A stretch of DNA of 64,000 nt from a virus. The position numbers and the translations under genes were made by a program. Of this stretch, positions 1-64,000 are shown piece by piece (the stretch's first letter is position 1; each line of letters starts with the position of its first letter). A model generated the notes under the pieces. The model did no database searches and was not told the origin of the DNA. It saw only the letters and a list, made by a program, of their open reading frames with translations. Location: positions 1-64,000 of the IMG/VR virus record IMGVR_UViG_3300042905_002966, one strand, 5' to 3'.

Positions 1-41
1 ACAACGTATCGGTCGCTCGTTCTGCTTGTCCAGTAAGTCAT
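1..41 (-). CDS. 5' end of a leftward gene, cut by the window edge
   Basis: Reading leftward, an ATG at 41-39 opens a frame that stays open to the window edge (13 residues, MTYWTSRTSDRYV). A GAGGG ribosome binding site lies at 50-46, four bases upstream. An in-frame upstream ATG at 59-57 is possible, but it has no ribosome binding site and would sit at the expected transcript start. The frame lies directly under the near-consensus sigma70 promoter at 66-93, which makes it a likely early gene. The product is not recognisable from so short a piece. Confidence 0.45.
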   Translation of the reverse strand, partial: MTYWTSRTSDRYV

Positions 42-65
42 TTGTCCCTCATTTCTCATATCGAC

Positions 66-93
66 ATTATACCAAAGATTCTTGAGTCGTCAA
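66..93 (-). promoter_or_regulatory. Near-consensus sigma70 promoter, leftward
   Basis: On the minus strand there is TTGACG (93-88), a 16-bp spacer (87-72) and a perfect TATAAT (71-66), preceded by TGG so that the -10 is also of the extended TGn type. The transcript should start near position 59, about 18 bases before the ATG at 41. This is the clearest host-type promoter in the window. Host RNA polymerase should read it at once after infection, so the leftward gene beyond the left edge is probably early. Confidence 0.75.
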
Positions 94-360
94 CACTGAA
101 CAAACGTTTTTTTGAGAATTTTTCTTGAATGACATAAGTCCTTACCACATATAGACTTAGGATAAAAATGGGGGGCCATAGGGGGTTTTCTGTTCAAATA
201 GGTAAGTCTGGTAATCTAGGTAAAACACCGGGGTGGTTCACTCGCAATACAACATGATATCAAATATGTCTAACCTAATAGTTTCAGATTGTGCCAATGA
301 TACGAATATTGTGCATCTATTGAACCACGCTGCATATAATAGCTACGGAGGAAACCAAAA
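94..360. promoter_or_regulatory. Divergent intergenic leader
   Basis: About 270 bases without a credible gene, between the leftward promoter and the first rightward gene. It holds an inverted repeat TAAGTC (135-140) / GACTTA (154-159) that could be an operator or weak hairpin. Two G runs lie at 170-175 and 181-185. TTGTGCA at 309-315 is a one-mismatch copy of the recurrent TTGTGTA motif. TATAAT at 335-340 has no matching -35, and a start from it would fall on the ribosome binding site. GGAGG at 347-351 serves the gene at 361. Confidence 0.4.
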
Positions 361-591
361 ATGCCAAAGAAAAAAACACAGAATATAGAGGCCCAACTTA
401 AAACTAAAAGTATGGCCCAGCTAGATAGGGAAATTCGTGAGATATTAAGTAAGCCCGTTCCAGATGTAGATATGTCTGATTTATTCGCCAGTGGGAACTA
501 TACATCATACTCGCCACCACACACTATTCATGGAATTCCATACGAACAAGCCCTAGAGGAAAAATTAAGGCTTGAAGATGAAAATTCCTAA
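361..591 (+). CDS. Small protein of unknown function
   Basis: 76 residues and the first gene of the rightward late block. It has a good GGAGG site nine bases upstream of its ATG. The N-terminus is lysine-rich (MPKKKTQ), followed by a predicted helix and a Pro/Tyr-rich middle, with an acidic end. I recognise no domain and see no membrane segment. Its last 14 bases overlap the start of the sigma-factor gene, so the two are probably translationally coupled. Confidence 0.6.
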   Translation: MPKKKTQNIEAQLKTKSMAQLDREIREILSKPVPDVDMSDLFASGNYTSYSPPHTIHGIPYEQALEEKLRLEDENS

Positions 592-1099
592 AAATCTCAC
601 AGAACAAGAAGTCATAGATACTATAACTAAGATCGCCCGACAACTGGCCCCCAAATTTGTTTTTGCATCATATGAGGTTGACGATATATTCCAAGAGGCC
701 GTAATTATAGGAATAGACGGAATGGAAAAGTATGATGAATCTCGCCCATTGTCAAATTTCTTATTTACCCATATCTCAAATAGATTAAAGAATTTTAAAC
801 GCGATAATTACTATAGATTAGATATTGGTAGCGCCCAACAAATACAAGATCGCAAAAAACACCTTCTTGAACCTATTGGTATAGATAATATATATGCTGT
901 ATCTTCTAAAGAAGACGCCCCAAATAATATTCACATAACTGAGATCTTAAAATATATCGATGAGAAACTTCCCGCCAAATATCGCCGCGACTATCTTAAA
1001 CTAAAGACAAACTCTCCTTTGCCTAAAAGCCGTAAGGCTATAATTCTTAACATCATCAAAGAAATATTAAACGAAGGTGAAGATAATGAAAAAGGGTAG
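578..1099 (+). CDS. Phage sigma factor, T4 gp55-like (late transcription)
   Basis: 173 residues from the ATG at 578. A TTG six bases earlier is also in frame, but the ATG is the better start and has TTAAGG upstream. Residues 35-80 match sigma region 2: an acidic DDIFQEA, then FDP-like KYDESRP, FLFTHISNRL and a basic end (KNFKRDNYYR). A short basic region-4-like helix follows near the C-terminus (PLPKSRKAI). The protein is far shorter than a host sigma70 and close to T4 gp55, which directs host RNA polymerase to late promoters that have only a -10 element. By analogy it would recruit host polymerase to this phage's late genes. It lies at the head of the late block, so it could drive its own synthesis. 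The link to the TTGTGTA motif is inferred. Confidence 0.72.
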   Translation: MKIPKNLTEQEVIDTITKIARQLAPKFVFASYEVDDIFQEAVIIGIDGMEKYDESRPLSNFLFTHISNRLKNFKRDNYYRLDIGSAQQIQDRKKHLLEPIGIDNIYAVSSKEDAPNNIHITEILKYIDEKLPAKYRRDYLKLKTNSPLPKSRKAIILNIIKEILNEGEDNEKG

Positions 1100-1877
1100 A
1101 TTTACTACTGATGAAATGAAATTTATCGAGGCGAATGCCGAGGTTCTTTCGAGTATTGAAATAGCCAAAGCATTAGATAGAGATCCAGAATCTATTCGTA
1201 ATTGGATCGGTCTGAAGATCGGATTTTCTACTAAGCAAAAAAAAGAAGCTGAAGTTGCAAATGAATTAAAAACTAAGCCTTACTATAAAGAGCTATTTTC
1301 ACAATTCTCTCCAGAAGAATTAGAAATGTTTGAGTTTCATTTTAAGAAAATGTGGAGTCAGTTTAAAGACGATGTGTTCCATACTGAAGAAATGCAAATA
1401 GTGGATACTATTAAATTAGAAATATTGATGAATAGAATTCTAAGGGGCCAACAAGATACCCAACGGGAAATTGTTCTCAATGAGCGTCTAATACAAGATG
1501 AAAAAGCAAAAGATAAAGATATGCGCGACGTAGATCTAATAGTCAATTTAGAGCGTCAGGTGGCAATGTTACGCGCATCACAAGAAACATTATCTAGAGA
1601 CTATAAAGATCTACAGTCACGTAAAGCAACAATGTTAAAGGATCTTAAAGGAACACGCGAACAAAGAATTAAAGCGATTGAAGATTCTAAGCAAACATTT
1701 GCTTCACTAGTAAAAAAAATAGCTACTGATCCACAATATAGAACTACGATAGGAATAGAAATGGAAAAAATGCGATTGGCAATGGAATACGAAAAAGAAC
1801 GCTTATCAGAATATCACACCTATGAGGACGGACAAGTAGACCAGCCATTTTTAACATCGGACACCATACAAGAATAA
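1086..1877 (+). CDS. Probable terminase small subunit (HTH plus coiled coil)
   Basis: 263 residues from the ATG at 1086. A GTG nine bases earlier is in frame, but GAAGG at 1073-1077 is well spaced for the ATG. Residues 5-42 form a helix-turn-helix of the Myb/SANT or resolvase type (FTTDEMKFIEAN, IEIAKALDRDPESIRNWI). Residues about 130-210 are heptad-rich and charged, a likely oligomerising coiled coil. DNA binding plus oligomerisation, and a position upstream of the large terminase, fit the small subunit that recognises phage DNA for packaging. Seven-tenths of the protein is non-specific helix, so a transcription regulator cannot be excluded. It overlaps the sigma gene by 14 bases. Confidence 0.5.
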   Translation: MKKGRFTTDEMKFIEANAEVLSSIEIAKALDRDPESIRNWIGLKIGFSTKQKKEAEVANELKTKPYYKELFSQFSPEELEMFEFHFKKMWSQFKDDVFHTEEMQIVDTIKLEILMNRILRGQQDTQREIVLNERLIQDEKAKDKDMRDVDLIVNLERQVAMLRASQETLSRDYKDLQSRKATMLKDLKGTREQRIKAIEDSKQTFASLVKKIATDPQYRTTIGIEMEKMRLAMEYEKERLSEYHTYEDGQVDQPFLTSDTIQE

Positions 1878-1889
1878 GGAACATAGGTT

Positions 1890-2888
1890 ATGAAAAGAGC
1901 TTTAGTATTTGGGATTACTGGACAAGATGGAAGTTATTTAGCTGAGTTTTTATTAAAACAGAACTATCATGTTACAGGCGTGGCAAGAAGAGTGTCGGTA
2001 GATACAACACAGAGATTAAAGCATATTGATAACAATAGGCTAGATATTATTGAGGGCGATATTAGTGATCAATTCTGTGTCTCAAATATTATAAAGTCAA
2101 ATACTCCAGATGAAATCTATAATCTGGCGGCTCAATCGCATGTTGGTACTTCTTTTAAACAGCCATCTTTAACTTGGGAAATAACCGCTGGTGGATGTCT
2201 AAATATTCTAGAATCAATACGATGTTTAAATCTTACCCAGCATGTAAAATACTATCAAGCATCTTCTAGCGAAATGTTTGGTAGAAATTATGATACTAAC
2301 AATGGTCTTAAATATCAAGATGAAAATACCAAGTTTCAACCACAAAGTCCATACGCTATTGCTAAACTTGCTGCACACCATCTAGTAGATAATTATCGTA
2401 ATTCTTATGGGCTTTATGCGTGTAGTGGCATATTATTCAATCATGAATCTGAAAGACGCGGAGAACAATTCGTAACACGTAAGATTACTAAGTGGATTGG
2501 CAGGTGGTATAATTCTAATAATAAGCCGACTTTTCCAGCATTGAGATTGGGCAATTTAGAGGCGCATAGGGATTGGGGTCATGCTGAAGATTACGTAAGG
2601 GCGATGTGGCTTATGTTACAACAGCCAAATGCTTCAGACTATGTTATTGCTACAAATGAGACACATAGTATTAGGGACTTTTTAAATGAGGCATTTAATT
2701 ATATAGGAATTAATGATTGGAATAATCTTGTCGTACAAGATCCAGAGTTTTATAGACCATCCGAGGTTGATTATCTTTTAGGAAAAGCTACTAAAGCAAA
2801 TACAATGCTTGGCTGGATTCCAAATATCAGCTTCAAAAAACTCGTTCAAAGAATGGTAAATAACGATATAAATGAAGCGAAATTATAA
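1890..2888 (+). CDS. gmd: GDP-mannose 4,6-dehydratase
   Basis: 332 residues, the normal length. It is an extended short-chain dehydrogenase that uses NADP to convert GDP-mannose to GDP-4-keto-6-deoxymannose. Visible motifs are the nucleotide loop GITGQDG (8-14), SSSE (125-128), the catalytic YxxxK as Y155/K159 in SPYAIAK, and the family signature around HESERRGEQFVTRKI (185-199). The product feeds GDP-fucose, GDP-rhamnose or GDP-colitose pathways. The ColD-like dehydratase at 57672-58847 and the Fcl-like enzyme at 62876-63835 are the natural next steps, but both lie about 55 kb away on the other strand. Here the gene sits inside the packaging block, between the small terminase candidate and an HNH gene that overlaps its end by 17 bases. 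It looks complete and active. Confidence 0.93.
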   Translation: MKRALVFGITGQDGSYLAEFLLKQNYHVTGVARRVSVDTTQRLKHIDNNRLDIIEGDISDQFCVSNIIKSNTPDEIYNLAAQSHVGTSFKQPSLTWEITAGGCLNILESIRCLNLTQHVKYYQASSSEMFGRNYDTNNGLKYQDENTKFQPQSPYAIAKLAAHHLVDNYRNSYGLYACSGILFNHESERRGEQFVTRKITKWIGRWYNSNNKPTFPALRLGNLEAHRDWGHAEDYVRAMWLMLQQPNASDYVIATNETHSIRDFLNEAFNYIGINDWNNLVVQDPEFYRPSEVDYLLGKATKANTMLGWIPNISFKKLVQRMVNNDINEAKL

Positions 2889-3135
2889 AGACCCAGCATA
2901 TGAAGCATTTAGAAAAGAGGTACTGAAGAGAGATAAATCTACATGTCAAATGTGTAGACAAAAGAAGAAGCTTCATGTCCATCATATTATAAAGTGGTCA
3001 TCTGCTTCTTCACTACGATTCGATGTCTCTAATGGAATTACATTATGCAAAAACTGTCATGAGGAGATAAGTGGCAAAGAATCGTGTTATATCTCTTATT
3101 TCAACGAAATTATAAGGAGAAACGCAGATGGATAA
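2872..3135 (+). CDS. HNH endonuclease, small free-standing
   Basis: 87 residues. The HNH fold is clear: zinc cysteines C25/C28, the catalytic HH pair at 37-38 (HVHHII), N54, and C59/C62 with H63 (LCKNCH). It carries no DNA-binding extension, so it is either a minimal homing nuclease or an HNH protein that assists packaging, as HK97 gp74 does next to its terminase. Its position a few genes before the large terminase favours the packaging role, but the intervening gmd gene leaves homing possible. The ATG lies within the end of gmd. Confidence 0.85.
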   Translation: MKRNYKDPAYEAFRKEVLKRDKSTCQMCRQKKKLHVHHIIKWSSASSLRFDVSNGITLCKNCHEEISGKESCYISYFNEIIRRNADG

Positions 3136-3406
3136 CAAATTAGATACAAACATTAAAAAAGTCGAATTTCCTATAGATGTTTCAGTTTCGCCAAAGCCTG
3201 TTGTAAAACAACTAACCACACAAGAGCAAATTCAAAATCTTAAAGCTGGTGGATTGCTTACAGTATCGATGGATGGAGCGACCTATAATCAGTTATATGA
3301 TCAATTCAAGCCGCAGAGAAGGTCTGGTGTTTTATCATTTGCATTTGACTCAGATAAAAATTTAGCAACAATAAGAAACCTCAAAAGTAATGCCACCGAG
3401 CTATAA
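3128..3406 (+). CDS. Conserved-looking small protein, unknown function
   Basis: 92 residues and soluble. The middle contains a compact alpha/beta stretch (GGLLTVSMDGATYNQLYDQF) and a short basic patch (PQRRSG). It overlaps the HNH gene by 8 bases and the ERCC4 nuclease by 17 bases, so it is co-translated with two nucleases. A partner role with one of them is plausible, but nothing in the sequence shows it. Confidence 0.55.
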   Translation: MDNKLDTNIKKVEFPIDVSVSPKPVVKQLTTQEQIQNLKAGGLLTVSMDGATYNQLYDQFKPQRRSGVLSFAFDSDKNLATIRNLKSNATEL

Positions 3407-3893
3407 AGTAATTAAAGATACTAGAGAGCAGGATGGATGGTTTTTTTCTCCATACGATGCTTGTATAGGTATGGAGATTAAAACATTACATACAGGAGAT
3501 TATACATTAGAAGGTTTTGAAGATGTAGTTTGCGTGGAGCGTAAAGCTTGTGTTTCAGAAATAGCAATGAATCTAGGCAGAAAAAAGGGCGCATTTAATG
3601 CAGAAATAGAGCGTATGAAAGATTATGCATTTTCTTTCATAATTTGTGAATTCAATGTTGATGATATATTAAAATATCCAGAAGGATCACGGGTGCCAAG
3701 AACTTCTAGAAGTCAAGTTAAAGTTACTGGTAAATATCTTCTTAAATGCTTACTAGAATTTCAAATATGGTATAATACAAAAATTATTTTTTGTGGAAAT
3801 AAAAACAATGCATTTTTAGTCTGTAATAGTTTATTTAAAAGGCTCAATGAACTTTTTCATAAGGAAAATAATAATGCACATGGAACTACCTAG
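3390..3893 (+). CDS. ERCC4/XPF-type nuclease
   Basis: 167 residues. The ERCC4 nuclease core is intact: DTRE (10-13), GDY (36-38) and the ERK catalytic triplet (E50-R51-K52), equivalent to the GDxnERKx3D signature of XPF and Mus81. There is no helicase domain and no clear (HhH)2 domain, so this is the nuclease alone. The family cuts branched DNA such as flaps and junctions. Lying in the late packaging block just before the large terminase, it may clear branched replication DNA ahead of packaging, the job T4 endonuclease VII does. That role is inferred from position. The final residues overlap the next gene. Confidence 0.82.
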   Translation: MPPSYKVIKDTREQDGWFFSPYDACIGMEIKTLHTGDYTLEGFEDVVCVERKACVSEIAMNLGRKKGAFNAEIERMKDYAFSFIICEFNVDDILKYPEGSRVPRTSRSQVKVTGKYLLKCLLEFQIWYNTKIIFCGNKNNAFLVCNSLFKRLNELFHKENNNAHGTT

Positions 3894-4215
3894 CAGGGTA
3901 TTTATTATGGGGCATGAGTTTGTTATTGAACCTCTTCCAAAAGAATTATTTGATTATACTGACACATATGGAGATTGTTGCACTGATAAAAGAGTAATAA
4001 GAGTATATTGTGAGACGCATTTATCAGTAATGAGGGATACTTTATTGCATGAAATATTACATGGGGTTTGGTCACTACTGGGGCTGGAAAAAAGGGAAGA
4101 AGAGGAAAAGGCTGTAAACTCTATGGCTACTTTACTTATTGGATGTATTGATGATCCACGAAATAAAGAAGTTATAGATTTTCTAATAAATAATGCAACA
4201 ACAACAGATAATTAA
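3874..4215 (+). CDS. HExxH metallopeptidase-like protein
   Basis: 113 residues from the ATG at 3874, chosen because AAGGA (3861-3865) is eight bases upstream. An in-frame ATG at 3847 lies inside the previous gene and has no site. The zinc-peptidase motif HEILH is at 59-63, followed by an acidic helix (REEEEKA) that could supply the third ligand. The layout recalls small ImmA/IrrE-type or phage HExxH proteins. Substrate and role are unknown. It sits between the ERCC4 nuclease and the large terminase and overlaps the latter by 23 bases. Confidence 0.65.
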   Translation: MHMELPSRVFIMGHEFVIEPLPKELFDYTDTYGDCCTDKRVIRVYCETHLSVMRDTLLHEILHGVWSLLGLEKREEEEKAVNSMATLLIGCIDDPRNKEVIDFLINNATTTDN

Positions 4216-6172
4216 TGATGCTTGGCTTGGTATTCATGTAAATGAATCTAAGTTATTTAATCCTATGGATTTTGTTGTAGATGTCTCTGACAGCGACAAT
4301 CTATTAGAAAGAATAGCTTGGCTAATGATGCGGCCAGAGTATTTTTCATTTGTCTGTAAATATATACTGAATATTGAAATCTCTCCATTTCAAGCTCTTT
4401 TCTTGCATGAATTATGGCATAGAAAATTTCCAATGCTTATTGGAAGTCGTGGCATGGGTAAATCTTTCTTATTATCTATATACCCACTTTTAAGAGCCAT
4501 GTTTATGCCAGCAAGAAAAATAGTAGTAGTTGGTGCTGCATTTAGACAGTCTAAAGTTCTTTTTGAATACATGGATACAATCTGGAAGAATGCTCCTATA
4601 TTGCGCGACTTATGTGACAATAATAGTGGTCCACGTAGAGATGTGGATAGATGTGTTATGCATATTAATCAAAGTACTATTACGTGCTTACCACTTGGGG
4701 ATGGCAGTAAAATTAGAGGCCAAAGAGCAAATGATATTATTGCTGATGAGTTTGCTAGTATTCCTAGAGATATATTTGAAAATGTTGTTGCTGGTTTCGC
4801 TGCCGTATCCGCATCTCCAATAGATAAAGTAAAAAGTAAAGCAAGGGCTAAAAAGGCTCAAGAGTTAGGAATTAATATTGATGTAGATGTAAATAATTCA
4901 ATAGAAAAATCTAATCAAATTGTTTTATCTGGAACTGCTTATTATGATTTTAATCATTTTTCAGATTATTGGAAAAGATATAAATCAATTATACAAAGCA
5001 AAGGCGATCCACATGCGTTAAAGGAAATTTTTGGCGATGAAATACCAAGTGAATTTGATTGGAAAGAATATTCTATTATACGTATGCCAGTAACTAAACT
5101 ACCAGATGGATTTATGGATGAAGGCCAAATAGCAAGAGCTAAAGCCACAATACACTCTGGTATATATAATATGGAATATGGTGCATGTTTTACTACTGAT
5201 AGTCAAGGTTTCTTTAAAAGAAGCTTGCTAGAATCATGTACTGCATCAATGACCAATCCAATTACTTTACCATCTGGTGAAATACATTTTGGTGCAATGC
5301 TAAAAGGCGATCCAAATAAAAAGTATATATTTGGTGTAGACCCAGCTTCTGAAGTGGATAATTTTAGTATTATTGTAGTTGAATTAAATGCCGACCATAG
5401 AAGAATAGTATATTCTTGGACCACGACTAGACAGCAACATAAAAATCAGATTAAATCTAAAATTACAGATGAAGACGATTTTTATGCCTATTGTGCTAAA
5501 AAAATTCGCTCTCTAATGCGTACATTTCCATGTGTTGAAATAGCCATTGATGCGCAGGGCGGTGGTATTGCCGTAATGGAGGCGTTGCACGATAGAGATA
5601 AAATGCAATCAGACGAAGTGGCTATTTGGCCGACAATTGAAGAAGATAAACCAAAAGATACTGATGATAATAATGGATTACATATATTGCGTATATGTCA
5701 GTTTGCTAGGGCTGATTGGCTAGCAGAAGCTAATCACGGCATGAGAAAAGACTTTGAAGATAAAGTATTATTATTCCCATTTTTTGATTCAGCTAGTATT
5801 GGATTATCTATAGAAGAAGATAAAATTGCTAATAGATTATATGATACATTGGAAGACTGCGTAATGGAAATTGAAGAATTAAAAGATGAATTATCTATGA
5901 TTGTTATGACACAAACTACAAATGGCAGAGAAAGATGGGACACACCAGAGGTAAAATTAGCAGCAGGAAAAAAAAGCAGACTTAGAAAAGATAGATATTC
6001 AGCATTATTAATGGCTAATATGTCTGCAAGATCTTATGTCATATATAAGCAAAATATTGAGTATGGTGCTATAGGCGGTTTTGCTATGACTGATAAAGCA
6101 TCAAAATTTAACAATGAAAAATTATTTTATGGACCAAATTGGTTTACTGAAAAAACGCAAAATCTATATTGA
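4193..6172 (+). CDS. terL: Terminase large subunit
   Basis: 659 residues, normal for a large terminase. It is the packaging motor, which docks on the portal and drives DNA into the prohead by ATP hydrolysis and cuts the concatemer. The ATPase domain has Walker A GSRGMGKS (84-91) and Walker B IIADEF (182-187). The C-terminal RNase H-like nuclease has D383 (FGVDPASE), D453 (AIDAQGGG) and D600 (RKDRYSAL), the expected three acidic positions. An insertion at about 205-245 is lysine-rich. Its stop codon touches the first strong TTGTGTA motif, which separates it from the portal gene. Confidence 0.95.
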   Translation: MQQQQIINDAWLGIHVNESKLFNPMDFVVDVSDSDNLLERIAWLMMRPEYFSFVCKYILNIEISPFQALFLHELWHRKFPMLIGSRGMGKSFLLSIYPLLRAMFMPARKIVVVGAAFRQSKVLFEYMDTIWKNAPILRDLCDNNSGPRRDVDRCVMHINQSTITCLPLGDGSKIRGQRANDIIADEFASIPRDIFENVVAGFAAVSASPIDKVKSKARAKKAQELGINIDVDVNNSIEKSNQIVLSGTAYYDFNHFSDYWKRYKSIIQSKGDPHALKEIFGDEIPSEFDWKEYSIIRMPVTKLPDGFMDEGQIARAKATIHSGIYNMEYGACFTTDSQGFFKRSLLESCTASMTNPITLPSGEIHFGAMLKGDPNKKYIFGVDPASEVDNFSIIVVELNADHRRIVYSWTTTRQQHKNQIKSKITDEDDFYAYCAKKIRSLMRTFPCVEIAIDAQGGGIAVMEALHDRDKMQSDEVAIWPTIEEDKPKDTDDNNGLHILRICQFARADWLAEANHGMRKDFEDKVLLFPFFDSASIGLSIEEDKIANRLYDTLEDCVMEIEELKDELSMIVMTQTTNGRERWDTPEVKLAAGKKSRLRKDRYSALLMANMSARSYVIYKQNIEYGAIGGFAMTDKASKFNNEKLFYGPNWFTEKTQNLY

Positions 6173-6179
6173 TTGTGTA
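6173..6179 (+). promoter_or_regulatory. TTGTGTA motif, candidate late promoter (portal)
   Basis: TTGTGTA directly follows the terL stop and is followed by AAATATAAT. It lies 51 bases before the portal ATG. TGTG-TAAAAT resembles an extended -10 with no -35, the form expected for a gp55-like factor. This is one of seven copies that precede gene blocks in the window (three more are variants, at 309, 11463 and 53813). Confidence 0.5.
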
Positions 6180-6229
6180 AAATATAATATAATACAATTG
6201 ACAATACCATTAATCGGAGATCAATACTA

Positions 6230-8332
6230 ATGTCAAAAGAACCATTATACAAGACATGGGAAAGTGAAACTCAAAAACAAGCAGCGTATGACCAAACCCA
6301 TGACAATATTGAAGCGTATGATGGTATACAAAAAGCTGTAGCCTATGGCAGGCGTACTAGTTATTTAGACATTGAGCCAAATCGATCTGTTAGAACTTCT
6401 TTTCTTAGAGAAGACTATGATAATTTTAGGCCCGGTGAACATGTTTCAAATTATCAAAAACGCATCATTAAGATGTGTATGCAGGCTTATGATAAAGTTG
6501 GCATCGTTAGAAATGTTATTGATTTAATGAGCGATTTTGCGGCTCAAGGATTAACAATTGTTCATCCTAATAAAAATGTTGAAAGATTTTATAGAAAATG
6601 GTTTGTTCAAATAGGTGGTGTTGATCGATCTGAAAGGTTTTTGAATTATCTTTATAGATGTGGTAACGTAGTTGTAAAAAGAAGAACAGCTAAATTAAAT
6701 AGAGAAAATGAACAAGAGATACTAAAGACCAGTGGTGCAGATATAGATTTGTCTATAACGAAGGTAAAAAGAAGAGAGATACCTTGGGTATATGACTTTC
6801 TCAATCCGATTGCTATTGATGTTGTAAATTATGGTGGATACATAGTTGGTAAACCAGAATATGTATTAAATATTTCAAAGTATACATATGAGTCTTTGAC
6901 TAAAAGTACAGAAGGCAATAAAGCAATTTTCAAGACTTTGCCAAATGATCTACAAAAAAGAATAGAAGGTGGCGACAGAAGAATACCACTTAATTTAGAT
7001 GAAGTATCGTTTTATCATTATAAAAAAGATGATTGGTTATTATGGGCCAATCCTATGATATATGCAATATTAGACGATATTATCATGTTAGAAAAAATGA
7101 AACTTGCAGATCTAGCCGCTTTAGATGGCGCAATTTCTAATGTCAGATTATGGACTATTGGAGATTTAGATAATAAAATTATACCAACTAAAGCCGCTAT
7201 TAATAAATTAAGAGATATTTTAGCAAGCAACGTTGGTGGCGGAACTATGGATTTAGTATGGGGTCCAGAATTAAAGTTTACAGAAAGTCAATCGCAAGTT
7301 TATAGATTTTTAGGATCAGAAAAATATCAACCAGTATTAACTAGCATATATGCGGGATTGGGTATCCCACCAACATTAACTGGGGCAACTAGTAATGGCG
7401 GATATACTAATAATTATGTTTCTTTAAAAACATTGATTGAAAGACTAGAATATGGTAGAGAAATACTTGCGCAATTTTGGCGTAAAGAAATTGAAATAGT
7501 TCGTAAGGCTATGAATTTTAGATTTCCAGCAGAAATTCATTTTGATTCAATAGTTCTATCTGACGAAGCTGCACAAAAACAATTACTTATTCAGTTAGCT
7601 GATAGAGACATAATTTCTCAAGAAACATTATTAGAGAGATTTAGAGAACTGCCATCAATAGAAAGAGTAAGAGTGAGGCGAGAAGAGCGAGATAGAAAAG
7701 CAGATATTATTCCAGAAAAAGCTAGTCCTTTTCATAATCCTCAACATAAAAACGAGATTGAAAAAATCGCTCTTAATAAAGATATGTTGTCTGATGAATA
7801 TTTTGAAGAAATTGATTTACCAATTAAAGATGCTGTTGTAGTTACCGAAAATTCAATACCTAATGTTCCACAACAAAAGCAAAATACAGAAGTAAAAACC
7901 CCCGGTAGACCACCATTTACTAGGGATACCCAAAAACGTAAACAAAAGCGTGTCTTGCCAAAAACTGGTGAAGCATCTACAGCATTATTATGGGGTATTG
8001 ACGCCCAAAACCAAATTGCTGATATTTTAAATCCAGTAGCTTTAAAACATTTTAATAAACCAAATATACGTAGTTTAAATAAAGACGAACTTAATCAATT
8101 GGATCATTTAAAACTACGAGTATTTTCTAATATGCAAATATTTGAATCAGTTACCGAAGATGGTATTAAGACTATACTTGATAGTAAGCAAAATATACCA
8201 ACACAATGTATGAATGAGATTAATTTACAAATTAAGGCATTCAATACCCACAATAATAGACATGCAACAACTAATGAATTGAAATTTATTTATGCTTCTG
8301 CATTGTGTGAATATGATAAAAATAATGAATAA
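6230..8332 (+). CDS. Portal protein
   Basis: 700 residues. It forms the dodecameric ring at one capsid vertex, through which DNA passes. The position right after terL, the size, and the central segment with ELKFTESQSQVYRF, the glycine-rich GLGIPPTLTG and an extended helix are typical of portal wing, crown and stem. The last 200 residues are hydrophilic (basic KRKQKRVLPK near 575) and look like a C-terminal extension beyond the standard core, possibly an inner barrel or a scaffold contact. Its ATG follows CGGAG. Confidence 0.85.
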   Translation: MSKEPLYKTWESETQKQAAYDQTHDNIEAYDGIQKAVAYGRRTSYLDIEPNRSVRTSFLREDYDNFRPGEHVSNYQKRIIKMCMQAYDKVGIVRNVIDLMSDFAAQGLTIVHPNKNVERFYRKWFVQIGGVDRSERFLNYLYRCGNVVVKRRTAKLNRENEQEILKTSGADIDLSITKVKRREIPWVYDFLNPIAIDVVNYGGYIVGKPEYVLNISKYTYESLTKSTEGNKAIFKTLPNDLQKRIEGGDRRIPLNLDEVSFYHYKKDDWLLWANPMIYAILDDIIMLEKMKLADLAALDGAISNVRLWTIGDLDNKIIPTKAAINKLRDILASNVGGGTMDLVWGPELKFTESQSQVYRFLGSEKYQPVLTSIYAGLGIPPTLTGATSNGGYTNNYVSLKTLIERLEYGREILAQFWRKEIEIVRKAMNFRFPAEIHFDSIVLSDEAAQKQLLIQLADRDIISQETLLERFRELPSIERVRVRREERDRKADIIPEKASPFHNPQHKNEIEKIALNKDMLSDEYFEEIDLPIKDAVVVTENSIPNVPQQKQNTEVKTPGRPPFTRDTQKRKQKRVLPKTGEASTALLWGIDAQNQIADILNPVALKHFNKPNIRSLNKDELNQLDHLKLRVFSNMQIFESVTEDGIKTILDSKQNIPTQCMNEINLQIKAFNTHNNRHATTNELKFIYASALCEYDKNNE

Positions 8333-8351
8333 ACTCCACTAATGGTTTTTT

Positions 8352-8358
8352 TTGTGTA
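8352..8358 (+). promoter_or_regulatory. TTGTGTA motif, candidate late promoter (protease/scaffold)
   Basis: TTGTGTA followed by GTATTT, then GGAGG and the ATG 26 bases downstream. The same TTGTGTAGTATT string occurs at 18747, ahead of a different gene, which argues against chance. Confidence 0.55.
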
Positions 8359-8383
8359 GTATTTTTTTGGAGGTACTTACTGA

Positions 8384-9859
8384 ATGAAAATATATAAACA
8401 AGAAATATTAGATGGTTTAGAGCAAGCTCTATCATCGAGTAATACAATTGCATATTGTTCATTGGCAGAAAAGTATACACCAAACGCACAACAAAAAACA
8501 GATACTATAGATAAGCTTAACTCAACACAAGCCTTAGAAGCCGGTAATAAAGATCAAATAGATCTTTTCTATTTAAAATCAATTCTGGTAAGTACTGGCT
8601 GGAATAAAAATGATGATGTATTCGATCCACAAGAACTGTGGAATGCTAGAAATACACCAGAAGACAAGCCATTTAATTTTATGCATAATGAAAAGGATAT
8701 TATTGGTCATATTACTGGAAATGCTGTAGTTGATTTTGAAGGCAATCCAATAAATGAAAACAATGTTCAAGTTCCAAGTCAGTTTAATATTCTTACAACT
8801 TCTGTAATTTATACATCGTGGACAGACGCAGAGCAAAAAGAACGCATGGATAAAATCGTTGCCGAAATAGAAGAAGGCAAATGGTTTGTATCTATGGAAT
8901 GTTTATTTCCAGCTTTTGACTATGCTGTTATAGATAGCAATCGAAAAGCAAGCGTTATACCACGAAATGAAAGTTCAGCATTTTTAACAAAACACCTTAA
9001 AGCTTATGGAGGAACTGGAACATATCAAAACTACCAAGTTGGCAGGCTTTTAAGAAACTTATCGTTCTCTGGTAAAGGCTTAGTTTCAAAGCCAGCTAAT
9101 CCTCGTAGCATAATATTGGAAGGAAATCAATTTTTCGATGAATCCAAGGCTTGTGCCTTAGAAATACACGTAATCAAGGAGAATGAAATGCCCGATAATA
9201 TGACCCAGCAAATTATTGATTTGCAAAAGGAATTAGCCGAGGTCAAGTCTGCTAATGAAGCTCTAAAGGCTGAATTAACAACAAGCAAGACCACAGAATA
9301 CGAAGAAACAATCAAAGAATTACAATCTTCTTTAGCTTCAAAAGTCGAGGAAGTTAATATACTCACAGAAGCTAAAGAGCATTATTCTACAGATATGAAG
9401 AAAAAAGAAGAAGAAATGACAGCTATGGAAAAAAAGATGAAAGAAATGAAAGAAGAAATGGCTGTTATGAAAAAGAAAGAGGCAATGATGAAGCGTAAGG
9501 CTGAACTAGAGGAAGTTGGTCTTGATGCAGAAGAAGCTTCAGCGACAGTTTCTGATTTTGAAAATTCAGATGATGAAACTTTTGCCAAGGTTGTAGCTTT
9601 AATGAAGAAGAAGGCAAAGTATATGACTGAAGAAAAGTCAGTCAAGAAAGATAAGAAGGATACAACTATGGCTCAATCAGAAGACGAAGAAGTTGATGCT
9701 TCTCAGGCTTCAGAAAAAGATCTAGATTCAGTAGAAGAATCAGTAGAAGTTTCTATTGCTGAAGCTGCTGAAGAAAATGAATCTGAATCACTTCGCGCCG
9801 TTGCAAGCGAGTGGCTTGGTTCTATTTTAAGATCGACACCAAAAACCAAAGACAACTGA
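8384..9859 (+). CDS. Prohead protease fused to scaffold
   Basis: 491 residues. Residues 60-250 look like a head-maturation serine protease of the S78/HK97 gp4 kind. H101 lies in FNFMHNEKDIIGHI, S170 in GKWFVSMEC, and the domain ends with the typical GLVSKPANPRS near 232-242. Residues 269-420 are a long charged coiled coil, rich in Lys, Glu and Met, and the tail is acidic, as in scaffold proteins. The protease would cut scaffold and capsid precursors after assembly. A strong ribosome site and ATG at codon 269 should also give the scaffold part by itself, as in lambda C/Nu3. Only the catalytic His and Ser are evident; I cannot place a third residue. Confidence 0.75.
   Translation: MKIYKQEILDGLEQALSSSNTIAYCSLAEKYTPNAQQKTDTIDKLNSTQALEAGNKDQIDLFYLKSILVSTGWNKNDDVFDPQELWNARNTPEDKPFNFMHNEKDIIGHITGNAVVDFEGNPINENNVQVPSQFNILTTSVIYTSWTDAEQKERMDKIVAEIEEGKWFVSMECLFPAFDYAVIDSNRKASVIPRNESSAFLTKHLKAYGGTGTYQNYQVGRLLRNLSFSGKGLVSKPANPRSIILEGNQFFDESKACALEIHVIKENEMPDNMTQQIIDLQKELAEVKSANEALKAELTTSKTTEYEETIKELQSSLASKVEEVNILTEAKEHYSTDMKKKEEEMTAMEKKMKEMKEEMAVMKKKEAMMKRKAELEEVGLDAEEASATVSDFENSDDETFAKVVALMKKKAKYMTEEKSVKKDKKDTTMAQSEDEEVDASQASEKDLDSVEESVEVSIAEAAEENESESLRAVASEWLGSILRSTPKTKDN
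9176..9181 (+). promoter_or_regulatory. Internal ribosome binding site for a nested scaffold
   Basis: AAGGAG lies inside the protease/scaffold frame, six bases before an in-frame ATG at 9188. It is as good as the sites ahead of the decoration and capsid genes. It falls exactly at the border between the protease domain and the coiled coil. Confidence 0.65.
9188..9859 (+). CDS. Nested scaffold protein (internal start)
   Basis: 223 residues in the same frame as the protease, beginning MPDNMTQQ at codon 269. It would contain only the coiled-coil region (repeated Lys-Glu-Met heptads, roughly 9200-9640) and the acidic C-terminal tail. That is the composition of a phage scaffold, which must be made in large excess over protease. 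Lambda makes Nu3 from the 3' part of gene C in the same way. The alternative is that the site is silent and the fusion is cleaved. Confidence 0.6.
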   Translation: MPDNMTQQIIDLQKELAEVKSANEALKAELTTSKTTEYEETIKELQSSLASKVEEVNILTEAKEHYSTDMKKKEEEMTAMEKKMKEMKEEMAVMKKKEAMMKRKAELEEVGLDAEEASATVSDFENSDDETFAKVVALMKKKAKYMTEEKSVKKDKKDTTMAQSEDEEVDASQASEKDLDSVEESVEVSIAEAAEENESESLRAVASEWLGSILRSTPKTKDN

Positions 9860-9887
9860 GAATTACTTTTACTAAGGAGAATGAATA

Positions 9888-10376
9888 ATGGCTCTAAAAA
9901 CTGATAGAAGTGTCTTGCAGACAGATATTTCGTTTTTCATGAACGAATCTGCTACTCGCGGTGGCGTTGTTTCTCTTAGCACTGGCGCATCTGGTGCCGC
10001 TATGGATAACGGTGCTGCTCTAGTAACATACGCAGCTAATCCATCGGGTAAAATTCCTGTTGGTCTTCTTATAAATGACATGGTAGATATTGATCTAACA
10101 AGACAGCATCTTAACCAGCATAAGGACGAGGTACAAAAGGGTGGCAAGGTAACACTACTCCAAAAGGGTTATGTTGTTACAAACAATCTATTGGGTACAG
10201 TAACAGCAGGCGCTCCTGCTTATCTTGCCCATAGTGGTAGACTTGCTACTACAAATGTTTCGACAGATAATACTGATGCAGACGGTTCAACAAGACTTGT
10301 TGGTCGTTTTCTATCAGCCGCTGATGAAGATGGCTATGCTAAAGTCTATATCGACCTTCCAAATACAAATACCTGA
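9888..10376 (+). CDS. Capsid decoration/stabilising protein
   Basis: 162 residues, directly before the major capsid gene, the usual place for head-decoration proteins. It is beta-rich, with a GAPAYLAHSG turn followed by a C-terminal segment LVGRFLSAADEDGYAKVYIDLP, which resembles the closing strand of DUF2190-type and related decoration proteins. GC content is clearly raised, as in the next gene, which suggests high expression. AAGGAG precedes the ATG. Confidence 0.65.
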   Translation: MALKTDRSVLQTDISFFMNESATRGGVVSLSTGASGAAMDNGAALVTYAANPSGKIPVGLLINDMVDIDLTRQHLNQHKDEVQKGGKVTLLQKGYVVTNNLLGTVTAGAPAYLAHSGRLATTNVSTDNTDADGSTRLVGRFLSAADEDGYAKVYIDLPNTNT

Positions 10377-10401
10377 GTTAATTAAAAAGGAGATGTAAAA
10401 G

Positions 10402-11400
10402 ATGAAAACAAGACCAACACCTGAGTTTATCGAATTGCTAAAGCGTTCGGGAAGCTCTGATAAGGTAGTCGCAATGGCCGCTCAAAGGGAAATCGCCAAA
10501 GCCCTTGAAACACCAATTCGTAAGGGTGTTTTATTTGGTGATGTTGTAACTTCGATTTTCGAAGCTATGCCACTAGAGCCGGGTGCTACACCTGAGTTCC
10601 CATTGGATCTACTTGCCCCCGGTACTGAGGCAGATCATGTTGCCTATACCAATCCCGGCAATGGTAGAATTCCAGAAAGACATGTCGAAGGTGATTATGT
10701 CATGGTAAATACTTATGGCATTAGTAGCTCAATCGACTTTCTTTTAAAGTATGCCCGTGAAGCTAACTGGAACGTAGTAGCTCGCGCTATGCAGGTTCTA
10801 GAAGCATCATTTGTTAAGAAGATCAATGATGACGGTTGGCACACACTACTCGCTGCTGCTGTTGACCGTAATATTTTAGTGTTCGACAATGATGCAGCTG
10901 GTGGTCAATTTACAAAGCGTCTTGTCAGCTTAATGAAGACAGTTATGAGAAGGAATGGTGGTGGTAACAGTGTTACTGCTCCCGGCCGTCTTACAGATCT
11001 ATACTGCTCTCCAGAAGCTGTCGAAGATATTCGTAACTGGGGTGTTGATCAGCTAGATGAAGTTTCTCGTAGAGAAATTTATGTAGCCGCCGACAATGGC
11101 CCAGCTATAACACGCATCTTCGGTGTAAATCTACACGATGTGTTTGAGTTTGGTGATGGTCAAGAATATCAAACATATTTCACAAGCGATCTCGGTGGCT
11201 CACTTGAGTCCAGCGACGTTGAACTTGTGATTGGTCTTGATCAGAATCAAAACGATAGCTTTGTAATGCCTGTTAAGAAAGAAGTTGAAGTCTATGAAGA
11301 TGAAAGTCTTCATCGTCATCAGCGTCAGGGTTACTATGGCTGGGCTGAAATTGGTTTTGGTGTGCTAGATAACAGACGAGTTCTCGCTGGCTCGTTCTGA
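10402..11400 (+). CDS. Major capsid protein, HK97-fold
   Basis: 332 residues, the right size and place. A helix-rich N-terminus (about 1-45) is followed by an extended loop region (GATPEFPLDLLAP) and a core with a spine-helix-like stretch near 150-175. The closing beta segment (YYGWAEIGFGVLDNRRVLAGSF) is typical of capsid proteins in phages of this kind. No long N-terminal delta domain is seen, in agreement with a separate scaffold. Codons are GC-rich for this genome: 34 of 60 bases at 10561-10620 are G or C, against 7 of 60 at 17761-17820. A strong AAGGAG site and a hairpin just after the stop fit a very abundant transcript. Confidence 0.85.
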   Translation: MKTRPTPEFIELLKRSGSSDKVVAMAAQREIAKALETPIRKGVLFGDVVTSIFEAMPLEPGATPEFPLDLLAPGTEADHVAYTNPGNGRIPERHVEGDYVMVNTYGISSSIDFLLKYAREANWNVVARAMQVLEASFVKKINDDGWHTLLAAAVDRNILVFDNDAAGGQFTKRLVSLMKTVMRRNGGGNSVTAPGRLTDLYCSPEAVEDIRNWGVDQLDEVSRREIYVAADNGPAITRIFGVNLHDVFEFGDGQEYQTYFTSDLGGSLESSDVELVIGLDQNQNDSFVMPVKKEVEVYEDESLHRHQRQGYYGWAEIGFGVLDNRRVLAGSF

Positions 11401-11417
11401 TGTCTTATAACATCTAA

Positions 11418-11457
11418 AGAGAATAAGGCTACCTCGTTATTCGGGGTAGCCTTCTCT
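11418..11457 (+). terminator. Hairpin terminator after the capsid gene
   Basis: AAGGCTACC (11425-11433) pairs with GGTAGCCTT (11445-11453). AGAG (11418-11421) and CTCT (11454-11457) extend the stem past a three-base bulge. The loop is about 11 bases, followed by a short T-rich stretch. It lies 17 bases after the capsid stop. It may terminate or protect the 3' end of the capsid mRNA. The next TTGTGTA-like motif begins six bases later. Confidence 0.7.
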
Positions 11458-11462
11458 TATTT

Positions 11463-11469
11463 ATGTGTA
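11463..11469 (+). promoter_or_regulatory. TTGTGTA-like motif (ATGTGTA) after the capsid terminator
   Basis: ATGTGTA, one mismatch from the recurrent motif, followed by TGAGATATT, GGAGG and the ATG 20 bases downstream. Directly after a terminator is where a new promoter would be needed for the fibre genes. Confidence 0.4.
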
Positions 11470-11488
11470 TGAGATATTGGAGGACAAC

Positions 11489-11833
11489 ATGTTCAGCGCA
11501 AACTCTATGTCAAGCTTGCCAATATCTGATGATGGGAAAAAACCAAGAACATTTTTTGGTTCTGTAAAACTATTTTTAAATAAAGCTACATTAACATTTC
11601 CACTTTATTTCAATAGAATACAGAATTTTTCTTTGAGTATGAATTTAGTAAACTCGCTCTCATTAAGTAGAAATATCCTACACGAATTTATAGTTGCTAT
11701 GAATGCTACAATATACAAGAATTTAAATGTGAATAAAATTTTATCCTTCACATTAAGTAAATCAAATATAAATAAACAAATTAATTTTACATTGCAGATT
11801 AATAAGTTAATAGATTTTTCACAGAGAAGATAA
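11489..11833 (+). CDS. Small strand-repeat virion protein, unknown function
   Basis: 114 residues from the ATG at 11489, which has GGAGG at 11479-11483. A GTG at 11465 is in frame, but it would put the ribosome site inside the gene and overlap the promoter-like motif. From residue about 25 the protein is a run of short alternating-hydrophobic strands about 10-12 residues apart, each turning at Asn (LFLNKATL, LYFNRIQNF, LSMNLVN, LNVNKIL, LQINKLI). This suggests a small beta-solenoid or fibre segment. It lies first in the fibre module, two bases before the next gene. Confidence 0.55.
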   Translation: MFSANSMSSLPISDDGKKPRTFFGSVKLFLNKATLTFPLYFNRIQNFSLSMNLVNSLSLSRNILHEFIVAMNATIYKNLNVNKILSFTLSKSNINKQINFTLQINKLIDFSQRR

Positions 11834-11835
11834 CT

Positions 11836-12555
11836 ATGCCATTAAAATTATCAGATAGAGTAAGAGAAAATACTACTACTGTTGGTTCTGGTATTTTATC
11901 ATTAGTCGGTAATACAGATGGATTTAGAAGGTTTGATAATGTATTGGCTAGCGGAGATATAACCTATTATTGTATAGAAGAAAATGATAAATTTGAGATT
12001 GGTATTGGCACTTATCAAAACAATAGCATATCTAGAGATTATATACTACAAAGCACTCAGTCTGGATCAAAAATTAATCTTGGTGGTAGTGGCGTAGTAT
12101 TTTTAACATATCCAGCAGATAAAGCTGTATATAAAAATCAAGAAGATCAAACATTAATTGGGCCGTCTGGTATTAGATTCAATGATGGATCTATACAGAC
12201 TTCGGCTTTGTCATCGTCTGTTACTCAAGATATATCATATATATCTGGAATTGCCATTTATAGTTCTGGAGAAATCAATAATAATTATGTTAATATAAAT
12301 TCTGACTATACTGTGTCTAAATCTAATAACAAAATTTTTGTTGATTGTTCATCATCAAATATAAATGTGTATATACCTACAGCATCTGGATTAGGTGGCA
12401 AAGGTTTTACTATCAAAAAAATTACTGGCAATAATGACTTATATATTAGGGCCACTGGTATGGAAACTGTAGATGGTCAGAATCCATATACAGTATTTCA
12501 CGCATATGAAAGTATAAATATTACTTCTAATAATAATAACTGGTTTATCACTTAA
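11836..12555 (+). CDS. Tail-fibre/virion attachment protein
   Basis: 239 residues. The N-terminal 100 residues match a module common at the head of phage fibre proteins: KLSDRVRENTTT, then GFRRFDNVLASGD, YYCIEENDKFEIGIGTY and VFLTYPADKAV. The middle contains GIRFNDGSIQTSA. The last 70 residues form a beta domain ending NNNNWFIT, which recurs at the end of the next gene. The N-terminus probably docks on the virion. It is co-oriented and adjacent to three further fibre genes. Confidence 0.7.
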   Translation: MPLKLSDRVRENTTTVGSGILSLVGNTDGFRRFDNVLASGDITYYCIEENDKFEIGIGTYQNNSISRDYILQSTQSGSKINLGGSGVVFLTYPADKAVYKNQEDQTLIGPSGIRFNDGSIQTSALSSSVTQDISYISGIAIYSSGEINNNYVNINSDYTVSKSNNKIFVDCSSSNINVYIPTASGLGGKGFTIKKITGNNDLYIRATGMETVDGQNPYTVFHAYESINITSNNNNWFIT

Positions 12556-12575
12556 TATCATATAAAGGAAGCATT

Positions 12576-13715
12576 ATGTCATTTCAGCCTTATTCTAGAA
12601 TACCAAGCGGCATAGTTTATTTTGGAACGCCGTCATCAGATTCTTTATATGAATCAGATTCCAGTTTTACCATTGGTGGCGGTTATTTGTCAGCATCAAA
12701 TATTAAATTACAAAATAATGGTACATTGGGCAGTAATGGAACCCCCAATGCTATTACTATTGCTTCAGACGGTGATGTTAGTATATATGGAAATTTAACT
12801 GTCAATGGCACAACAACTACGGTAAATTCCACTACTGTTCTTGTTGAAGATCCTATTATATTGTTAGGTAGTGGTTCACCATCTACTGATGACAATAAAG
12901 ATCGTGGTATATCTTTTAATTATTATGATGGAACTGCCAAAAAGGGATTTTTTGGTTACGATGATAGTATTAGTAAATTCATTTTCGTAACTGGGGCATC
13001 GATTGTTAATGAGATTGTATCTGGCACAAAGGGTATAATTGTAGCAGATATAGATGGGAGTGCCGCATCATTAACTAATGGTAGATATATACAAGTTTCA
13101 AATCAGATTTCTGGATCTGGTATGTTTGATGGTTCTTCGGATCTCAACATATCTGTCGCATTAACAGCAGATGCTATTACAGATCAAACTGAAGCAACTG
13201 TAGCATATGACGATCACTATTTCTTAGTTGCTAGTGGAACATCGCTCAGAAAGATAAGTAAATCTAATTTTGCTAATTTGGCTATGAGTAATTTCACTAT
13301 TACCGATGGCACCACATCTCAACAAATCGATAATGGTGAAGGTATCTATTTTATAGATAGCGATACAATAGATTTCACTGTTGCTGCAACTAATTTTGTA
13401 AGTGGCGTTGTAAAAAATAATAGCATTACCGAATCTAAACGAAGTAGAACAGTTGAAACAGTAACATCAAGCAAAACTATAGATAAAGATATTACTTTGG
13501 CTGACTGCACTTCTGGTAATTTAACACTATCTTTACCAGAAAATGATACAGCTGGTAAAATTGTAGTAGTAAAAAGAATCGATAGTTCTGCTAATAATGT
13601 TATCATTTCAAGAACTGGATCTGATACAATTGATGGATCTACAGAATTTAGACTATATCATATATATGAAACATTAACAGTCGTAAGTAACGGAGCCAAC
13701 TGGTATATAATATAA
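12576..13715 (+). CDS. Tail-fibre protein, second
   Basis: 379 residues. It carries the repeat-type shaft segment GNLTVNGTTTTVNS followed by DPIILLG, DRGISFNYYDG and KGFFGYDDS. I know this combination from fibre and structural proteins of large marine phages. The last 70 residues (NLTLSLPEND to NWYII) are a diverged copy of the terminal domain of the preceding protein, so part of this gene arose by duplication or module exchange. The gene ends one base before the start of the large fibre. Confidence 0.7.
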   Translation: MSFQPYSRIPSGIVYFGTPSSDSLYESDSSFTIGGGYLSASNIKLQNNGTLGSNGTPNAITIASDGDVSIYGNLTVNGTTTTVNSTTVLVEDPIILLGSGSPSTDDNKDRGISFNYYDGTAKKGFFGYDDSISKFIFVTGASIVNEIVSGTKGIIVADIDGSAASLTNGRYIQVSNQISGSGMFDGSSDLNISVALTADAITDQTEATVAYDDHYFLVASGTSLRKISKSNFANLAMSNFTITDGTTSQQIDNGEGIYFIDSDTIDFTVAATNFVSGVVKNNSITESKRSRTVETVTSSKTIDKDITLADCTSGNLTLSLPENDTAGKIVVVKRIDSSANNVIISRTGSDTIDGSTEFRLYHIYETLTVVSNGANWYII

Positions 13716-13716
13716 C

Positions 13717-16700
13717 ATGTATAGCTTAACATTACAAAATGCTGCTGGTGATAGTATAATTACTAGTGGAGATATTATAGGAAGAGTAAATTTTGCTGTT
13801 CCAGCAGAATCTGATGGATATTCAGCAACTTATATTTCTTCATTTATTAACTCTGAAGCAGAGGGTCCATTTAGTAGTGGCTCAAATCCAGCTGGATTAG
13901 TTTTTGGCGTATCATCAGCTGATCCATATCCCGCTACTGGTGTATTAAAAATATCTTCCGATGGTCATTTCTTGCCACTAATGAGTGGAGTCTATGATAT
14001 AGGTGCTTCTAATTTAAAGTTTAGAAATTGCTATATTGAAAATGGTAATTTTGATAATTTAAATATTAGTGGCGTCAGCGTAAGTTTTAGTGGTCATATG
14101 CATATGTCTTCTGATATTATTGATTTTTCTGAAGCCGTAGATGATAGAGTTAATAATTTATTAATAGAAGGAACCGGCGTTCAATTATCATATAATGATA
14201 GCGGAAATGCTTTGATAATAAATAATCTTCATACTGAGATTAACGAATTAAGTCTTGAGCCTCAAGGATTTGTTAATAGACTTGATAGTATTTTAAGTTT
14301 TAATGACTCTACTAGAACTTTTACCATTCAACCAAGTGGTTCTAGTTATGATGTTTATATCGAGGGAGTAAAATTTACTAAGACAGCACCTGAGACAGTT
14401 GTCATTGGTAGTGGTACAGCATTAAATTATTTACATTTTGATGTAGCAACTAAGCAACTACACAATAAAACTACAGAATTTAATTTTGATACAGATGTAC
14501 CAATTGCCTATATTCATTGGAATGCTAATATTAACCAAAGTACGTTTTTTGGAGAAGAACGTCATGGTATAAGAATGGATAGTTCCACTCATAAGTGGAT
14601 TCACAATACTTTTGGTATGCAATATATCAACGGCCTCAGTATTGGTAATTATGTTTTATTAGGCGATGGTAGTTCAAATAGTCATGCGCAAATAAGTGTT
14701 AGCGATGGTACTCTATACCAAGAAGATATAGTTATTAATATAATGGACGGCGACAACGGTGTTGAATTTACCCAACAATTATATCCAACTGGATACTTTC
14801 CAGTATATTATCATAGTGGTGTTACTGGTCAGTGGGTAAGAGATTCTTCAACACCATATCCAGTTAAATACGATGCTACAAGGGCATTATATAATTTATA
14901 TTCTGGTGGAACTTGGTCAGTTATTAATGTTCCAAATAATAGATATTTTGCAATGTGGCTTGTTGCCACAAATGATATTAATGATCCTATATTGTCAATT
15001 ATGGGACAAAGAGAAGATAGCAGCTTGGGTAGTGCGGAAAATCATAATAACTGGACCGACATTGATTTAACAAATATTCCAACAAATGAGCTACGACCAT
15101 TATACAGATTAATTTTCTTAACAAATAATACTTTTACCAATACTCCAAAAAGTAGTTTACAAAGCATATTAGACTTAAGACGAAGCGTTCTTACAACTAC
15201 TTATGGTGTACCACAAAATGATCACGGTAATTTATTCGGCTTGGGTGACGATGATCATGCTCAATATGTTCATATAAATGAAGCCAGAACTATTAGTGCT
15301 AATCATACATTTACAAATGGATTAACCATTAATAATGGACTATTATCTGCTACTAGTGGTAACTTTACATCATTAAGCGTTAACAATACTGGAGTAAGTT
15401 TATCTGGTCATACTCATTTAAATACCGATATTACTAATTGGAATGAAGCTGTTGATGACAGAGTAAACAATTTATTAGTTGGAACTAGTGGTATTAATAT
15501 TAGTTATGATGATAATGCTAATACTTTAACAATAGCACATACCGGCGTTAGTGGTGGAACCGTTATTTCAAATTATGGTGATAATAGATTATTAACTAGC
15601 GATGGAACAACTACTGGTATTAATGCTGAAAGTGATCTATCTTTTAATAACACTAGTGGTATTTTATTAGTTGGGTCAACATCATTTAGTTCATCAGATG
15701 GATTGCAAGTTTCTAGATCAGCCACTCCCGGTATCGCCATAGGAATAACATCAACGCCATCTAGCGGTAATTCTATTGCTGGCATAGGGGCTTATGGATA
15801 TGACGGTTCATTAAATTTTGCTGGAAGCACAATTAATTTTAGAGCAGCAGAAAACTGGTCATCTACAAATCACGGAACAGATATACAGATTAGAACAACA
15901 CCAACTGGTACTGGCGGTTCTTTAACGGAAGTGGCTAGAATAACCTCTGCTGGGAATGTTGGAATAGGAACCAGTACTCCATCTGCCAAATTGCATGTTG
16001 TTGGCAATGGACTATTTACTGCTGCATTGAATCTAAGTGGTCAAACGGCTAGTACCATAGCAAGTTTTGATAGTAATAAAAATATTATATCTTTAAGTAC
16101 AGCAACTTATCCTAGTCTTACAGAATTAACTTATGTAAAAGGCGTAACAAGTGCAATCCAAACTCAGATTGATGGTAAAAGTTCTTCTAGTCATGTTCAC
16201 GGTAATATAACAAATGCTGGAGCCATAGGTTCTACGGCTAATTTGCCTTTGATAACAACCACAGGGGGCGCTATTACTGTTGGTTCATTCGGCACTACTG
16301 CCAATACTTTTTGTCAAGGAAATGATAGTAGACTAAGTGATTCTCGCGCTCCAACAGGAGCTGCTGGCGGTGATTTAACTGGAACATATCCTAATCCTAC
16401 ACTAACCAATACTACGGTAGTTGCTGGAACATATAGAAGTGTTACAGTAGATGCGAAGGGTAGAATTACTGGTGGAACTAATCCTACAACAATATCTGGT
16501 TATGGAATTACAGATGTTGGTAATGGAACACTCACTTTGAATGTTTCTGGAACCGGTTTGAGTGGATCAGCTTCTTTTACCGCTAATCAAAGTGGAAATA
16601 CTACTTTTACAGTAACTTCTAATGCTACGAGCGCAAATACCGGTTCAACAATTGTGGCGCGTGATGCTTCTGGTAATTTTAGCGCCGGAACAATTACTGC

Positions 16701-17643
16701 TACATTGAGTGGAAACTGTTCTGGAACAGCAGGTGGAGAAACTTTAGGAACCGTTACAGGAAGAGGAACAACAACAGCTAGTATTGTACAATCTAATGCT
16801 AGTGTTAGAGCGCCAATATTTTATGATAGTAATAATACGGGATATTATTTAGATCCAGATAGTACTTCTAATCTCAATAGAGTAAATGCTATTGGTTGGG
16901 ATACAACTGGTAGAAATTATAGTAGAGAATGGATAGAATTTACGAATTATAGTGGATTGTATTCTGCATTAAATGGGGCGCATTTTTATCCTAATAATGC
17001 TAGTTATGGGCCTTGGAGAATAGCAGGAACAAGAAATGGCTGGGCTGGTTTAGAATTTGATTCATATTCTGGAAGTCCATATAATGCTAGTTTAATGATT
17101 AATTCTAATAATACAGGCATCCATATTAATGGAGTTGGTTGGCAGTGGTATTGGGCCGGTGGAGCATTCTACATTAGTAAACAAACCTACGGTGGTGGTA
17201 CAATAGCCACTGTACTTGATAGCAGTAACTATAATAGTTATGCTCCTACTCTTACAGGAGGCAATGCTAGTGGAACATGGGGAATCAGCATTACTGGTAG
17301 TTGTGCAAGTGCTACAAGACTTTCCGCAGATGTAGGCAAAACTACACCCGGAGTTTCTGTTAAAGCCTATGTATCTTTTGCTGGTGATTCAGCAACAGAC
17401 CCAATTAATAATCCAGCAAATAGTTATAATATTGTAACAGTGGATCGTATAGGTACTGGACAATATATAATTTATATAGATCAAGATGCGCCACACGCTC
17501 AATACGCTGTGGCATCAACTGGTTTTAGAACAGTATATATAGATGGAACACAAAAATATACATGGGGATTTTACTGTTATGCCATAAATTCAGCAGGAAG
17601 TCCTATTAATGGCAATATAATAGATTTAATATTAGCATGGTAA
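13717..17643 (+). CDS. Large tail fibre, probable receptor-binding protein
   Basis: 1308 residues. It is a mosaic fibre. A repeated block containing SGH, an EAVDDRVNNLL helix and YND/YDD occurs at residues about 115-165 and again near 555-610. A VGIGTSTPSAKLHVVG shaft element of the type seen in fibres that carry intramolecular chaperones is near 755. The common fibre element FYDSNNTGYYLDPDST is near 1035. A Trp/Tyr-rich distal region follows (1065-1170). The final 110 residues are a separate beta domain and probably the host-contact tip. I see no chaperone or endosialidase catalytic motif at the end. Many Asn, Ser, Thr and Gly residues fit a trimeric beta fibre. The gene after it encodes a likely assembly helper. 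Confidence 0.78.
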   Translation: MYSLTLQNAAGDSIITSGDIIGRVNFAVPAESDGYSATYISSFINSEAEGPFSSGSNPAGLVFGVSSADPYPATGVLKISSDGHFLPLMSGVYDIGASNLKFRNCYIENGNFDNLNISGVSVSFSGHMHMSSDIIDFSEAVDDRVNNLLIEGTGVQLSYNDSGNALIINNLHTEINELSLEPQGFVNRLDSILSFNDSTRTFTIQPSGSSYDVYIEGVKFTKTAPETVVIGSGTALNYLHFDVATKQLHNKTTEFNFDTDVPIAYIHWNANINQSTFFGEERHGIRMDSSTHKWIHNTFGMQYINGLSIGNYVLLGDGSSNSHAQISVSDGTLYQEDIVINIMDGDNGVEFTQQLYPTGYFPVYYHSGVTGQWVRDSSTPYPVKYDATRALYNLYSGGTWSVINVPNNRYFAMWLVATNDINDPILSIMGQREDSSLGSAENHNNWTDIDLTNIPTNELRPLYRLIFLTNNTFTNTPKSSLQSILDLRRSVLTTTYGVPQNDHGNLFGLGDDDHAQYVHINEARTISANHTFTNGLTINNGLLSATSGNFTSLSVNNTGVSLSGHTHLNTDITNWNEAVDDRVNNLLVGTSGINISYDDNANTLTIAHTGVSGGTVISNYGDNRLLTSDGTTTGINAESDLSFNNTSGILLVGSTSFSSSDGLQVSRSATPGIAIGITSTPSSGNSIAGIGAYGYDGSLNFAGSTINFRAAENWSSTNHGTDIQIRTTPTGTGGSLTEVARITSAGNVGIGTSTPSAKLHVVGNGLFTAALNLSGQTASTIASFDSNKNIISLSTATYPSLTELTYVKGVTSAIQTQIDGKSSSSHVHGNITNAGAIGSTANLPLITTTGGAITVGSFGTTANTFCQGNDSRLSDSRAPTGAAGGDLTGTYPNPTLTNTTVVAGTYRSVTVDAKGRITGGTNPTTISGYGITDVGNGTLTLNVSGTGLSGSASFTANQSGNTTFTVTSNATSANTGSTIVARDASGNFSAGTITATLSGNCSGTAGGETLGTVTGRGTTTASIVQSNASVRAPIFYDSNNTGYYLDPDSTSNLNRVNAIGWDTTGRNYSREWIEFTNYSGLYSALNGAHFYPNNASYGPWRIAGTRNGWAGLEFDSYSGSPYNASLMINSNNTGIHINGVGWQWYWAGGAFYISKQTYGGGTIATVLDSSNYNSYAPTLTGGNASGTWGISITGSCASATRLSADVGKTTPGVSVKAYVSFAGDSATDPINNPANSYNIVTVDRIGTGQYIIYIDQDAPHAQYAVASTGFRTVYIDGTQKYTWGFYCYAINSAGSPINGNIIDLILAW

Positions 17644-17657
17644 ATTAGGAGATTATT

Positions 17658-18230
17658 ATGTCAAAATTTTTTATATATCCATATGAAAATCATATAGCAC
17701 AAAAATTTATTGTACCAATAGAAAATATAGATCCTATAATTTTTGGAATGTATAGAATAGAAAAAAATATTCCATTTTTTTATATAGATACTAATTTAGA
17801 TGATATTAGTTTTTTTAATAAAGAATTTGATTTTTTTGAATCTTGGAGTTGTGACTTTAATAATCCAGATGGATACGGATCAGATAAAACATTAGAAGAA
17901 TTAATAGAAGAAAAAAATAATAATACAACTTTTTATAGAGATGCTCTCATACAATTCGAAAAACCTAAGATAAAAAAAATATCTATAAATATAGATATAG
18001 CTAAAAATATTTGGAAAAATAAACTAAGAGAACAAAGAAAACCACTACTAGAAACTCTTGATGTTCAGTATATTAGAGCGCTAGAGCGAGGACAAACAGA
18101 AACTATACAAAAAATTGTTAAGAAAAAAGAATTTCTAAGAGATATTATACAAGACCCGCGAATAGAAAACGCAGAAAATACAGATGATTTAAAAGAAGTA
18201 ACTATTCCACCAAATTTTATAGAGGAGTAA
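17658..18230 (+). CDS. Possible tail-fibre assembly chaperone
   Basis: 190 residues, directly after the large fibre gene. The N-terminal half is AT-rich at the DNA level, with Phe, Asp and Asn. The C-terminal half contains WKNKLREQRKPLLETLD and KEFLRDIIQDPRI, a pattern close to the RxxRxxLLxxTDW and YRxxLRDIP segments of tail-fibre assembly proteins. Those proteins help fibres trimerise and usually sit just downstream. The match is partial, so I hold the assignment loosely. Confidence 0.45.
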   Translation: MSKFFIYPYENHIAQKFIVPIENIDPIIFGMYRIEKNIPFFYIDTNLDDISFFNKEFDFFESWSCDFNNPDGYGSDKTLEELIEEKNNNTTFYRDALIQFEKPKIKKISINIDIAKNIWKNKLREQRKPLLETLDVQYIRALERGQTETIQKIVKKKEFLRDIIQDPRIENAENTDDLKEVTIPPNFIEE

Positions 18231-18234
18231 TTTT

Positions 18235-18567
18235 ATGAGTTTACCAGTATTAGCACCAGTAGAGCCAAGCGTAATTCCAGCAAAAACCTACGATAAATTG
18301 TGGATTCAAGATGTGATGATTAGTGCGCCTCATCCGGCCCAAGATGCCACATGCTCTGTTAGAATGGTCAAATTTGGTGTTTTTGATGGTGTTCCAGAGT
18401 TAGAACCGGGCAATAATGGTATATGGATGAATATTGAGGGCATCCTTGCAAAAAGCGTAGAAGATAATGATCTTGCAAATATCATTCAATCGTTACTATT
18501 ATATATACAGAAGGTTGGTATCGAAAAGGGTATTGTAGCCGAATCGCCAACACCTTCAGAAGATTAA
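18235..18567 (+). CDS. Conserved-looking small virion-associated protein
   Basis: 110 residues. It is compact, with a Pro-rich start, a beta-rich middle (MISAPHPAQDATCSVRMVKFG) and a final amphipathic helix (IIQSLLLYIQKVGIEKG). There is no membrane segment. GC is higher than in the flanking assembly gene, which suggests good expression. The function is unknown; it travels with the small helical protein that follows. Confidence 0.55.
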   Translation: MSLPVLAPVEPSVIPAKTYDKLWIQDVMISAPHPAQDATCSVRMVKFGVFDGVPELEPGNNGIWMNIEGILAKSVEDNDLANIIQSLLLYIQKVGIEKGIVAESPTPSED

Positions 18568-18581
18568 ATTAGGAGAAAATT

Positions 18582-18746
18582 ATGGAATTGAATCAAACAG
18601 ATATTACTAATCTATTAGCCATAATAGATATGGCAACACAAAGAGGTGTCTTTAAAGGTGCTGATTTAGCTCCAGTTGGTCAACTTTATGAGAAATTAAA
18701 ATCTTTAGTAGATACTGCTAATACAAATAAAGAAGTTGAAAAATAA
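18582..18746 (+). CDS. Small helical protein, 54 residues
   Basis: A short gene with AGGAG at 18571-18575, seven bases before its ATG, and TAA at 18744-18746. The protein reads as two helices joined by a turn (DITNLLAIIDMATQRG, then FKGADLAPVGQLYEKLKSLV). I recall similarly short Leu-rich helical proteins with a central QRGxF(R/K)G turn in virion gene blocks of large phages, but cannot verify it here. Its stop is directly followed by a TTGTGTA motif. Confidence 0.65.
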   Translation: MELNQTDITNLLAIIDMATQRGVFKGADLAPVGQLYEKLKSLVDTANTNKEVEK

Positions 18747-18753
18747 TTGTGTA
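18747..18753 (+). promoter_or_regulatory. TTGTGTA motif, candidate late promoter (connector block)
   Basis: TTGTGTA then GTATTCTA, GGAGG, and the ATG 23 bases downstream. It matches the copy at 8352 over 12 bases (TTGTGTAGTATT). Confidence 0.55.
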
Positions 18754-18775
18754 GTATTCTACGGAGGCAAAAAAA

Positions 18776-19102
18776 ATGGCATTTGTAGAAGAAGCACATA
18801 TTAATGATATCGGTACAATTTTTCGTGTGACCGTTTACGATACTACGTCAACTGGTACTACTGAAATTGCTGATATTAGTGCTGCAACTTCTTTGACCTT
18901 TACATTTAAAAGACCAGATGGTACTACTTATACCAAAAATGCAAATTTCACCAATACTGGAACAGATGGTCAAATTCAATATGTTACTGTAAATGGAGAT
19001 CTAAATGTTGCTGGTACATGGTCTATACAGGCTTATGTAGTAACACCAAATGGATCACATAAAACAAATACTGGAACTTTTAGAGTGTTCGAAAATTTAT
19101 AA
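18776..19102 (+). CDS. BppU-like beta domain protein (baseplate/fibre adaptor)
   Basis: 108 residues. The whole length fits the N-terminal domain of BppU-type baseplate proteins: AHINDIGTIFRVTVYD, a DIS element, TFTFKRPDGTTYTK, GTDGQIQYVT, and GTWSIQAYVVTPNG ending in FRVF. In lactococcal phages this fold anchors upper baseplate proteins. Here it stands alone, so it may be a virion-anchoring or decoration module. It is the first gene after a TTGTGTA motif. Confidence 0.65.
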   Translation: MAFVEEAHINDIGTIFRVTVYDTTSTGTTEIADISAATSLTFTFKRPDGTTYTKNANFTNTGTDGQIQYVTVNGDLNVAGTWSIQAYVVTPNGSHKTNTGTFRVFENL

Positions 19103-19113
19103 GGGGTCAATAA

Positions 19114-19614
19114 ATGTCATGGAAACTAGATTTAGTTTTAATGTTAAGATCTATTATAGGAGATCTTGACGCCGCAAAATTTACTGACGAAAGATTAAAA
19201 CAGATTCTAGTCATCGGAGCTTTTAATGTATTAAATGATGCTGATTTTGTAAATGAATATACCATAGATATAGGATCGGTTTCAATAAGTCCAGATCCGA
19301 TAGAGATTAATGATTATGATTTCTCTATAATGACAGTATATAAATCTGCATGTATATTAGTTGGTAGTGAAGTTAAAACAGAATCAGCCAATTCTATATC
19401 TATTAAAGATGGGCCATCGGCTATTGATTTAAGAGGCGTTACACAGAGCTTAATAGTTTTGTATAACGATCTTTGCAAAAAATATGAAGATATGTTAACC
19501 GATTATCGATACAACAATACACTTGTTGGTCAAGCTATTCTTGGTCCATATAGTCCCGGCAGTATGATACTTGGCGCAAATCAATTCGATTATAGAGGTA
19601 ATGTTTTTCAATAG
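19114..19614 (+). CDS. Putative head-tail connector (adaptor)
   Basis: 166 residues. The sequence is mainly helical: an N-terminal helix with LDLVLMLRSIIGDL, a turn with FTDERLKQILVIGAFNVLND, then helices up to about residue 130 (YNDLCKKYEDML). This matches the helical-bundle adaptors that bind the portal, such as HK97 gp6 and SPP1 gp15, in size and pattern. A flexible Gly/Pro-rich tail follows (GPYSPGSMILG), which could insert into the portal or neck. Position before the other joining proteins supports it. Confidence 0.5.
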   Translation: MSWKLDLVLMLRSIIGDLDAAKFTDERLKQILVIGAFNVLNDADFVNEYTIDIGSVSISPDPIEINDYDFSIMTVYKSACILVGSEVKTESANSISIKDGPSAIDLRGVTQSLIVLYNDLCKKYEDMLTDYRYNNTLVGQAILGPYSPGSMILGANQFDYRGNVFQ

Positions 19615-19623
19615 GAGATTATT

Positions 19624-19881
19624 ATGGCAATATGTCAGAAAATTGTTTCTGCTAACTCTCAACCATCTGGTGGAAAGGGTGTAGTTAGTATAGCTGGCGC
19701 AAAAGGTTTATACTCTAGCAATAATCCCATTTCAGATATTGCTAATAAAAATATAGTATCACCATTTCCACCATACGAAGCAAGCCAACTAGATCAAACA
19801 GTTAGTGTAATAAATAATAAACTAGATACTAGATTCGATGATGTTGCATATTACTTTGGTGTAGATGGAGGGGTAGGATGA
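19624..19881 (+). CDS. Small Ser/Gly-rich protein, unknown function
   Basis: 85 residues with a good AGGAG site. The N-terminal half is glycine- and serine-rich (QPSGGKGVVSIAGAKG). The second half may form a helix (LDQTVSVINNKLDTRF). No domain is recognised. It overlaps the next gene by four bases (ATGA type), so the two are translationally coupled. Confidence 0.5.
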   Translation: MAICQKIVSANSQPSGGKGVVSIAGAKGLYSSNNPISDIANKNIVSPFPPYEASQLDQTVSVINNKLDTRFDDVAYYFGVDGGVG

Positions 19882-20159
19882 GTCGCCCACCAAAGATTAG
19901 ATTAAGAAGAGACACTAGTACTAATTTAGTAGCCAATAATCCTATATTGGCAAGTGGTGAACCAATATTTGCTATGGATACTAAGATGCTCAAAATTGGA
20001 GATAATTCCACAGCATGGACTGCTTTGCCAGCAATAATTAAATCAGATACTACTGGTATCACTGGAGCAAGCGGAATATACAACATTGTATCTATTTCTT
20101 CTGGTAATTATAGCGCGTTAGGATCATATGATCCTAATACCATATATTTTGTTTATTGA
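19878..20159 (+). CDS. Mtd-N/phage fibre N-terminal-type protein
   Basis: 93 residues. Residues 5-52 follow a fibre-module pattern widely seen in phages: KIRLRRDTSTNLVANNPILASGEPIFAMD is the region, then KMLKIGDNSTAWTALP. In the major tropism determinant and many fibres this segment attaches the fibre or precedes a repeat shaft. Here it is a stand-alone short protein with a C-terminal Ser/Tyr-rich strand. It could be a small spike or a remnant of a longer fibre. Confidence 0.6.
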   Translation: MSRPPKIRLRRDTSTNLVANNPILASGEPIFAMDTKMLKIGDNSTAWTALPAIIKSDTTGITGASGIYNIVSISSGNYSALGSYDPNTIYFVY

Positions 20160-20160
20160 A

Positions 20161-20183
20161 ATGGTGATATATGGTGATATATG
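20161..20183 (+). repeat. Tandem 10-bp repeat at a start site
   Basis: ATGGTGATAT is repeated twice, followed by ATGAC. Three closely spaced ATG codons result. Only the one at 20181 opens a frame that continues (44 codons); the one at 20161 stops after seven codons. Slippage during replication is a likely origin, and the GGTGAT within the repeat is the only ribosome-site-like sequence for the small gene. Confidence 0.6.
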
Positions 20184-20315
20184 ACATTTATACCAGAATC
20201 TACAATATATATTGGTCCACAGCCAGTTGTCTCTATTGCGTTTGGAGAAGTTTTACTCAAAATTATCAAAGTAGGTGAAACAGAAATAGCCGATTTAACA
20301 AATGAAAACGGGTAA
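20181..20315 (+). CDS. Very small protein, 44 residues
   Basis: ATG at 20181 to TAA at 20313-20315, filling the gap between two structural genes without leaving space. The protein has a short beta-rich pattern (STIYIGPQPVVSIAFGEVLLKIIKVG) and no membrane segment. The ribosome site is weak (GGTGAT). The clean fit into the gap and in-operon direction support it, but the function is unknown. Confidence 0.45.
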   Translation: MTFIPESTIYIGPQPVVSIAFGEVLLKIIKVGETEIADLTNENG

Positions 20316-20317
20316 TT

Positions 20318-20830
20318 ATGGCAATAAATATACCAAGTTCAGTATTTGATACATATAATGAAGCTGTATTATTATTTACTAGAACAGCCACATTGGTATA
20401 TCCAGAAAAAAAAGAAGATTGTCCAAATTGCCGTTCTGATACATTAGGAACTAAAACACGATCAGTTAGCGTATATGTTCCTAATGGGCCATATCCATTT
20501 GAGCGTGGTATGCCATGCCCATACTGCAATGGACAAGGCTTTAAAGCTGTGGAATCAACAGACGAAATTGTACTAAGAATATATTGGGATAAAAGATTTT
20601 GGGTTAATGTTGGATTTCCTTTAGACGTACCAGATGGATCTATTCAGACTATTGCTTATATGATAGATTTACCAAAGATAGAAAAATGTAAATACCTTAT
20701 ACCAAATTATGATGGAATAGAAAAGTACGATAAATCTAAATATCAAAGAACTGGGCCATCTTTTCCACAGGGCTTCAAACAAAATAATACTAAATATGTA
20801 GTAACTTTTTGGAAGCGAATCAATGGTTAG
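20318..20830 (+). CDS. Zinc-ribbon head-tail joining candidate
   Basis: 170 residues. Two CxxC pairs, C35/C38 (CPNC) and C67/C70 (CPYC, followed by NGQGF), make a DnaJ-like zinc ribbon of about 35 residues. The remainder is beta-rich, with a Tyr/Lys-rich C-terminus. Its place between the connector candidate and the tail-completion candidate suggests a neck protein stabilised by zinc. I do not know a named family for it. Confidence 0.5.
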   Translation: MAINIPSSVFDTYNEAVLLFTRTATLVYPEKKEDCPNCRSDTLGTKTRSVSVYVPNGPYPFERGMPCPYCNGQGFKAVESTDEIVLRIYWDKRFWVNVGFPLDVPDGSIQTIAYMIDLPKIEKCKYLIPNYDGIEKYDKSKYQRTGPSFPQGFKQNNTKYVVTFWKRING

Positions 20831-21431
20831 AATTAACATTGTTGAAACAGATACACAGATTGCAAAAAGAATACATGCCGCATATGGGGCAGCAGTTCAA
20901 AAATATCTAAATGATGCTAGTAGCAAAGTATTGAATTCGTTAAAACCAACCATTGTTTCTGCTATAACATCTAGTCCAGAAATGCAATCTGTAGAGGGTG
21001 GCTTATTGAAAGCAGATTTTGGATTAACATCTAGTCCAGTTAGTGTTATAGTTGATAGTATTGTATCAACATTAAATCTTAAAACTCAAAAAGTTATTAC
21101 TAATTCAAATAAAATGACGGGTGGTTTTTTGATCACCATGCAACCAAATAACTATAGTAATTTATTTAATTTGCCACAAGCTAATCAAAAAATTATTAAT
21201 GGATCATTACCTTGGCTGGAGTGGTTATTAACATTTGGGGATACTGTTATTATTGTTAATTCAAAAGTAGAATATGGCCCATATGGAAGAACCGGTTTAG
21301 CAAAAATGACTAGAGGTGGGCCATTTAAAGTAAATAGCGCTTTTTCTGGAACTGTTGATGATAATTTTATTACTAGAGCTTTAAAGCGAAATGAACAGGC
21401 TATTTTACAAAGTATTAAGAGGGTATTATAA
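20823..21431 (+). CDS. Neck/tail-completion protein candidate
   Basis: 202 residues. The N-terminal half is helical (QIAKRIHAAYGAAVQKYL). The second half has LPWLEWLLTFGDTVII, a YGPYGRTGLAKM loop and a last segment GPFKVNSAFSG that resembles the closing part of HK97 gp10-like tail-completion proteins. It starts within the end of the zinc-ribbon gene and its stop overlaps the next start (TAATG). The order connector, ribbon protein, this protein, tail tube fits a head-tail joining role. Confidence 0.45.
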   Translation: MVRINIVETDTQIAKRIHAAYGAAVQKYLNDASSKVLNSLKPTIVSAITSSPEMQSVEGGLLKADFGLTSSPVSVIVDSIVSTLNLKTQKVITNSNKMTGGFLITMQPNNYSNLFNLPQANQKIINGSLPWLEWLLTFGDTVIIVNSKVEYGPYGRTGLAKMTRGGPFKVNSAFSGTVDDNFITRALKRNEQAILQSIKRVL

Positions 21432-22390
21432 TGGCTGGTGGTCCTCATACCAAATTAGCTAATTTAAACAATGCGCAAGACTCCACACTATCTAATATCT
21501 TATTAGATAACTTTGTTTATTTTTATGATTGGGGATTTTTAGATCGTGGCTCATTTTTTAATATTAAGATCCCACATTCTGGCATATATGGTGGCAATAG
21601 GCATAAATTAAGACCGGTTGATGATCCCAACTACAGTGATGGCAAAGTGTGGGAGGCATATAGAAAAAATTGGGTTTGGGAAAGTGGAATATCTGCCACC
21701 ACACAGCAACCAATTTCAATTTCTGGTTTATTTATTAATAACACCTTTTATGCTACTGGTAATGTATCTAAGCCATATTATATAGATTATACAAATGGTA
21801 AAATAATATTTAATACAGCTATTTCTACTACAAGTAATGTACAGTTAGAATATTCACATAAGTGGGTAGAGGTGGTTCCAGCGCAAGGTATACCATTTTT
21901 TAGAGAAATTCAACTTGGCTCATTTAGAAACGACGATGGCTTTCAAGTCAGTAATTCTGGTGGATGGGCGCAGTTGGGGGAAACTAGAGTACAATTACCA
22001 ACAATAGCTGTAGAAGTATTAACTCCACAATCGCTGCAAGGCTATCAATTGGGTGGTGGTCAATGGGTTAATAATGACATAGTATTTTATGTACTCACAG
22101 AAAATCATTGGGAGTGTATGAATATTATGGATAGTATTTTATATCAAAATGATAGAACTATACATTTATTTAACCCCACATCTGTTGCTATATCTGGAAC
22201 ATTTCCATTTAATTATAGAAATGAATTAAATGCGAACGCAGTGCCAAGCGGAATGTATCCTAATTTAATAGATAATTTTTTCTATAGACAATGTTATATT
22301 TATGACTCTAAAGGTAGCGCGATCACGCAACTTTCTCCGGGTCTATATATGGGTACTAGTCGCTGTAGAACTCAAGTTAAAGCAATATAA
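21431..22390 (+). CDS. Virion structural protein, unknown (neck or tail terminator region)
   Basis: 319 residues. It is rich in aromatics and beta pattern, with conserved-looking blocks IPHSGIYGGNRHKLRPVDDP and a long segment LTENHWECMNIMD. The C-terminus ends GLYMGTSRCRTQV. There is no recognised domain. Location immediately before the tail tube, where the tail terminator or head-closure gene usually lies, is the only functional clue; its size is larger than most terminators. Confidence 0.5.
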   Translation: MAGGPHTKLANLNNAQDSTLSNILLDNFVYFYDWGFLDRGSFFNIKIPHSGIYGGNRHKLRPVDDPNYSDGKVWEAYRKNWVWESGISATTQQPISISGLFINNTFYATGNVSKPYYIDYTNGKIIFNTAISTTSNVQLEYSHKWVEVVPAQGIPFFREIQLGSFRNDDGFQVSNSGGWAQLGETRVQLPTIAVEVLTPQSLQGYQLGGGQWVNNDIVFYVLTENHWECMNIMDSILYQNDRTIHLFNPTSVAISGTFPFNYRNELNANAVPSGMYPNLIDNFFYRQCYIYDSKGSAITQLSPGLYMGTSRCRTQVKAI

Positions 22391-22398
22391 AGAAATTT

Positions 22399-22405
22399 TT
22401 GTGTA
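22399..22405 (+). promoter_or_regulatory. TTGTGTA motif, candidate late promoter (tail tube)
   Basis: TTGTGTA followed by TATACATAT, nine bases after the previous stop and 51 bases before the tail-tube ATG. The 65-base gap is otherwise empty apart from an AGGAG site. Confidence 0.5.
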
Positions 22406-22455
22406 TATACATATGACCTTTACCAGAGGAATAATACAAAAATAGGAGAGATATA

Positions 22456-23469
22456 ATGGCTTTTAATCAACGCATTTTCTATGCCTGTCAGGCAGTGGCA
22501 GTAGCCCCAAGAGGTACTGGTGCAATTACTTCTTCGTATATTGTACACGGTCTACAAAGCGTGGGTATGACATCGACATTTACTCTTGAGCAAATTTTTG
22601 AAATGGGTCAATTAGCAATTTATGAAAACGTAGAAGAAGTTGCTGATATTGAGGTTACTTTGGAAAAAGTAATCGATGGTTACAAGCTTATATTTGATCT
22701 TGCTACTAGCGGCGCTTGTAAAACTGACTTAGTAGCAGCATCTAAGGCGAGATCAGACGTATATGTTGCTGTATTTGATGATGGTTTATCTAATGCAACT
22801 GGTGTTCCTAGAAATGTATGTATGAACTCTGGTATGTTCGTTAGCTCTGTAAGCTATAGTTATTCAGTAGATGGAAATGCCACAGAGTCTGTTACACTAG
22901 TTGGTAATGATAGATTCTGGAATAATACAACTGCTGGTGTTATTGGTTCTACACCAAATACTCTTTGGACCACTAGTAATCCAACTTCCAATTTTGATGG
23001 TGAAGATGTGCCAAAATCCGGCGTTGTTCGTAGAGTCGATGTTGATCTAGCAGGCTCTACTTTACCAGACGAAGTTAAGTCACAAATGAATAATGATGCA
23101 GTTGGCCTTGGTGGTGGTTATCACGTTCAAAGTATTACAGTTAGTACTGACTTTGGGCAAGAGAATATTCAAGAACTAGGTCGATTTGGACCATATACAA
23201 GATATGCCACATTCCCAATCGAAGTTACATCTGAATTTGAAGTTATTGCCACTTCTGGTGATTTAATAAATGTTTCTGGCAATGCTCCAAACTTAATAGA
23301 TAGAGCAATTACAATCAAAGATACCGCTGGTACAGTTTTAAACCTTGGCACAAAGAATAAACTAACCTCTGTATCATATTCTGGTGGGGATACTGGTGGT
23401 GGTAATGCTACTATTACCTATAGTTATTCTAACTACAATGTATTAACAGTACAGGGTGGCGCCACTTAA
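22456..23469 (+). CDS. Tail tube (major tail) protein
   Basis: 337 residues. It has the beta-sandwich pattern of tube proteins: an early strand block VHGLQSVGMTSTFTLEQIFEMG, then VADIEVTLEKVIDGYKLIFDLA, the central strands SYSYSVDGNATESVTLVG, and a C-terminal half with EVTSEFEVIAT. No sheath gene lies beside it, so the tube would be naked, as in siphoviruses. The gene has its own promoter-like motif and moderately GC-rich codons, which fits a high-copy protein. The order tube, three helical genes, tape measure is standard. Confidence 0.75.
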   Translation: MAFNQRIFYACQAVAVAPRGTGAITSSYIVHGLQSVGMTSTFTLEQIFEMGQLAIYENVEEVADIEVTLEKVIDGYKLIFDLATSGACKTDLVAASKARSDVYVAVFDDGLSNATGVPRNVCMNSGMFVSSVSYSYSVDGNATESVTLVGNDRFWNNTTAGVIGSTPNTLWTTSNPTSNFDGEDVPKSGVVRRVDVDLAGSTLPDEVKSQMNNDAVGLGGGYHVQSITVSTDFGQENIQELGRFGPYTRYATFPIEVTSEFEVIATSGDLINVSGNAPNLIDRAITIKDTAGTVLNLGTKNKLTSVSYSGGDTGGGNATITYSYSNYNVLTVQGGAT

Positions 23470-23490
23470 TTTTGTTAGTTCGGATAATGG

Positions 23491-24546
23491 ATGGATAGTA
23501 TAATACTAGAACAAATATTATATAGAATAATACAAGGTCGCTTACGTATCAGACTAGGCGACCTTGTTCTATATATACATGAGCCATGTAGAGAATTACT
23601 AGAGGAATCAGTAGATATTTATACTGACGCTTATAATAAAGCATATTTTGATAATATCCCATTAAAAAGTGAATTGTTGCCAATATTAGTAGAAAATAAT
23701 CTTTGGACACCATTTGATGACAAAGAAGCAGATAAAATTGAAAATCAAATTGAAGAACTAAAAATACAAGCATTTAAAAATTTCTTTAGCTCAAAAACAT
23801 TGAACAGTATCAAAAGAAATATTCAATTTAATGAAAAAAGAATGCTTAAATATCGTTCAAAAAAATCCTGTCTAGACTATACTTCCTGTGAAGGGGTTGC
23901 TAATTTTGCTAGATCGGTATGGCTTATTTCTAAAACTACATATGATGGATCTGGCAATTTATATGATTGGAATAAATATGGTATATCATATATTATGGAT
24001 AAATATAATGAGTCAACAATTACTGTAGAACAATTTAGAAAAATAGCTAGAAGCGAACCTTGGAGATCTATGTGGGCCGCTTCTAAAAAACATGGTAATT
24101 TGTTTAATAAGCCATCCATAGAATATACTAAAGAGCAATTATATTTGTGTTCTTATTCCTGTATGTATGATAATATCTATGAGAGTAGTGAATGCCCAAA
24201 TGAAAAAGTCATAGATGATGATGATTGTTTAGATGGTTGGATGATAATAAGAAGAAGAGAGCATGATAAGCACAGAAAAGAACAAGAAGTAAATTCGATG
24301 TTGAAAAACCCCAAAATAGCCAACGCACAAGAGGTATTTTTAGTTGCTAGAGATCAAGAAGCCGCCCAAGAAATATATGGTTTAAATAATCCAATAGCGA
24401 GAAATGTGGTTAAATCTAGAGCAGAAAAAATAGTTAACGCTAATGGTCAAATTAAGTTTACAGAGTTTGATGATATTAAACAAGACATTGCTATACAGCG
24501 TAATCAACAGGCAATCAATAGCATAAAAGGAAAGGGTAGTAGATAA
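23491..24546 (+). CDS. Tail assembly protein, unknown (between tube and tape measure)
   Basis: 351 residues. It is helix-rich, with a cluster of cysteines (CLDYTSCEG, LCSYSCMYD, SSECPN, DDDDCLDG) between residues about 130 and 255. It occupies the slot of the first tail-assembly chaperone (lambda G equivalent), but it is much longer than usual. Many acidic and aromatic residues suggest a cytoplasmic assembly factor rather than a virion part. The ATG at 23491 has only a weak ribosome site. The stop overlaps the next start (TAATG). Confidence 0.5.
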   Translation: MDSIILEQILYRIIQGRLRIRLGDLVLYIHEPCRELLEESVDIYTDAYNKAYFDNIPLKSELLPILVENNLWTPFDDKEADKIENQIEELKIQAFKNFFSSKTLNSIKRNIQFNEKRMLKYRSKKSCLDYTSCEGVANFARSVWLISKTTYDGSGNLYDWNKYGISYIMDKYNESTITVEQFRKIARSEPWRSMWAASKKHGNLFNKPSIEYTKEQLYLCSYSCMYDNIYESSECPNEKVIDDDDCLDGWMIIRRREHDKHRKEQEVNSMLKNPKIANAQEVFLVARDQEAAQEIYGLNNPIARNVVKSRAEKIVNANGQIKFTEFDDIKQDIAIQRNQQAINSIKGKGSR

Positions 24547-24932
24547 TGGATGACTATAACAATTTTCTAAAAAAATCACTAGACTTAAAAGCTGCTAGAG
24601 AATCTCGCAATAAAGAAGTGTCTAGAGATAAATTATTCAAAATGTCTAAAAAGAAAATACAAACTACTATGATCGGCGCTCTATCTACCATAGAGGAAAA
24701 TTTTGGATTTCTATGGGGCTTATCTATTTCAGAGGGTGAACGTAGCGAGGAACAAAAAAAGATACAAGAATTATATGAAGACGCTCGCGCCAAAATATTG
24801 GATCGTGGAAATACTCAGATTAGAAACTTAGAATCTGAGTTCATAAATTATGATATTACAAGGAAAAAATACTTGATCAATCTACCAGTATCGCAATTAA
24901 AACAAGAAGGAGACGATAAAAATGAAGGATAA
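24546..24932 (+). CDS. Small helical tail assembly protein
   Basis: 128 residues, highly charged and almost wholly helical (SLDLKAARESRNKEVSRDKL, then RSEEQKKIQELYEDARAKIL). Coupled to both neighbours by overlaps. It takes the position of the second tail-assembly chaperone. I looked for a frameshift joining it to its neighbours and found no convincing slippery site. Confidence 0.5.
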   Translation: MDDYNNFLKKSLDLKAARESRNKEVSRDKLFKMSKKKIQTTMIGALSTIEENFGFLWGLSISEGERSEEQKKIQELYEDARAKILDRGNTQIRNLESEFINYDITRKKYLINLPVSQLKQEGDDKNEG

Positions 24933-25887
24933 GATTCAAGACAAAGAAAGACTAGTCGAAAGTGTGGATGATAATAATCAACCCGTCAAGGTACTAGTTA
25001 GAAGGCCAACACCAGAGGACTATAGAGATTCTCAAATTGCCTATAATAAAGCCTTTAGAAAGGCACTAGATTCTGGTGGTTTGCTTAAACAAAAGCTCAA
25101 TGACTATATGACAGAACAGGGCATATGGAGTGAGAGCAAGCAAAAACAATATGATGACTATATTGATAATATTAGAAATAAAGAAGATCTATTAAAGGGT
25201 GGTGGTATTAAATTATCAGAAGCAAAACAAATTGCTTTAGAGTTACGCTCTTTAAGAGGAGACTTTCAAATATTTCTTGCAGAAAAAAATGCATTAGAAA
25301 CTAATTCTGTTGAAGGTCAAGCAGACAATGCTAGATTTGCTGAACTAGTAAGACTGTGTTTGTTAAATCCAGACACAAAACAGAAATACTTTCCAGATCA
25401 AGAATCTTATGATGCTAATGCTACACAGCCTTGGGTTATAGAAGCTTCTTCTGCTTTAGCGAATATGCTTTACAATCTTGATCCTAATTATGTAAATAAT
25501 CTTGAAGAAAATAAATTCTTAAAGGAATTTAAGTTTGTAAATGATGATCTAAAATTGATCGACAAAGATGGTAACTTAGTTGACATTGATGGAAGATTAA
25601 TTAATGAAGATGGTCGCTTTATTGCCTATAGAACAGAAGAGGGCAAGAAAAATAAAGATCAATCTCAGGTGTATTTCGTAAATCGTGATGGCAAAGAAGT
25701 TGTTGCTGTTACTAATGCTGATGGCGAAGAAGAATGGGTCAGAATAGATCTTAAAGAGCGTAAACCATTCCTAGACGATGATGGAAGCCCGATTGCCACA
25801 TCAGATTCTAGCGAAGAAGATGACGATAATAATGTTCAAAATAAGAGGAAAAAAAGGTCGGTAAAAACAGAAGCCGAACCGGCTTGA
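24922..25887 (+). CDS. Tail assembly protein with acidic linker
   Basis: 321 residues. Residues 1-195 are helical and resemble an assembly chaperone (RRPTPEDYRDSQIAYNKAFRKAL). Residues about 210-240 contain three short related turns (DKDGNLVDID, DGRLINED, DGRFIAYR), a small beta repeat. The end is strongly acidic and then basic (SSEEDDDNNVQNKRKKR), a likely disordered tail. It directly precedes the tape measure and may chaperone it. The stop is followed without gap by a TTGTGTA motif. Confidence 0.5.
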   Translation: MKDKIQDKERLVESVDDNNQPVKVLVRRPTPEDYRDSQIAYNKAFRKALDSGGLLKQKLNDYMTEQGIWSESKQKQYDDYIDNIRNKEDLLKGGGIKLSEAKQIALELRSLRGDFQIFLAEKNALETNSVEGQADNARFAELVRLCLLNPDTKQKYFPDQESYDANATQPWVIEASSALANMLYNLDPNYVNNLEENKFLKEFKFVNDDLKLIDKDGNLVDIDGRLINEDGRFIAYRTEEGKKNKDQSQVYFVNRDGKEVVAVTNADGEEEWVRIDLKERKPFLDDDGSPIATSDSSEEDDDNNVQNKRKKRSVKTEAEPA

Positions 25888-25894
25888 TTGTGTA
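25888..25894 (+). promoter_or_regulatory. TTGTGTA motif, candidate late promoter (tape measure)
   Basis: TTGTGTA followed by TTAAATACA, directly after a TGA stop. It lies 73 bases before the tape-measure ATG. A GC-rich hairpin stands between the two. Confidence 0.5.
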
Positions 25895-25920
25895 TTAAAT
25901 ACAAAGGACTAAACCGACTA

Positions 25921-25952
25921 AGGGGGGAAATTCACACCTTCCCCCTCCTTTT
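25921..25952 (+). terminator. GC-rich hairpin in the tape-measure leader
   Basis: GGGGGAA (25923-25929) pairs with TTCCCCC (25939-25945) around a nine-base loop, then TCCTTTTA. It has the look of an intrinsic terminator. It would end transcripts from the upstream tail genes, but it also lies downstream of the motif at 25888, so it could attenuate or stabilise the tape-measure mRNA. Confidence 0.6.
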
Positions 25953-25966
25953 ATTATGGAGCAAAG

Positions 25967-28900
25967 ATGGGAGAAAGGTTTAATCTTACAGCACAGCTAC
26001 AGCTACAAGCACCAACCAATACTCGCCAAGTAATATCACAAATTCGTAGTCAGTTGCAGGGTGTGACTGTAGATGTTCGCGTAGAAGCTAATACTAGAAC
26101 CCTATCTCAAGTTAATAGATCATTATCTGATATAAATGGTAGCGCTAGAAATGCTGCTACTAGTTTTGGCTTTTTAAATAGAAACCTTTCTGAAGCCGCC
26201 CGTAGATTTGGTGTGATTACATTAGCTACTGGCACAATGCTTTCATTTGCACAATCCGTTAAACGTGCTGTTGGTGATGCCATCGCATTTGAAAGACAAA
26301 TGGTCACATTGTCTCAGGTTACTGGAAATACTGTAAAACAACTTGAGGGTGTCAGTCAAGAAGTTACCAGACTCTCTACATCCTTGGGCGCATCTTCTAA
26401 AGAATTATTAAATGTTGCTATTACATTAGCACAGGCAGGTTTCTCTGCCGAGGAAACAAGAAAGTCTTTAGATATTCTTGCTAAAACAACACTAGGTCCA
26501 TCATTTGAAGATGTCACAGAAACAGTAGAAGGCGCAATTGCTGTCATTAGACAGTTTGGTGATGAGGCTATTGCTGCTGGTGGCAATGTTAAATTTCTTG
26601 AATCCACATTAGATGCTATTAACTCTGTATCAAAAGCGTTTGCTGTAGAATCATCCGACTTAATTACAGTTATTCGTCGTACAGGTGGCGTGTTTGCTGC
26701 TGCTGGCGGTAGTGTAAACGAATTAATTGCTCTATTTACATCAGTACGTGCTACAACGAGAGAATCGGCAGAAACAATTGCTACTGGTTTAAGAACTATT
26801 TTTACAAGAATTCAAAGAACAGAAACAGTACAACAACTTGAATCATTGGGGATCTCGCTTAGAGATGCCGAAGGAAGATTCGTTGGCGCTTTTGAGGCTG
26901 TAAAAAGATTATCTGCTGGACTTTCAGCACTAGATCCAAGAGATATTAGATTCTCATCTATTGTTGAAGAACTTGGTGGATTTAGACAAATTGGTAAGGT
27001 TATTCCACTTATCCAACAATTTACCGTTGCACAAGATGCTTTAAATGTCGCGCAAGGCGCTTCTGGTTCAGTTGCGGAAGATGCTATTACAGCACAACAA
27101 GCACTAGCTGTTCAAGCACAAAAAGTACGTGAAGAATTTTCTGCATTGATTCGTCAATTAGCAAATAGTTCAACTTTTAGAGAAATAGCTACTGGTGCCT
27201 TGGATCTGGCTAGCGCATTAATTAAAATAGGATCTGCATTAGAGCCAGTATTACCATTATTGACAAGCCTGTTAGCACTTAAAGTTGGTCAGGGGCTAGC
27301 ACCCGGCCTAACCGCATTACTTGGTTTTAGTGGTGGTGTTCGTCGTCGTGCTAGTGGTGGTGTGATAAGACAGTTTGCTCGCGGTGGTTTTGTTCCGGGT
27401 ACTGGAAATAGGGATACCGTTCCAGCAATGTTACAACCGGGCGAATTTGTAATCAGAAAAAGTAGTGTTAATAAAATTGGAGCAAGTAATCTTGCTGCTA
27501 TGAATGAGAATGGATATAATTTAGGTGGAGAAGTTAACATAGGTGCGGCTGTTCCAGAATTTTTTAATAATGGACAACCAATTCAAGGCAACATTACTGT
27601 GTCAACAGTACCTTCTGCTAGAAAGAAAGGCGCTGAAGCCGTTGGCATTTCTGATACAGTTATAGGTGCAAAAACAGGGTTTGGTCCTACTACTGTTAGT
27701 ATGTATGATCAATTTGCGCTCAAATCTCAAAACCAAGTTACTGAAAACACACCAAAAGGTAAAATACCTCAAGCATCTTTATTTAATATCGCTAATAGTA
27801 TTCTTGGACCTACTAAATCTTATGCTACTGTGACTGCTGGTATAACAGACAAGCAACAAAAAGAATTCAAAAGAATTACCGATTCTGAAATTAAAAACGC
27901 CATAACGAATGGCGCTTCAAAATGGGCTAGCTCTTTTGGTGTAAATGTAGCTCCAAATAGCCTGTCGTTTGCACAAGATTTTCAATTGCCATCTGGTTTA
28001 GTTGGAAGTTATTTTGAATCTATAATCGATGCATTCGATGGAAGACCAATTGGTGCAGAGGCATCTGAATCTAGAAGACCATTTGATTTTGTTAATGGCT
28101 TAACTGGTGAAGCAAATAAAAAATTATTTTCCGCATTATCAAATATTAAATATATAGATGCAAAACTAAGTCAGTCATCTATTGATCAATCAGAATATAC
28201 TAAAAAAGCTAAGAATCAATTAGCTCTTGAGAGTTATCAAAATATAGCTGGTGCTGTTGCTGGCGAATATCAAAAATTATTATCATCATCTAAAAATAAA
28301 AAAGAAGCTAAATCTAAACAACAAACCACACAAAAAGCAAATCTTGGTGGACTTATAAGGCGTTTTGCAAAAGGTGGTTTAGCTGACGCACCAATGGTTG
28401 ATGATATATTACAGGCCACTGGTTCTATATTACCAAAACCAAGTTCAGCTATTCAAGCATTAATAAAATCTGGTGGTGGAGCGGTAGATATTGATCGCAC
28501 TTTAAAACGAACAGTTGGTGACATAGCTTATGCTAAAGCTAAAACTCCAGAAGCCCAACAATCAGTTCTTCAAACATATTTTAGGGATGAAGCAAAAAGA
28601 TTACAAGACTTAAAATCTGCTTCATTAACTCAATTTGGTCAAGAGCTACAAAACGCCATCAAAAGTGGACAAATTGATCCACGCAAAATCAGTATTATCA
28701 GCAAATCTAGAAGAGTAAAGGGTGCTGAAGATTATCTTAGTAATCTATTTGGTATACCAAGAGCAAATATGATATTTACTCAAGGTGGTAGTAAGCAACC
28801 GGCGCTAGATGCCATGAGAAGTAAAGGTCCAAGGGCAGACAGGGTGCAAAGATTTGCTTTAGGTGGCGGGGTTGGGACTGATACAGTTCCAGCTTTATTG

Positions 28901-31900
28901 ACACCCGGCGAATTTGTTATCAACAAAAAATCAGCACAATCAATAGGATATGGCAATCTTGGCCGAATGAATAAAGTTGGTAAATATGCAAACGGTGGCA
29001 TAGTTCAAAGATTTGCGAATGGTGGTAAAAGTGAAGATACTATCTTCTCTTCTTTCGTGCCATTGGGTGGAAGTAGTAATAAGTTTATGGCTGCTTTGGA
29101 TAAGGCTACTTTTGGTTTATTAGATTTTGGTGGAGTAGCCCTTAGACAATTGGTTACTGGTGTAACTTCTTTGAGTAATGCCATGAATATTAATCGTAGC
29201 ATAGTGGATATGCTTGGAGATGCTGGTGAACAATTGAAAGTATCAATTGATCAGAATGACGCCGCAAATAAAAGATCTGATAGACAGCAAGAATTATTAG
29301 CAGGAGCTTATGCGGAACGTATTAAAAAACTTCAAGAATCTGGCGCCACAGACGATCAAATAAAGAGTAAGGTTGACGAATATATTGACGCCCTTGAAAA
29401 AGACACAGCAGCAAAAATTAAAAGTGCGACAGCCACAAATCAATCCAGCGCCACTACCGCAACTCCTACTGCTCCAGCCGCTACTGGAAGTAGTCAGCAA
29501 GATCAAACCTTGAGCAAACTGAAACAATATATAACGGCTAAATATCAAGCACAATTAAATGTTCTCGCAAGCCAAGAAGCCCTACAAAGAAGAGGATTTA
29601 AAACTGATGCAGATATTAATCAAGAAAAACAAAGAATAAGACAAGCACTTGCTCAACAGGCCACAGCCGAATATCAAGTTGCTAAACAGTCTGTTTTGGC
29701 AGCAAATGCTAATCGTGGCGGTAGTGGTGGTGGCGGTGGTGGTGGTGCGACTAATAGGGGCAATGGCGGTAGAGGTGGTGGTGGCCGTTCCACTGTTGAG
29801 AAATTAGACGCTGGTTTTGGCGCGGCACAACAGTTCGTATTTCTTGGTGCGGCGGCAGCTGCTTTAGCTGCCCAGATGTCTGGATTAAGCGATGTACAAA
29901 AACAAGCCATTACAGAAACTGCTGGATTTGTTACTGGTATTGTTGGTATTGTTGGCACTATTGGTCAATTAATTACTTCTATGTTTGCTCAAGCTGCGGC
30001 TTCGACTGCTAGTTCTGCTGCTGATGCAATTGAAACTACTGCTTCGGGTTTAAGTGCCGCTGCTGATACTACTGAAAGTGTTGCCAGTGTTGGTGCTGGG
30101 ATAGCTGATGGTGCTGAGACTGTTCTTTCTGGTACTGCCGCTGTAGCAGATGGTATAGAAGCCACAGGATCTACTGTAGCAGCCGCCGCAGATACTGCTC
30201 AAGCTGGAGCATCTGGAGTAGCTAGTGCGGCATTAATAGGATTCGCTGCCGCCATATTTATTGCTCTAGCTGCCGTAGTCGCCATTGCGGCTGTTTTTAA
30301 ATATCAAGCAGCACTAGCTCGCGCTCAAGCGGAAGAACTTAAAAAAGCATCAGATGCACAATTAAATGCAATAGCAAATCTTACAGGATCAACAGAAGAA
30401 TTTGCTAGATTACAAAAAGAACAAGTAGCTAAACAAAATACAGCATCAGCAAAAGATGCTGGTAGTATTGGAGCATTAATAGGTGGTGCAATAGGCTCTG
30501 CCCTATTCCTTATACTTGTACCAATAATTGGACCATTTGCAATTGTTCTTGGCGCAGCATTAGGTGCGTGGCTTGGCGCAGCAACAGCAGAAGCAAAAGA
30601 ACGAGAACGCTTGGCTGAAATATCTAGAAAATATGGTGGCGAATTAGAATTAAGTAGCAAATTACTAGCAGAATCTACAGAGGCGCAAGCAAAATTTAAA
30701 CAATCATTGCAAGATATTGATATAGAAAAAAATCTCACACCAGAAACTAGAATACAAAGAAGAATTACTGCCCAAACAGGTGTAAGCACATTACCATCTC
30801 TAGCTATTTCTGAATCTAATAGACAGTTACAGAGATTAGCAGGAGAAAAAGGAAAAAGCATTGGAGAATTACAAGAGTCAGATTTTGAAAAAGATCCAGA
30901 ATTAAAGCAAATCTTTAATAATGCACAACAAACTTTAGCCAAAAATTTAGAGTTTTTATCACAAAGCGTAGCAGAATCCAGAAAGACATTGGAAGAAGCA
31001 GCTAAAGTAGAAATCACTGGTGATGAATCATTAGATGATCTCTTAAAAAATGGTGGACAATTAGCACAAGCATTTACTCTTTCACAATCTGCAATTAGGG
31101 CAGAATCAGAGGCTAGAATTGCAGTATTAAAGGCTCAAAAAGATAGCGCGACCACAGATAAAACAAGAGAATCACTGCAAAAAGCAATCAATAGCGAGCA
31201 ACAAAGATTACAACAGCGTTTATCTGATCAAAAGGCTGGTCTAGAATCATTAATAGACGAGCAAAAAAGATTTAAAGAAGAATTGGCCCTTACTACGGCG
31301 GCTAATGCAGAATTTAGAAGAAAACTACTTGAGATAAATGCTGTAGCTAATTCTTTAACAAATGTAGATAATGCTCTCAATAAACTAGCCAAATCAGCAT
31401 CTAATTTAGATTCTTTATTATCTGGTGCAAATTTTGACTTTTCTCTTGATGCTCCAGAAGGATTAACAAGTTTAGAAAATGTTGGTGATTCCGCTGCCTT
31501 CGGTGCTGCTGTAGATAATATAGCGGCTGGACTTGGTGCAGAGGGCGCGAGACTAGCTGAAAACGTAAAAACGGCAGCAGAGATTATCAAAAAGACAGCA
31601 CAGTCAGAATTAGTTGGTGTAAAATTTACAGCAAAAGACAAACAACCAACACCAGAGCAATTTTTAGAAGATATTGGCTTGCAACCAAACTTTTTAGGAT
31701 CTGCATTAGAAAAATTTAGAGAGGATTTTAATAAAAATCTTGAGGATGGTATATTAGATGCTGACGAAGCTCAATCACTCATACAGCCATTAGTAGAACA
31801 GGGTAAAGCGTCAGCCGAACAACTAAATAGATTTAATGAACAGCAAAATAAAGCTATTTCTATATATCAAAATTTTGTTCAACAACTAAAAGATCAAACA

Positions 31901-33664
31901 GATAAAGAAATTGAGGCTCGACAAAAATTAGTTAGTTTAGTTGCTAAGACTGAAGAATTAAGAGCAAAGGCAAGAGGCACAGAATTAACTTCTGCTCAAA
32001 AAGAGTCATTTAGAGTACAAGAGGCACAAGTTGGATTACGTGGATTAAAAGATGTTCGTGGCAATCAATTACAAGCTGGAAATGTTCAGCAATTATCCGC
32101 TACAAGAGCCGCAGCTTTTGAAGAAAGAGCTTCAATAGAGGCGGATATCAAGGCTGGTAAAGTTACAGCTGATAGAGCTAAACGAGAAATAGAACTAAAT
32201 AATATAATAGAGAAAACTACAGCAGAATTAAATCGTCTTACTGATCAAAGCGATAAAGCTGCTGATATATTAGGTGAAATAGATAAAGAAAGACAAAAAA
32301 GAGAAACAGGTAAGGGTTTAGTAGAAGAGTTTGTTGTTGGTGGTGCTGATCAACGTAAAGCTATTAATCAAGCATTTGCTGGTGTGCAAGCAGCAATTAA
32401 AACTGGCACTATACAAAATCAAACACCAGAACAAAGAAAGTCTACTTTTGATCTTCTAGATAGGCTGAAAGACTTTGATTTTAATATTGGTGGAGGTCGT
32501 ACACTTAAAGGCGCTCAAGTAAAAGAAGAAATCATTCAACGCGATGCAGTAAGATTAGGACTAGATCCTAAAGTATTAAGAGCGTTATATGGTCAGACAG
32601 ATAAAGAAAAAGAATTAATAAATGCACTAGATAATTTAACAAATACAATTCGTGAAGCCGGTGGAGCTAATGTTGCATTTGAAGAACAAAAAACTAGGGC
32701 AGCACAACAAAGAGTGAATGCAGGAGCTAGAGAATTAGGTGCCACTGGAACAGCAAGACCCGGTGCGCCATTGCCAGCGGTCCCACCCGGTCAGCCAGCC
32801 GCCGGTATCGCTCAAGCGGTGGCAGGACAAGCAGCTGTAGCGGCTGGAGCAGCAGCAGTTCAAGCAGTAAATATACCACAAAAACCAGCTACAGAACAAG
32901 CCCCTGCTGCTCCACAAACAAGAGAAGAAATGATTGCCGCGAATAAAAAACGATTTGAAGAAGATAAAGCTAGGAAAAAACAAGCAGCACAAGATAGGGC
33001 CAAAGAAATAGCTGAATATCAAGTGCAACAATCTCTTCAAAGACAAGGACTAAGTGATAAAACAATAGGAGCGAGAGCAGCTGGAGCAGCGAAAAGATTT
33101 AAAGGAACCAAAGAAGAAAAAAACAAAGAAGAAGAAAGAGTTTTTAACCAATTAAAACAACAACAACTACAAACACAAGAAGAATTACGTCGTAAAAAGG
33201 GAATTGAAGTTGCTGCCGCACCAGCGCAGCCACCTCAAGTTGGTATTGGGCAACAGCAGATAGCAGCATTAGGACCACAGCCAGCCGCTGCCCTTAGTCC
33301 AGTTGCGCCAGCTGCGGTTGCTGCTACTCCTACAGCACCTACATCGCCAACAGCAGCAATGGGGCCAATACCCATTGATACTAGCGGATTAAGTAACGTA
33401 TTTAATGCGTTTGTGGGAAATTTCAGTAGTTCTCTTGATAATATTGTACAGAAGTTTAGTGGCATCGAAACTGCATTTGGCTCATTAGCACAATCGCTAA
33501 CTGGAATAACTATGGAACATACTGTCACTGTTGAGGGATTAATATCTGTAGGTGGCTTGAATTTAGAATCAATTAAACAGGAATTGTCTTCTTCTATTGG
33601 GCAAATGGTTGCTCAAGAGATTACAAATCAGATGGATGCTGAAAGCAGAAGGTTCAGAATATAA
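25967..33664 (+). CDS. Tail tape measure protein
   Basis: 2565 residues. It sets tail length and fills the tube. Residues about 100-350 match the phage tape-measure core (SLGASSKELLNVAITLAQAG, TTRESAETIATGLRTIF). Two copies of the motif DTVPAMLQPGEFVI / DTVPALLTPGEFVI occur near 483 and 971. Between them, residues about 839-950 look like a HAD-type fold (D841-I-D843-R-T-L, later SIISKSRR at 909-916). A glycine-rich linker is near 1247-1275. Strongly hydrophobic segments near 1283-1340, 1418-1443 and 1500-1538 could insert in the host membrane at DNA entry. Coiled-coil stretches and Ala/Pro/Gln-rich linkers fill the C-terminal half. GGAG lies five bases before the ATG. Confidence 0.9.
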   Translation: MGERFNLTAQLQLQAPTNTRQVISQIRSQLQGVTVDVRVEANTRTLSQVNRSLSDINGSARNAATSFGFLNRNLSEAARRFGVITLATGTMLSFAQSVKRAVGDAIAFERQMVTLSQVTGNTVKQLEGVSQEVTRLSTSLGASSKELLNVAITLAQAGFSAEETRKSLDILAKTTLGPSFEDVTETVEGAIAVIRQFGDEAIAAGGNVKFLESTLDAINSVSKAFAVESSDLITVIRRTGGVFAAAGGSVNELIALFTSVRATTRESAETIATGLRTIFTRIQRTETVQQLESLGISLRDAEGRFVGAFEAVKRLSAGLSALDPRDIRFSSIVEELGGFRQIGKVIPLIQQFTVAQDALNVAQGASGSVAEDAITAQQALAVQAQKVREEFSALIRQLANSSTFREIATGALDLASALIKIGSALEPVLPLLTSLLALKVGQGLAPGLTALLGFSGGVRRRASGGVIRQFARGGFVPGTGNRDTVPAMLQPGEFVIRKSSVNKIGASNLAAMNENGYNLGGEVNIGAAVPEFFNNGQPIQGNITVSTVPSARKKGAEAVGISDTVIGAKTGFGPTTVSMYDQFALKSQNQVTENTPKGKIPQASLFNIANSILGPTKSYATVTAGITDKQQKEFKRITDSEIKNAITNGASKWASSFGVNVAPNSLSFAQDFQLPSGLVGSYFESIIDAFDGRPIGAEASESRRPFDFVNGLTGEANKKLFSALSNIKYIDAKLSQSSIDQSEYTKKAKNQLALESYQNIAGAVAGEYQKLLSSSKNKKEAKSKQQTTQKANLGGLIRRFAKGGLADAPMVDDILQATGSILPKPSSAIQALIKSGGGAVDIDRTLKRTVGDIAYAKAKTPEAQQSVLQTYFRDEAKRLQDLKSASLTQFGQELQNAIKSGQIDPRKISIISKSRRVKGAEDYLSNLFGIPRANMIFTQGGSKQPALDAMRSKGPRADRVQRFALGGGVGTDTVPALLTPGEFVINKKSAQSIGYGNLGRMNKVGKYANGGIVQRFANGGKSEDTIFSSFVPLGGSSNKFMAALDKATFGLLDFGGVALRQLVTGVTSLSNAMNINRSIVDMLGDAGEQLKVSIDQNDAANKRSDRQQELLAGAYAERIKKLQESGATDDQIKSKVDEYIDALEKDTAAKIKSATATNQSSATTATPTAPAATGSSQQDQTLSKLKQYITAKYQAQLNVLASQEALQRRGFKTDADINQEKQRIRQALAQQATAEYQVAKQSVLAANANRGGSGGGGGGGATNRGNGGRGGGGRSTVEKLDAGFGAAQQFVFLGAAAAALAAQMSGLSDVQKQAITETAGFVTGIVGIVGTIGQLITSMFAQAAASTASSAADAIETTASGLSAAADTTESVASVGAGIADGAETVLSGTAAVADGIEATGSTVAAAADTAQAGASGVASAALIGFAAAIFIALAAVVAIAAVFKYQAALARAQAEELKKASDAQLNAIANLTGSTEEFARLQKEQVAKQNTASAKDAGSIGALIGGAIGSALFLILVPIIGPFAIVLGAALGAWLGAATAEAKERERLAEISRKYGGELELSSKLLAESTEAQAKFKQSLQDIDIEKNLTPETRIQRRITAQTGVSTLPSLAISESNRQLQRLAGEKGKSIGELQESDFEKDPELKQIFNNAQQTLAKNLEFLSQSVAESRKTLEEAAKVEITGDESLDDLLKNGGQLAQAFTLSQSAIRAESEARIAVLKAQKDSATTDKTRESLQKAINSEQQRLQQRLSDQKAGLESLIDEQKRFKEELALTTAANAEFRRKLLEINAVANSLTNVDNALNKLAKSASNLDSLLSGANFDFSLDAPEGLTSLENVGDSAAFGAAVDNIAAGLGAEGARLAENVKTAAEIIKKTAQSELVGVKFTAKDKQPTPEQFLEDIGLQPNFLGSALEKFREDFNKNLEDGILDADEAQSLIQPLVEQGKASAEQLNRFNEQQNKAISIYQNFVQQLKDQTDKEIEARQKLVSLVAKTEELRAKARGTELTSAQKESFRVQEAQVGLRGLKDVRGNQLQAGNVQQLSATRAAAFEERASIEADIKAGKVTADRAKREIELNNIIEKTTAELNRLTDQSDKAADILGEIDKERQKRETGKGLVEEFVVGGADQRKAINQAFAGVQAAIKTGTIQNQTPEQRKSTFDLLDRLKDFDFNIGGGRTLKGAQVKEEIIQRDAVRLGLDPKVLRALYGQTDKEKELINALDNLTNTIREAGGANVAFEEQKTRAAQQRVNAGARELGATGTARPGAPLPAVPPGQPAAGIAQAVAGQAAVAAGAAAVQAVNIPQKPATEQAPAAPQTREEMIAANKKRFEEDKARKKQAAQDRAKEIAEYQVQQSLQRQGLSDKTIGARAAGAAKRFKGTKEEKNKEEERVFNQLKQQQLQTQEELRRKKGIEVAAAPAQPPQVGIGQQQIAALGPQPAAALSPVAPAAVAATPTAPTSPTAAMGPIPIDTSGLSNVFNAFVGNFSSSLDNIVQKFSGIETAFGSLAQSLTGITMEHTVTVEGLISVGGLNLESIKQELSSSIGQMVAQEITNQMDAESRRFRI

Positions 33665-36600
33665 TGCAAGATTATTTCAAGTATGATAAAATTCAGACCG
33701 GTACTTCTCTTTTTATGAAGTCCGATTCTGATGGAAATACTGATAAGGAAAAAAGAGCTTTACCACTAGGCATTAAAACTATTGGCGAAGGCATTAAACA
33801 AATCACAAACTGGAATCATATTTCTAATTCTATAGATAGTAATAAAGGAATTAGATTTGAAGATAGTCAACCAAACACTCTTTTGTATTCTGTAAAAAAT
33901 AGAATAGCTACTAGCTACGAATATACTAACAGAATTAATCTTGGTGTAAATGATGGTATAATTAGTCCAGACATTAAAATACCGCTAGCTCAATCTATTA
34001 CTAATGACAAACAAAATAAAGTATCATTTATTGATAGTTGGTCAGTAAGTGATATTAATATAGTAGACGATATAGCTTTTGTTTCTTATGAAGATTATTC
34101 TGATTTAAATCGAGAAGATTTAGAACTTGGTCAAATAACACTATATCAACCATATAGATATCAATCGAGTTTAGGTTATGATACAATTACCACTAATTAT
34201 TTTAGAGACTATGATGCATCTTTGGTTTTTCAGAATAATCAATTACCATTGATGCATAAAGTAAAATCTATTTATGGTCCAACTGAGTCTTTAGATATAA
34301 GCTATAGATTATCTAATAGATTTGCCACATATGATAACACAATACTAAAAGTAGAGTTTAATGATCCGTCATTACCTAAAAAGACACTATATTTTACATA
34401 TGGTGGCTGTCTTAGGAATACAATGACTTTTGCTGATTATCCTACCGCGAATACTATTCGCTACTGCAACAACTATGATTTGTCCACTGGTGAGAGATTT
34501 GATAATACCTTTTGTCCAGTAAATTATTTAAATTTTGCTGATGGAGATTATGCTGGAGAATTTTTTGTTGTAACATATTCTACAAGAAAAAACATATTAT
34601 ATAGTAATGGCGGCGCGTTTGGAGAAGCTTCAAATATTAATGAATCAGATTTTGTTGAAGTTGACGACAATGCTATAACTACAATTCAATTATCTGTAAA
34701 TGCTTTACTAAATTATTTTCAATTAAACACACAGGGTTCTGGAACTTCATTGCCCGATCTAGATCCACAAACTATTTCACAAATTTTTACAAATATTGGA
34801 TTAATAGAGGGCATTGTATATACATCGCATTCAGCAAAAGTGACTCTAATTAAGTTACAACCAGCAAGAAAATGTGGCAAAGTAGATATATATGTGAGAA
34901 AGAGTGGAATAGTATCTGGATTTACTGGTAATAGATTTACCTCACCAGCACATTCATTAAAAAATCATGATATAATTAAAATTGATTCTGCTTTATTTGA
35001 TGGTGAACAAACTGGAGCAATAGATATTCATCCACTTAATGGAGAAAAATTTGTAAAGTATATAGATGATAATACATTTGAATTATACGACGATCAGTTT
35101 TTAGAAAGTCCATCTAGTGCTAACAATCTTAAATCTGTAGATGGTATTCAGTGGTGCTGTATTGGAAACGTAAATGGCACATTTGGTCAAGGATGGTCTT
35201 ATTATAAAACACTATTTTCGCCAACTGGCAGAAATGGTTATATGTCTTTTACTAATAGAGATTACTCTTTTAGATTTGCTTCTAATCTTGATTTAAATAT
35301 TGGTCCTTCTTCGTTTATAACCGATAAGCGTATTTCAGACGCCTCACTGAATAGCGATCTAACATCTTGGGATCGTGAAAACTCTATAAAGTCTATAGTA
35401 TTAGATTTGTCTGAGGATATAGATATTTATGAAGAAATTGTTAGTGAGTTTTTTACAACTGGAAGCAACTGGTTCATACCTACATTGACATCTAATAAAA
35501 CTGTATTTGGAAAATTAATTTCAGAGTTTATTACCAGCATCCCAAATAAAATTTTTGGTAAATCCGCTTTTGGCGTTCCACACAAGGGATCTCAAGAGCT
35601 ATATCCATATCATTCACAGACAGAACTTGGAAAATATAATACAGATAGTGATTCTTTTGAACTTAATAGTGGGCCATATTTAAGTGCATACGATCTATCT
35701 GGACCATATCTTGGTAACAAGTTTGGATGCTCTTTAGATGTTAAGTTCTCTCATAATATTGGCGACAGTAAAATATATAATATTGTTGTTGGAGAAAAGG
35801 GTTCTGATGTTTCTATTGATTTATTTGGATGTCAAGCCAACGAAATCAAGATAGATGGTGGCGTTATACCATACTCTCAAGAAAGTACCAACGCCGACAT
35901 ATTCAGTATTTTTAAACAGCGTATTGTGCCATATTTTGCTCCACATGGTAAAGTTCATGTATTAACTATGACGGTTGATAAATATAACCGAATTACCGAC
36001 ATATCACATAAAAATACTATATTTGGAGATGGATATAGTTTACTATCATATAATGGTAGTTTTCCATTTAAGTCTCATTATCCATTAATATATATGATGG
36101 ATCAGTTTATGGGTCCATATATAGATTTTCATGCAGGAATAGCAAACACTATAACATATAAAGCTAATGGAATCGATGGCAAGATTATTACTGTTAATGA
36201 AATTGGCACAGTTCCATCAACCACACTTTATTGGTATAGAGCGGCAATAGCCAATTGGTTTGGTCCCAATATATACGACTATTATAGCAATAGTACTATT
36301 AATGAAAATTTATCTACTTTATATCGTGATTATCTTATACCAGATTTAAACAGAAACTATATTTCTACCGAACCAATTTTTAATAAAAATAGAAGTTATT
36401 TCGGTGAAAGCACAATATCTTCAACATATACAGCTTATCCAATAATAGATAGATTTGGACTTGGTACTAACTCTAAATCACAATTACATATTGTGCCTTG
36501 GGTTGATAGTTTTGGTAAAAGCGTATGTATCGGAGAAAAAACAACCAACGGTAATCTACCAATTTTTTCATCGTCTACAGTAAGATCTAATATTAATGTT

Positions 36601-39600
36601 ACACAAGGATATAGCTATAATATTGGATTTACTTTAACTAGTGCTGATACAAAAAGCGAAATTGGTCAAATATCATGTATTATACTTGGTTCAGATTATC
36701 GTACAGTAAAACTTTTAGAAATTAACAGCAGTGGTAGCGTTGATTCATATAATGTAGACAATGATCCAACTCAAAGAATACCAGACGCACAGCACTATAA
36801 ATTACGCACCGGTTCATATGCCGGTGATGGGATTAATGAAGTAAAGTCTAGTATGTTTTTATCTGCTCAAAAAATTCTATTCAAAGATGGAACACTTATT
36901 TGGGGTGATCAGATACTATCAGAAAGCAAGTCTAAGATTAATATTTTGAGATACAACTACAATAATAATTCATTAACTCCTATTGGACAAATAACAAAAC
37001 AATTTACTACACCGCGTAGATCAGATGCAAAATTTGTTGGAGATGGGTTTGGATGGAATATTAGATACAATGATGGTATTCTTGTAACTAACTCAATGGT
37101 TACACAAAATGAATTTGGTCAAGATATAGCAACACTTCTTGATGGTTCTGCAATTGGCTCATATAGAGTTGATTCTTTATCCGTATTCAAGATTACAAAT
37201 CAAAACAATGCTGAGTTTCTACAAAATATTTTTCCATCTTTTAATGCCGGTGATGTTAGTGAAAAGTATACAGACAAATTTTTGATTGATTATCAAGATA
37301 GTCTATTAAATATTGGAAATATACATTATGATAATTTTACTTTACAGTCTAGAACTTGGAATGTTAGACTTGTAAACAGTTATGACGCTATAGATAGCAG
37401 AGTTATCTTAAGGGATCCAGTAGGATACTCTTTATTTGCTATAGATTATTCTTATAGTTCTAGATTTGGTTTTTCTACTTTAAATAGTAGTGCTTCATAT
37501 GATATATCACCATACTTATATTTTTCTGAAATATTTAAGGCTGGAGAAATATATTACGATTATTCAGATCATGGTTCTTTCTTGATTAGAGATACATCTA
37601 TCTTCAATCAAACCAGTAGTAATACTTTATCATTACAAAATAATTTAACTGTAACTCCAGTATTTTTCTTTAATATTCCAGAATCTAATATTGATGTATA
37701 TGGCAATTTAAATATTACATTAGTTTTTGATAATTTATCACGTAGATTTTTTGAAACAATTAATGTAAATAATTTTAGTAATAGAGAAACTATAATCGAT
37801 AGTTTTGCATTTGATAATTTATTACCACGTATTGTTCTGTATAAAAAAGACCCTAGACAAACAATAATACCAAATGGTGTAATTGGTAATACCACCACAA
37901 CTCCAACAACTGGCTTTGTCACTTTGCAAGATGGCAAGTTTGTATATAGCTCAACACACAGAAGAATAACTAATCCAAATGATGACTCAATTACTTGGAA
38001 ACAATCCGTGACACGTCCACCAATGTTTAGGGGTGGTGCGCATGATTTGCATTTTTATGGTGATCTTAGTGCATCATCTATAAAAGAATATAAAGCTACA
38101 TTATTAGGCGCTTTTCCAAACTTGATAGAAGCAATACCAACAGAATTACTTAATCATTATTATGGTGGTTTAATTACTCTTGGACAGCTATATGACGCAA
38201 CATATGACGTAAATACTAAACAAGGTTTAATATCGTATGTTTCTAATGATGTGATAAACTTATTACGAGACGATGGACAAGATGTTGCTAATGTGTCGAT
38301 GTATGGTACAATTATTGCCAATACTAATATAGCTCCAACAGATGATAATACTATTACATTCACTATACCATATAGTATATGGTCACAGTATATATATCAA
38401 GGTAATTTTCTTAAGTCAAGCAAAGACAATAGGCCATTTATTAATGATTTTACAAATATTAATCATGGTACAATATCTTCTACTACACCAAGTAGTAATT
38501 TATCAAATCCAATATCTGGTACATGGTCGCAAGGTTATATCAATGATATTAATCATGAGACTTATGATGTAGACAATATCTCATCTAATAAAACTCTTGC
38601 ATTGGGTATACTACTAGGCACAGTAGATAATGTTAATTATGCTGCTTCTAGTCCAATAGGTTCACAGTCGGCAGACGGTCCATTATTCAACTTTTTTAGA
38701 TCTGTTCCAGATAAACGCTTAAATATATATGATTATAAGTATTCATATAATACTGTTTTGGCAACTACATCTATAGAACAAAAATCAATTTATCCAGTAT
38801 TAAATAATTTGATCAATTTTGATTTTTCTGCTACCATATTAGATATTAGTGCAAATATAGAGTCTCGTAATATTGATAAAAGAAAAATGCAATGTGTATT
38901 CAATAAAATTGCATATTTTAAATATAATAACGCGGTTTATGATGACGCACAAAGAAATATACTAAACAATAATTTACGAATTGATAGATATTCTTTTGGC
39001 AAATATGAATTTGTGCCATTACCAGTTGGTATAACTAGAGATCGTAAATTACTTCTCACTGAGTACAACCAACCGGGCATTAGTAATCATCTATTTGGAC
39101 AAAGTAAAAATCCAATAATTAGAGTGGCTAAATCAAACACAGGATTTAGTTCTAACGATAAAGGAACCTTTAATAAATCAGTACAGATTATATCATCTGA
39201 TAGTATAGCTGGTATTGGCGAAAATATTAATACGTCAACTTATATTGATTTAAATGAAGACAAAGTACAAACTTATAATAGCATCAGCGGTGTTCTTGGA
39301 TCTGCTTATATTGGTGCAAATAATTTACTTGGGTCTATGGATATTCTTGACTTGGATTATTTACCATTATATATTGGCGCATTAAAACAAGAGATTTCTG
39401 CGACAACTCTGTTTATCAAAGATAAATCAAAGCGATTAGAAACCACATTATATGTAAATGGTTTGCAAAAAATTAATACACCAACAGCCTTTTCATTATT
39501 TATTGGTCAACCATTTATACAAACTGGCATTACTCTTAATATTGAGGCACCAAATTTTGAGTTTATGTCATTATTTACATATGAAGTTGCTCCATCGGCT

Positions 39601-42600
39601 ATTATGCCATTATCAATTACTACTCCAGACATTGATAATAGTCTCACGCTTACTTTTCAACCATTAGGCACTGGACAAATTCCATTAGTGGTTCTTGGAC
39701 CAGTTTTAGCACCATCAAGTATACCTTTAAATACTCGCGGTTTGGCATATAGCAACAATACATTTAGACTTGTGACTCGTGGTTTAGATTATGATTTTGG
39801 TGTTGCGAATTTAATTGTTAATGGTGTTACATCACAAAATAATGCTACAACTTTGGTTATGAATAGACCAGTAACAGATATTCATACATTAAATGTTGAG
39901 GGCGCGCAATTTGTTAATCAATCATTTACTTTATCATTTACTCCAACAATCGAGGTTATAACTACAGACGCACCACTGTTTATAGGTACACAGTTTGAAG
40001 CAGAATCTAAACACACTACATTAGCAATTATAGATACTGAAAGACCCATTAATCATCAAACCACATTATATATTGATGGTTTTATAGACTCTGCAAATAA
40101 TCTTAATAATGGAGAAAACAATTTTAATCTACAAAGAAATGAATCTATTGTAGACATTTCTCATTTACCAGAAACCTATGCCACAACCTTAACATATAAT
40201 AATAGCTCTACAACTACAAACTCATTAACCAGAGTTTCTTTAACTAGTAGTAATCAATTTTTACAAAAAACAAAATCGATTTCTGCGACAAATGTATATC
40301 TCGGTTCACAAAATAAGTTACTAGAAAGTAATAATGCGGCATACATTACACAGATCAGCGATGTTGACAATAATGCAACAAGAGCATTTTATCGTGACGA
40401 ATCTATAACAAATTTTGGGCAGTTGAATCACTTATTAAAACGCGATATATATGATTCTAATGGTAGATATTTTGTTCTTGGAAGTAAAAATGAAGATATT
40501 GCAGATATAGATATCTATGAAATAGTAGATAACAAGAATGTACAATTTATATCTAAAATTAGCATGGGCTTGGCAAAAGCTGTTCCCGGCACATCGGAAG
40601 CATCAGATTTATTATATGGTAAAAATGGTATAACTGATTTACCATTTGGTGATTCATTTGTCACTATTAGAAGACAATTAAAGTCATATTTCTCTGGCGT
40701 GTTTTCTAATTCTAACATTAATGATTCTTTATCTTCTATAGTTGTTAACGATTTGAAGATTTCTGATTTTAATACTTGTGCAATTTCTTTACGAGTAAGA
40801 CTGTATTATAGTGTTGGAACCACGAATGAAACAAAAACGTTCAATGTAATTATATTATTCAAACTGTCTGATTTACAGACAGGAACATCTAATGTTACAT
40901 CATTTGTAGGTCAAACAACTTATTATGTAGATCATTATCATTATTATATTCTACAAGAAAGTGGAAACGATCAAAGCAAATATTCCGCAGCATACAATCT
41001 TGCATTCTGTCAAGATGATTTATATTTCGAAAGACATAATGGACAATGGGGGCAAATTTGTAGATTGTTAGCTAGCGAAAATTATAGTTCATTACAAGTA
41101 GTTATAGATTATGCAGAACATCCAGATGTTCAATATTATACAAATACAAATAATTCACCATATATTTCTGATTCTAGAAAGAAAGCTGGTTTTGGTATTC
41201 CATTAAAGATATATAATGAATATCGTTCTGACAGTCATATTATGTTGATTGGCGCACAATTATTTGACCCATTTGTATTTAATACATTAACACAACCACA
41301 TAATCCAAATGCGATTGGTGCAGTTTATATATATCGTCTTCCAACTGGATCTTCTACTTGGAATTATGTTGGTGCCATGTATGGTAAAGGCAATACATCT
41401 TCCAATGTGATAGCAAATCTAAATAACTATACTAGTTCGGGAATCGAAGATAAAGAATATTGCTTATTTGGTTTTGATTTTGATTACATGGATGGTAATG
41501 CCGCGATATCTGAACCCGGTGGCTCTGGCTCTAATGAGATTAATGGTGGAAAAGTTTATTTATTTAATATTGAAGGCTCTAATATCGCTCTATTAGATCA
41601 GTATTCTATTAATGATATTTCTTTGCCGCTTGGTTATACATTAAATAGTCAAAATAATTTTGGCTCATATATAGTACTTATAGATAAAAATACACCGATA
41701 ACTTTTTCCAATTCTTCTGCTGGAAATGGATTGATACATAATTTGTCAAATGGCTCAACATTAGTTGCTAGTTTAGCTTATACTCAATCAGAATATACTA
41801 CTCTTAATGAAGCTAGAGCCAACATAGAAAACGAAACTAAACCATATGATCCAGTATTGGTCAACCCATCAATAACAACCAGATCTCAGTATGTATTATC
41901 TATGAAGAGGCTAAATTTTGGTAATTCAACTAGAAAGCTGGGCCTAGTAAGAGAATTTAGAACACGTAGCGATAATTCTAATTTCACATTTGATTTACAA
42001 AAAGTATTTATAATGGATGTTCAGCCAATTGGATTTACATTATTTATTGGCGGTCCACCGGCAAAAAACAATACTCTAACATTACAAACACTACCACATG
42101 AGATACTAAATGATACTTTATTAACCAGCATTTATGGTAAAGAAATTATATCTAGTGGATTAAGTTTAGTAGCTGCTAGTAATTTTGGCTTGGGCGATAT
42201 GCCGTTACATATAGAATATGTCAACGACAACGCAACTACTCTATATATTAGTTCGCAAATACAAATTAATTCTGATGAATTTACAACCAATATTACTGGT
42301 AAAGATATATATAACATCAATACTACACTATGGACATCATCAGCAATTAATAGCGCGTCTGGTATTAATTTAAATACTTATGGACAAAACATACGCACTA
42401 ATACAGCTAAATTGTATACTAGAGGATATACTAATGCAACCATAAATACAACACTAACAACTAGTGGAATATTTATGGACAATAATTCAGCTAGTTTAAT
42501 TGTAACAGGGCATATCAATAGAGCCACTGGTATAAATACAGTTATTGTTGGATATGATATAATTAATAATAGCGGCATGTTCTTTAGTACTAGCGGCGCT

Positions 42601-43227
42601 ATACTTGGCGACATATATAGAACAACACCACTATTTATTGGCAAAGACGCATACGCCAATAATGCAACATCAATATTTATTGACAGTTTTGTAGTTTCCT
42701 CTGGATCTGAATATAAGGCAGTAGGCAATACTCTGCACATCAACGCTAGACCATCGTCTGTTTATGACACATTTGATTCTCATTCGTTATATATAAACGG
42801 TCCAGATCGTGAATACTTAAACACAGATGCCACTATATTTATTTCTGCACCAATTCCAGAAATCTCAGAAGATGGCGCATACATACATTCTGGATATTTA
42901 ATAACAACAATTACTGGTAACAATGATGCAGGCTCATTTTTTGTCTCTGAAAAATATCAAACACTAAATGTTGTTGGCAGTATTGCGAATGCTAGTGGTA
43001 TGTCGCTTTATATGGAAAGACCAACTGCTAATGCGCTAGGACTATTTATTAAGGATTTAAATCCAACTTCTACAATTACTACAGCAATTAGTGGAGCATT
43101 TTATGGTAGTGGATCTACTGATTTGTGTGTATTAGGACCAACACCATCTACTGGAACTTTTTCGTTATACATTGAACAACCACAAAGCAATCTGACCACA
43201 CTAACTACTAGAGGTTATTTAGAGTAA
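33664..43227 (+). CDS. Giant tail-tip/adhesion protein, 3187 residues
   Basis: One of the longest genes in the window, starting on the tape-measure stop (TAATG). The N-terminal 1900 residues are beta-rich and aromatic without a domain I know. FG-containing blade segments typical of FG-GAP/integrin-type propellers appear near 1128 (FGWNIRYNDG), 2509, 2601 (FGFDFDYMDG) and 2665, with GAVYIYRL and GGKVYLFNIEG strands between. Two regions, about 1900-2070 and 2780-3187, consist of short strand repeats with a period near 15 residues (TTLYIDGF, PLFIGKDA, LYTRGYTN, LIVTGHIN), a likely beta-solenoid. The location after the tape measure, where tail-tip proteins lie, and the adhesive folds suggest a long distal tail structure that contacts the cell. 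No enzymatic motif was seen. Confidence 0.7.
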   Translation: MQDYFKYDKIQTGTSLFMKSDSDGNTDKEKRALPLGIKTIGEGIKQITNWNHISNSIDSNKGIRFEDSQPNTLLYSVKNRIATSYEYTNRINLGVNDGIISPDIKIPLAQSITNDKQNKVSFIDSWSVSDINIVDDIAFVSYEDYSDLNREDLELGQITLYQPYRYQSSLGYDTITTNYFRDYDASLVFQNNQLPLMHKVKSIYGPTESLDISYRLSNRFATYDNTILKVEFNDPSLPKKTLYFTYGGCLRNTMTFADYPTANTIRYCNNYDLSTGERFDNTFCPVNYLNFADGDYAGEFFVVTYSTRKNILYSNGGAFGEASNINESDFVEVDDNAITTIQLSVNALLNYFQLNTQGSGTSLPDLDPQTISQIFTNIGLIEGIVYTSHSAKVTLIKLQPARKCGKVDIYVRKSGIVSGFTGNRFTSPAHSLKNHDIIKIDSALFDGEQTGAIDIHPLNGEKFVKYIDDNTFELYDDQFLESPSSANNLKSVDGIQWCCIGNVNGTFGQGWSYYKTLFSPTGRNGYMSFTNRDYSFRFASNLDLNIGPSSFITDKRISDASLNSDLTSWDRENSIKSIVLDLSEDIDIYEEIVSEFFTTGSNWFIPTLTSNKTVFGKLISEFITSIPNKIFGKSAFGVPHKGSQELYPYHSQTELGKYNTDSDSFELNSGPYLSAYDLSGPYLGNKFGCSLDVKFSHNIGDSKIYNIVVGEKGSDVSIDLFGCQANEIKIDGGVIPYSQESTNADIFSIFKQRIVPYFAPHGKVHVLTMTVDKYNRITDISHKNTIFGDGYSLLSYNGSFPFKSHYPLIYMMDQFMGPYIDFHAGIANTITYKANGIDGKIITVNEIGTVPSTTLYWYRAAIANWFGPNIYDYYSNSTINENLSTLYRDYLIPDLNRNYISTEPIFNKNRSYFGESTISSTYTAYPIIDRFGLGTNSKSQLHIVPWVDSFGKSVCIGEKTTNGNLPIFSSSTVRSNINVTQGYSYNIGFTLTSADTKSEIGQISCIILGSDYRTVKLLEINSSGSVDSYNVDNDPTQRIPDAQHYKLRTGSYAGDGINEVKSSMFLSAQKILFKDGTLIWGDQILSESKSKINILRYNYNNNSLTPIGQITKQFTTPRRSDAKFVGDGFGWNIRYNDGILVTNSMVTQNEFGQDIATLLDGSAIGSYRVDSLSVFKITNQNNAEFLQNIFPSFNAGDVSEKYTDKFLIDYQDSLLNIGNIHYDNFTLQSRTWNVRLVNSYDAIDSRVILRDPVGYSLFAIDYSYSSRFGFSTLNSSASYDISPYLYFSEIFKAGEIYYDYSDHGSFLIRDTSIFNQTSSNTLSLQNNLTVTPVFFFNIPESNIDVYGNLNITLVFDNLSRRFFETINVNNFSNRETIIDSFAFDNLLPRIVLYKKDPRQTIIPNGVIGNTTTTPTTGFVTLQDGKFVYSSTHRRITNPNDDSITWKQSVTRPPMFRGGAHDLHFYGDLSASSIKEYKATLLGAFPNLIEAIPTELLNHYYGGLITLGQLYDATYDVNTKQGLISYVSNDVINLLRDDGQDVANVSMYGTIIANTNIAPTDDNTITFTIPYSIWSQYIYQGNFLKSSKDNRPFINDFTNINHGTISSTTPSSNLSNPISGTWSQGYINDINHETYDVDNISSNKTLALGILLGTVDNVNYAASSPIGSQSADGPLFNFFRSVPDKRLNIYDYKYSYNTVLATTSIEQKSIYPVLNNLINFDFSATILDISANIESRNIDKRKMQCVFNKIAYFKYNNAVYDDAQRNILNNNLRIDRYSFGKYEFVPLPVGITRDRKLLLTEYNQPGISNHLFGQSKNPIIRVAKSNTGFSSNDKGTFNKSVQIISSDSIAGIGENINTSTYIDLNEDKVQTYNSISGVLGSAYIGANNLLGSMDILDLDYLPLYIGALKQEISATTLFIKDKSKRLETTLYVNGLQKINTPTAFSLFIGQPFIQTGITLNIEAPNFEFMSLFTYEVAPSAIMPLSITTPDIDNSLTLTFQPLGTGQIPLVVLGPVLAPSSIPLNTRGLAYSNNTFRLVTRGLDYDFGVANLIVNGVTSQNNATTLVMNRPVTDIHTLNVEGAQFVNQSFTLSFTPTIEVITTDAPLFIGTQFEAESKHTTLAIIDTERPINHQTTLYIDGFIDSANNLNNGENNFNLQRNESIVDISHLPETYATTLTYNNSSTTTNSLTRVSLTSSNQFLQKTKSISATNVYLGSQNKLLESNNAAYITQISDVDNNATRAFYRDESITNFGQLNHLLKRDIYDSNGRYFVLGSKNEDIADIDIYEIVDNKNVQFISKISMGLAKAVPGTSEASDLLYGKNGITDLPFGDSFVTIRRQLKSYFSGVFSNSNINDSLSSIVVNDLKISDFNTCAISLRVRLYYSVGTTNETKTFNVIILFKLSDLQTGTSNVTSFVGQTTYYVDHYHYYILQESGNDQSKYSAAYNLAFCQDDLYFERHNGQWGQICRLLASENYSSLQVVIDYAEHPDVQYYTNTNNSPYISDSRKKAGFGIPLKIYNEYRSDSHIMLIGAQLFDPFVFNTLTQPHNPNAIGAVYIYRLPTGSSTWNYVGAMYGKGNTSSNVIANLNNYTSSGIEDKEYCLFGFDFDYMDGNAAISEPGGSGSNEINGGKVYLFNIEGSNIALLDQYSINDISLPLGYTLNSQNNFGSYIVLIDKNTPITFSNSSAGNGLIHNLSNGSTLVASLAYTQSEYTTLNEARANIENETKPYDPVLVNPSITTRSQYVLSMKRLNFGNSTRKLGLVREFRTRSDNSNFTFDLQKVFIMDVQPIGFTLFIGGPPAKNNTLTLQTLPHEILNDTLLTSIYGKEIISSGLSLVAASNFGLGDMPLHIEYVNDNATTLYISSQIQINSDEFTTNITGKDIYNINTTLWTSSAINSASGINLNTYGQNIRTNTAKLYTRGYTNATINTTLTTSGIFMDNNSASLIVTGHINRATGINTVIVGYDIINNSGMFFSTSGAILGDIYRTTPLFIGKDAYANNATSIFIDSFVVSSGSEYKAVGNTLHINARPSSVYDTFDSHSLYINGPDREYLNTDATIFISAPIPEISEDGAYIHSGYLITTITGNNDAGSFFVSEKYQTLNVVGSIANASGMSLYMERPTANALGLFIKDLNPTSTITTAISGAFYGSGSTDLCVLGPTPSTGTFSLYIEQPQSNLTTLTTRGYLE

Positions 43228-43230
43228 TAT

Positions 43231-44892
43231 ATGATTACATTTATATCGCATGATACAAATCAAACAATATTGATAGGTGGACAATCCGCTTTAGGTGGTG
43301 CATCAACTGGTGTAATTGGCCCAATGCCACAATATTCCATATCCCGTGAAGATTTATTCACTGGTGATGGAACATATATGAATACAAAATTCAATATCAA
43401 TATTACCGGAACAGCCACATTAGCATCTTATAGCAAGTCAGATTTACAAACCAAAGGATCGCGTCAAGCTAGTTTAGCTGGTGAAGCGGTAAAATTGTTA
43501 TTGTCAAATAAGAATTCACCAATGATGGGATATGGCAAACTACAAATTACTCCATATGGTGGTTTATCTGGTGGTCTAATTTTTAATGATGCCAAAATAA
43601 TTTCAATAGAATTACCAGTTCAAAATGAGGAAAGTGCTGGCACACAATATCTAGAATATAATTTTGTTTTTGAAGCATATGAAGATGCTAGTCAATCAAG
43701 TACTTCTAATGCACCGATATCGCCAGCTAAATCAGAATACTGTTTAACATCGGCAGAAGAAACTTGGGAATTATCTCCAAATAGTAGTGAAGTAGCATTT
43801 TTTGGTAGAAATTTTATTGGAGATGACCAGCATACAACTTACACGCTAACTCATACTTTGAGCGCTGTTGGTGTTACAAAATATGATGGTAATGATCTAG
43901 ATAAAAATAATGGATATGCTTGGCGTCAAGCTGTGTTATGGGTAAAAGAAAGACTAGATAGAACATTAACCGAGGATCTAGATCCAAACAAAACAATTAC
44001 TAGAGATATATTTGATAATGATAAATCAGATGCAATAATAAATCAATTTAATGCATTCTATATGAATGAAAATAATAATACATCCTTTTTTAATTTAAGC
44101 GGATATAAAGCTAGAAATCATATCAGATCTGTTAGTAGTGATATAGGTGCTGGTTCTTATTCTGTTACTGATACTTGGTTAGTATCCTTAGATAATATTA
44201 AAGCTATTTCTGACATTAGTGTCAGTATAGATAATTCTATTGATGATATTAATGTAACCGTTAATGCCAATGGAACTATTGTTGGTCTTAGTGAGGTTGC
44301 CAGCACTGCTATACAAAATAGTGATAAGTATGGTAATGCACTATCAGAATATAATTCTATACTTGTAGATCAAATTGGAGATATTCTTGAAAGCAAGGTT
44401 GGTAAATTTCTAAAAGAAAAATATGAGGATTTTAATGCAGCTGGCACTCAAACAGGCATATTACAAACTAAGCCAATATCTTTTCAAGTTACTCATGATA
44501 AAGTTAATGGAGTAATTAGTTGGAATTTATCATTTAGTGATGCTGAAACAATTGCTGGTGCAATTTCTAAAAATGTACAATTTACGTTTCAAAATGATTG
44601 GGGAGGAGATGCGGGGGAGCGTTATCATGATTCACCATCCGTGATACAAATTGTAAGTGGCGGTCCATTTATCTATAATCCAAATACAACCATAGAACGT
44701 AAATGGAGCGTGTCTGTTGATTTAGTAATGGATTTTAATAGCAGAGCTAACAAGCCAGATGGTAGAACAGCGTATGATGAGCCATCAATTACACAACTTA
44801 GCAATAGTCCTCCAACGATAACAGCATCTACAGAATCTTGGAATCCAAAAACTGGTGCATATAATTTTACACTGGAAAAAACCTATATTTAG
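43231..44892 (+). CDS. Tail-tip structural protein, paralogue A
   Basis: 553 residues and paralogous to the next gene over almost its whole length. Shared blocks include GPMPQYSISREDLFTGDGTY, INITGTA, a YTLTHTLSAVGVTKY strand pair, GSYSVTDTWLVSLD and a closing GAYNFTLEKTYI. The pattern is entirely beta and Asn/Ser-rich. It probably forms a ring or hub layer at the tail tip, where related subunits often stack. The function is inferred from place only. Confidence 0.6.
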   Translation: MITFISHDTNQTILIGGQSALGGASTGVIGPMPQYSISREDLFTGDGTYMNTKFNINITGTATLASYSKSDLQTKGSRQASLAGEAVKLLLSNKNSPMMGYGKLQITPYGGLSGGLIFNDAKIISIELPVQNEESAGTQYLEYNFVFEAYEDASQSSTSNAPISPAKSEYCLTSAEETWELSPNSSEVAFFGRNFIGDDQHTTYTLTHTLSAVGVTKYDGNDLDKNNGYAWRQAVLWVKERLDRTLTEDLDPNKTITRDIFDNDKSDAIINQFNAFYMNENNNTSFFNLSGYKARNHIRSVSSDIGAGSYSVTDTWLVSLDNIKAISDISVSIDNSIDDINVTVNANGTIVGLSEVASTAIQNSDKYGNALSEYNSILVDQIGDILESKVGKFLKEKYEDFNAAGTQTGILQTKPISFQVTHDKVNGVISWNLSFSDAETIAGAISKNVQFTFQNDWGGDAGERYHDSPSVIQIVSGGPFIYNPNTTIERKWSVSVDLVMDFNSRANKPDGRTAYDEPSITQLSNSPPTITASTESWNPKTGAYNFTLEKTYI

Positions 44893-44901
44893 GAATACAA
44901 G

Positions 44902-46491
44902 ATGGCAATTAAATTTTATTCACATCATCCAGATATTAATGAAGAATTAGTGATAGGCGGTAAAGATTCCAGTTTTAGTGCTATGGAGGTTGGCGGATAT
45001 GGTCCATTTCCATCATATTCAATATCGAGAGAAGATATTTTTGCCGATGATGGATCATATTTGAATTCAAAATACACTATTAATATCACCGGATATGCGA
45101 CTATGAAACCCGGTGATGCTACAGATATATTAGTAAAGGGAGGCAGACAATCAAAGATTATAGGCGAACAAGTAATTAAGTTACAATCTAATAGAAGTAA
45201 ATGGCCTATGTCTGGATTGGGTACATTAGATATTGAATTATATGATGGTACTGATAATGTTTTACAATTTCATGATGCTAGACTAACCAATATAGAAATT
45301 CCAGAAGCGACAGAAGAATCTTCTGGTTTGCATTATACAGAATATTCTTTTACATTTGAGGCATATAATTTTAATGACCATGCTTTGCCAACAGACTCAT
45401 TGTCAAGCGTCGGTGAATCATGGACATTTGACCTTAATGAAGGTCAATTTTCTTATGAAGATGACGATATATCAAATCAAGCATATAAAACATATACAAT
45501 ATCTAGAACATTATCTGCTACAGGAATTAAAAAATATGTTAATGGCATTTTATCCAAAGATTCTTGGAGGAGTGCATCAAACTGGATCGAAAAGAGAATT
45601 TTAAATATAATAGAAACAGATACTAAAATTGATGAACATATTAATTCGATCACAATAGAAAATGATGATATAAAATTTCAACCAATTAAAATGAATTCTG
45701 AAGGTAGTTCAGAAAAAATTGTACCAGATTTAAAAAATCAAAAAAGATATAGAACATTCAATCATTCTAGAAATTCTAATACAGATATACCAAATGGCTC
45801 ATGTACAGTTACAGACACTTGGATATTAGCATTAGATAGTAGTACATGCTTACAGTCGTTTCAATCTAGTGTGGATTTTAATCAAAATTCAAACGCTCCA
45901 ACTATAGAAGTTAGTGGAGAAATTACTGGATTAAATACATACAATATTACTGAGAAAAAAAATAATGCATATTTAAATGCGAAAAATATTGTTAATCAAA
46001 ATATGAGTAAGGCATTTAGCTTGGCACAATCTGCTTACGGTAATAGTGGAATAAGTGGAAATCTAATACCAAGTGATTACACAGTAAAAAACAATAAACA
46101 ACAAACTAGTGTAAGTCATAATAGAAACAATGGAACTATTACTTGGTCTGTTACATATATTGCTGATAAATTTTTATGTGATCCAGAATATGTTCAATCT
46201 GAAAATATTACAGAAACATATGACAATCCATACGGAGAAGCAAAACCAGTGGCGATTATACCAATTATTGGTAGACCAAATGGTCCAGTTATTCAAACAT
46301 TTACTACCGGTAAAGAGATGAAAAAAAATGTGACTATAGATATAATATTAAAACCGAATAAAAGAACTCTTGCAAATGGAAGATTAGCAGTGAAAGGTTT
46401 TTTAAGTGGTGTTGGATTAATTTCTACAAATTCTGAATCATTTAATCAAATAACTGGGGCATATAGTATAAATATAGAATGGACAAGTTAA
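44902..46491 (+). CDS. Tail-tip structural protein, paralogue B
   Basis: 529 residues. It repeats the plan of the preceding gene: GPFPSYSISREDIFADDGSY, INITGYAT, YTISRTLSATGIKKY, GSCTVTDTWILALD, GAYSINIEWTS. The copies are clearly diverged, so the duplication is old. The central region is less alike than the ends. It probably occupies a neighbouring ring of the tail tip, so that the two copies make alternating or stacked layers. Confidence 0.6.
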   Translation: MAIKFYSHHPDINEELVIGGKDSSFSAMEVGGYGPFPSYSISREDIFADDGSYLNSKYTINITGYATMKPGDATDILVKGGRQSKIIGEQVIKLQSNRSKWPMSGLGTLDIELYDGTDNVLQFHDARLTNIEIPEATEESSGLHYTEYSFTFEAYNFNDHALPTDSLSSVGESWTFDLNEGQFSYEDDDISNQAYKTYTISRTLSATGIKKYVNGILSKDSWRSASNWIEKRILNIIETDTKIDEHINSITIENDDIKFQPIKMNSEGSSEKIVPDLKNQKRYRTFNHSRNSNTDIPNGSCTVTDTWILALDSSTCLQSFQSSVDFNQNSNAPTIEVSGEITGLNTYNITEKKNNAYLNAKNIVNQNMSKAFSLAQSAYGNSGISGNLIPSDYTVKNNKQQTSVSHNRNNGTITWSVTYIADKFLCDPEYVQSENITETYDNPYGEAKPVAIIPIIGRPNGPVIQTFTTGKEMKKNVTIDIILKPNKRTLANGRLAVKGFLSGVGLISTNSESFNQITGAYSINIEWTS

Positions 46492-46492
46492 T

Positions 46493-48835
46493 ATGGCTAT
46501 AACAATGTTTGGTGCATTAGTTAGCGAGATAAGCTGTTCAGTCGCTTGGGGCGGCGAGGGCGGTTCATGTCAAATGACAGTAGTAGAAGATACAGATAAT
46601 GGCATTTCTATTTCTTTACCTGAAGTGGGAACACCTGTATTTATACAACATGGTGCATTTTATTTTGGAGGAATCTTTCAAAGATATACATATAGAGGCA
46701 GTATTTCTGGTCGTTTTTATGATGTTATTATAGAGTCTCCAGCAAAATTACTAGATGGTATTCAAGTAATATTAGATGACTTTAATGGCCGAGTAGTTGG
46801 GGCCAATAACAGATATGCACCAGAAGATGGTCAATTATTTACTGATCAAATACGCAACGTATACAATGTTTATGGTAGAGTAGAGTCTAGAGATGGATTT
46901 GGTAATTCTTATGTTAATAGTTCTGGATTTCCAGCATATAGCTTGTTAACTACTTTACAGCAATTAATGAGTGAGAATAAAGCAGTATTTGGATCTTATT
47001 CTTATGGATTAGATATATCTCAAATAATAGGCGCGTTTAATGGTGTAAACTATAGAATAAAAGGACCAGTGCAAAGTTTAGCATCTATTATAACTGAGTG
47101 TTGTGAAGCGGCTGGTTTAGATTATTTTGTAGAATTACTTGGAACTGGTGCCAATAATGTGATTTCTAATCCACAAATCCGCCTTAGAACTATTAATAGA
47201 TCTACTAGTTCTGGTCGTGGCGAAGTAGCAGACTTAGTTTTGAACGCCACCAATCTTGTGTCTGGTGATGTAGGTGAAGAATTTGCACTACCAGTTACAC
47301 AGAAGTTAGTAATAGGTGGCCCAGTTTCTAGATGGGTGCCACATGATATGTCTACTAGTATACCATTATGGGGTAAGTTTTCTAATGGACAATATATATA
47401 TACTCCCGGTGTCACTACTCCAATAGTCTATAATAATCCAGATTTTCCAATACCAATAGCATTAGATGAATACAGTGGTAATATTGATTATGTAGCAACT
47501 TTATTTGAATTGAGAATGGCTACAGGGGGCAAAGAGACTTGGGAAACATTCAAAATGTTTGAAACTGCTTCTGGTAATGAACGCAATGGGTTCAACAATA
47601 TTTCATCTGCCCCTTGGATAGGTAAGGCAGAAGTCACAGCCCAAGTAGTTAACTTAATGAGAGGCAATCGATTTGTTTCTTCTGACGCTGAACCAACAAG
47701 TTTATCTTCGACCCAAAAAAGATTACTTAGAGATTTACAAGAACAATCTGATTTAATATTTGCTGCTGTTAGCAAAGTAGCAAGTAATTTTTATGGTCAA
47801 ATGTTTCTTATGCCCTTAAGATTAGATCAACAAATTAGATATATACAGGATGATATACAGTATGAAGCCGCTTGGGATATAGTTGATAGCGCTTTTCATC
47901 CAGATGTGCCATATAATGATATTGCTTTTTATGATGGAGAAGGAAGATTAAGGGGCGTATCTGAATGGCCTCAAAATTCTTTATATGATTATAGCGGTTT
48001 TGGTGGAGAGTGGGCATTATCTATTGATGGTGGTATAGCTACTACAAAAGGTGGGCCAGAAAAAGAATTATATTATATTGGTGAATATCCATATGTTATA
48101 GTCAAGTCTGGCGCTCAAGTGCCATATTATGATGGATTAACTACTGCTGATTTTGGTATAGGAGTATTAGTATATAAATTTTTTGGGGTATGGCTAAATC
48201 CAAACTCATATTTGACATCTGGAGGAAACAACTTACATATGTCTATTCCTCCAGCTATGGCGCATCCAACTTTAATTGGCATACCACAACAAAGTAATAT
48301 TTATTCTTGGGGTCCGTGGTGGGCTTGGGAAGGTGGAGCAGTGGGCAAGTCGGAAATAGTAATGGATGAGTCATTAAAACCAGAAACATTTGGTGGTTAC
48401 GATATTTTGGATTTAGTTGGTTTTGCTAAAGCCACAACTGGAACAAGTCAAGCAGTACCATTAGAAACTGGTAGTGTGCAAGTGGTTGGTCAGCCAACTT
48501 TTAATCTTGCAGATCAAATAGCTGGTAGTGCATATATTTCTGGCATAGATATTAAGGCCGATCCCGGTGGAGAAACTGTGACATATAAATTCAGTAGTTG
48601 GACTAGTCAATTTGGTAGAATTTCTAGTGCAAATATTGATAGAATTGCTAAAATATATAAGGGTAATTTAGCTTTATCTCAGCGCAATAGATCACAAATA
48701 GAAAAAAGACCATTACCTAAAATAAAGTTTGAAAAATCAGAACTGGGGGATTCTTTTAAGAACAGAGATAATGCACAATCAGAATCTCCAGTTATGATTC
48801 ACAGCTACATGAATGAAACGCTTGGAGGAATATAA
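46493..48835 (+). CDS. Tail hub protein candidate
   Basis: 780 residues. The start (ISCSVAWGGEGGSCQMTVVED, then LPEVGTPVFIQHGAFYFGGIFQRY) has the beta-barrel pattern of hub proteins that carry the tail tip, comparable in outline to T4 gp27 or phage gp44-type hubs. SGRFYDVIIESPAKLLDG follows. The middle contains a large alpha/beta domain with IITECCEAAGLDYFVELLG. The end is charged and basic. Size, order (after the tape measure and ring proteins) and the N-terminal pattern agree; no sequence-level proof. Confidence 0.55.
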   Translation: MAITMFGALVSEISCSVAWGGEGGSCQMTVVEDTDNGISISLPEVGTPVFIQHGAFYFGGIFQRYTYRGSISGRFYDVIIESPAKLLDGIQVILDDFNGRVVGANNRYAPEDGQLFTDQIRNVYNVYGRVESRDGFGNSYVNSSGFPAYSLLTTLQQLMSENKAVFGSYSYGLDISQIIGAFNGVNYRIKGPVQSLASIITECCEAAGLDYFVELLGTGANNVISNPQIRLRTINRSTSSGRGEVADLVLNATNLVSGDVGEEFALPVTQKLVIGGPVSRWVPHDMSTSIPLWGKFSNGQYIYTPGVTTPIVYNNPDFPIPIALDEYSGNIDYVATLFELRMATGGKETWETFKMFETASGNERNGFNNISSAPWIGKAEVTAQVVNLMRGNRFVSSDAEPTSLSSTQKRLLRDLQEQSDLIFAAVSKVASNFYGQMFLMPLRLDQQIRYIQDDIQYEAAWDIVDSAFHPDVPYNDIAFYDGEGRLRGVSEWPQNSLYDYSGFGGEWALSIDGGIATTKGGPEKELYYIGEYPYVIVKSGAQVPYYDGLTTADFGIGVLVYKFFGVWLNPNSYLTSGGNNLHMSIPPAMAHPTLIGIPQQSNIYSWGPWWAWEGGAVGKSEIVMDESLKPETFGGYDILDLVGFAKATTGTSQAVPLETGSVQVVGQPTFNLADQIAGSAYISGIDIKADPGGETVTYKFSSWTSQFGRISSANIDRIAKIYKGNLALSQRNRSQIEKRPLPKIKFEKSELGDSFKNRDNAQSESPVMIHSYMNETLGGI

Positions 48836-51800
48836 TGCCAATAGAGATTAATTCATCAACAGCAAAAGCTGGGTCATATGTAATGGCTCAAAATTTAGAA
48901 TATTCTGCTGGATGCTCTATGGAGCAGATATTTACTCCAATCAATATTATCAAAGGTAGTTCTGCTCCCGGTCCCGGTTTTGCACAACCACTAACTCCAA
49001 GTTTCGAAAAAGGAATGTTTAATAATGAGTCAGTTGGTCCAACTATATTAGAACTAAATCCTTATTTTCCGGTTATATTTGGTGATAATGGTAGTAATTT
49101 TATAGCTAATTGTGACTATAATTTAGTTGTTCATGCTCCATCGGTTGATTTCAATATCAAAAAAAATTCAAATAGATCTTCAATAAGTCAAATTAAGACA
49201 CAGGGGCTAAGATCTCCATTAATTCTTTCTGGATGGGGATATGATATTGCCGGTATGCCCGTTCCCACGACTAATGGTACAGATTTTAATCCTAGCCTTG
49301 TTAATCAAAGATCATCATGGAAAACAGGACCATTACACGTAATGTGGGATGATGAAAGACAAATATGGACCGGTGGATATCAATTAGTATATGGTGTATT
49401 ACAACAAAGAATTAGACCTCCTAATGGTGTATTAGCAGGCACCACATTTAAAGTAAAAGTTCTAAGAAGGATTAATGGTCAACTTACTAGCGACTTAGGA
49501 GAAGAAATTCAATGTATAAATAGAGATAAAAATTTTGAACTAACCATATCAGATAAAGAAATAGAAGAAGAAAAAATATTTGTAATTTGTGCAAGAATTA
49601 ACTATGAGTGGGTGCTTCTATGGGCCACAAGTAAATTTGTGGTTTATTTTGGATATTTTGATGATGATTGGAAAAAGCTGGATTTAAAAACTGTTAGACA
49701 AACAATTCCAGAACCAGAACAGGGTAAAGAAGAAGTTCAAGTATATAATAACTTATTTGAGAGCGTTGGAGTAAAAGAAGAACGTACCACTTGTTCTTTT
49801 ATATATGTTCCAGAACAAGAAAGATATTATCTTATTTCCGTAGAACAAAAAGCGTCTGAAGTGCTTTATGGATATTTTAGTGGTAAATGGGAATTAAACG
49901 ATACCAAAACTGTTAGACAAACCAAGCCAGAGCCAGAACCGGGCAAAGAAGAAGTAGAAGTAAAAAATATACTTTTTGAAAAGGATATACACAAACCCGA
50001 AAACGAACAAACAACATGTTCCTTTACAAAGATAGAAGATGAATATTATTTAGTATCAGTTGAACAGCAACCCGAAATGTATATTGGTTATTTTACTAAC
50101 GATGCTAAACGTGGTGTGCCATTAGAAGTCTTTCAGTTATATCCAGAGCCAGATCCAGAGGATGGATCTGTTACTGTTGAAAATAATCTTTTTGATCGCG
50201 CAGGTGAAGTAGATGGAATCAAAAATTATTGCTCATATACTAAAATAGGTGATAAGTATGAGTTAATATCTATACAGCAGCGTAATCAACATTACTTTGG
50301 TACATTTACCGGAGAGTGGAAAAAAACGGAAAAAAAATCTGTTAAAGTTGTTGTACCAAGACCGGACGCTGCAAATGATACATATGAAGTAGAAAATCTT
50401 ATTTATACCACAATAGGATCGTCACAAGATGATAAACCTAGATATTGTTATTTCATAAAATTAGCACCAGCATACGGAAGCAATCTTGGACTTACTGAAC
50501 CGGATCGATATTTATTAGTAGCAGCAGAAGAAGAATCATCGCCATTATTTTTTGGCTACTTTAGTGGTAAGTGGAAATTAAATGAAGATAAAACAGTAAG
50601 ACAAACTAAGCCAGATCCAGAAGAAGGCAAGGAAGAGGTAACCGTTAGAAATCTACTCTATGAATCAGATATCCATAAACCAAATAACCAACAAACTACA
50701 TGTTCATTTACTAAAATAGAAGATACTTATTATTTAGTTTCTGTTGAACAACAAACTAATCAAATATTTTTTGGTTATTTTACAGGGGAAGCTAAACGTG
50801 GGCAAACATTAGCAGTTTTTCAATTATATCCACAACCAGATCCACAAGATCAACAACCAGTAGAAGTTAGAAATGGAGTTTTTGATAGGGCTGGAGAATT
50901 TGGTGGTGTTCGTAATTATTGTTGTTTTACTAAAATAGATGATAGATATGATCTTATTTCTATACAGCCAAGAAATGAAAATTATTTTGGCACATTCACT
51001 GGTGAGTGGAAAAAAAATGAATTTAAAACAGTTACAGTTACCACTCCTAGACAGATCGGTGGAAATACCGAATTCAATGTTGAAAATTTGATCTATGAAA
51101 AACTTGGTTCCTCTGGAAATAATACACCAAATTATTGTCATTTTGTTAGACTAGCCCCCGCTCATGGAGATGATTTGGGTCAAGGTGAATCAGATAAATA
51201 TTTATTAGTCGCAGCAGAAGAAACTGGTTCTGAATTAAGAATAGGATATTTTGGTGACAAATGGAGAATAAATGAAGAAAAGGAAGTAACACAGGTATAT
51301 CCAGAGCCGGGCGATGATGGACCAGATTATACTGTGCTAAATAAAATTTTTAATGAAGTAGGCATTGATGGTACTAAACAGCATTGGTGTAGTTTTACAA
51401 AAATAGATGATGAGTATTATTTAATATCTGCCGATAATGAACCATCTACTAGATTTGGTACTTTCAATAGTTCATGGAAAAAGGGCAATAGTGTAACAGT
51501 TACTCAAACCCATCCACAGCCAAATCCAGAAGACTCCGAAGTGCAAGCAATAAATCTTATTTATGACGAAATAGGAGAACCCGGTGCTAGCAATCAAGTC
51601 TGTGCCTTTACAAAGATTGGTAATCAATACTATATTATTTCTGTACAACAATATGATAGTATTTATATAGGTAATTTTTCGGGTAAGTGGGCAAAAGGAC
51701 AAAATAAAAGTGTAACAAGAGTCGGTGGTGGGCCACCAAGCAGTAAAGGCACTATAGATATTGTTTTAAATCCTTGGACTAATGTTTCGCAAGGAAGTGC

Positions 51801-51888
51801 CATATATGTAAAAATTGGTAATACTTACTATTTAATAGCGGCTATACCAGATTGTGATGATAGTAATACATCTAACACACCATATTAA
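48835..51888 (+). CDS. Repeat-containing tail protein, 1017 residues
   Basis: Residues 1-265 form a unique domain with Trp-rich segments (WGYDIAGMPVPTTNG). Residues 269-1005 are ten tandem units of about 62-84 residues. Each follows FGxFxGxWKK, a TVxQ strand, a Pro-Glu-Pro turn, VxNLIYE, then CSFTKIxDxYYLISV. Units 2-4 and 5-7 are copies of each other as a block of exactly 228 codons. Repeated small beta units projecting from the tail suggest a flexible adhesion arm or a carbohydrate-binding array. It begins on the last bases of the hub gene (GGAGG just upstream). The product is surely structural, but its binding target is unknown. Confidence 0.72.
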   Translation: MPIEINSSTAKAGSYVMAQNLEYSAGCSMEQIFTPINIIKGSSAPGPGFAQPLTPSFEKGMFNNESVGPTILELNPYFPVIFGDNGSNFIANCDYNLVVHAPSVDFNIKKNSNRSSISQIKTQGLRSPLILSGWGYDIAGMPVPTTNGTDFNPSLVNQRSSWKTGPLHVMWDDERQIWTGGYQLVYGVLQQRIRPPNGVLAGTTFKVKVLRRINGQLTSDLGEEIQCINRDKNFELTISDKEIEEEKIFVICARINYEWVLLWATSKFVVYFGYFDDDWKKLDLKTVRQTIPEPEQGKEEVQVYNNLFESVGVKEERTTCSFIYVPEQERYYLISVEQKASEVLYGYFSGKWELNDTKTVRQTKPEPEPGKEEVEVKNILFEKDIHKPENEQTTCSFTKIEDEYYLVSVEQQPEMYIGYFTNDAKRGVPLEVFQLYPEPDPEDGSVTVENNLFDRAGEVDGIKNYCSYTKIGDKYELISIQQRNQHYFGTFTGEWKKTEKKSVKVVVPRPDAANDTYEVENLIYTTIGSSQDDKPRYCYFIKLAPAYGSNLGLTEPDRYLLVAAEEESSPLFFGYFSGKWKLNEDKTVRQTKPDPEEGKEEVTVRNLLYESDIHKPNNQQTTCSFTKIEDTYYLVSVEQQTNQIFFGYFTGEAKRGQTLAVFQLYPQPDPQDQQPVEVRNGVFDRAGEFGGVRNYCCFTKIDDRYDLISIQPRNENYFGTFTGEWKKNEFKTVTVTTPRQIGGNTEFNVENLIYEKLGSSGNNTPNYCHFVRLAPAHGDDLGQGESDKYLLVAAEETGSELRIGYFGDKWRINEEKEVTQVYPEPGDDGPDYTVLNKIFNEVGIDGTKQHWCSFTKIDDEYYLISADNEPSTRFGTFNSSWKKGNSVTVTQTHPQPNPEDSEVQAINLIYDEIGEPGASNQVCAFTKIGNQYYIISVQQYDSIYIGNFSGKWAKGQNKSVTRVGGGPPSSKGTIDIVLNPWTNVSQGSAIYVKIGNTYYLIAAIPDCDDSNTSNTPY
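49861..50544 (+). repeat. Higher-order repeat copy A (repeat units 2-4)
   Basis: 684 bases, 228 codons. This block aligns without a length change to copy B that follows it directly: KTVRQTKPEPEPGKEE against KTVRQTKPDPEEGKEE, AKRGVPLEVFQLYPEP against AKRGQTLAVFQLYPQP, and the LAPA insert in the last unit of both. A single in-frame duplication of three units explains it. Confidence 0.8.
50545..51228 (+). repeat. Higher-order repeat copy B (repeat units 5-7)
   Basis: 684 bases, the second copy of the three-unit block. It is identical in length to copy A and differs by scattered substitutions, many synonymous, so the duplication is recent relative to the divergence between single units but is not fresh. 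Confidence 0.8.
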
Positions 51889-51905
51889 TAAATAAAAGGA
51901 AACTA

Positions 51906-52448
51906 ATGATATATTGTTGTTGTACTGGAGGTTGTAAATTGATCGATATTTTGAATGGAGCTGAAAACTCGGGATGGCCCGGTTTAAAAATTTCTATTAC
52001 TGGATCTATTATTAGATATGGGACTTATGATGGAGTACCAAATGGATTTTGGCAAGGGCGATGGCAAACAGGTAACGATCCATCTAGTGTTTCACTTACT
52101 TTTGATGGGAAAAAACCAAAGAAAATTATTGTGCTATCTTCAGCAATGGAACGGGGTGAATCACATATATATTCTGTTGTTGGATATGCTGAATCTGTGA
52201 TTCTTGATTTGGCTCGGCCTTCTAGCGCATATAGACAAGGAGAATATAATCAATATTCTGATGAGATATTCAGGGCAGACGGGCAAAGGGGGACGAATTC
52301 TAGATTTCGTCTTACAATAACAGAAGATACAACTGATAGTTTATTAGGTTTTGTTTGGGCGCATAAAACAACTAACAATGCAAATGGTATGGTAAATGCT
52401 ATATTTTTGTGTGATAGTTTAAATAGTAGTGCTACATTTTCTTCTTAA
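51906..52448 (+). CDS. Small virion-region protein with Cys-rich start
   Basis: 180 residues. The ATG at 51906 has AAGGA nine bases upstream and gives an unusual start, MIYCCCTGGCK, with four cysteines in ten residues. The rest is a beta-rich domain (GWPGLKISITGS, KKIIVLSSAM, LLGFVWAHK) of the jelly-roll kind. A later TTG behind GGAGG at 51927-51931 would drop the cysteines, and I cannot exclude it. There is no signal peptide or lipobox. Function unknown. Confidence 0.5.
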   Translation: MIYCCCTGGCKLIDILNGAENSGWPGLKISITGSIIRYGTYDGVPNGFWQGRWQTGNDPSSVSLTFDGKKPKKIIVLSSAMERGESHIYSVVGYAESVILDLARPSSAYRQGEYNQYSDEIFRADGQRGTNSRFRLTITEDTTDSLLGFVWAHKTTNNANGMVNAIFLCDSLNSSATFSS

Positions 52449-52468
52449 TCAAGAAAGGTATTGTATCT

Positions 52469-52783
52469 ATGACAACACCACCAATGATACCACCATTAAT
52501 TCCACCAACACAAAATGTCTTTGAGTTTCCCGGCACAGAATTAAAAAAACTACTTTTAAGATGGCCTTTTTATATTAAAATTACTGGTAATTGTTCTTGT
52601 TTAAATCGAGCTAAACTCATGGATGATCTTGGTACAAACTGGTGTGAAAAAAATATTGATACAATTGTAGGATGGCTTAAAGAAGAGGCTACAAAACGTG
52701 GACTTCCATTTATAGAAATAATAGCACGTATTATCATAAAATTAGCTATAAAAAGAGCTAAAAAAAATGCAAATATCAAATAA
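52469..52783 (+). CDS. Small protein with a Cys-helix motif
   Basis: 104 residues. A Pro-rich start (TPPMIPPLIPP) is followed by CSCLNRAKLMDDLGTNWCEKN and then a helix (TIVGWLKEEATKRGLPF). This C-x-C...WC...IVxWLxxEAxxRxLPF arrangement occurs in small proteins I have seen in several phages; its role is unknown to me. The C-terminus is basic (IKRAKKNANIK), which could bind nucleic acid. Confidence 0.55.
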   Translation: MTTPPMIPPLIPPTQNVFEFPGTELKKLLLRWPFYIKITGNCSCLNRAKLMDDLGTNWCEKNIDTIVGWLKEEATKRGLPFIEIIARIIIKLAIKRAKKNANIK

Positions 52784-52786
52784 AAA

Positions 52787-52793
52787 TTGTGTA
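52787..52793 (+). promoter_or_regulatory. TTGTGTA motif, candidate late promoter (structural gene at 52834)
   Basis: TTGTGTA then TACAATACT, four bases after a stop and 41 before the next ATG. Together with the terminator at 53824 it would make a one-gene transcript. Confidence 0.55.
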
Positions 52794-52833
52794 TACAATA
52801 CTAGATTAATCTCATTTAAGGAGACTATTAAAC

Positions 52834-53799
52834 ATGGCAGATATTAGATTTCAAGTAATTGGCGGGGCAAATATGGTGCCAAGCCTTTATACCCTAAGTG
52901 GATCTGGTTTGGCTTTTTATGGCACATCAGCTGGTTCATCTGTACAAATAGGCTCTTATCAAGACAATACCTATGTTGCTAACGCAGATGGTAGTGTCTA
53001 TAAAAATGCCACAAACAATATAAAATATATACCAAACGTATATCCAAGCGGTATGACAACCGTTGATGAGTTTGGTAGCTCTGAATTCACATGTGGTCTA
53101 TCTGGTATTAAGTCTTATCAAGCTACACTTGGTATTGAATTTAGCCATTCATCTGCCGTGAAAACTCAAAATGTTCAGCTTCGCATATATGATAGAAGCA
53201 ACATCAATTATCCTGCTAGTGGCGTAAATACTAAAGTAGCAGAAATTATTAATCATAATGGCAGCGCATTTAACACTCAGGGTGGCACTGGTTCTTCTAT
53301 TGTTGTTGGTAGTGGTGATGCTTTCTGGTGGGGCGAGGCTTGGCCCACGCAGTTTGTCTCACAAAACTACTACACCAATAGTTCTGGTGAAGTATTTAGA
53401 AATGGCGCAGCTGGTACAAACGTAAATGGTGACTCAAGATTATCCGCTGCTGGCATTGCTGGCTCTTATACCACAGTGGGTGGTACAGGTATTGTTGTGC
53501 CATTAGCTAATAGCCCCGGTAGTGGTCAAAAGTTATTACAAAGAAGTCAAGTAGCTGGTGCAGAGGGTCAGATCTGGCCCAAGTGGACACAGTATGTTAC
53601 TAATAGTAGTAATCAAACAACAATGTTGGGTGCTATTAATAGTTTTGGTGATGGATCTACAGGATCTAACAGGCCAAAGACATATGGTGGCACTGGTGTA
53701 GATACTCACCATACATGGGCCGTCGCTCTTTCTGCTTCTCCTCTCTCTATCGGAAGCAAAGAGCAGTACGGATTATATATCTCATTAGAATATCTCTAA
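52834..53799 (+). CDS. Virion structural protein, separately expressed
   Basis: 321 residues. It is beta-rich and Gly/Ser/Thr-rich without helices (IRFQVIGGANMVPSLYTLSG, LRIYDRSNINYP). The last 40 residues (THHTWAVALSASPLSIGSKEQYGLYISLEYL region) look like a closing beta domain of phage structural proteins. It has its own promoter-like motif, a good AAGGAG site, fairly GC-rich codons and a strong terminator, so it is probably made in quantity. Candidate roles are a decoration, whisker or fibre protein. I cannot assign it further. Confidence 0.6.
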   Translation: MADIRFQVIGGANMVPSLYTLSGSGLAFYGTSAGSSVQIGSYQDNTYVANADGSVYKNATNNIKYIPNVYPSGMTTVDEFGSSEFTCGLSGIKSYQATLGIEFSHSSAVKTQNVQLRIYDRSNINYPASGVNTKVAEIINHNGSAFNTQGGTGSSIVVGSGDAFWWGEAWPTQFVSQNYYTNSSGEVFRNGAAGTNVNGDSRLSAAGIAGSYTTVGGTGIVVPLANSPGSGQKLLQRSQVAGAEGQIWPKWTQYVTNSSNQTTMLGAINSFGDGSTGSNRPKTYGGTGVDTHHTWAVALSASPLSIGSKEQYGLYISLEYL

Positions 53800-53812
53800 T
53801 ATTCTCTATATA

Positions 53813-53819
53813 CTGTGTA
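53813..53819 (+). promoter_or_regulatory. TTGTGTA-like motif (CTGTGTA) before the terminator
   Basis: CTGTGTA, one mismatch from the recurrent motif, lies 14 bases after a stop codon but directly ahead of the terminator, with no rightward gene beyond. As a promoter it would be useless. It is either chance or a hint that the motif works at the RNA level near gene ends. Confidence 0.25.
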
Positions 53820-53823
53820 ATAA

Positions 53824-53850
53824 AAAACCCCGCTCAAAAGGCGGGGTTTT
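53824..53850. terminator. Bidirectional intrinsic terminator between convergent genes
   Basis: AAAACCCCGC (53824-53833) pairs perfectly with GCGGGGTTTT (53841-53850) around the loop TCAAAAG. T runs follow on the plus strand and, because of the A run, also on the minus strand. It ends both the rightward virion block and the leftward block whose last gene stops at 53857. Confidence 0.92.
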
Positions 53851-53856
53851 CTTTTT

Positions 53857-54186
53857 TCACTTAGTGGTTTTGGATTTACCATCCCACTTTTGCCATCCCT
53901 TATCTGGTAAATAATTACCTTCTGCGTCCTTCCTTCGTGGGAACAATCCGCCACCCTTTTTATGGACACCAAAAGCTAATTTGGCACCACAATCCATACA
54001 TCTCAATTCATAATATTCATTACCATCGTTTTCTCTAACAACATATCTTAAATTTTCAGAAGAACACTTACCACAAACATTTTCGCCAAACACTTCTTCA
54101 AATGTTGCTAAATCTTTGAAAATTTCCTTCTGTGTTTCTCTTTCAATATCTATTGTGAGATTTCCGATGGTCTTTGTAATCTTCAT
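53857..54186 (-). CDS. Zinc-ribbon protein
   Basis: 109 residues and the last gene of the leftward block. Two cysteine pairs, C38/C41 (CGKC) and C63/C66 (CMDC), form a zinc ribbon. The rest is charged, with a basic Gly/Lys-rich stretch (HKKGGGLFPRRKD) that may bind nucleic acid. It lies two bases after the annealing-protein candidate and may be its DNA-binding partner. The name is descriptive only. Confidence 0.6.
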   Translation of the reverse strand: MKITKTIGNLTIDIERETQKEIFKDLATFEEVFGENVCGKCSSENLRYVVRENDGNEYYELRCMDCGAKLAFGVHKKGGGLFPRRKDAEGNYLPDKGWQKWDGKSKTTK

Positions 54187-54188
54187 TT

Positions 54189-54941
54189 TTACCTCCAGTT
54201 TGGATCATACCCCGCAATCTCTTCTGAGATTTTGCGTTTCTTGTTTTGATATTCATTCAATGTTGATAGCATACGGATACCCGTTTTCTTGCTAACACTA
54301 TTAATTGAATCATATTGTTCTGATCCAGAATTAATAAACTTCAATACATTAATATCTAATTGTTTACACTTAGTGTCAATAAAATTTATTTGGGGATTGC
54401 TAATAGAGTCTTCTTCTTGCCACTCCCCATCAATAGTTTTGCTTGAATTTATTGTCTCTCTTACTATAGATTCAACATCTTTCTTTCTAGTAAGTTCTTC
54501 CGCTGACAAACATCTAATCTTTAAAGCTTTTCTTAATGCTCTACCTTCAGCCCTAGTGCTTGCTGTTGCCACAGGATGGGCGCAAAATAAATCATCCGTA
54601 TTTCCATGCCAAACATCAGCTACATCAGAATATGTTCTCATATTTCCAGAATTCATCCAATCAAATACTACTTCAAACACCACAGTGGCTCTTCCCGGTC
54701 CATTGGGATCTAAAGATGGAAAAATCTGCACCGGTCTACTGATAACAATGCTACCAAGCACATCTTCCGCTACCCTTCTTAATCCGGCACAAGTTGGGTT
54801 ACCATCTATTAATTCTTTAGTTTCAAACTTCGACATAATATAGTCATGCCATTCTTGTGAGCCATAAGATGGTATATTATCTCTTTCTTTTTCTAATGTA
54901 TCATTAGTTTGTTCTTCTATGTCAAAAAACTGTTCACTCAT
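54189..54941 (-). CDS. Putative ssDNA-annealing protein (Rad52/Erf-like)
   Basis: 250 residues. The central part has a short helix-strand pattern (GNPTCAGLRRVAEDVLGSIV, then strands TVVFEVVFDW) and a conserved helix HPVATASTRAEGRALRKALK. A TRAEGRALR(K/R)AL helix next to such strands is what I expect from Rad52/Erf/Sak-type single-strand annealing proteins. It ends in a basic helix. The neighbouring zinc-ribbon gene supports a recombination role. The match is by pattern, so another DNA-binding role is possible. Confidence 0.4.
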   Translation of the reverse strand: MSEQFFDIEEQTNDTLEKERDNIPSYGSQEWHDYIMSKFETKELIDGNPTCAGLRRVAEDVLGSIVISRPVQIFPSLDPNGPGRATVVFEVVFDWMNSGNMRTYSDVADVWHGNTDDLFCAHPVATASTRAEGRALRKALKIRCLSAEELTRKKDVESIVRETINSSKTIDGEWQEEDSISNPQINFIDTKCKQLDINVLKFINSGSEQYDSINSVSKKTGIRMLSTLNEYQNKKRKISEEIAGYDPNWR

Positions 54942-55716
54942 TATTTATCTCCAATTCAATAAATCTTTGACCTTTAGGTGGAAACTTATTTTCAATACTG
55001 GATATGTGATCTAATACCAATTTGCACAACTTATTACCAATAGATCTTGTCATATGTTTACAAAGATATTTTATTCTAATAACACAATATCCATGTGTTA
55101 ACAATAAACCATTTTTTCTTTCATCAGATTTAATAATTTTTTGAAGCTTATCTTCGCCCCATAATGGAAGAAAATGCTGTGGCCCATCTATCTCTATTAT
55201 AGTGCGAAGTTGTGGCAAAAACAAATCTATTTCAAAATCTCCCGGTATGAGATTATTCTTGTGCAACATAATATCATAACCAAGTTTTTCTAATTTAATT
55301 CTCAATATTTTTTCCGCCTTAGATCCTTCAATTGATGCCTGACGCAATGCTCGTCCAGCCATCTCTTGTAGTTCTCTTTTTTTAATAGCCGACATTTCAT
55401 CCCATCGTTTTTTAACCTGTGAACAAAAATCATCTTTTTTGGATTTTGGCATCTCTTTCCAGTTTTGTCTTATTGCTATGCCAATCTTATCTTTTTCTTG
55501 TTCTGTTCTTTTTTTTCCTCTAGTGGGATGTTTTATTCTACCGCTTTTTAGAGCTAATGATTGAGCTTCAGATTTATCTCGTAATTGTTGTCCGTTCTTT
55601 TTGAGAATACGTTCAATTTTCTTTGGATAAGTATTTAATTCTTTTGCTATACTACACGTACTCTTATTTTTAATAACGTATTGTTCTACAATATATTCTT
55701 CGTTTAGATCAGACAT
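54934..55716 (-). CDS. Vsr/DUF559-like endonuclease with HTH
   Basis: 260 residues from the ATG at 55716 (AGGA about ten bases upstream). A longer start at 55773 would run into the next gene. Residues 10-45 form a helix-turn-helix (IKNKSTCSIAKELNTYPKKIERIL), followed by a basic, helical spacer. Residues 130-215 are a PD-(D/E)xK-type core: E135 in SKAEKIL, D164 in DFEIDLF, E175 and D177 with H181 in EIDGPQHF. This is the layout of DUF559 and very-short-patch-repair-like nucleases, including some phage homing nucleases (I-Bth0305I type). It may be a homing endonuclease or a mismatch nickase. Its overlap with both neighbours argues it belongs to the operon. Confidence 0.65.
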   Translation of the reverse strand: MSDLNEEYIVEQYVIKNKSTCSIAKELNTYPKKIERILKKNGQQLRDKSEAQSLALKSGRIKHPTRGKKRTEQEKDKIGIAIRQNWKEMPKSKKDDFCSQVKKRWDEMSAIKKRELQEMAGRALRQASIEGSKAEKILRIKLEKLGYDIMLHKNNLIPGDFEIDLFLPQLRTIIEIDGPQHFLPLWGEDKLQKIIKSDERKNGLLLTHGYCVIRIKYLCKHMTRSIGNKLCKLVLDHISSIENKFPPKGQRFIELEINNE

Positions 55717-56182
55717 TAGAATAATCCTGTTGAGTAAGAGAAAGTAACTGACTAACATTCCAGTTGTCAACAATTCCTACTGTTTTCTTATTGCAAAAAT
55801 TGTATATCATAGCCTCATGTGACTCACTACGGGCAATGATTTTTAATCTTGAATCACGTAATATATTTGTTATAGCGGAATATTTTGATGGATACGTTAA
55901 CCATTCTAGATTCCATAAGTATAAAAATTTATTTGCATTATTATTAGATTTTAATAAAATACTAGCTTCATCTATAGTTGTAGCAATTGCCGTATGGTGA
56001 TATCCAGACAAAAATGATACGCTTTTGCATGAAAACATAGCTGGTATTACTGGAACAGAAGCTCTTTTAAAGAAAACCGATACACATAAATCATTTTGTG
56101 ATAATGTTTTATTAAATTCTTTTATGAGATAAAATGACTTTTGTGATGGCCCAAGGTTGTCAACAATAGCCGCTATGTTCAT
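55709..56182 (-). CDS. Glycosyltransferase-region protein, unknown
   Basis: 157 residues. A Rossmann-like start (NIAAIVDNLGPSQKSFYLIKEFN) is followed by a strand-helix pattern with KFLYLWNLEWL and RLKIIARSESH. It resembles the N-terminal half of a GT-B transferase, but no donor site is present. It may be a truncated transferase or a binding subunit of a two-part one. It is in line with genes for glycosyltransferases and overlaps the nuclease gene by eight bases. Confidence 0.45.
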   Translation of the reverse strand: MNIAAIVDNLGPSQKSFYLIKEFNKTLSQNDLCVSVFFKRASVPVIPAMFSCKSVSFLSGYHHTAIATTIDEASILLKSNNNANKFLYLWNLEWLTYPSKYSAITNILRDSRLKIIARSESHEAMIYNFCNKKTVGIVDNWNVSQLLSLTQQDYSNV

Positions 56183-56187
56183 AATAA

Positions 56188-56871
56188 TTACCTTTCTATC
56201 GTACCGCTAAACGATATGTTGCTGAGTTGATTACATAAATATGGATAAGTGTGATAAACATTAAAATTGTTTAAATGAAAAATATGATTTAGATGCCAAT
56301 CAATCGGTAAAGCAAATGGCACTATTGTATCTAATGTTTTTTGTGCTGATTTCTTATTATATATTAGTGATGATGTTGTATTAGTTGCTGGATGCCCTGA
56401 CAAGATATACCCATTAAATATTTGCTTAACCGGTAATATATTGTGACTAAAAGCGCCGCCTATAAATATTATGTCCCAATCGCTTGGAGCATCAGATATA
56501 ACATCATTTAATGTAATACTATTTTCATAAAAATTACAATCATCTTCAAGAACTAGTAATTCATCGTAATCGCTTTCAAGAAACAATTCTAATGATTTTA
56601 TATGCTTAATACATAGAGATATTGATGCTAACGAAAGCTCCCTATACACAGAATATGGGGACATGCTATGTTTGAGCGTTACATTTGAGTGCTTGTCAGT
56701 TGTGGCCTTATCATTAATATAATATTTATCAATTATATCTTTTGTTAGTTGTTCTTTGTCAAAATCTGTTATAAAACTATAGTCTTGTATATTTTGTTTT
56801 TCAAGCTGGTCCTCTATGTGTTTTTTTCTATCTGTTAATTTTTGATAGTGCAATATGTGAGTTTTAAGCAT
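56188..56871 (-). CDS. Glycosyltransferase, GT25-like
   Basis: 227 residues. Features of GT25 (LPS galactosyltransferase LgtB type): an early segment with DRKKHIEDQLEKQNI, the strand-helix SLASISLCIKHIKSLELFL, and the acidic metal site LVLEDDCNFY near residues 106-115. A GAF near 140 and a C-terminal DWHLNHIF follow. It would add a hexose from an NDP sugar to a glycan. There is no membrane anchor. It overlaps the next upstream gene by eight bases. Confidence 0.72.
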   Translation of the reverse strand: MLKTHILHYQKLTDRKKHIEDQLEKQNIQDYSFITDFDKEQLTKDIIDKYYINDKATTDKHSNVTLKHSMSPYSVYRELSLASISLCIKHIKSLELFLESDYDELLVLEDDCNFYENSITLNDVISDAPSDWDIIFIGGAFSHNILPVKQIFNGYILSGHPATNTTSSLIYNKKSAQKTLDTIVPFALPIDWHLNHIFHLNNFNVYHTYPYLCNQLSNISFSGTIER

Positions 56872-57679
56872 TGATCTTCTCCAGCATATAGTTAGACAAA
56901 CCTTCGGGAGAGCAATAATAGTTATGCCATTTTCTTCCAGACATAGATATTGTGGACATTAAGTTCTTTTTATTAAGAACAGATCTAATAGTATCCGATA
57001 TTTCATTAACCCAGTTATTTATTGGTATAAATGGGGCAGTATTATAAAAGTCAACATTTGGCTGTGGAACAGATAAAACAACACACCCACACATCATAGC
57101 TTCAAAAAACCTAAATGTTTCAAAACTAGCCGATCCGGTTGGAACAAGTGCTATTTTGGTATTATTCATTATCGCACAATAGTCTTCTATTTTAGCCCCA
57201 TTATTCCATCCATTGTACCATAATTCCTTGTATTTGACACCATTTAAAGTCTTGGCTATCTCTATAGCATTTTTAAAATCTGTCCTTCTGTATGGGTCAT
57301 ATTGGCCCATCCAGCACCAATCGTACTCCCTATCATGTATATTTTTGCTAAAATCGGTAAATCCATTTAACTCACACAATGGCAGGGCAAATATCCGTGG
57401 TATATTTTCTACAGAATTAACATCACGATAATTTGACATTGGTATATATTGTTTAAAAATATAAGCAACATCTGGATCATTAATCTGTTGTGGTATTTTA
57501 TGTGTTTCGTCTGATGTTAGTATTAATATCTTTTTATGTTTTGTTTTTGGCGTTGCATCACTCCAAACCTGTAAGACAAAAGAAAAATCATCTTGTAATT
57601 GTTTGGAAAGTATCTCTGCCGCCTTTTGGTATACATGAGAGTCTGGATTTTTATCAATTAGATTAATTATTTCAGACAT
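56864..57679 (-). CDS. Glycosyltransferase, GT-B fold
   Basis: 271 residues. The C-terminal donor domain is recognisable: IALVPTGSASFETFRFFEAMMCGCVVLSV (residues about 170-200) is the GT-B sugar-nucleotide site with the E of the EAM(A/M)xG motif. The N-terminal half is short, with WCWMGQYDPYRR in the middle, so this is a compact exostosin/GT1-type transferase. The sugar is not predictable. It is coupled to the dehydratase gene upstream by an eight-base overlap. Confidence 0.68.
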   Translation of the reverse strand: MSEIINLIDKNPDSHVYQKAAEILSKQLQDDFSFVLQVWSDATPKTKHKKILILTSDETHKIPQQINDPDVAYIFKQYIPMSNYRDVNSVENIPRIFALPLCELNGFTDFSKNIHDREYDWCWMGQYDPYRRTDFKNAIEIAKTLNGVKYKELWYNGWNNGAKIEDYCAIMNNTKIALVPTGSASFETFRFFEAMMCGCVVLSVPQPNVDFYNTAPFIPINNWVNEISDTIRSVLNKKNLMSTISMSGRKWHNYYCSPEGLSNYMLEKINA

Positions 57680-58847
57680 TATTTCCGTACTCGTTTATTA
57701 GATTGCATATTTTATGTATATCTTTTTCGGTCAAATCTTGATGATTAGGCAAGTACATACCATAATTATCAATCAAATTTGAATTTTTGCTCTTATACTC
57801 TTTATACTTTTTTTTCCAAGCTGGCTGTGTTCCCATGCTTCCAGATATTAGTGGCCTACATTCTATATTATTTGTTTTAAATATTTGATACATTATATCT
57901 TTATTTTTTACAATTAGCGGGTATCCCATATTCGATATAACATTTTGATCTTTTGTGGCTATTGGCTTCCATAAGTCTTTTCGAATACAATTTACATATT
58001 GAAAATAATTTTTCTGCCTCTTTGTTACTATGTCTGATATTTTATCCATTTGGTTAATTCCAATAAACGCCTGTAGATCAGTTGATCTTAAATTAAATCC
58101 CATATGATAAAATGTATATAATGATGATATAGAATTTTCTGGTATATTATTAGATGCTCTATAGAAAGCTTTTGTGTTGCTGTCTAAGTCCCTATCCCAT
58201 CCATGACTTCTAATCATTTTTATAATATTTGCTAGGTCTTTATTGTTTGTACATACCATTCCGCCTTCAATTGTTGATATGTGATGCCCAAAATAAAATG
58301 AGAAAGATGAAGCTAATCCAAAAGATCCAAGCTTTTTACTATTTACCTCAGAGCCAAGGCTTTCACATGTATCCTCAATTATTAATATATTTTTTTCGTT
58401 GCATAGATCAATAATCTTTTGAATATTAGAATTTAAACCAAGCACATGTACTAGCATAATTGCTGCTGGATTTTCTTCTTTAATAATTCTTTCTAGATCT
58501 TCTATGTCAATGCCAAGGTTATGCATATCACAGTCACACAGTATTGGAATCAATCCAAGCTGCATTGCTGGAAAAACTGTTGTAGACCATGAAATTTGTG
58601 GAACTATTATTTTGTCATTTTTTAACATTCCAGATTGGAGTAAACCAGAAACTATTAATAGATTCGCAGAAGAACCAGAATTACAATAGATAGAATGTTC
58701 ACATCCAATAAATTCAGAAAATTCTTTTTCAAACTTAATTGTTTGTTCGCCCTTTGTTAGCTGTGGCATGTTTTGAAGCCAAAACGCCAACTTTTGTATA
58801 TCATATTTGTCTATAATATCTGAACACAATTTTATTGGTTTATTCAT
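57672..58847 (-). CDS. colD: ColD-like GDP-4-keto-6-deoxymannose 3-dehydratase
   Basis: 391 residues, a complete DegT/DnrJ/EryC1-fold PLP enzyme. The usual Schiff-base lysine is absent. In its place stands FYFGHHISTIEGG with H188 and H189; D159 (IIEDTCESLGS) should hold the PLP ring nitrogen. ColD, the 3-dehydratase of GDP-colitose synthesis, is the known enzyme of this family with histidine at position 188 in an almost identical motif, and E1 of ascarylose synthesis has a similar change. Thus the enzyme probably removes the C3 hydroxyl of GDP-4-keto-6-deoxymannose, the product of Gmd encoded at 1890-2888, with glutamate as amino donor. A plain aminotransferase is unlikely without the lysine. 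It is translationally coupled to the GT10 gene. Confidence 0.85.
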   Translation of the reverse strand: MNKPIKLCSDIIDKYDIQKLAFWLQNMPQLTKGEQTIKFEKEFSEFIGCEHSIYCNSGSSANLLIVSGLLQSGMLKNDKIIVPQISWSTTVFPAMQLGLIPILCDCDMHNLGIDIEDLERIIKEENPAAIMLVHVLGLNSNIQKIIDLCNEKNILIIEDTCESLGSEVNSKKLGSFGLASSFSFYFGHHISTIEGGMVCTNNKDLANIIKMIRSHGWDRDLDSNTKAFYRASNNIPENSISSLYTFYHMGFNLRSTDLQAFIGINQMDKISDIVTKRQKNYFQYVNCIRKDLWKPIATKDQNVISNMGYPLIVKNKDIMYQIFKTNNIECRPLISGSMGTQPAWKKKYKEYKSKNSNLIDNYGMYLPNHQDLTEKDIHKICNLINEYGNNV

Positions 58848-59761
58848 TCTACAATCGTTTCTAATTTAGAGAGTATAAATTCTGGAGTGGCACATTCTGG
58901 TATTTTATTATCTGGAAAACATGGTTGTGTTTGTATATCGTAGAATAATTCTTCATTTTTGTATATCTGAAAAACACGATCATGCACTTCATCTAGATTA
59001 TCAAACCTTCTCACATGTATAAACCCATCTTTATTAAACTCTTCTTCTACATCAATTCCGCCCCAATAAATTGGTATTGACCCCTCAGACATTGGGTGTA
59101 TTAATTTTTCTGTAATCCATCCCGGTAAATCACTATTATCATATGTTAAATGAAATTTAAAATTCTTTATAAAATCTATTTTATCTTTTTCGTCCCCATT
59201 CAGTTTTGGGCAGGTTTGACAAAAATTGCCACGGCTTTCTACCAATAGACCCTTTGAGGTTGCAAAATTTATGAATTGTGGATAAGCTGTAGCACGATAT
59301 CCTAAAGAATTATTTGTTAAAGCTGAACAAAATTTATCTTTTGTTTGTTTTTCTTTTGGCGTTATTAGTTTTTTGGGGCTAACTAAATAGGCTTGATTTC
59401 TACCGGGATGATATTGGTTATTAAACCAATCTATATACATAGACCATAATGGTATTCTTATATTTTTGTCATGGTTAAACTTGCATGATGTTATAGAAAA
59501 ATCACATTCTGTATAATTTGGATCTCCAATTCTATCCAGTGACTCTACATACCAGTGAATAATTTTAGATTTACCCCTAAATGCTCTAGTAACATTTTTA
59601 GCCGCTACACTTTCTGTATTTTGGCATATAACGATATCTGGAGTTTCGTTTTGTAAGTTAGCAATAACATCATACTTTAATTTTAGTGTGTTGGTGATAA
59701 GATTATCATGAGGGAAAAATCCTCCCCACATATTATAAAAATTAATCTTGATTTGCCTCAT
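58844..59761 (-). CDS. GT10-family fucosyltransferase-like protein
   Basis: 305 residues. The GT10 signature lies at 201-235: FKFHLTYDNS, then GWITEKLIHPMSEGSIPIYWGG, close to the (F/Y)xLxFENS...YxTEKl...AxxxGxVPVxxG of alpha-1,3-fucosyltransferases. These enzymes use GDP-fucose or related GDP-6-deoxy sugars. The overlap of four bases with the ColD-like gene suggests that its donor could be the GDP-3,6-dideoxy sugar made by this pathway instead of GDP-fucose. There is no membrane anchor. A cysteine pair (FCQTCP) precedes the donor domain. Confidence 0.78.
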   Translation of the reverse strand: MRQIKINFYNMWGGFFPHDNLITNTLKLKYDVIANLQNETPDIVICQNTESVAAKNVTRAFRGKSKIIHWYVESLDRIGDPNYTECDFSITSCKFNHDKNIRIPLWSMYIDWFNNQYHPGRNQAYLVSPKKLITPKEKQTKDKFCSALTNNSLGYRATAYPQFINFATSKGLLVESRGNFCQTCPKLNGDEKDKIDFIKNFKFHLTYDNSDLPGWITEKLIHPMSEGSIPIYWGGIDVEEEFNKDGFIHVRRFDNLDEVHDRVFQIYKNEELFYDIQTQPCFPDNKIPECATPEFILSKLETIVE

Positions 59762-60518
59762 TTAAAATTCTTTCTTTCCAGTATGTCATTGTTAATGTTT
59801 TAGATTTAAATAGCGAATAATCAAAATTGTCAATTATATTTTTTAAAAAATCCTCTGTTACTTCTTTCCAATCGTCTATATAAACTATTGGTAGCTTTTC
59901 ATTAAAAAAATGTGTTATATGTTTTTTTACTATTGGTATACATCCAAGATATAGAGCTTCCCATACTCTATGCGTATCTATGCCATTTCCGCGTGGGCAT
60001 AGGCAATATTTATATGTGCATAAATTATTAACATATGAATCAAATGCTATACCATTTATACATCTATACATATCAGCATTTATTTTTTTCATCCAAATAT
60101 CGTAACAAAGATTATATCTTTCGGATGGAAAAGTATCTGGATTAAATTGTGCAAAAATTCTATTTTTTCTCTCTTGTTTGCTATATATTGCTTTATTAAT
60201 TAAGTTTCTTTTATTAGGATGCCAATGCTCATTTTCTAATCCTATTGGAATAGGTGAGATCTTTTCATGGACATAGTTAACATTTGTACCGTACCACTTA
60301 ATTAAGTTAATTGGTATATCTGTGCGTTCAATAGAATGGTCACTATTATGTGTCACTAATATAAATTTTATATTTGTATATTGCGCTATTCTATTCAATG
60401 CTTGTTGATATTCGTGCGTATTAGCATAAATAATTACTTTATCCTTATTTGGGATTGCATCTTGCCAAGTACATTCACAGACTTTTTTAAAACCATTCCC
60501 ATCTATGTAGTCTTGCAT
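59742..60518 (-). CDS. Exostosin/GT47-like glycosyltransferase
   Basis: 258 residues. The C-terminal half has the exostosin-type donor motif YCLCPRGNGIDTHRVWEALYLGCIPIV (about 170-195), with the E of RVWEAL and a following IVYIDDW. The N-terminal part has ANTHEYQQALNRIA. It probably transfers a sugar from an NDP donor to the growing glycan. Overlaps of 20 bases downstream and 16 bases upstream place it firmly in the operon. Confidence 0.72.
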   Translation of the reverse strand: MQDYIDGNGFKKVCECTWQDAIPNKDKVIIYANTHEYQQALNRIAQYTNIKFILVTHNSDHSIERTDIPINLIKWYGTNVNYVHEKISPIPIGLENEHWHPNKRNLINKAIYSKQERKNRIFAQFNPDTFPSERYNLCYDIWMKKINADMYRCINGIAFDSYVNNLCTYKYCLCPRGNGIDTHRVWEALYLGCIPIVKKHITHFFNEKLPIVYIDDWKEVTEDFLKNIIDNFDYSLFKSKTLTMTYWKERILNEANQD

Positions 60519-61348
60519 ATAAATTGTCCCAAATTTTTACTATGTATATGTAGATTGAAAATAGGATTATGTTCCGTATATGGCTTAACATCAAATACTG
60601 GATGTATTTCATTTAGTAGAATTTTTTGCCCTATATAATGTGATGGATCTACAAAACCAGCCCCATGACCATTATTTGTGCCACCTAAATACTGACCATA
60701 AGAACCCGGATCATATATAAAACCATTATAATTTTGAAATATTGGAAAACATTTAACTAAATTGTTTCTTAGGGCCATATTTAATAGTGACATTTCACTA
60801 ATATGATCATAGCCAAACGATAATAAATTTTGCTCCCCATGTTCTAACAACATAATAAAATACGAACATAAATCAAACAACTTTGCTGGCGTTGGAAAAT
60901 ATGAAAATGCAAATGTTGTATGTGTTAATGACATTGGTGTAATAATTACATTTTGAGAAACTTCTACATCTTTTAAATCATGGTATATTAAAACATCATT
61001 CTCAAAATGGAATACTTCATCCATTGTATCTCTTAGCATTAGTTCTAATATATAGAATATTCTTTCAGCCGTTCTATGCCAAAACAAATCTGGACTAGGA
61101 TATGTAGTATTTGGTGTGCCATGACGCCTAAATGAACATACTTGATTAAATCTTTTTAGTGTTTGCCCTTCAGCTAGTGACTCTTGATCAACCCACTTAA
61201 TATTTAACTTATCAAAAAATTCTTGTTTATATTTACAAATAAAATAAATCTCAATTTCTGGATTAAAATGTCTAGCTTGTTCTAAAGATAGTGCAACATA
61301 ATCTGGAACATCGTTTTTGTCTGATATGAATGTATTTATGAGTTTCAT
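60503..61348 (-). CDS. Putative GT-A glycosyltransferase
   Basis: 281 residues. An N-terminal strand pattern (LINTFISDKND, EIEIYFICKYKQEFFDKL) and an acidic metal-site candidate VFHFENDVLIYHDL near residues 110-124 (END in place of DxD) suggest a GT-A fold of the kind in capsular and LPS transferases. A C-terminal domain with NNGHGAGFVDPSHYIG follows. It stays unassigned to a CAZy family. It overlaps the gene downstream by 16 bases. Confidence 0.55.
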   Translation of the reverse strand: MKLINTFISDKNDVPDYVALSLEQARHFNPEIEIYFICKYKQEFFDKLNIKWVDQESLAEGQTLKRFNQVCSFRRHGTPNTTYPSPDLFWHRTAERIFYILELMLRDTMDEVFHFENDVLIYHDLKDVEVSQNVIITPMSLTHTTFAFSYFPTPAKLFDLCSYFIMLLEHGEQNLLSFGYDHISEMSLLNMALRNNLVKCFPIFQNYNGFIYDPGSYGQYLGGTNNGHGAGFVDPSHYIGQKILLNEIHPVFDVKPYTEHNPIFNLHIHSKNLGQFICKTT

Positions 61349-61349
61349 G

Positions 61350-62057
61350 CTATGTCCAAGTGTGTACAGTAAATAAGTCTATTGGAAGTGTTTTACATAG
61401 CTCTTTAGCAATTATTAATTCTTGTGTATCCCATGAAGTATATTTACCAAGAGTTTTAGTCTTTGTCAATCTAAATGTATACATCCCACTAAAGTTATGA
61501 GCCACAAAATTACCATATGTTTCAAATTCAGAAAATAAATATCTATCATCGGACAGATAGGTATTTAAGTGTTCGACAAATCTATTTATTTCTGGTAGCA
61601 TTATTCTACAAAGCTGTTTGTCAAATATCATGAAGTCATTAATAAAAGTATGATTAGCCCACTCAGTTATTCCAAAATATGATTTCATAAAATTGAAATA
61701 TGGTTCATGATGCTGCGCCCTATCGCTGATAAAGAATGTTTTTCCAGTAAAATGTATTGGACGATTAAAAATAACATCACTATCTATGCACATGTAGATA
61801 TTATTTGCTGTAAAATCTTGATATAACTTAATTAGCTGTTGATAAATCCAGTTTGGTCTTTTATAATGTATTTGTTCAATATCTACGTTTATTGCTTCTT
61901 TATCGCTAATTGATATTAGTCCATCAATAGAAACAGCATCTGGAGTAACCAGATATGTATGCATCGGAGATGGATCTAGATTACGTAAAGAATCTAGACA
62001 AAATGAAATCTTGTTATAGTCTTTTGGATGTGATAAAATTATAGCATCATATATCAT
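61350..62057 (-). CDS. Putative glycosyltransferase, DUF6492-like
   Basis: 235 residues. It has the GT-A plan: YDAIILSHPKDYNKISFCLDSLR at the N-terminus and the acidic site YMCIDSDVIFNRP (DSD, about residue 91-95). The middle is aromatic and Trp-rich, with a conserved-looking ITEWANHTFINDFMIFD. It recalls the DUF6492-type transferases of phage and bacterial surface-sugar clusters. Acceptor and donor unknown. Confidence 0.6.
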   Translation of the reverse strand: MIYDAIILSHPKDYNKISFCLDSLRNLDPSPMHTYLVTPDAVSIDGLISISDKEAINVDIEQIHYKRPNWIYQQLIKLYQDFTANNIYMCIDSDVIFNRPIHFTGKTFFISDRAQHHEPYFNFMKSYFGITEWANHTFINDFMIFDKQLCRIMLPEINRFVEHLNTYLSDDRYLFSEFETYGNFVAHNFSGMYTFRLTKTKTLGKYTSWDTQELIIAKELCKTLPIDLFTVHTWT

Positions 62058-62898
62058 AGTTTATGTCGCTCAATATATCAATTTCTTTATGTGGACAATC
62101 AATGTTATCAAAATTTAATGTACTAAGTTGTATTCTATATCCATTCTTGTATAGAGTAGATAATTTTTCTGGACTATAGTTAAAATATGATCCAGCTTTA
62201 TTTGATAGATGAGTATTTTGTATTCTATTATTTGGACTATTAACTACTGTGCTATTTTTTTGACAAACAATAATATTTGGTGTGACTGCCCAATATCTTT
62301 GCATTTGTGTTTCTAATTCGTTTGGAGATTGTTTAAAGTGATATTTCTTATCTAAATAAGACAATTCATCAAATATTTGAATTAGATCGGCTTTACGAAA
62401 AATATGACCATCTAAAGAATGTGAATAACTCCAATAAGAACCATAGTTATAAGCTGTTTTTGGGATTAATAAATAATCTGTAGTTTCAAAACAAATTCTC
62501 GGAATATCATCAATTACTTCATGTAAGTGTTCTCTTTTAATTGTATTCAAACCTAGTCTTAATGATATAGTACAAAATTCTTCATGATTAAATATTTGAT
62601 CACATATTATGTGGTTTGTATTTTTATATACAATATCATCATCTGTAAATAAACAGATATACTGGTTAACGGCATTTTTACATAGGTCTAAACAGTCATG
62701 GTATATAGAAGACGTTTGTTGAAAAATATTTATATCTTGATGTTCATTGCTTAATATATCAAGCATCTTACTATAATTATCATCATATTTTTCTAAAACT
62801 AATATTTGATTACAATCAAGAAAATTTCTTTTAATTGATTTAATGCATAGATCTAATTGTAGTGGGCGATTTTTACTAAAAATTATTGATGTAATCAT
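62047..62898 (-). CDS. GT2-like glycosyltransferase
   Basis: 283 residues from the ATG at 62898, which has GAGGG eight bases upstream; in-frame ATGs at 62913 and 62931 lack a site. The GT2 start (ITSIIFSKNRPLQLDLCIKSI) and metal site LFTDDDIVYK (DDD) are clear. The rest is less conserved. It overlaps the Fcl-like gene by 23 bases and the next gene by 11. It would transfer a hexose or deoxyhexose from an NDP sugar. Confidence 0.7.
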   Translation of the reverse strand: MITSIIFSKNRPLQLDLCIKSIKRNFLDCNQILVLEKYDDNYSKMLDILSNEHQDINIFQQTSSIYHDCLDLCKNAVNQYICLFTDDDIVYKNTNHIICDQIFNHEEFCTISLRLGLNTIKREHLHEVIDDIPRICFETTDYLLIPKTAYNYGSYWSYSHSLDGHIFRKADLIQIFDELSYLDKKYHFKQSPNELETQMQRYWAVTPNIIVCQKNSTVVNSPNNRIQNTHLSNKAGSYFNYSPEKLSTLYKNGYRIQLSTLNFDNIDCPHKEIDILSDINYDI

Positions 62899-63835
62899 TA
62901 AATCTACCCTCATTTTGATTAAACCACTCAACGGTATATTTTATACCATCCATAAAGGATGTTTTGGCTTGAAAGCCCAGCAACGACTTCGCCCTGTTAG
63001 TATCTAAACATCTCCTTGGTTGTCCATCTGGAAAATTTGAATTAAATTGTATGCTTCCAGTATATCCCATTTCTTTTCCAATAAGCGATGCCAGATCTCT
63101 AATATTAATTTCATTACCAGTTCCTATATTAATAGGTTCTGGAGACACATTAGCCGTAATGGATTTTACTATGGCTTCTGCACAATCATCTACATATAAA
63201 AATTCTCTACTAGCGTTACCAGTACCCCATATTTCTACTACATCTTCTTTTTTGATTATTGCTCGCTTATATTTCAAGATAAGAGCTGGTATAACATGAC
63301 TAATTCTTGGATCAAAATTATCATTTGGTCCATACATATTTACTGGAATTAAATTGACACAATTAAAATTATATTGTTGTTTATACGCTATAAGCATTTG
63401 CATTAATGTTTTTTTTGCTATCCCGTATGGAGCATTGGTTTCTTCTGGAAAACCATTCCATATATCATCTTCATTAAATGGAACTGGAGTAAATTTGGGA
63501 TATGCGCATACTGTTCCGGCCATTACGAAATTTTCTAACTTGTCATATTGTCTACAGGCTTCTATTAAATTAACACCCATTATTAAATTTTCATAAAAGA
63601 ATAAACCCGGATTTTCTTTATTTGCTTGAATACCCCCAACTCTTGCCGCCAAGTGTACAACAATATCTGGTTGATAATGAGCCAACATACAATCAACATA
63701 TTTCTTATTTGTTAGATCCCACTTCGCTTTTCCATTTGCTGGAAGTATATCGTATTTAGTTTCTTCTGATAGTTTTTTAATTACAGCAGTGCCAAGAAAT
63801 CCATTTGCTCCAGTTACTAATACTTTTTTAGACAT
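62876..63835 (-). CDS. GDP-fucose synthase-like 3,5-epimerase/4-reductase (Fcl or ColC-like)
   Basis: 319 residues, the normal length for Fcl/WcaG. The NAD(P) loop is VTGANGFLG (7-15). Catalytic positions line up with E. coli Fcl at an offset of one: T108 (Ser in most), C110 of VCAYPK, Y137/K141 in APYGIAKK, and H180 in DPRISHVIP. The enzyme turns GDP-4-keto-6-deoxymannose into GDP-L-fucose, or, in colitose synthesis, the ColD product into GDP-L-colitose. I cannot decide which from sequence alone. With Gmd and the ColD-like dehydratase in the same genome, the ColC role is as likely. Confidence 0.85.
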   Translation of the reverse strand: MSKKVLVTGANGFLGTAVIKKLSEETKYDILPANGKAKWDLTNKKYVDCMLAHYQPDIVVHLAARVGGIQANKENPGLFFYENLIMGVNLIEACRQYDKLENFVMAGTVCAYPKFTPVPFNEDDIWNGFPEETNAPYGIAKKTLMQMLIAYKQQYNFNCVNLIPVNMYGPNDNFDPRISHVIPALILKYKRAIIKKEDVVEIWGTGNASREFLYVDDCAEAIVKSITANVSPEPINIGTGNEINIRDLASLIGKEMGYTGSIQFNSNFPDGQPRRCLDTNRAKSLLGFQAKTSFMDGIKYTVEWFNQNEGRFNDYINNF

Positions 63836-64000
63836 TTATTATCTCCAATTTTTTTGTAAGAATAAGATTTGCAATTTGTGGCATATTAAAATAATGCATG
63901 ATTTGTGCTATTCTATCAAAAGATGTGTGATATTTTTTTACTATTGATTGTCCAATATTAGCAACCTTTATTCTTTCTGACGGATGATTTAGATAATATT
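63828..64000 (-). CDS. GT-B glycosyltransferase, C-terminal fragment
   Basis: Reading leftward from the window edge, one frame is open for 56 codons and stops at 63830-63828, overlapping the Fcl-like start. The fragment begins YYLNHPSERIKVANIGQSIV and continues KKYHTSFDRIAQI. That is the usual end of a CgeB/GT1-type glycosyltransferase donor domain (YLxHPxERxxIAxxGxxxV...HTxxxRxxQ). It shows that the transferase cluster continues past the right edge. The ORF is only partial here. Confidence 0.6.
   Translation of the reverse strand, partial: YYLNHPSERIKVANIGQSIVKKYHTSFDRIAQIMHYFNMPQIANLILTKKLEIINV

Follow-up and report, generated by a model that had tools for sequence, protein, structure and literature searches.

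A candidate phage-encoded route from GDP-mannose to GDP-L-colitose in a large tailed phage

Colitose-like 3,6-dideoxy sugars have been described on the surfaces of a small number of bacteria. In the E. coli O111 colitose cluster, manB, manC, gmd, colC and colD are found together. ColD (WbdK; GDP-4-keto-6-deoxy-D-mannose 3-dehydratase of E. coli O55/O111) requires glutamate and no Fe-S cluster for its chemistry, and the His at position 188 that marks the known 3-dehydratases replaces the Lys needed by transaminases (PMC8987622). E1/RfbH (CDP-4-keto-6-deoxyglucose 3-dehydrase) has the same fold and catalytic His, with cysteines that hold a [2Fe-2S] cluster. Phage genes for GDP-fucose synthesis are already known. 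According to the available text of the sources, chlorovirus PBCV-1 (cited in PMC9614988) and cyanophage S-SCSM1 (PMC9602691) encode a GDP-fucose pathway in which viral Gmd and epimerase/reductase proteins feed viral glycosyltransferases, as would be the case here; unlike the present record, neither is described in that text as having a 3-dehydratase. The cultured cyanophages S-CAM7 and ACG-2014f carry contiguous gmd, fcl and His188 dehydratase genes in a phage polysaccharide cluster, with deposited dehydratase names of CDP-4-keto-6-deoxy-D-glucose-3-dehydrase and aminotransferase. These are the same three enzyme types as described below, although the cyanophage Fcl is of bacterial type and the dehydratases are only 30-33% identical to that of this phage (P0002). 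The 3-dehydratase gene set is thus not unique to this phage. The original prediction that no phage was known to have a dideoxyhexose route holds for the interpretation, as none of the papers found in the literature searched describes a 3,6-dideoxy sugar pathway in a phage, but not for the genes.

The window analyzed is a stretch of 64,000 nucleotides, positions 1 to 64,000 of IMG/VR record IMGVR_UViG_3300042905_002966. This record is incomplete. It belongs to a tailed phage, as it encodes a terminase large subunit, and this is probably a large, freshwater-type phage with planctomycetes as host. The P0002 gene is identical in three other IMG/VR records, with 99.99-100% DNA identity across the island, and a sister record extends approximately 30 kb further. 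Because of these identical copies and the synteny of the Fcl half of the island in approximately 10 related phages, artefact or contamination is ruled out. The island encodes approximately 15 or more glycosyltransferases. The coordinates originally given for the three sugar enzymes are correct (Table 1): the plus strand at the P0002 and P0003 positions is full of stops, and the minus strand gives proteins of 391 and 319 aa.

Table 1. Terminase, sugar nucleotide and glycosyltransferase island features in the window
Feature	Coordinates	Strand	Evidence
Gmd, GDP-mannose 4,6-dehydratase (P0001, 332 aa); putative first step	1890..2888	+	TIGR01472 398.9 bits
Terminase large subunit	4193..6172	+	phrog_2 E-value 1.9e-23; 53-78% identity in related phages
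Small island protein, no family match	55709..56182	-	46-52% relatives in sister phages
GT25-type transferase	56188..56871	-	PF01755 E-value 1.3e-6
Glycosyltransferase (Glyco_trans_1_2)	56864..57679	-	PF13524 E-value 2.2e-6
ColD-like PLP/PMP-dependent sugar 3-dehydratase (P0002, 391 aa)	57672..58847	-	PF01041 (DegT fold) E-value 2.8e-71
GHHISTIEGG motif, residues 187-196 of P0002	58260..58289	-	His188 codon 58284-58286
GT10 (alpha-1,3-fucosyltransferase-type) transferase; may take GDP-colitose or GDP-fucose as donor	58844..59761	-	PF00852 E-value 5.9e-14, PF18025 E-value 1.6e-5
Exostosin/GT47-like transferase	59742..60518	-	PF03016 E-value 2.7e-8
Island protein without Pfam match	60503..61348	-	52% relatives in sister phages
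DUF6492 protein	61350..62057	-	PF20102 E-value 5.7e-7
Putative GT2 transferase	62047..62931	-	PF00535 E-value 0.013 (weak); 30-44% syntenic relatives, Fcl-adjacent in sister phages too
Fcl-type GDP-4-keto-6-deoxymannose C3/C5-epimerase and C4-reductase (P0003, 319 aa); candidate last step	62876..63835	-	phmmer to GDP-L-fucose synthases E-value 9e-65

P0002 is most similar among PDB entries to ColD (2gms; phmmer E-value: 1.7e-57), with 30% identity to the E. coli protein. The first His of its GHHISTIEGG motif, which begins at residue 187, shares an alignment column with ColD His188, and the engineered proteins 3b8x (H188N) and 2r0t (His188 replaced) differ in exactly that column. The predicted replacement of Lys by His at position 188 of a DegT-fold protein, as in ColD, is therefore borne out. 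With His and not Lys in register, identity as a Lys-type transaminase (perosamine synthase) is ruled out. His188 is invariant in 24 aligned relatives and in every viral relative examined, and the PLP-pocket and dimer-contact residues are likewise invariant across the aligned relatives. The E-value to ColD, this invariance of His188 and the presence of the same gene in three further records rule out a chance match. The AF2 model of P0002 (pLDDT 91.9) has ColD 2r0t as its top Foldseek match (E-value: 2.6e-33). The structures closest to the model are ColD and GDP-perosamine synthase, and GDP-4-keto-6-deoxymannose is the sugar of both.

P0002 belongs to a separate, larger clade with the motif GHH(M/I)STIEGG, distinct from ColD. 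A PDB search with P0002 found no member of this clade among the solved structures, and to our knowledge none has been assayed. Together with an identity to ColD of only 30%, this allows for a transaminase-like or inactive protein that removes no hydroxyl, in which case the genome would make GDP-fucose only. Such an outcome is very improbable, as His188 and the PLP-pocket and dimer-contact residues are invariant in the family and His at this site, in place of the transaminase Lys, marks known 3-dehydratases (PMC8987622).

The best NCBIfam label for P0002 is RfbH, with a score well under the cut-off. In the alignment, P0002 has L, S and a gap in place of the E1-type [2Fe-2S] cysteines and lacks the E1 insert; an additional Cys column is common to all His-type enzymes, P0002 included. 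In the tree, ColD groups with the clade of P0002 (SH-aLRT 93), but a ColD and E1 topology is not rejected (AU p 0.27). A single clade of P0002 and E1 is rejected (p 0.0004), which together with the missing cysteines rules out E1/RfbH membership. P0002, which is like ColD in fold, His188 and lack of Fe-S cluster residues and is likewise encoded in a genome with Gmd, is thus supported by its sequence as an Fe-S-free, His-type sugar 3-dehydratase whose closest solved relative is ColD.

Of 80 cellular His188 loci, 46 encode Gmd and/or Fcl, in 35 cases within 300 bp, and at three archaeal loci Gmd and the dehydratase are fused in a single ORF. Either gene adjoins the His188 gene at 18 of 19 viral loci. 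If the colitose reading is right, this large uncharacterized clade, with members in bacteria, archaea and phages, would be a probable group of GDP-3,6-dideoxyhexose makers. In the subclade of P0002 itself (40-50% identity), Gmd or Fcl is present at only 15 of 35 cellular loci; other loci encode either a short SDR or a CDP-glucose 4,6-dehydratase (TIGR02622, 414 bits), the latter adjoining the gene in some SAR11 members. Because some close bacterial relatives lie beside a CDP-glucose dehydratase, the family does not fix the nucleotide. P0002 might accordingly act on another nucleotide sugar, such as host-supplied CDP-4-keto-6-deoxyglucose, with no tie to Gmd or Fcl. The SAR11 neighbourhoods, the RfbH label and the unrejected ColD and E1 topology are consistent with this. 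It is nonetheless unlikely: P0002 lies outside the SAR11 branch and lacks the E1 cysteines, and no CDP- or dTDP-glucose 4,6-dehydratase was found in the record or among the epimerase-family matches of the longer sister record. An extra SDR in the sister record was considered as a second dehydratase and rejected, as it is GalE-like on reading and matches only general SDR families in Pfam.

Gmd and P0003 are the sole epimerase-family proteins in the record, with no other 4,6-dehydratase. P0001, predicted as Gmd, has 44% identity to E. coli Gmd with a shortened C-terminal loop, falls slightly short of the TIGR01472 cut-off of 415 and keeps all four S/T-E-Y-K catalytic residues. P0003 does not reach the NF047922 cut-off (291.7 against 500 bits) and is a divergent relative that can be classified as Fcl-type only, with 35.7% identity to E. 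coli Fcl (GDP-L-fucose synthase) and 32.9% to ColC (GDP-L-colitose synthase). It retains T107, C109, Y136, K140 and H179 (E. coli Fcl numbering), comprising the SDR T/S-Y-K set and the epimerase Cys109/His179, but these occur in Fcl and ColC alike and do not separate them. The tree places P0003 in an Fcl clade specific to phages and not in the one that contains both E. coli proteins, and grouping with ColC is rejected (AU p 0.0001). The original "Fcl/ColC-like" label is therefore sound as to Fcl type and catalytic residues but not as to descent from ColC.

In contrast to the O111 cluster, Gmd is remote from P0002 and P0003, lying near the terminase as it does in related phages, and ManB and ManC were not found by profile search of the incomplete record, in agreement with the original prediction. 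A PF00483 genome search had no match in the record; a direct scan gave one NTase at approximately 97-98 kb (24.8 bits). Two MobA-like nucleotidyltransferases are not ManC-like.

Six related phages (terminases 53-78% identical) have the Gmd and Fcl pair and no His188 enzyme; their DegT proteins are Lys-type wherever the residue is readable in the alignment. Because the pair is conserved in these sisters without a 3-dehydratase, its ancestral product was probably GDP-L-fucose, and the dehydratase, whose gene lies in the variable half of the island, seems to have joined an existing phage GDP-fucose pathway at a later stage. GT10 relatives (34-36%) also occur in sister phages without the 3-dehydratase, adjoining an Fcl that is part of the syntenic core in approximately 10 related phages. 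These observations would also fit two parallel products, with Gmd and Fcl making GDP-L-fucose for a GT10 fucosyltransferase and the His188 enzyme diverting part of the flux to a 3,6-dideoxy sugar, which would be colitose if the intermediate is a substrate for Fcl and otherwise a product of a host reductase. Parallel products are a less likely arrangement, in which one Fcl must serve two intermediates and the dehydratase competes with it for the same keto sugar.

The favoured model, in which host GDP-mannose is diverted into GDP-L-colitose (GDP-3,6-dideoxy-L-xylo-hexose), is held with moderate confidence as to its substrate, step order, product, GT10 donor and acceptor, and is as follows. Gmd would convert host GDP-mannose to GDP-4-keto-6-deoxymannose. 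P0002 would remove the 3-hydroxyl to give GDP-4-keto-3,6-dideoxymannose, using glutamate to regenerate PMP and requiring no Fe-S partner. P0003 would then epimerize C5 and reduce C4 to form GDP-L-colitose. The GT10 transferase of the same gene run, a predicted neighbour confirmed by its Pfam match, is the likeliest user, and glycan assembly by the island would take place in the cytoplasm, with virion proteins as the most probable acceptors. The route through GDP-4-keto-6-deoxymannose is favoured because His188 is in register without Fe-S cysteines, the model lies near ColD and GDP-perosamine synthase, the record has no epimerase-family proteins other than Gmd and Fcl, and these genes are linked at cellular and viral His188 loci. 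The colitose reading is weakened by the placement of P0003 outside the ColC clade and its phage relatives without a 3-dehydratase, by the 15 of 35 subclade loci, the remote Gmd and the missing ManB/ManC, and by the unrejected ColD and E1 tree; the export machinery, acceptor and host are all putative. Of the predicted three core steps, GDP-colitose thus stands as the likeliest output but not the sole one, since Gmd and Fcl alone point to GDP-L-fucose.

More tentatively, a family of large planctomycete phages may use a conserved island of phage glycosyltransferases to assemble, in the cytoplasm, a glycan of several sugars for its virions, and this lineage may have swapped fucose for colitose by gaining the 3-dehydratase. 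This would be the first phage-made 3,6-dideoxyhexose, with cyanophages having arrived there separately. If so, phages make sugars thought typical of bacterial O-antigens, and the isolates S-CAM7 and ACG-2014f would allow direct assay of phage 3,6-dideoxyhexose synthesis.

Judged from its terminase large subunit and major head protein genes, the source of the window is a tailed phage, and the window covers bases 1-64000 of an IMG/VR virus record that comprises 103,630 bases. The original prediction was that this phage encodes a GDP-colitose-type pathway made up of Gmd (P0001), a ColD-like enzyme (P0002) and a ColC-like enzyme (P0003). The gene set is real and biochemically coherent; the interpretation placed on it is supported only in part. 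Together, the three proteins would convert GDP-mannose to GDP-L-colitose. No epimerase-family proteins other than Gmd and the Fcl-type P0003 were found in the phage record. The sister phage record G035 reaches approximately 30 kb beyond it and adds a single SDR, read as GalE-like.

Coordinates of phage genes (window positions) and of related loci
Feature	Source	Coordinates	Strand	Description
Gmd (P0001)	window	1890-2888	plus	
Terminase large subunit	window	4193-6172		
Major head protein	window	10402-11400		
Very long ORF	window	25967-33664		2565 aa; structural region
Very long ORF	window	33664-43227		3187 aa; structural region
P0002	window	58847-57672	minus	391 aa; DegT fold (PF01041, E-value: 2.8e-71)
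P0003	window	63835-62876	minus	319 aa; epimerase-family SDR
DUF1501 gene	L004	6538-7809 (record 101.5-102.8 kb)	minus	among glycosyltransferases
DUF1559 gene	L159	3689-4621		prepilin-like
Gmd-dehydratase ORF	L071	6548-8878		archaeal
Gmd-dehydratase ORF	L089	6903-9233		archaeal
Gmd-dehydratase ORF	L104	7953-10397		archaeal
Locus with two DegT genes	L051	5008-9167		SAR11
Cyanophage-like contig	L019	8959-20758		freshwater
Phage sugar genes	L024 (LR756502.1)	14023-31083		642-kb record

P0002 does carry histidine at residue 188 (motif FGHHISTIEGG), in the column of ColD H188 and precisely where the engineered H188 variants of ColD fall. Its top solved relative is E. coli ColD (2gms, E-value: 1.7e-57). 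An AlphaFold2 model (pLDDT 91.9, the sole badly modelled segment being loop 190-192, adjoining His188) matches ColD first in the PDB (2r0t, E-value: 2.6e-33), followed by GDP-perosamine synthase. Both of these enzymes act on GDP-4-keto-6-deoxymannose; the Fe-S-bearing dehydrase E1 scores almost as well. His188, Asp159, Ser183, Trp87, Asn252 and Arg254 are invariant across 24 P0002 relatives, and the [2Fe-2S]-binding cysteines of E1 are missing from the aligned columns of P0002. Because histidine without an Fe-S motif denotes a ColD-type 3-dehydratase (PMC8987622), P0002 is assigned to that type.

Among 99 DegT proteins placed in one tree, the Lys types split off at full support, E1 forms a separate group and P0002 lies inside a large GHH(M/I)STIEGG clade whose members come from bacteria, archaea and phages. 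Grouping of P0002 with E1 was rejected (p 0.0004). E. coli ColD emerges beside this clade as its sister (SH-aLRT 93). As placement of ColD with E1 was not rejected (p 0.27), "ColD-like" is based on residues and context rather than on a firmly resolved shared clade.

P0003 retains the equivalents of E. coli Fcl Thr/Ser107, Cys109, Tyr136, Lys140 and His179, which makes epimerisation as well as reduction plausible. It is not ColC-like by descent: with ColC and ColD from E. coli O111 and Fcl from K-12 as references, grouping with ColC was rejected (p 0.0001), and the P0003 clade, shared with 20 sequences from phages plus a small number from uncultured archaea and bacteria, lies outside the clade holding both Fcl and ColC. 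Related phages, picked by 53-78% terminase identity, have Fcl and a Gmd similarly placed near the terminase. None of those carrying both has a His188 enzyme, and their DegT proteins with a readable active site are Lys types. The order DNA polymerase III-like gene, glycan genes, Fcl and next gene is shared; past that gene the island of glycan genes differs between phages, and P0002 lies within this variable part. Most simply, an old GDP-fucose pathway of these phages would have gained a 3-dehydratase later.

One scan of species genomes gave at least 80 loci of the large His188 clade. Gmd and/or Fcl is present at 46 of the 80 listed, within 300 bp in 35. Gmd or Fcl adjoins the dehydratase in 18/19 viral relatives, the exception (L008) having its dehydratase gene 354 bases from the contig end; because viral loci are often near-copies, approximately five independent groups are represented. 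At three archaeal loci, from Pacearchaeota and Nanoarchaeota, Gmd and the dehydratase form one long ORF, whose product is predicted to be a bifunctional enzyme yielding GDP-4-keto-3,6-dideoxymannose. Within P0002's own subclade, Gmd or Fcl occurs at only 15 of 35 cellular loci, with a short SDR instead at some. In its SAR11 group a genuine CDP-glucose 4,6-dehydratase adjoins (TIGR02622, 414 bits against a cut-off of 278; read in L051). With neighbours this mixed, family alone cannot tell the nucleotide carrier. SAR11 loci L051, L052, L053, L057 and L058 each pair a Lys-type DegT enzyme with a nearby His188-type one; those of L051 are preceded by a sugar nucleotidyltransferase and the CDP-glucose 4,6-dehydratase.

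The GT10 gene adjoining P0002 would be the natural user of the product. Phages lacking the dehydratase have GT10 relatives too, which makes GDP-fucose a possible donor. Glycosyltransferases are numerous in the phage record, and no flippase- or polymerase-type protein with multiple membrane spans was found there, several hydrophobic segments occurring only in the 2565-aa protein. This combination would favour glycosylation of a cytoplasmic target, such as virion proteins, over O-antigen conversion. Virion protein glycosylation has been described in mycobacteriophages (Freeman et al. 2023, cited in PMC12619734).

DUF1501 genes are found in the phage and sister records, as is a DUF1559 gene. Both families are typical of Planctomycetota, which suggests a planctomycete host. 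Sister records G035, G036, G023 and G020 have up to three DUF1501 copies.

GDP-fucose genes were already known in phage (PMC9602691) and in the virus PBCV-1 (PMC9614988), and large LPS-type clusters of cyanophages have been on record since 2010 (PMC3037559). The present gene set belongs to a known class, phage-encoded nucleotide-sugar pathways. The accessible literature on colitose and phages or dideoxyhexoses and viruses, with most subscription journals outside its scope, held no report of a phage-made 3,6-dideoxyhexose. Cultured cyanophages ACG-2014f and S-CAM7 have, in this order, gmd, fcl and a dehydratase with histidine at the catalytic position, followed by a glycosyltransferase (annotated as GT11 in S-CAM7).

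Cyanophage-like freshwater contigs (L009, L011-L019) encode Gmd and a His188 dehydratase, together with a GDP-mannose-3,5-epimerase-like SDR, a second His-type dehydratase (E1-like, with cysteines), a TPP enzyme resembling acetolactate synthase and a PanB-like protein; the sugar that these genes specify may be a yersiniose-type dideoxy sugar with a branched chain. The 642-kb phage record has Fcl and a His188 dehydratase and, 6 kb further, an E1-type dehydratase with more sugar genes. A 2570-base contig filed as a Salmonella phage (L028, OR851175.1) carries a gene of the E1/RfbH type and is apparently an O-antigen fragment from a host.
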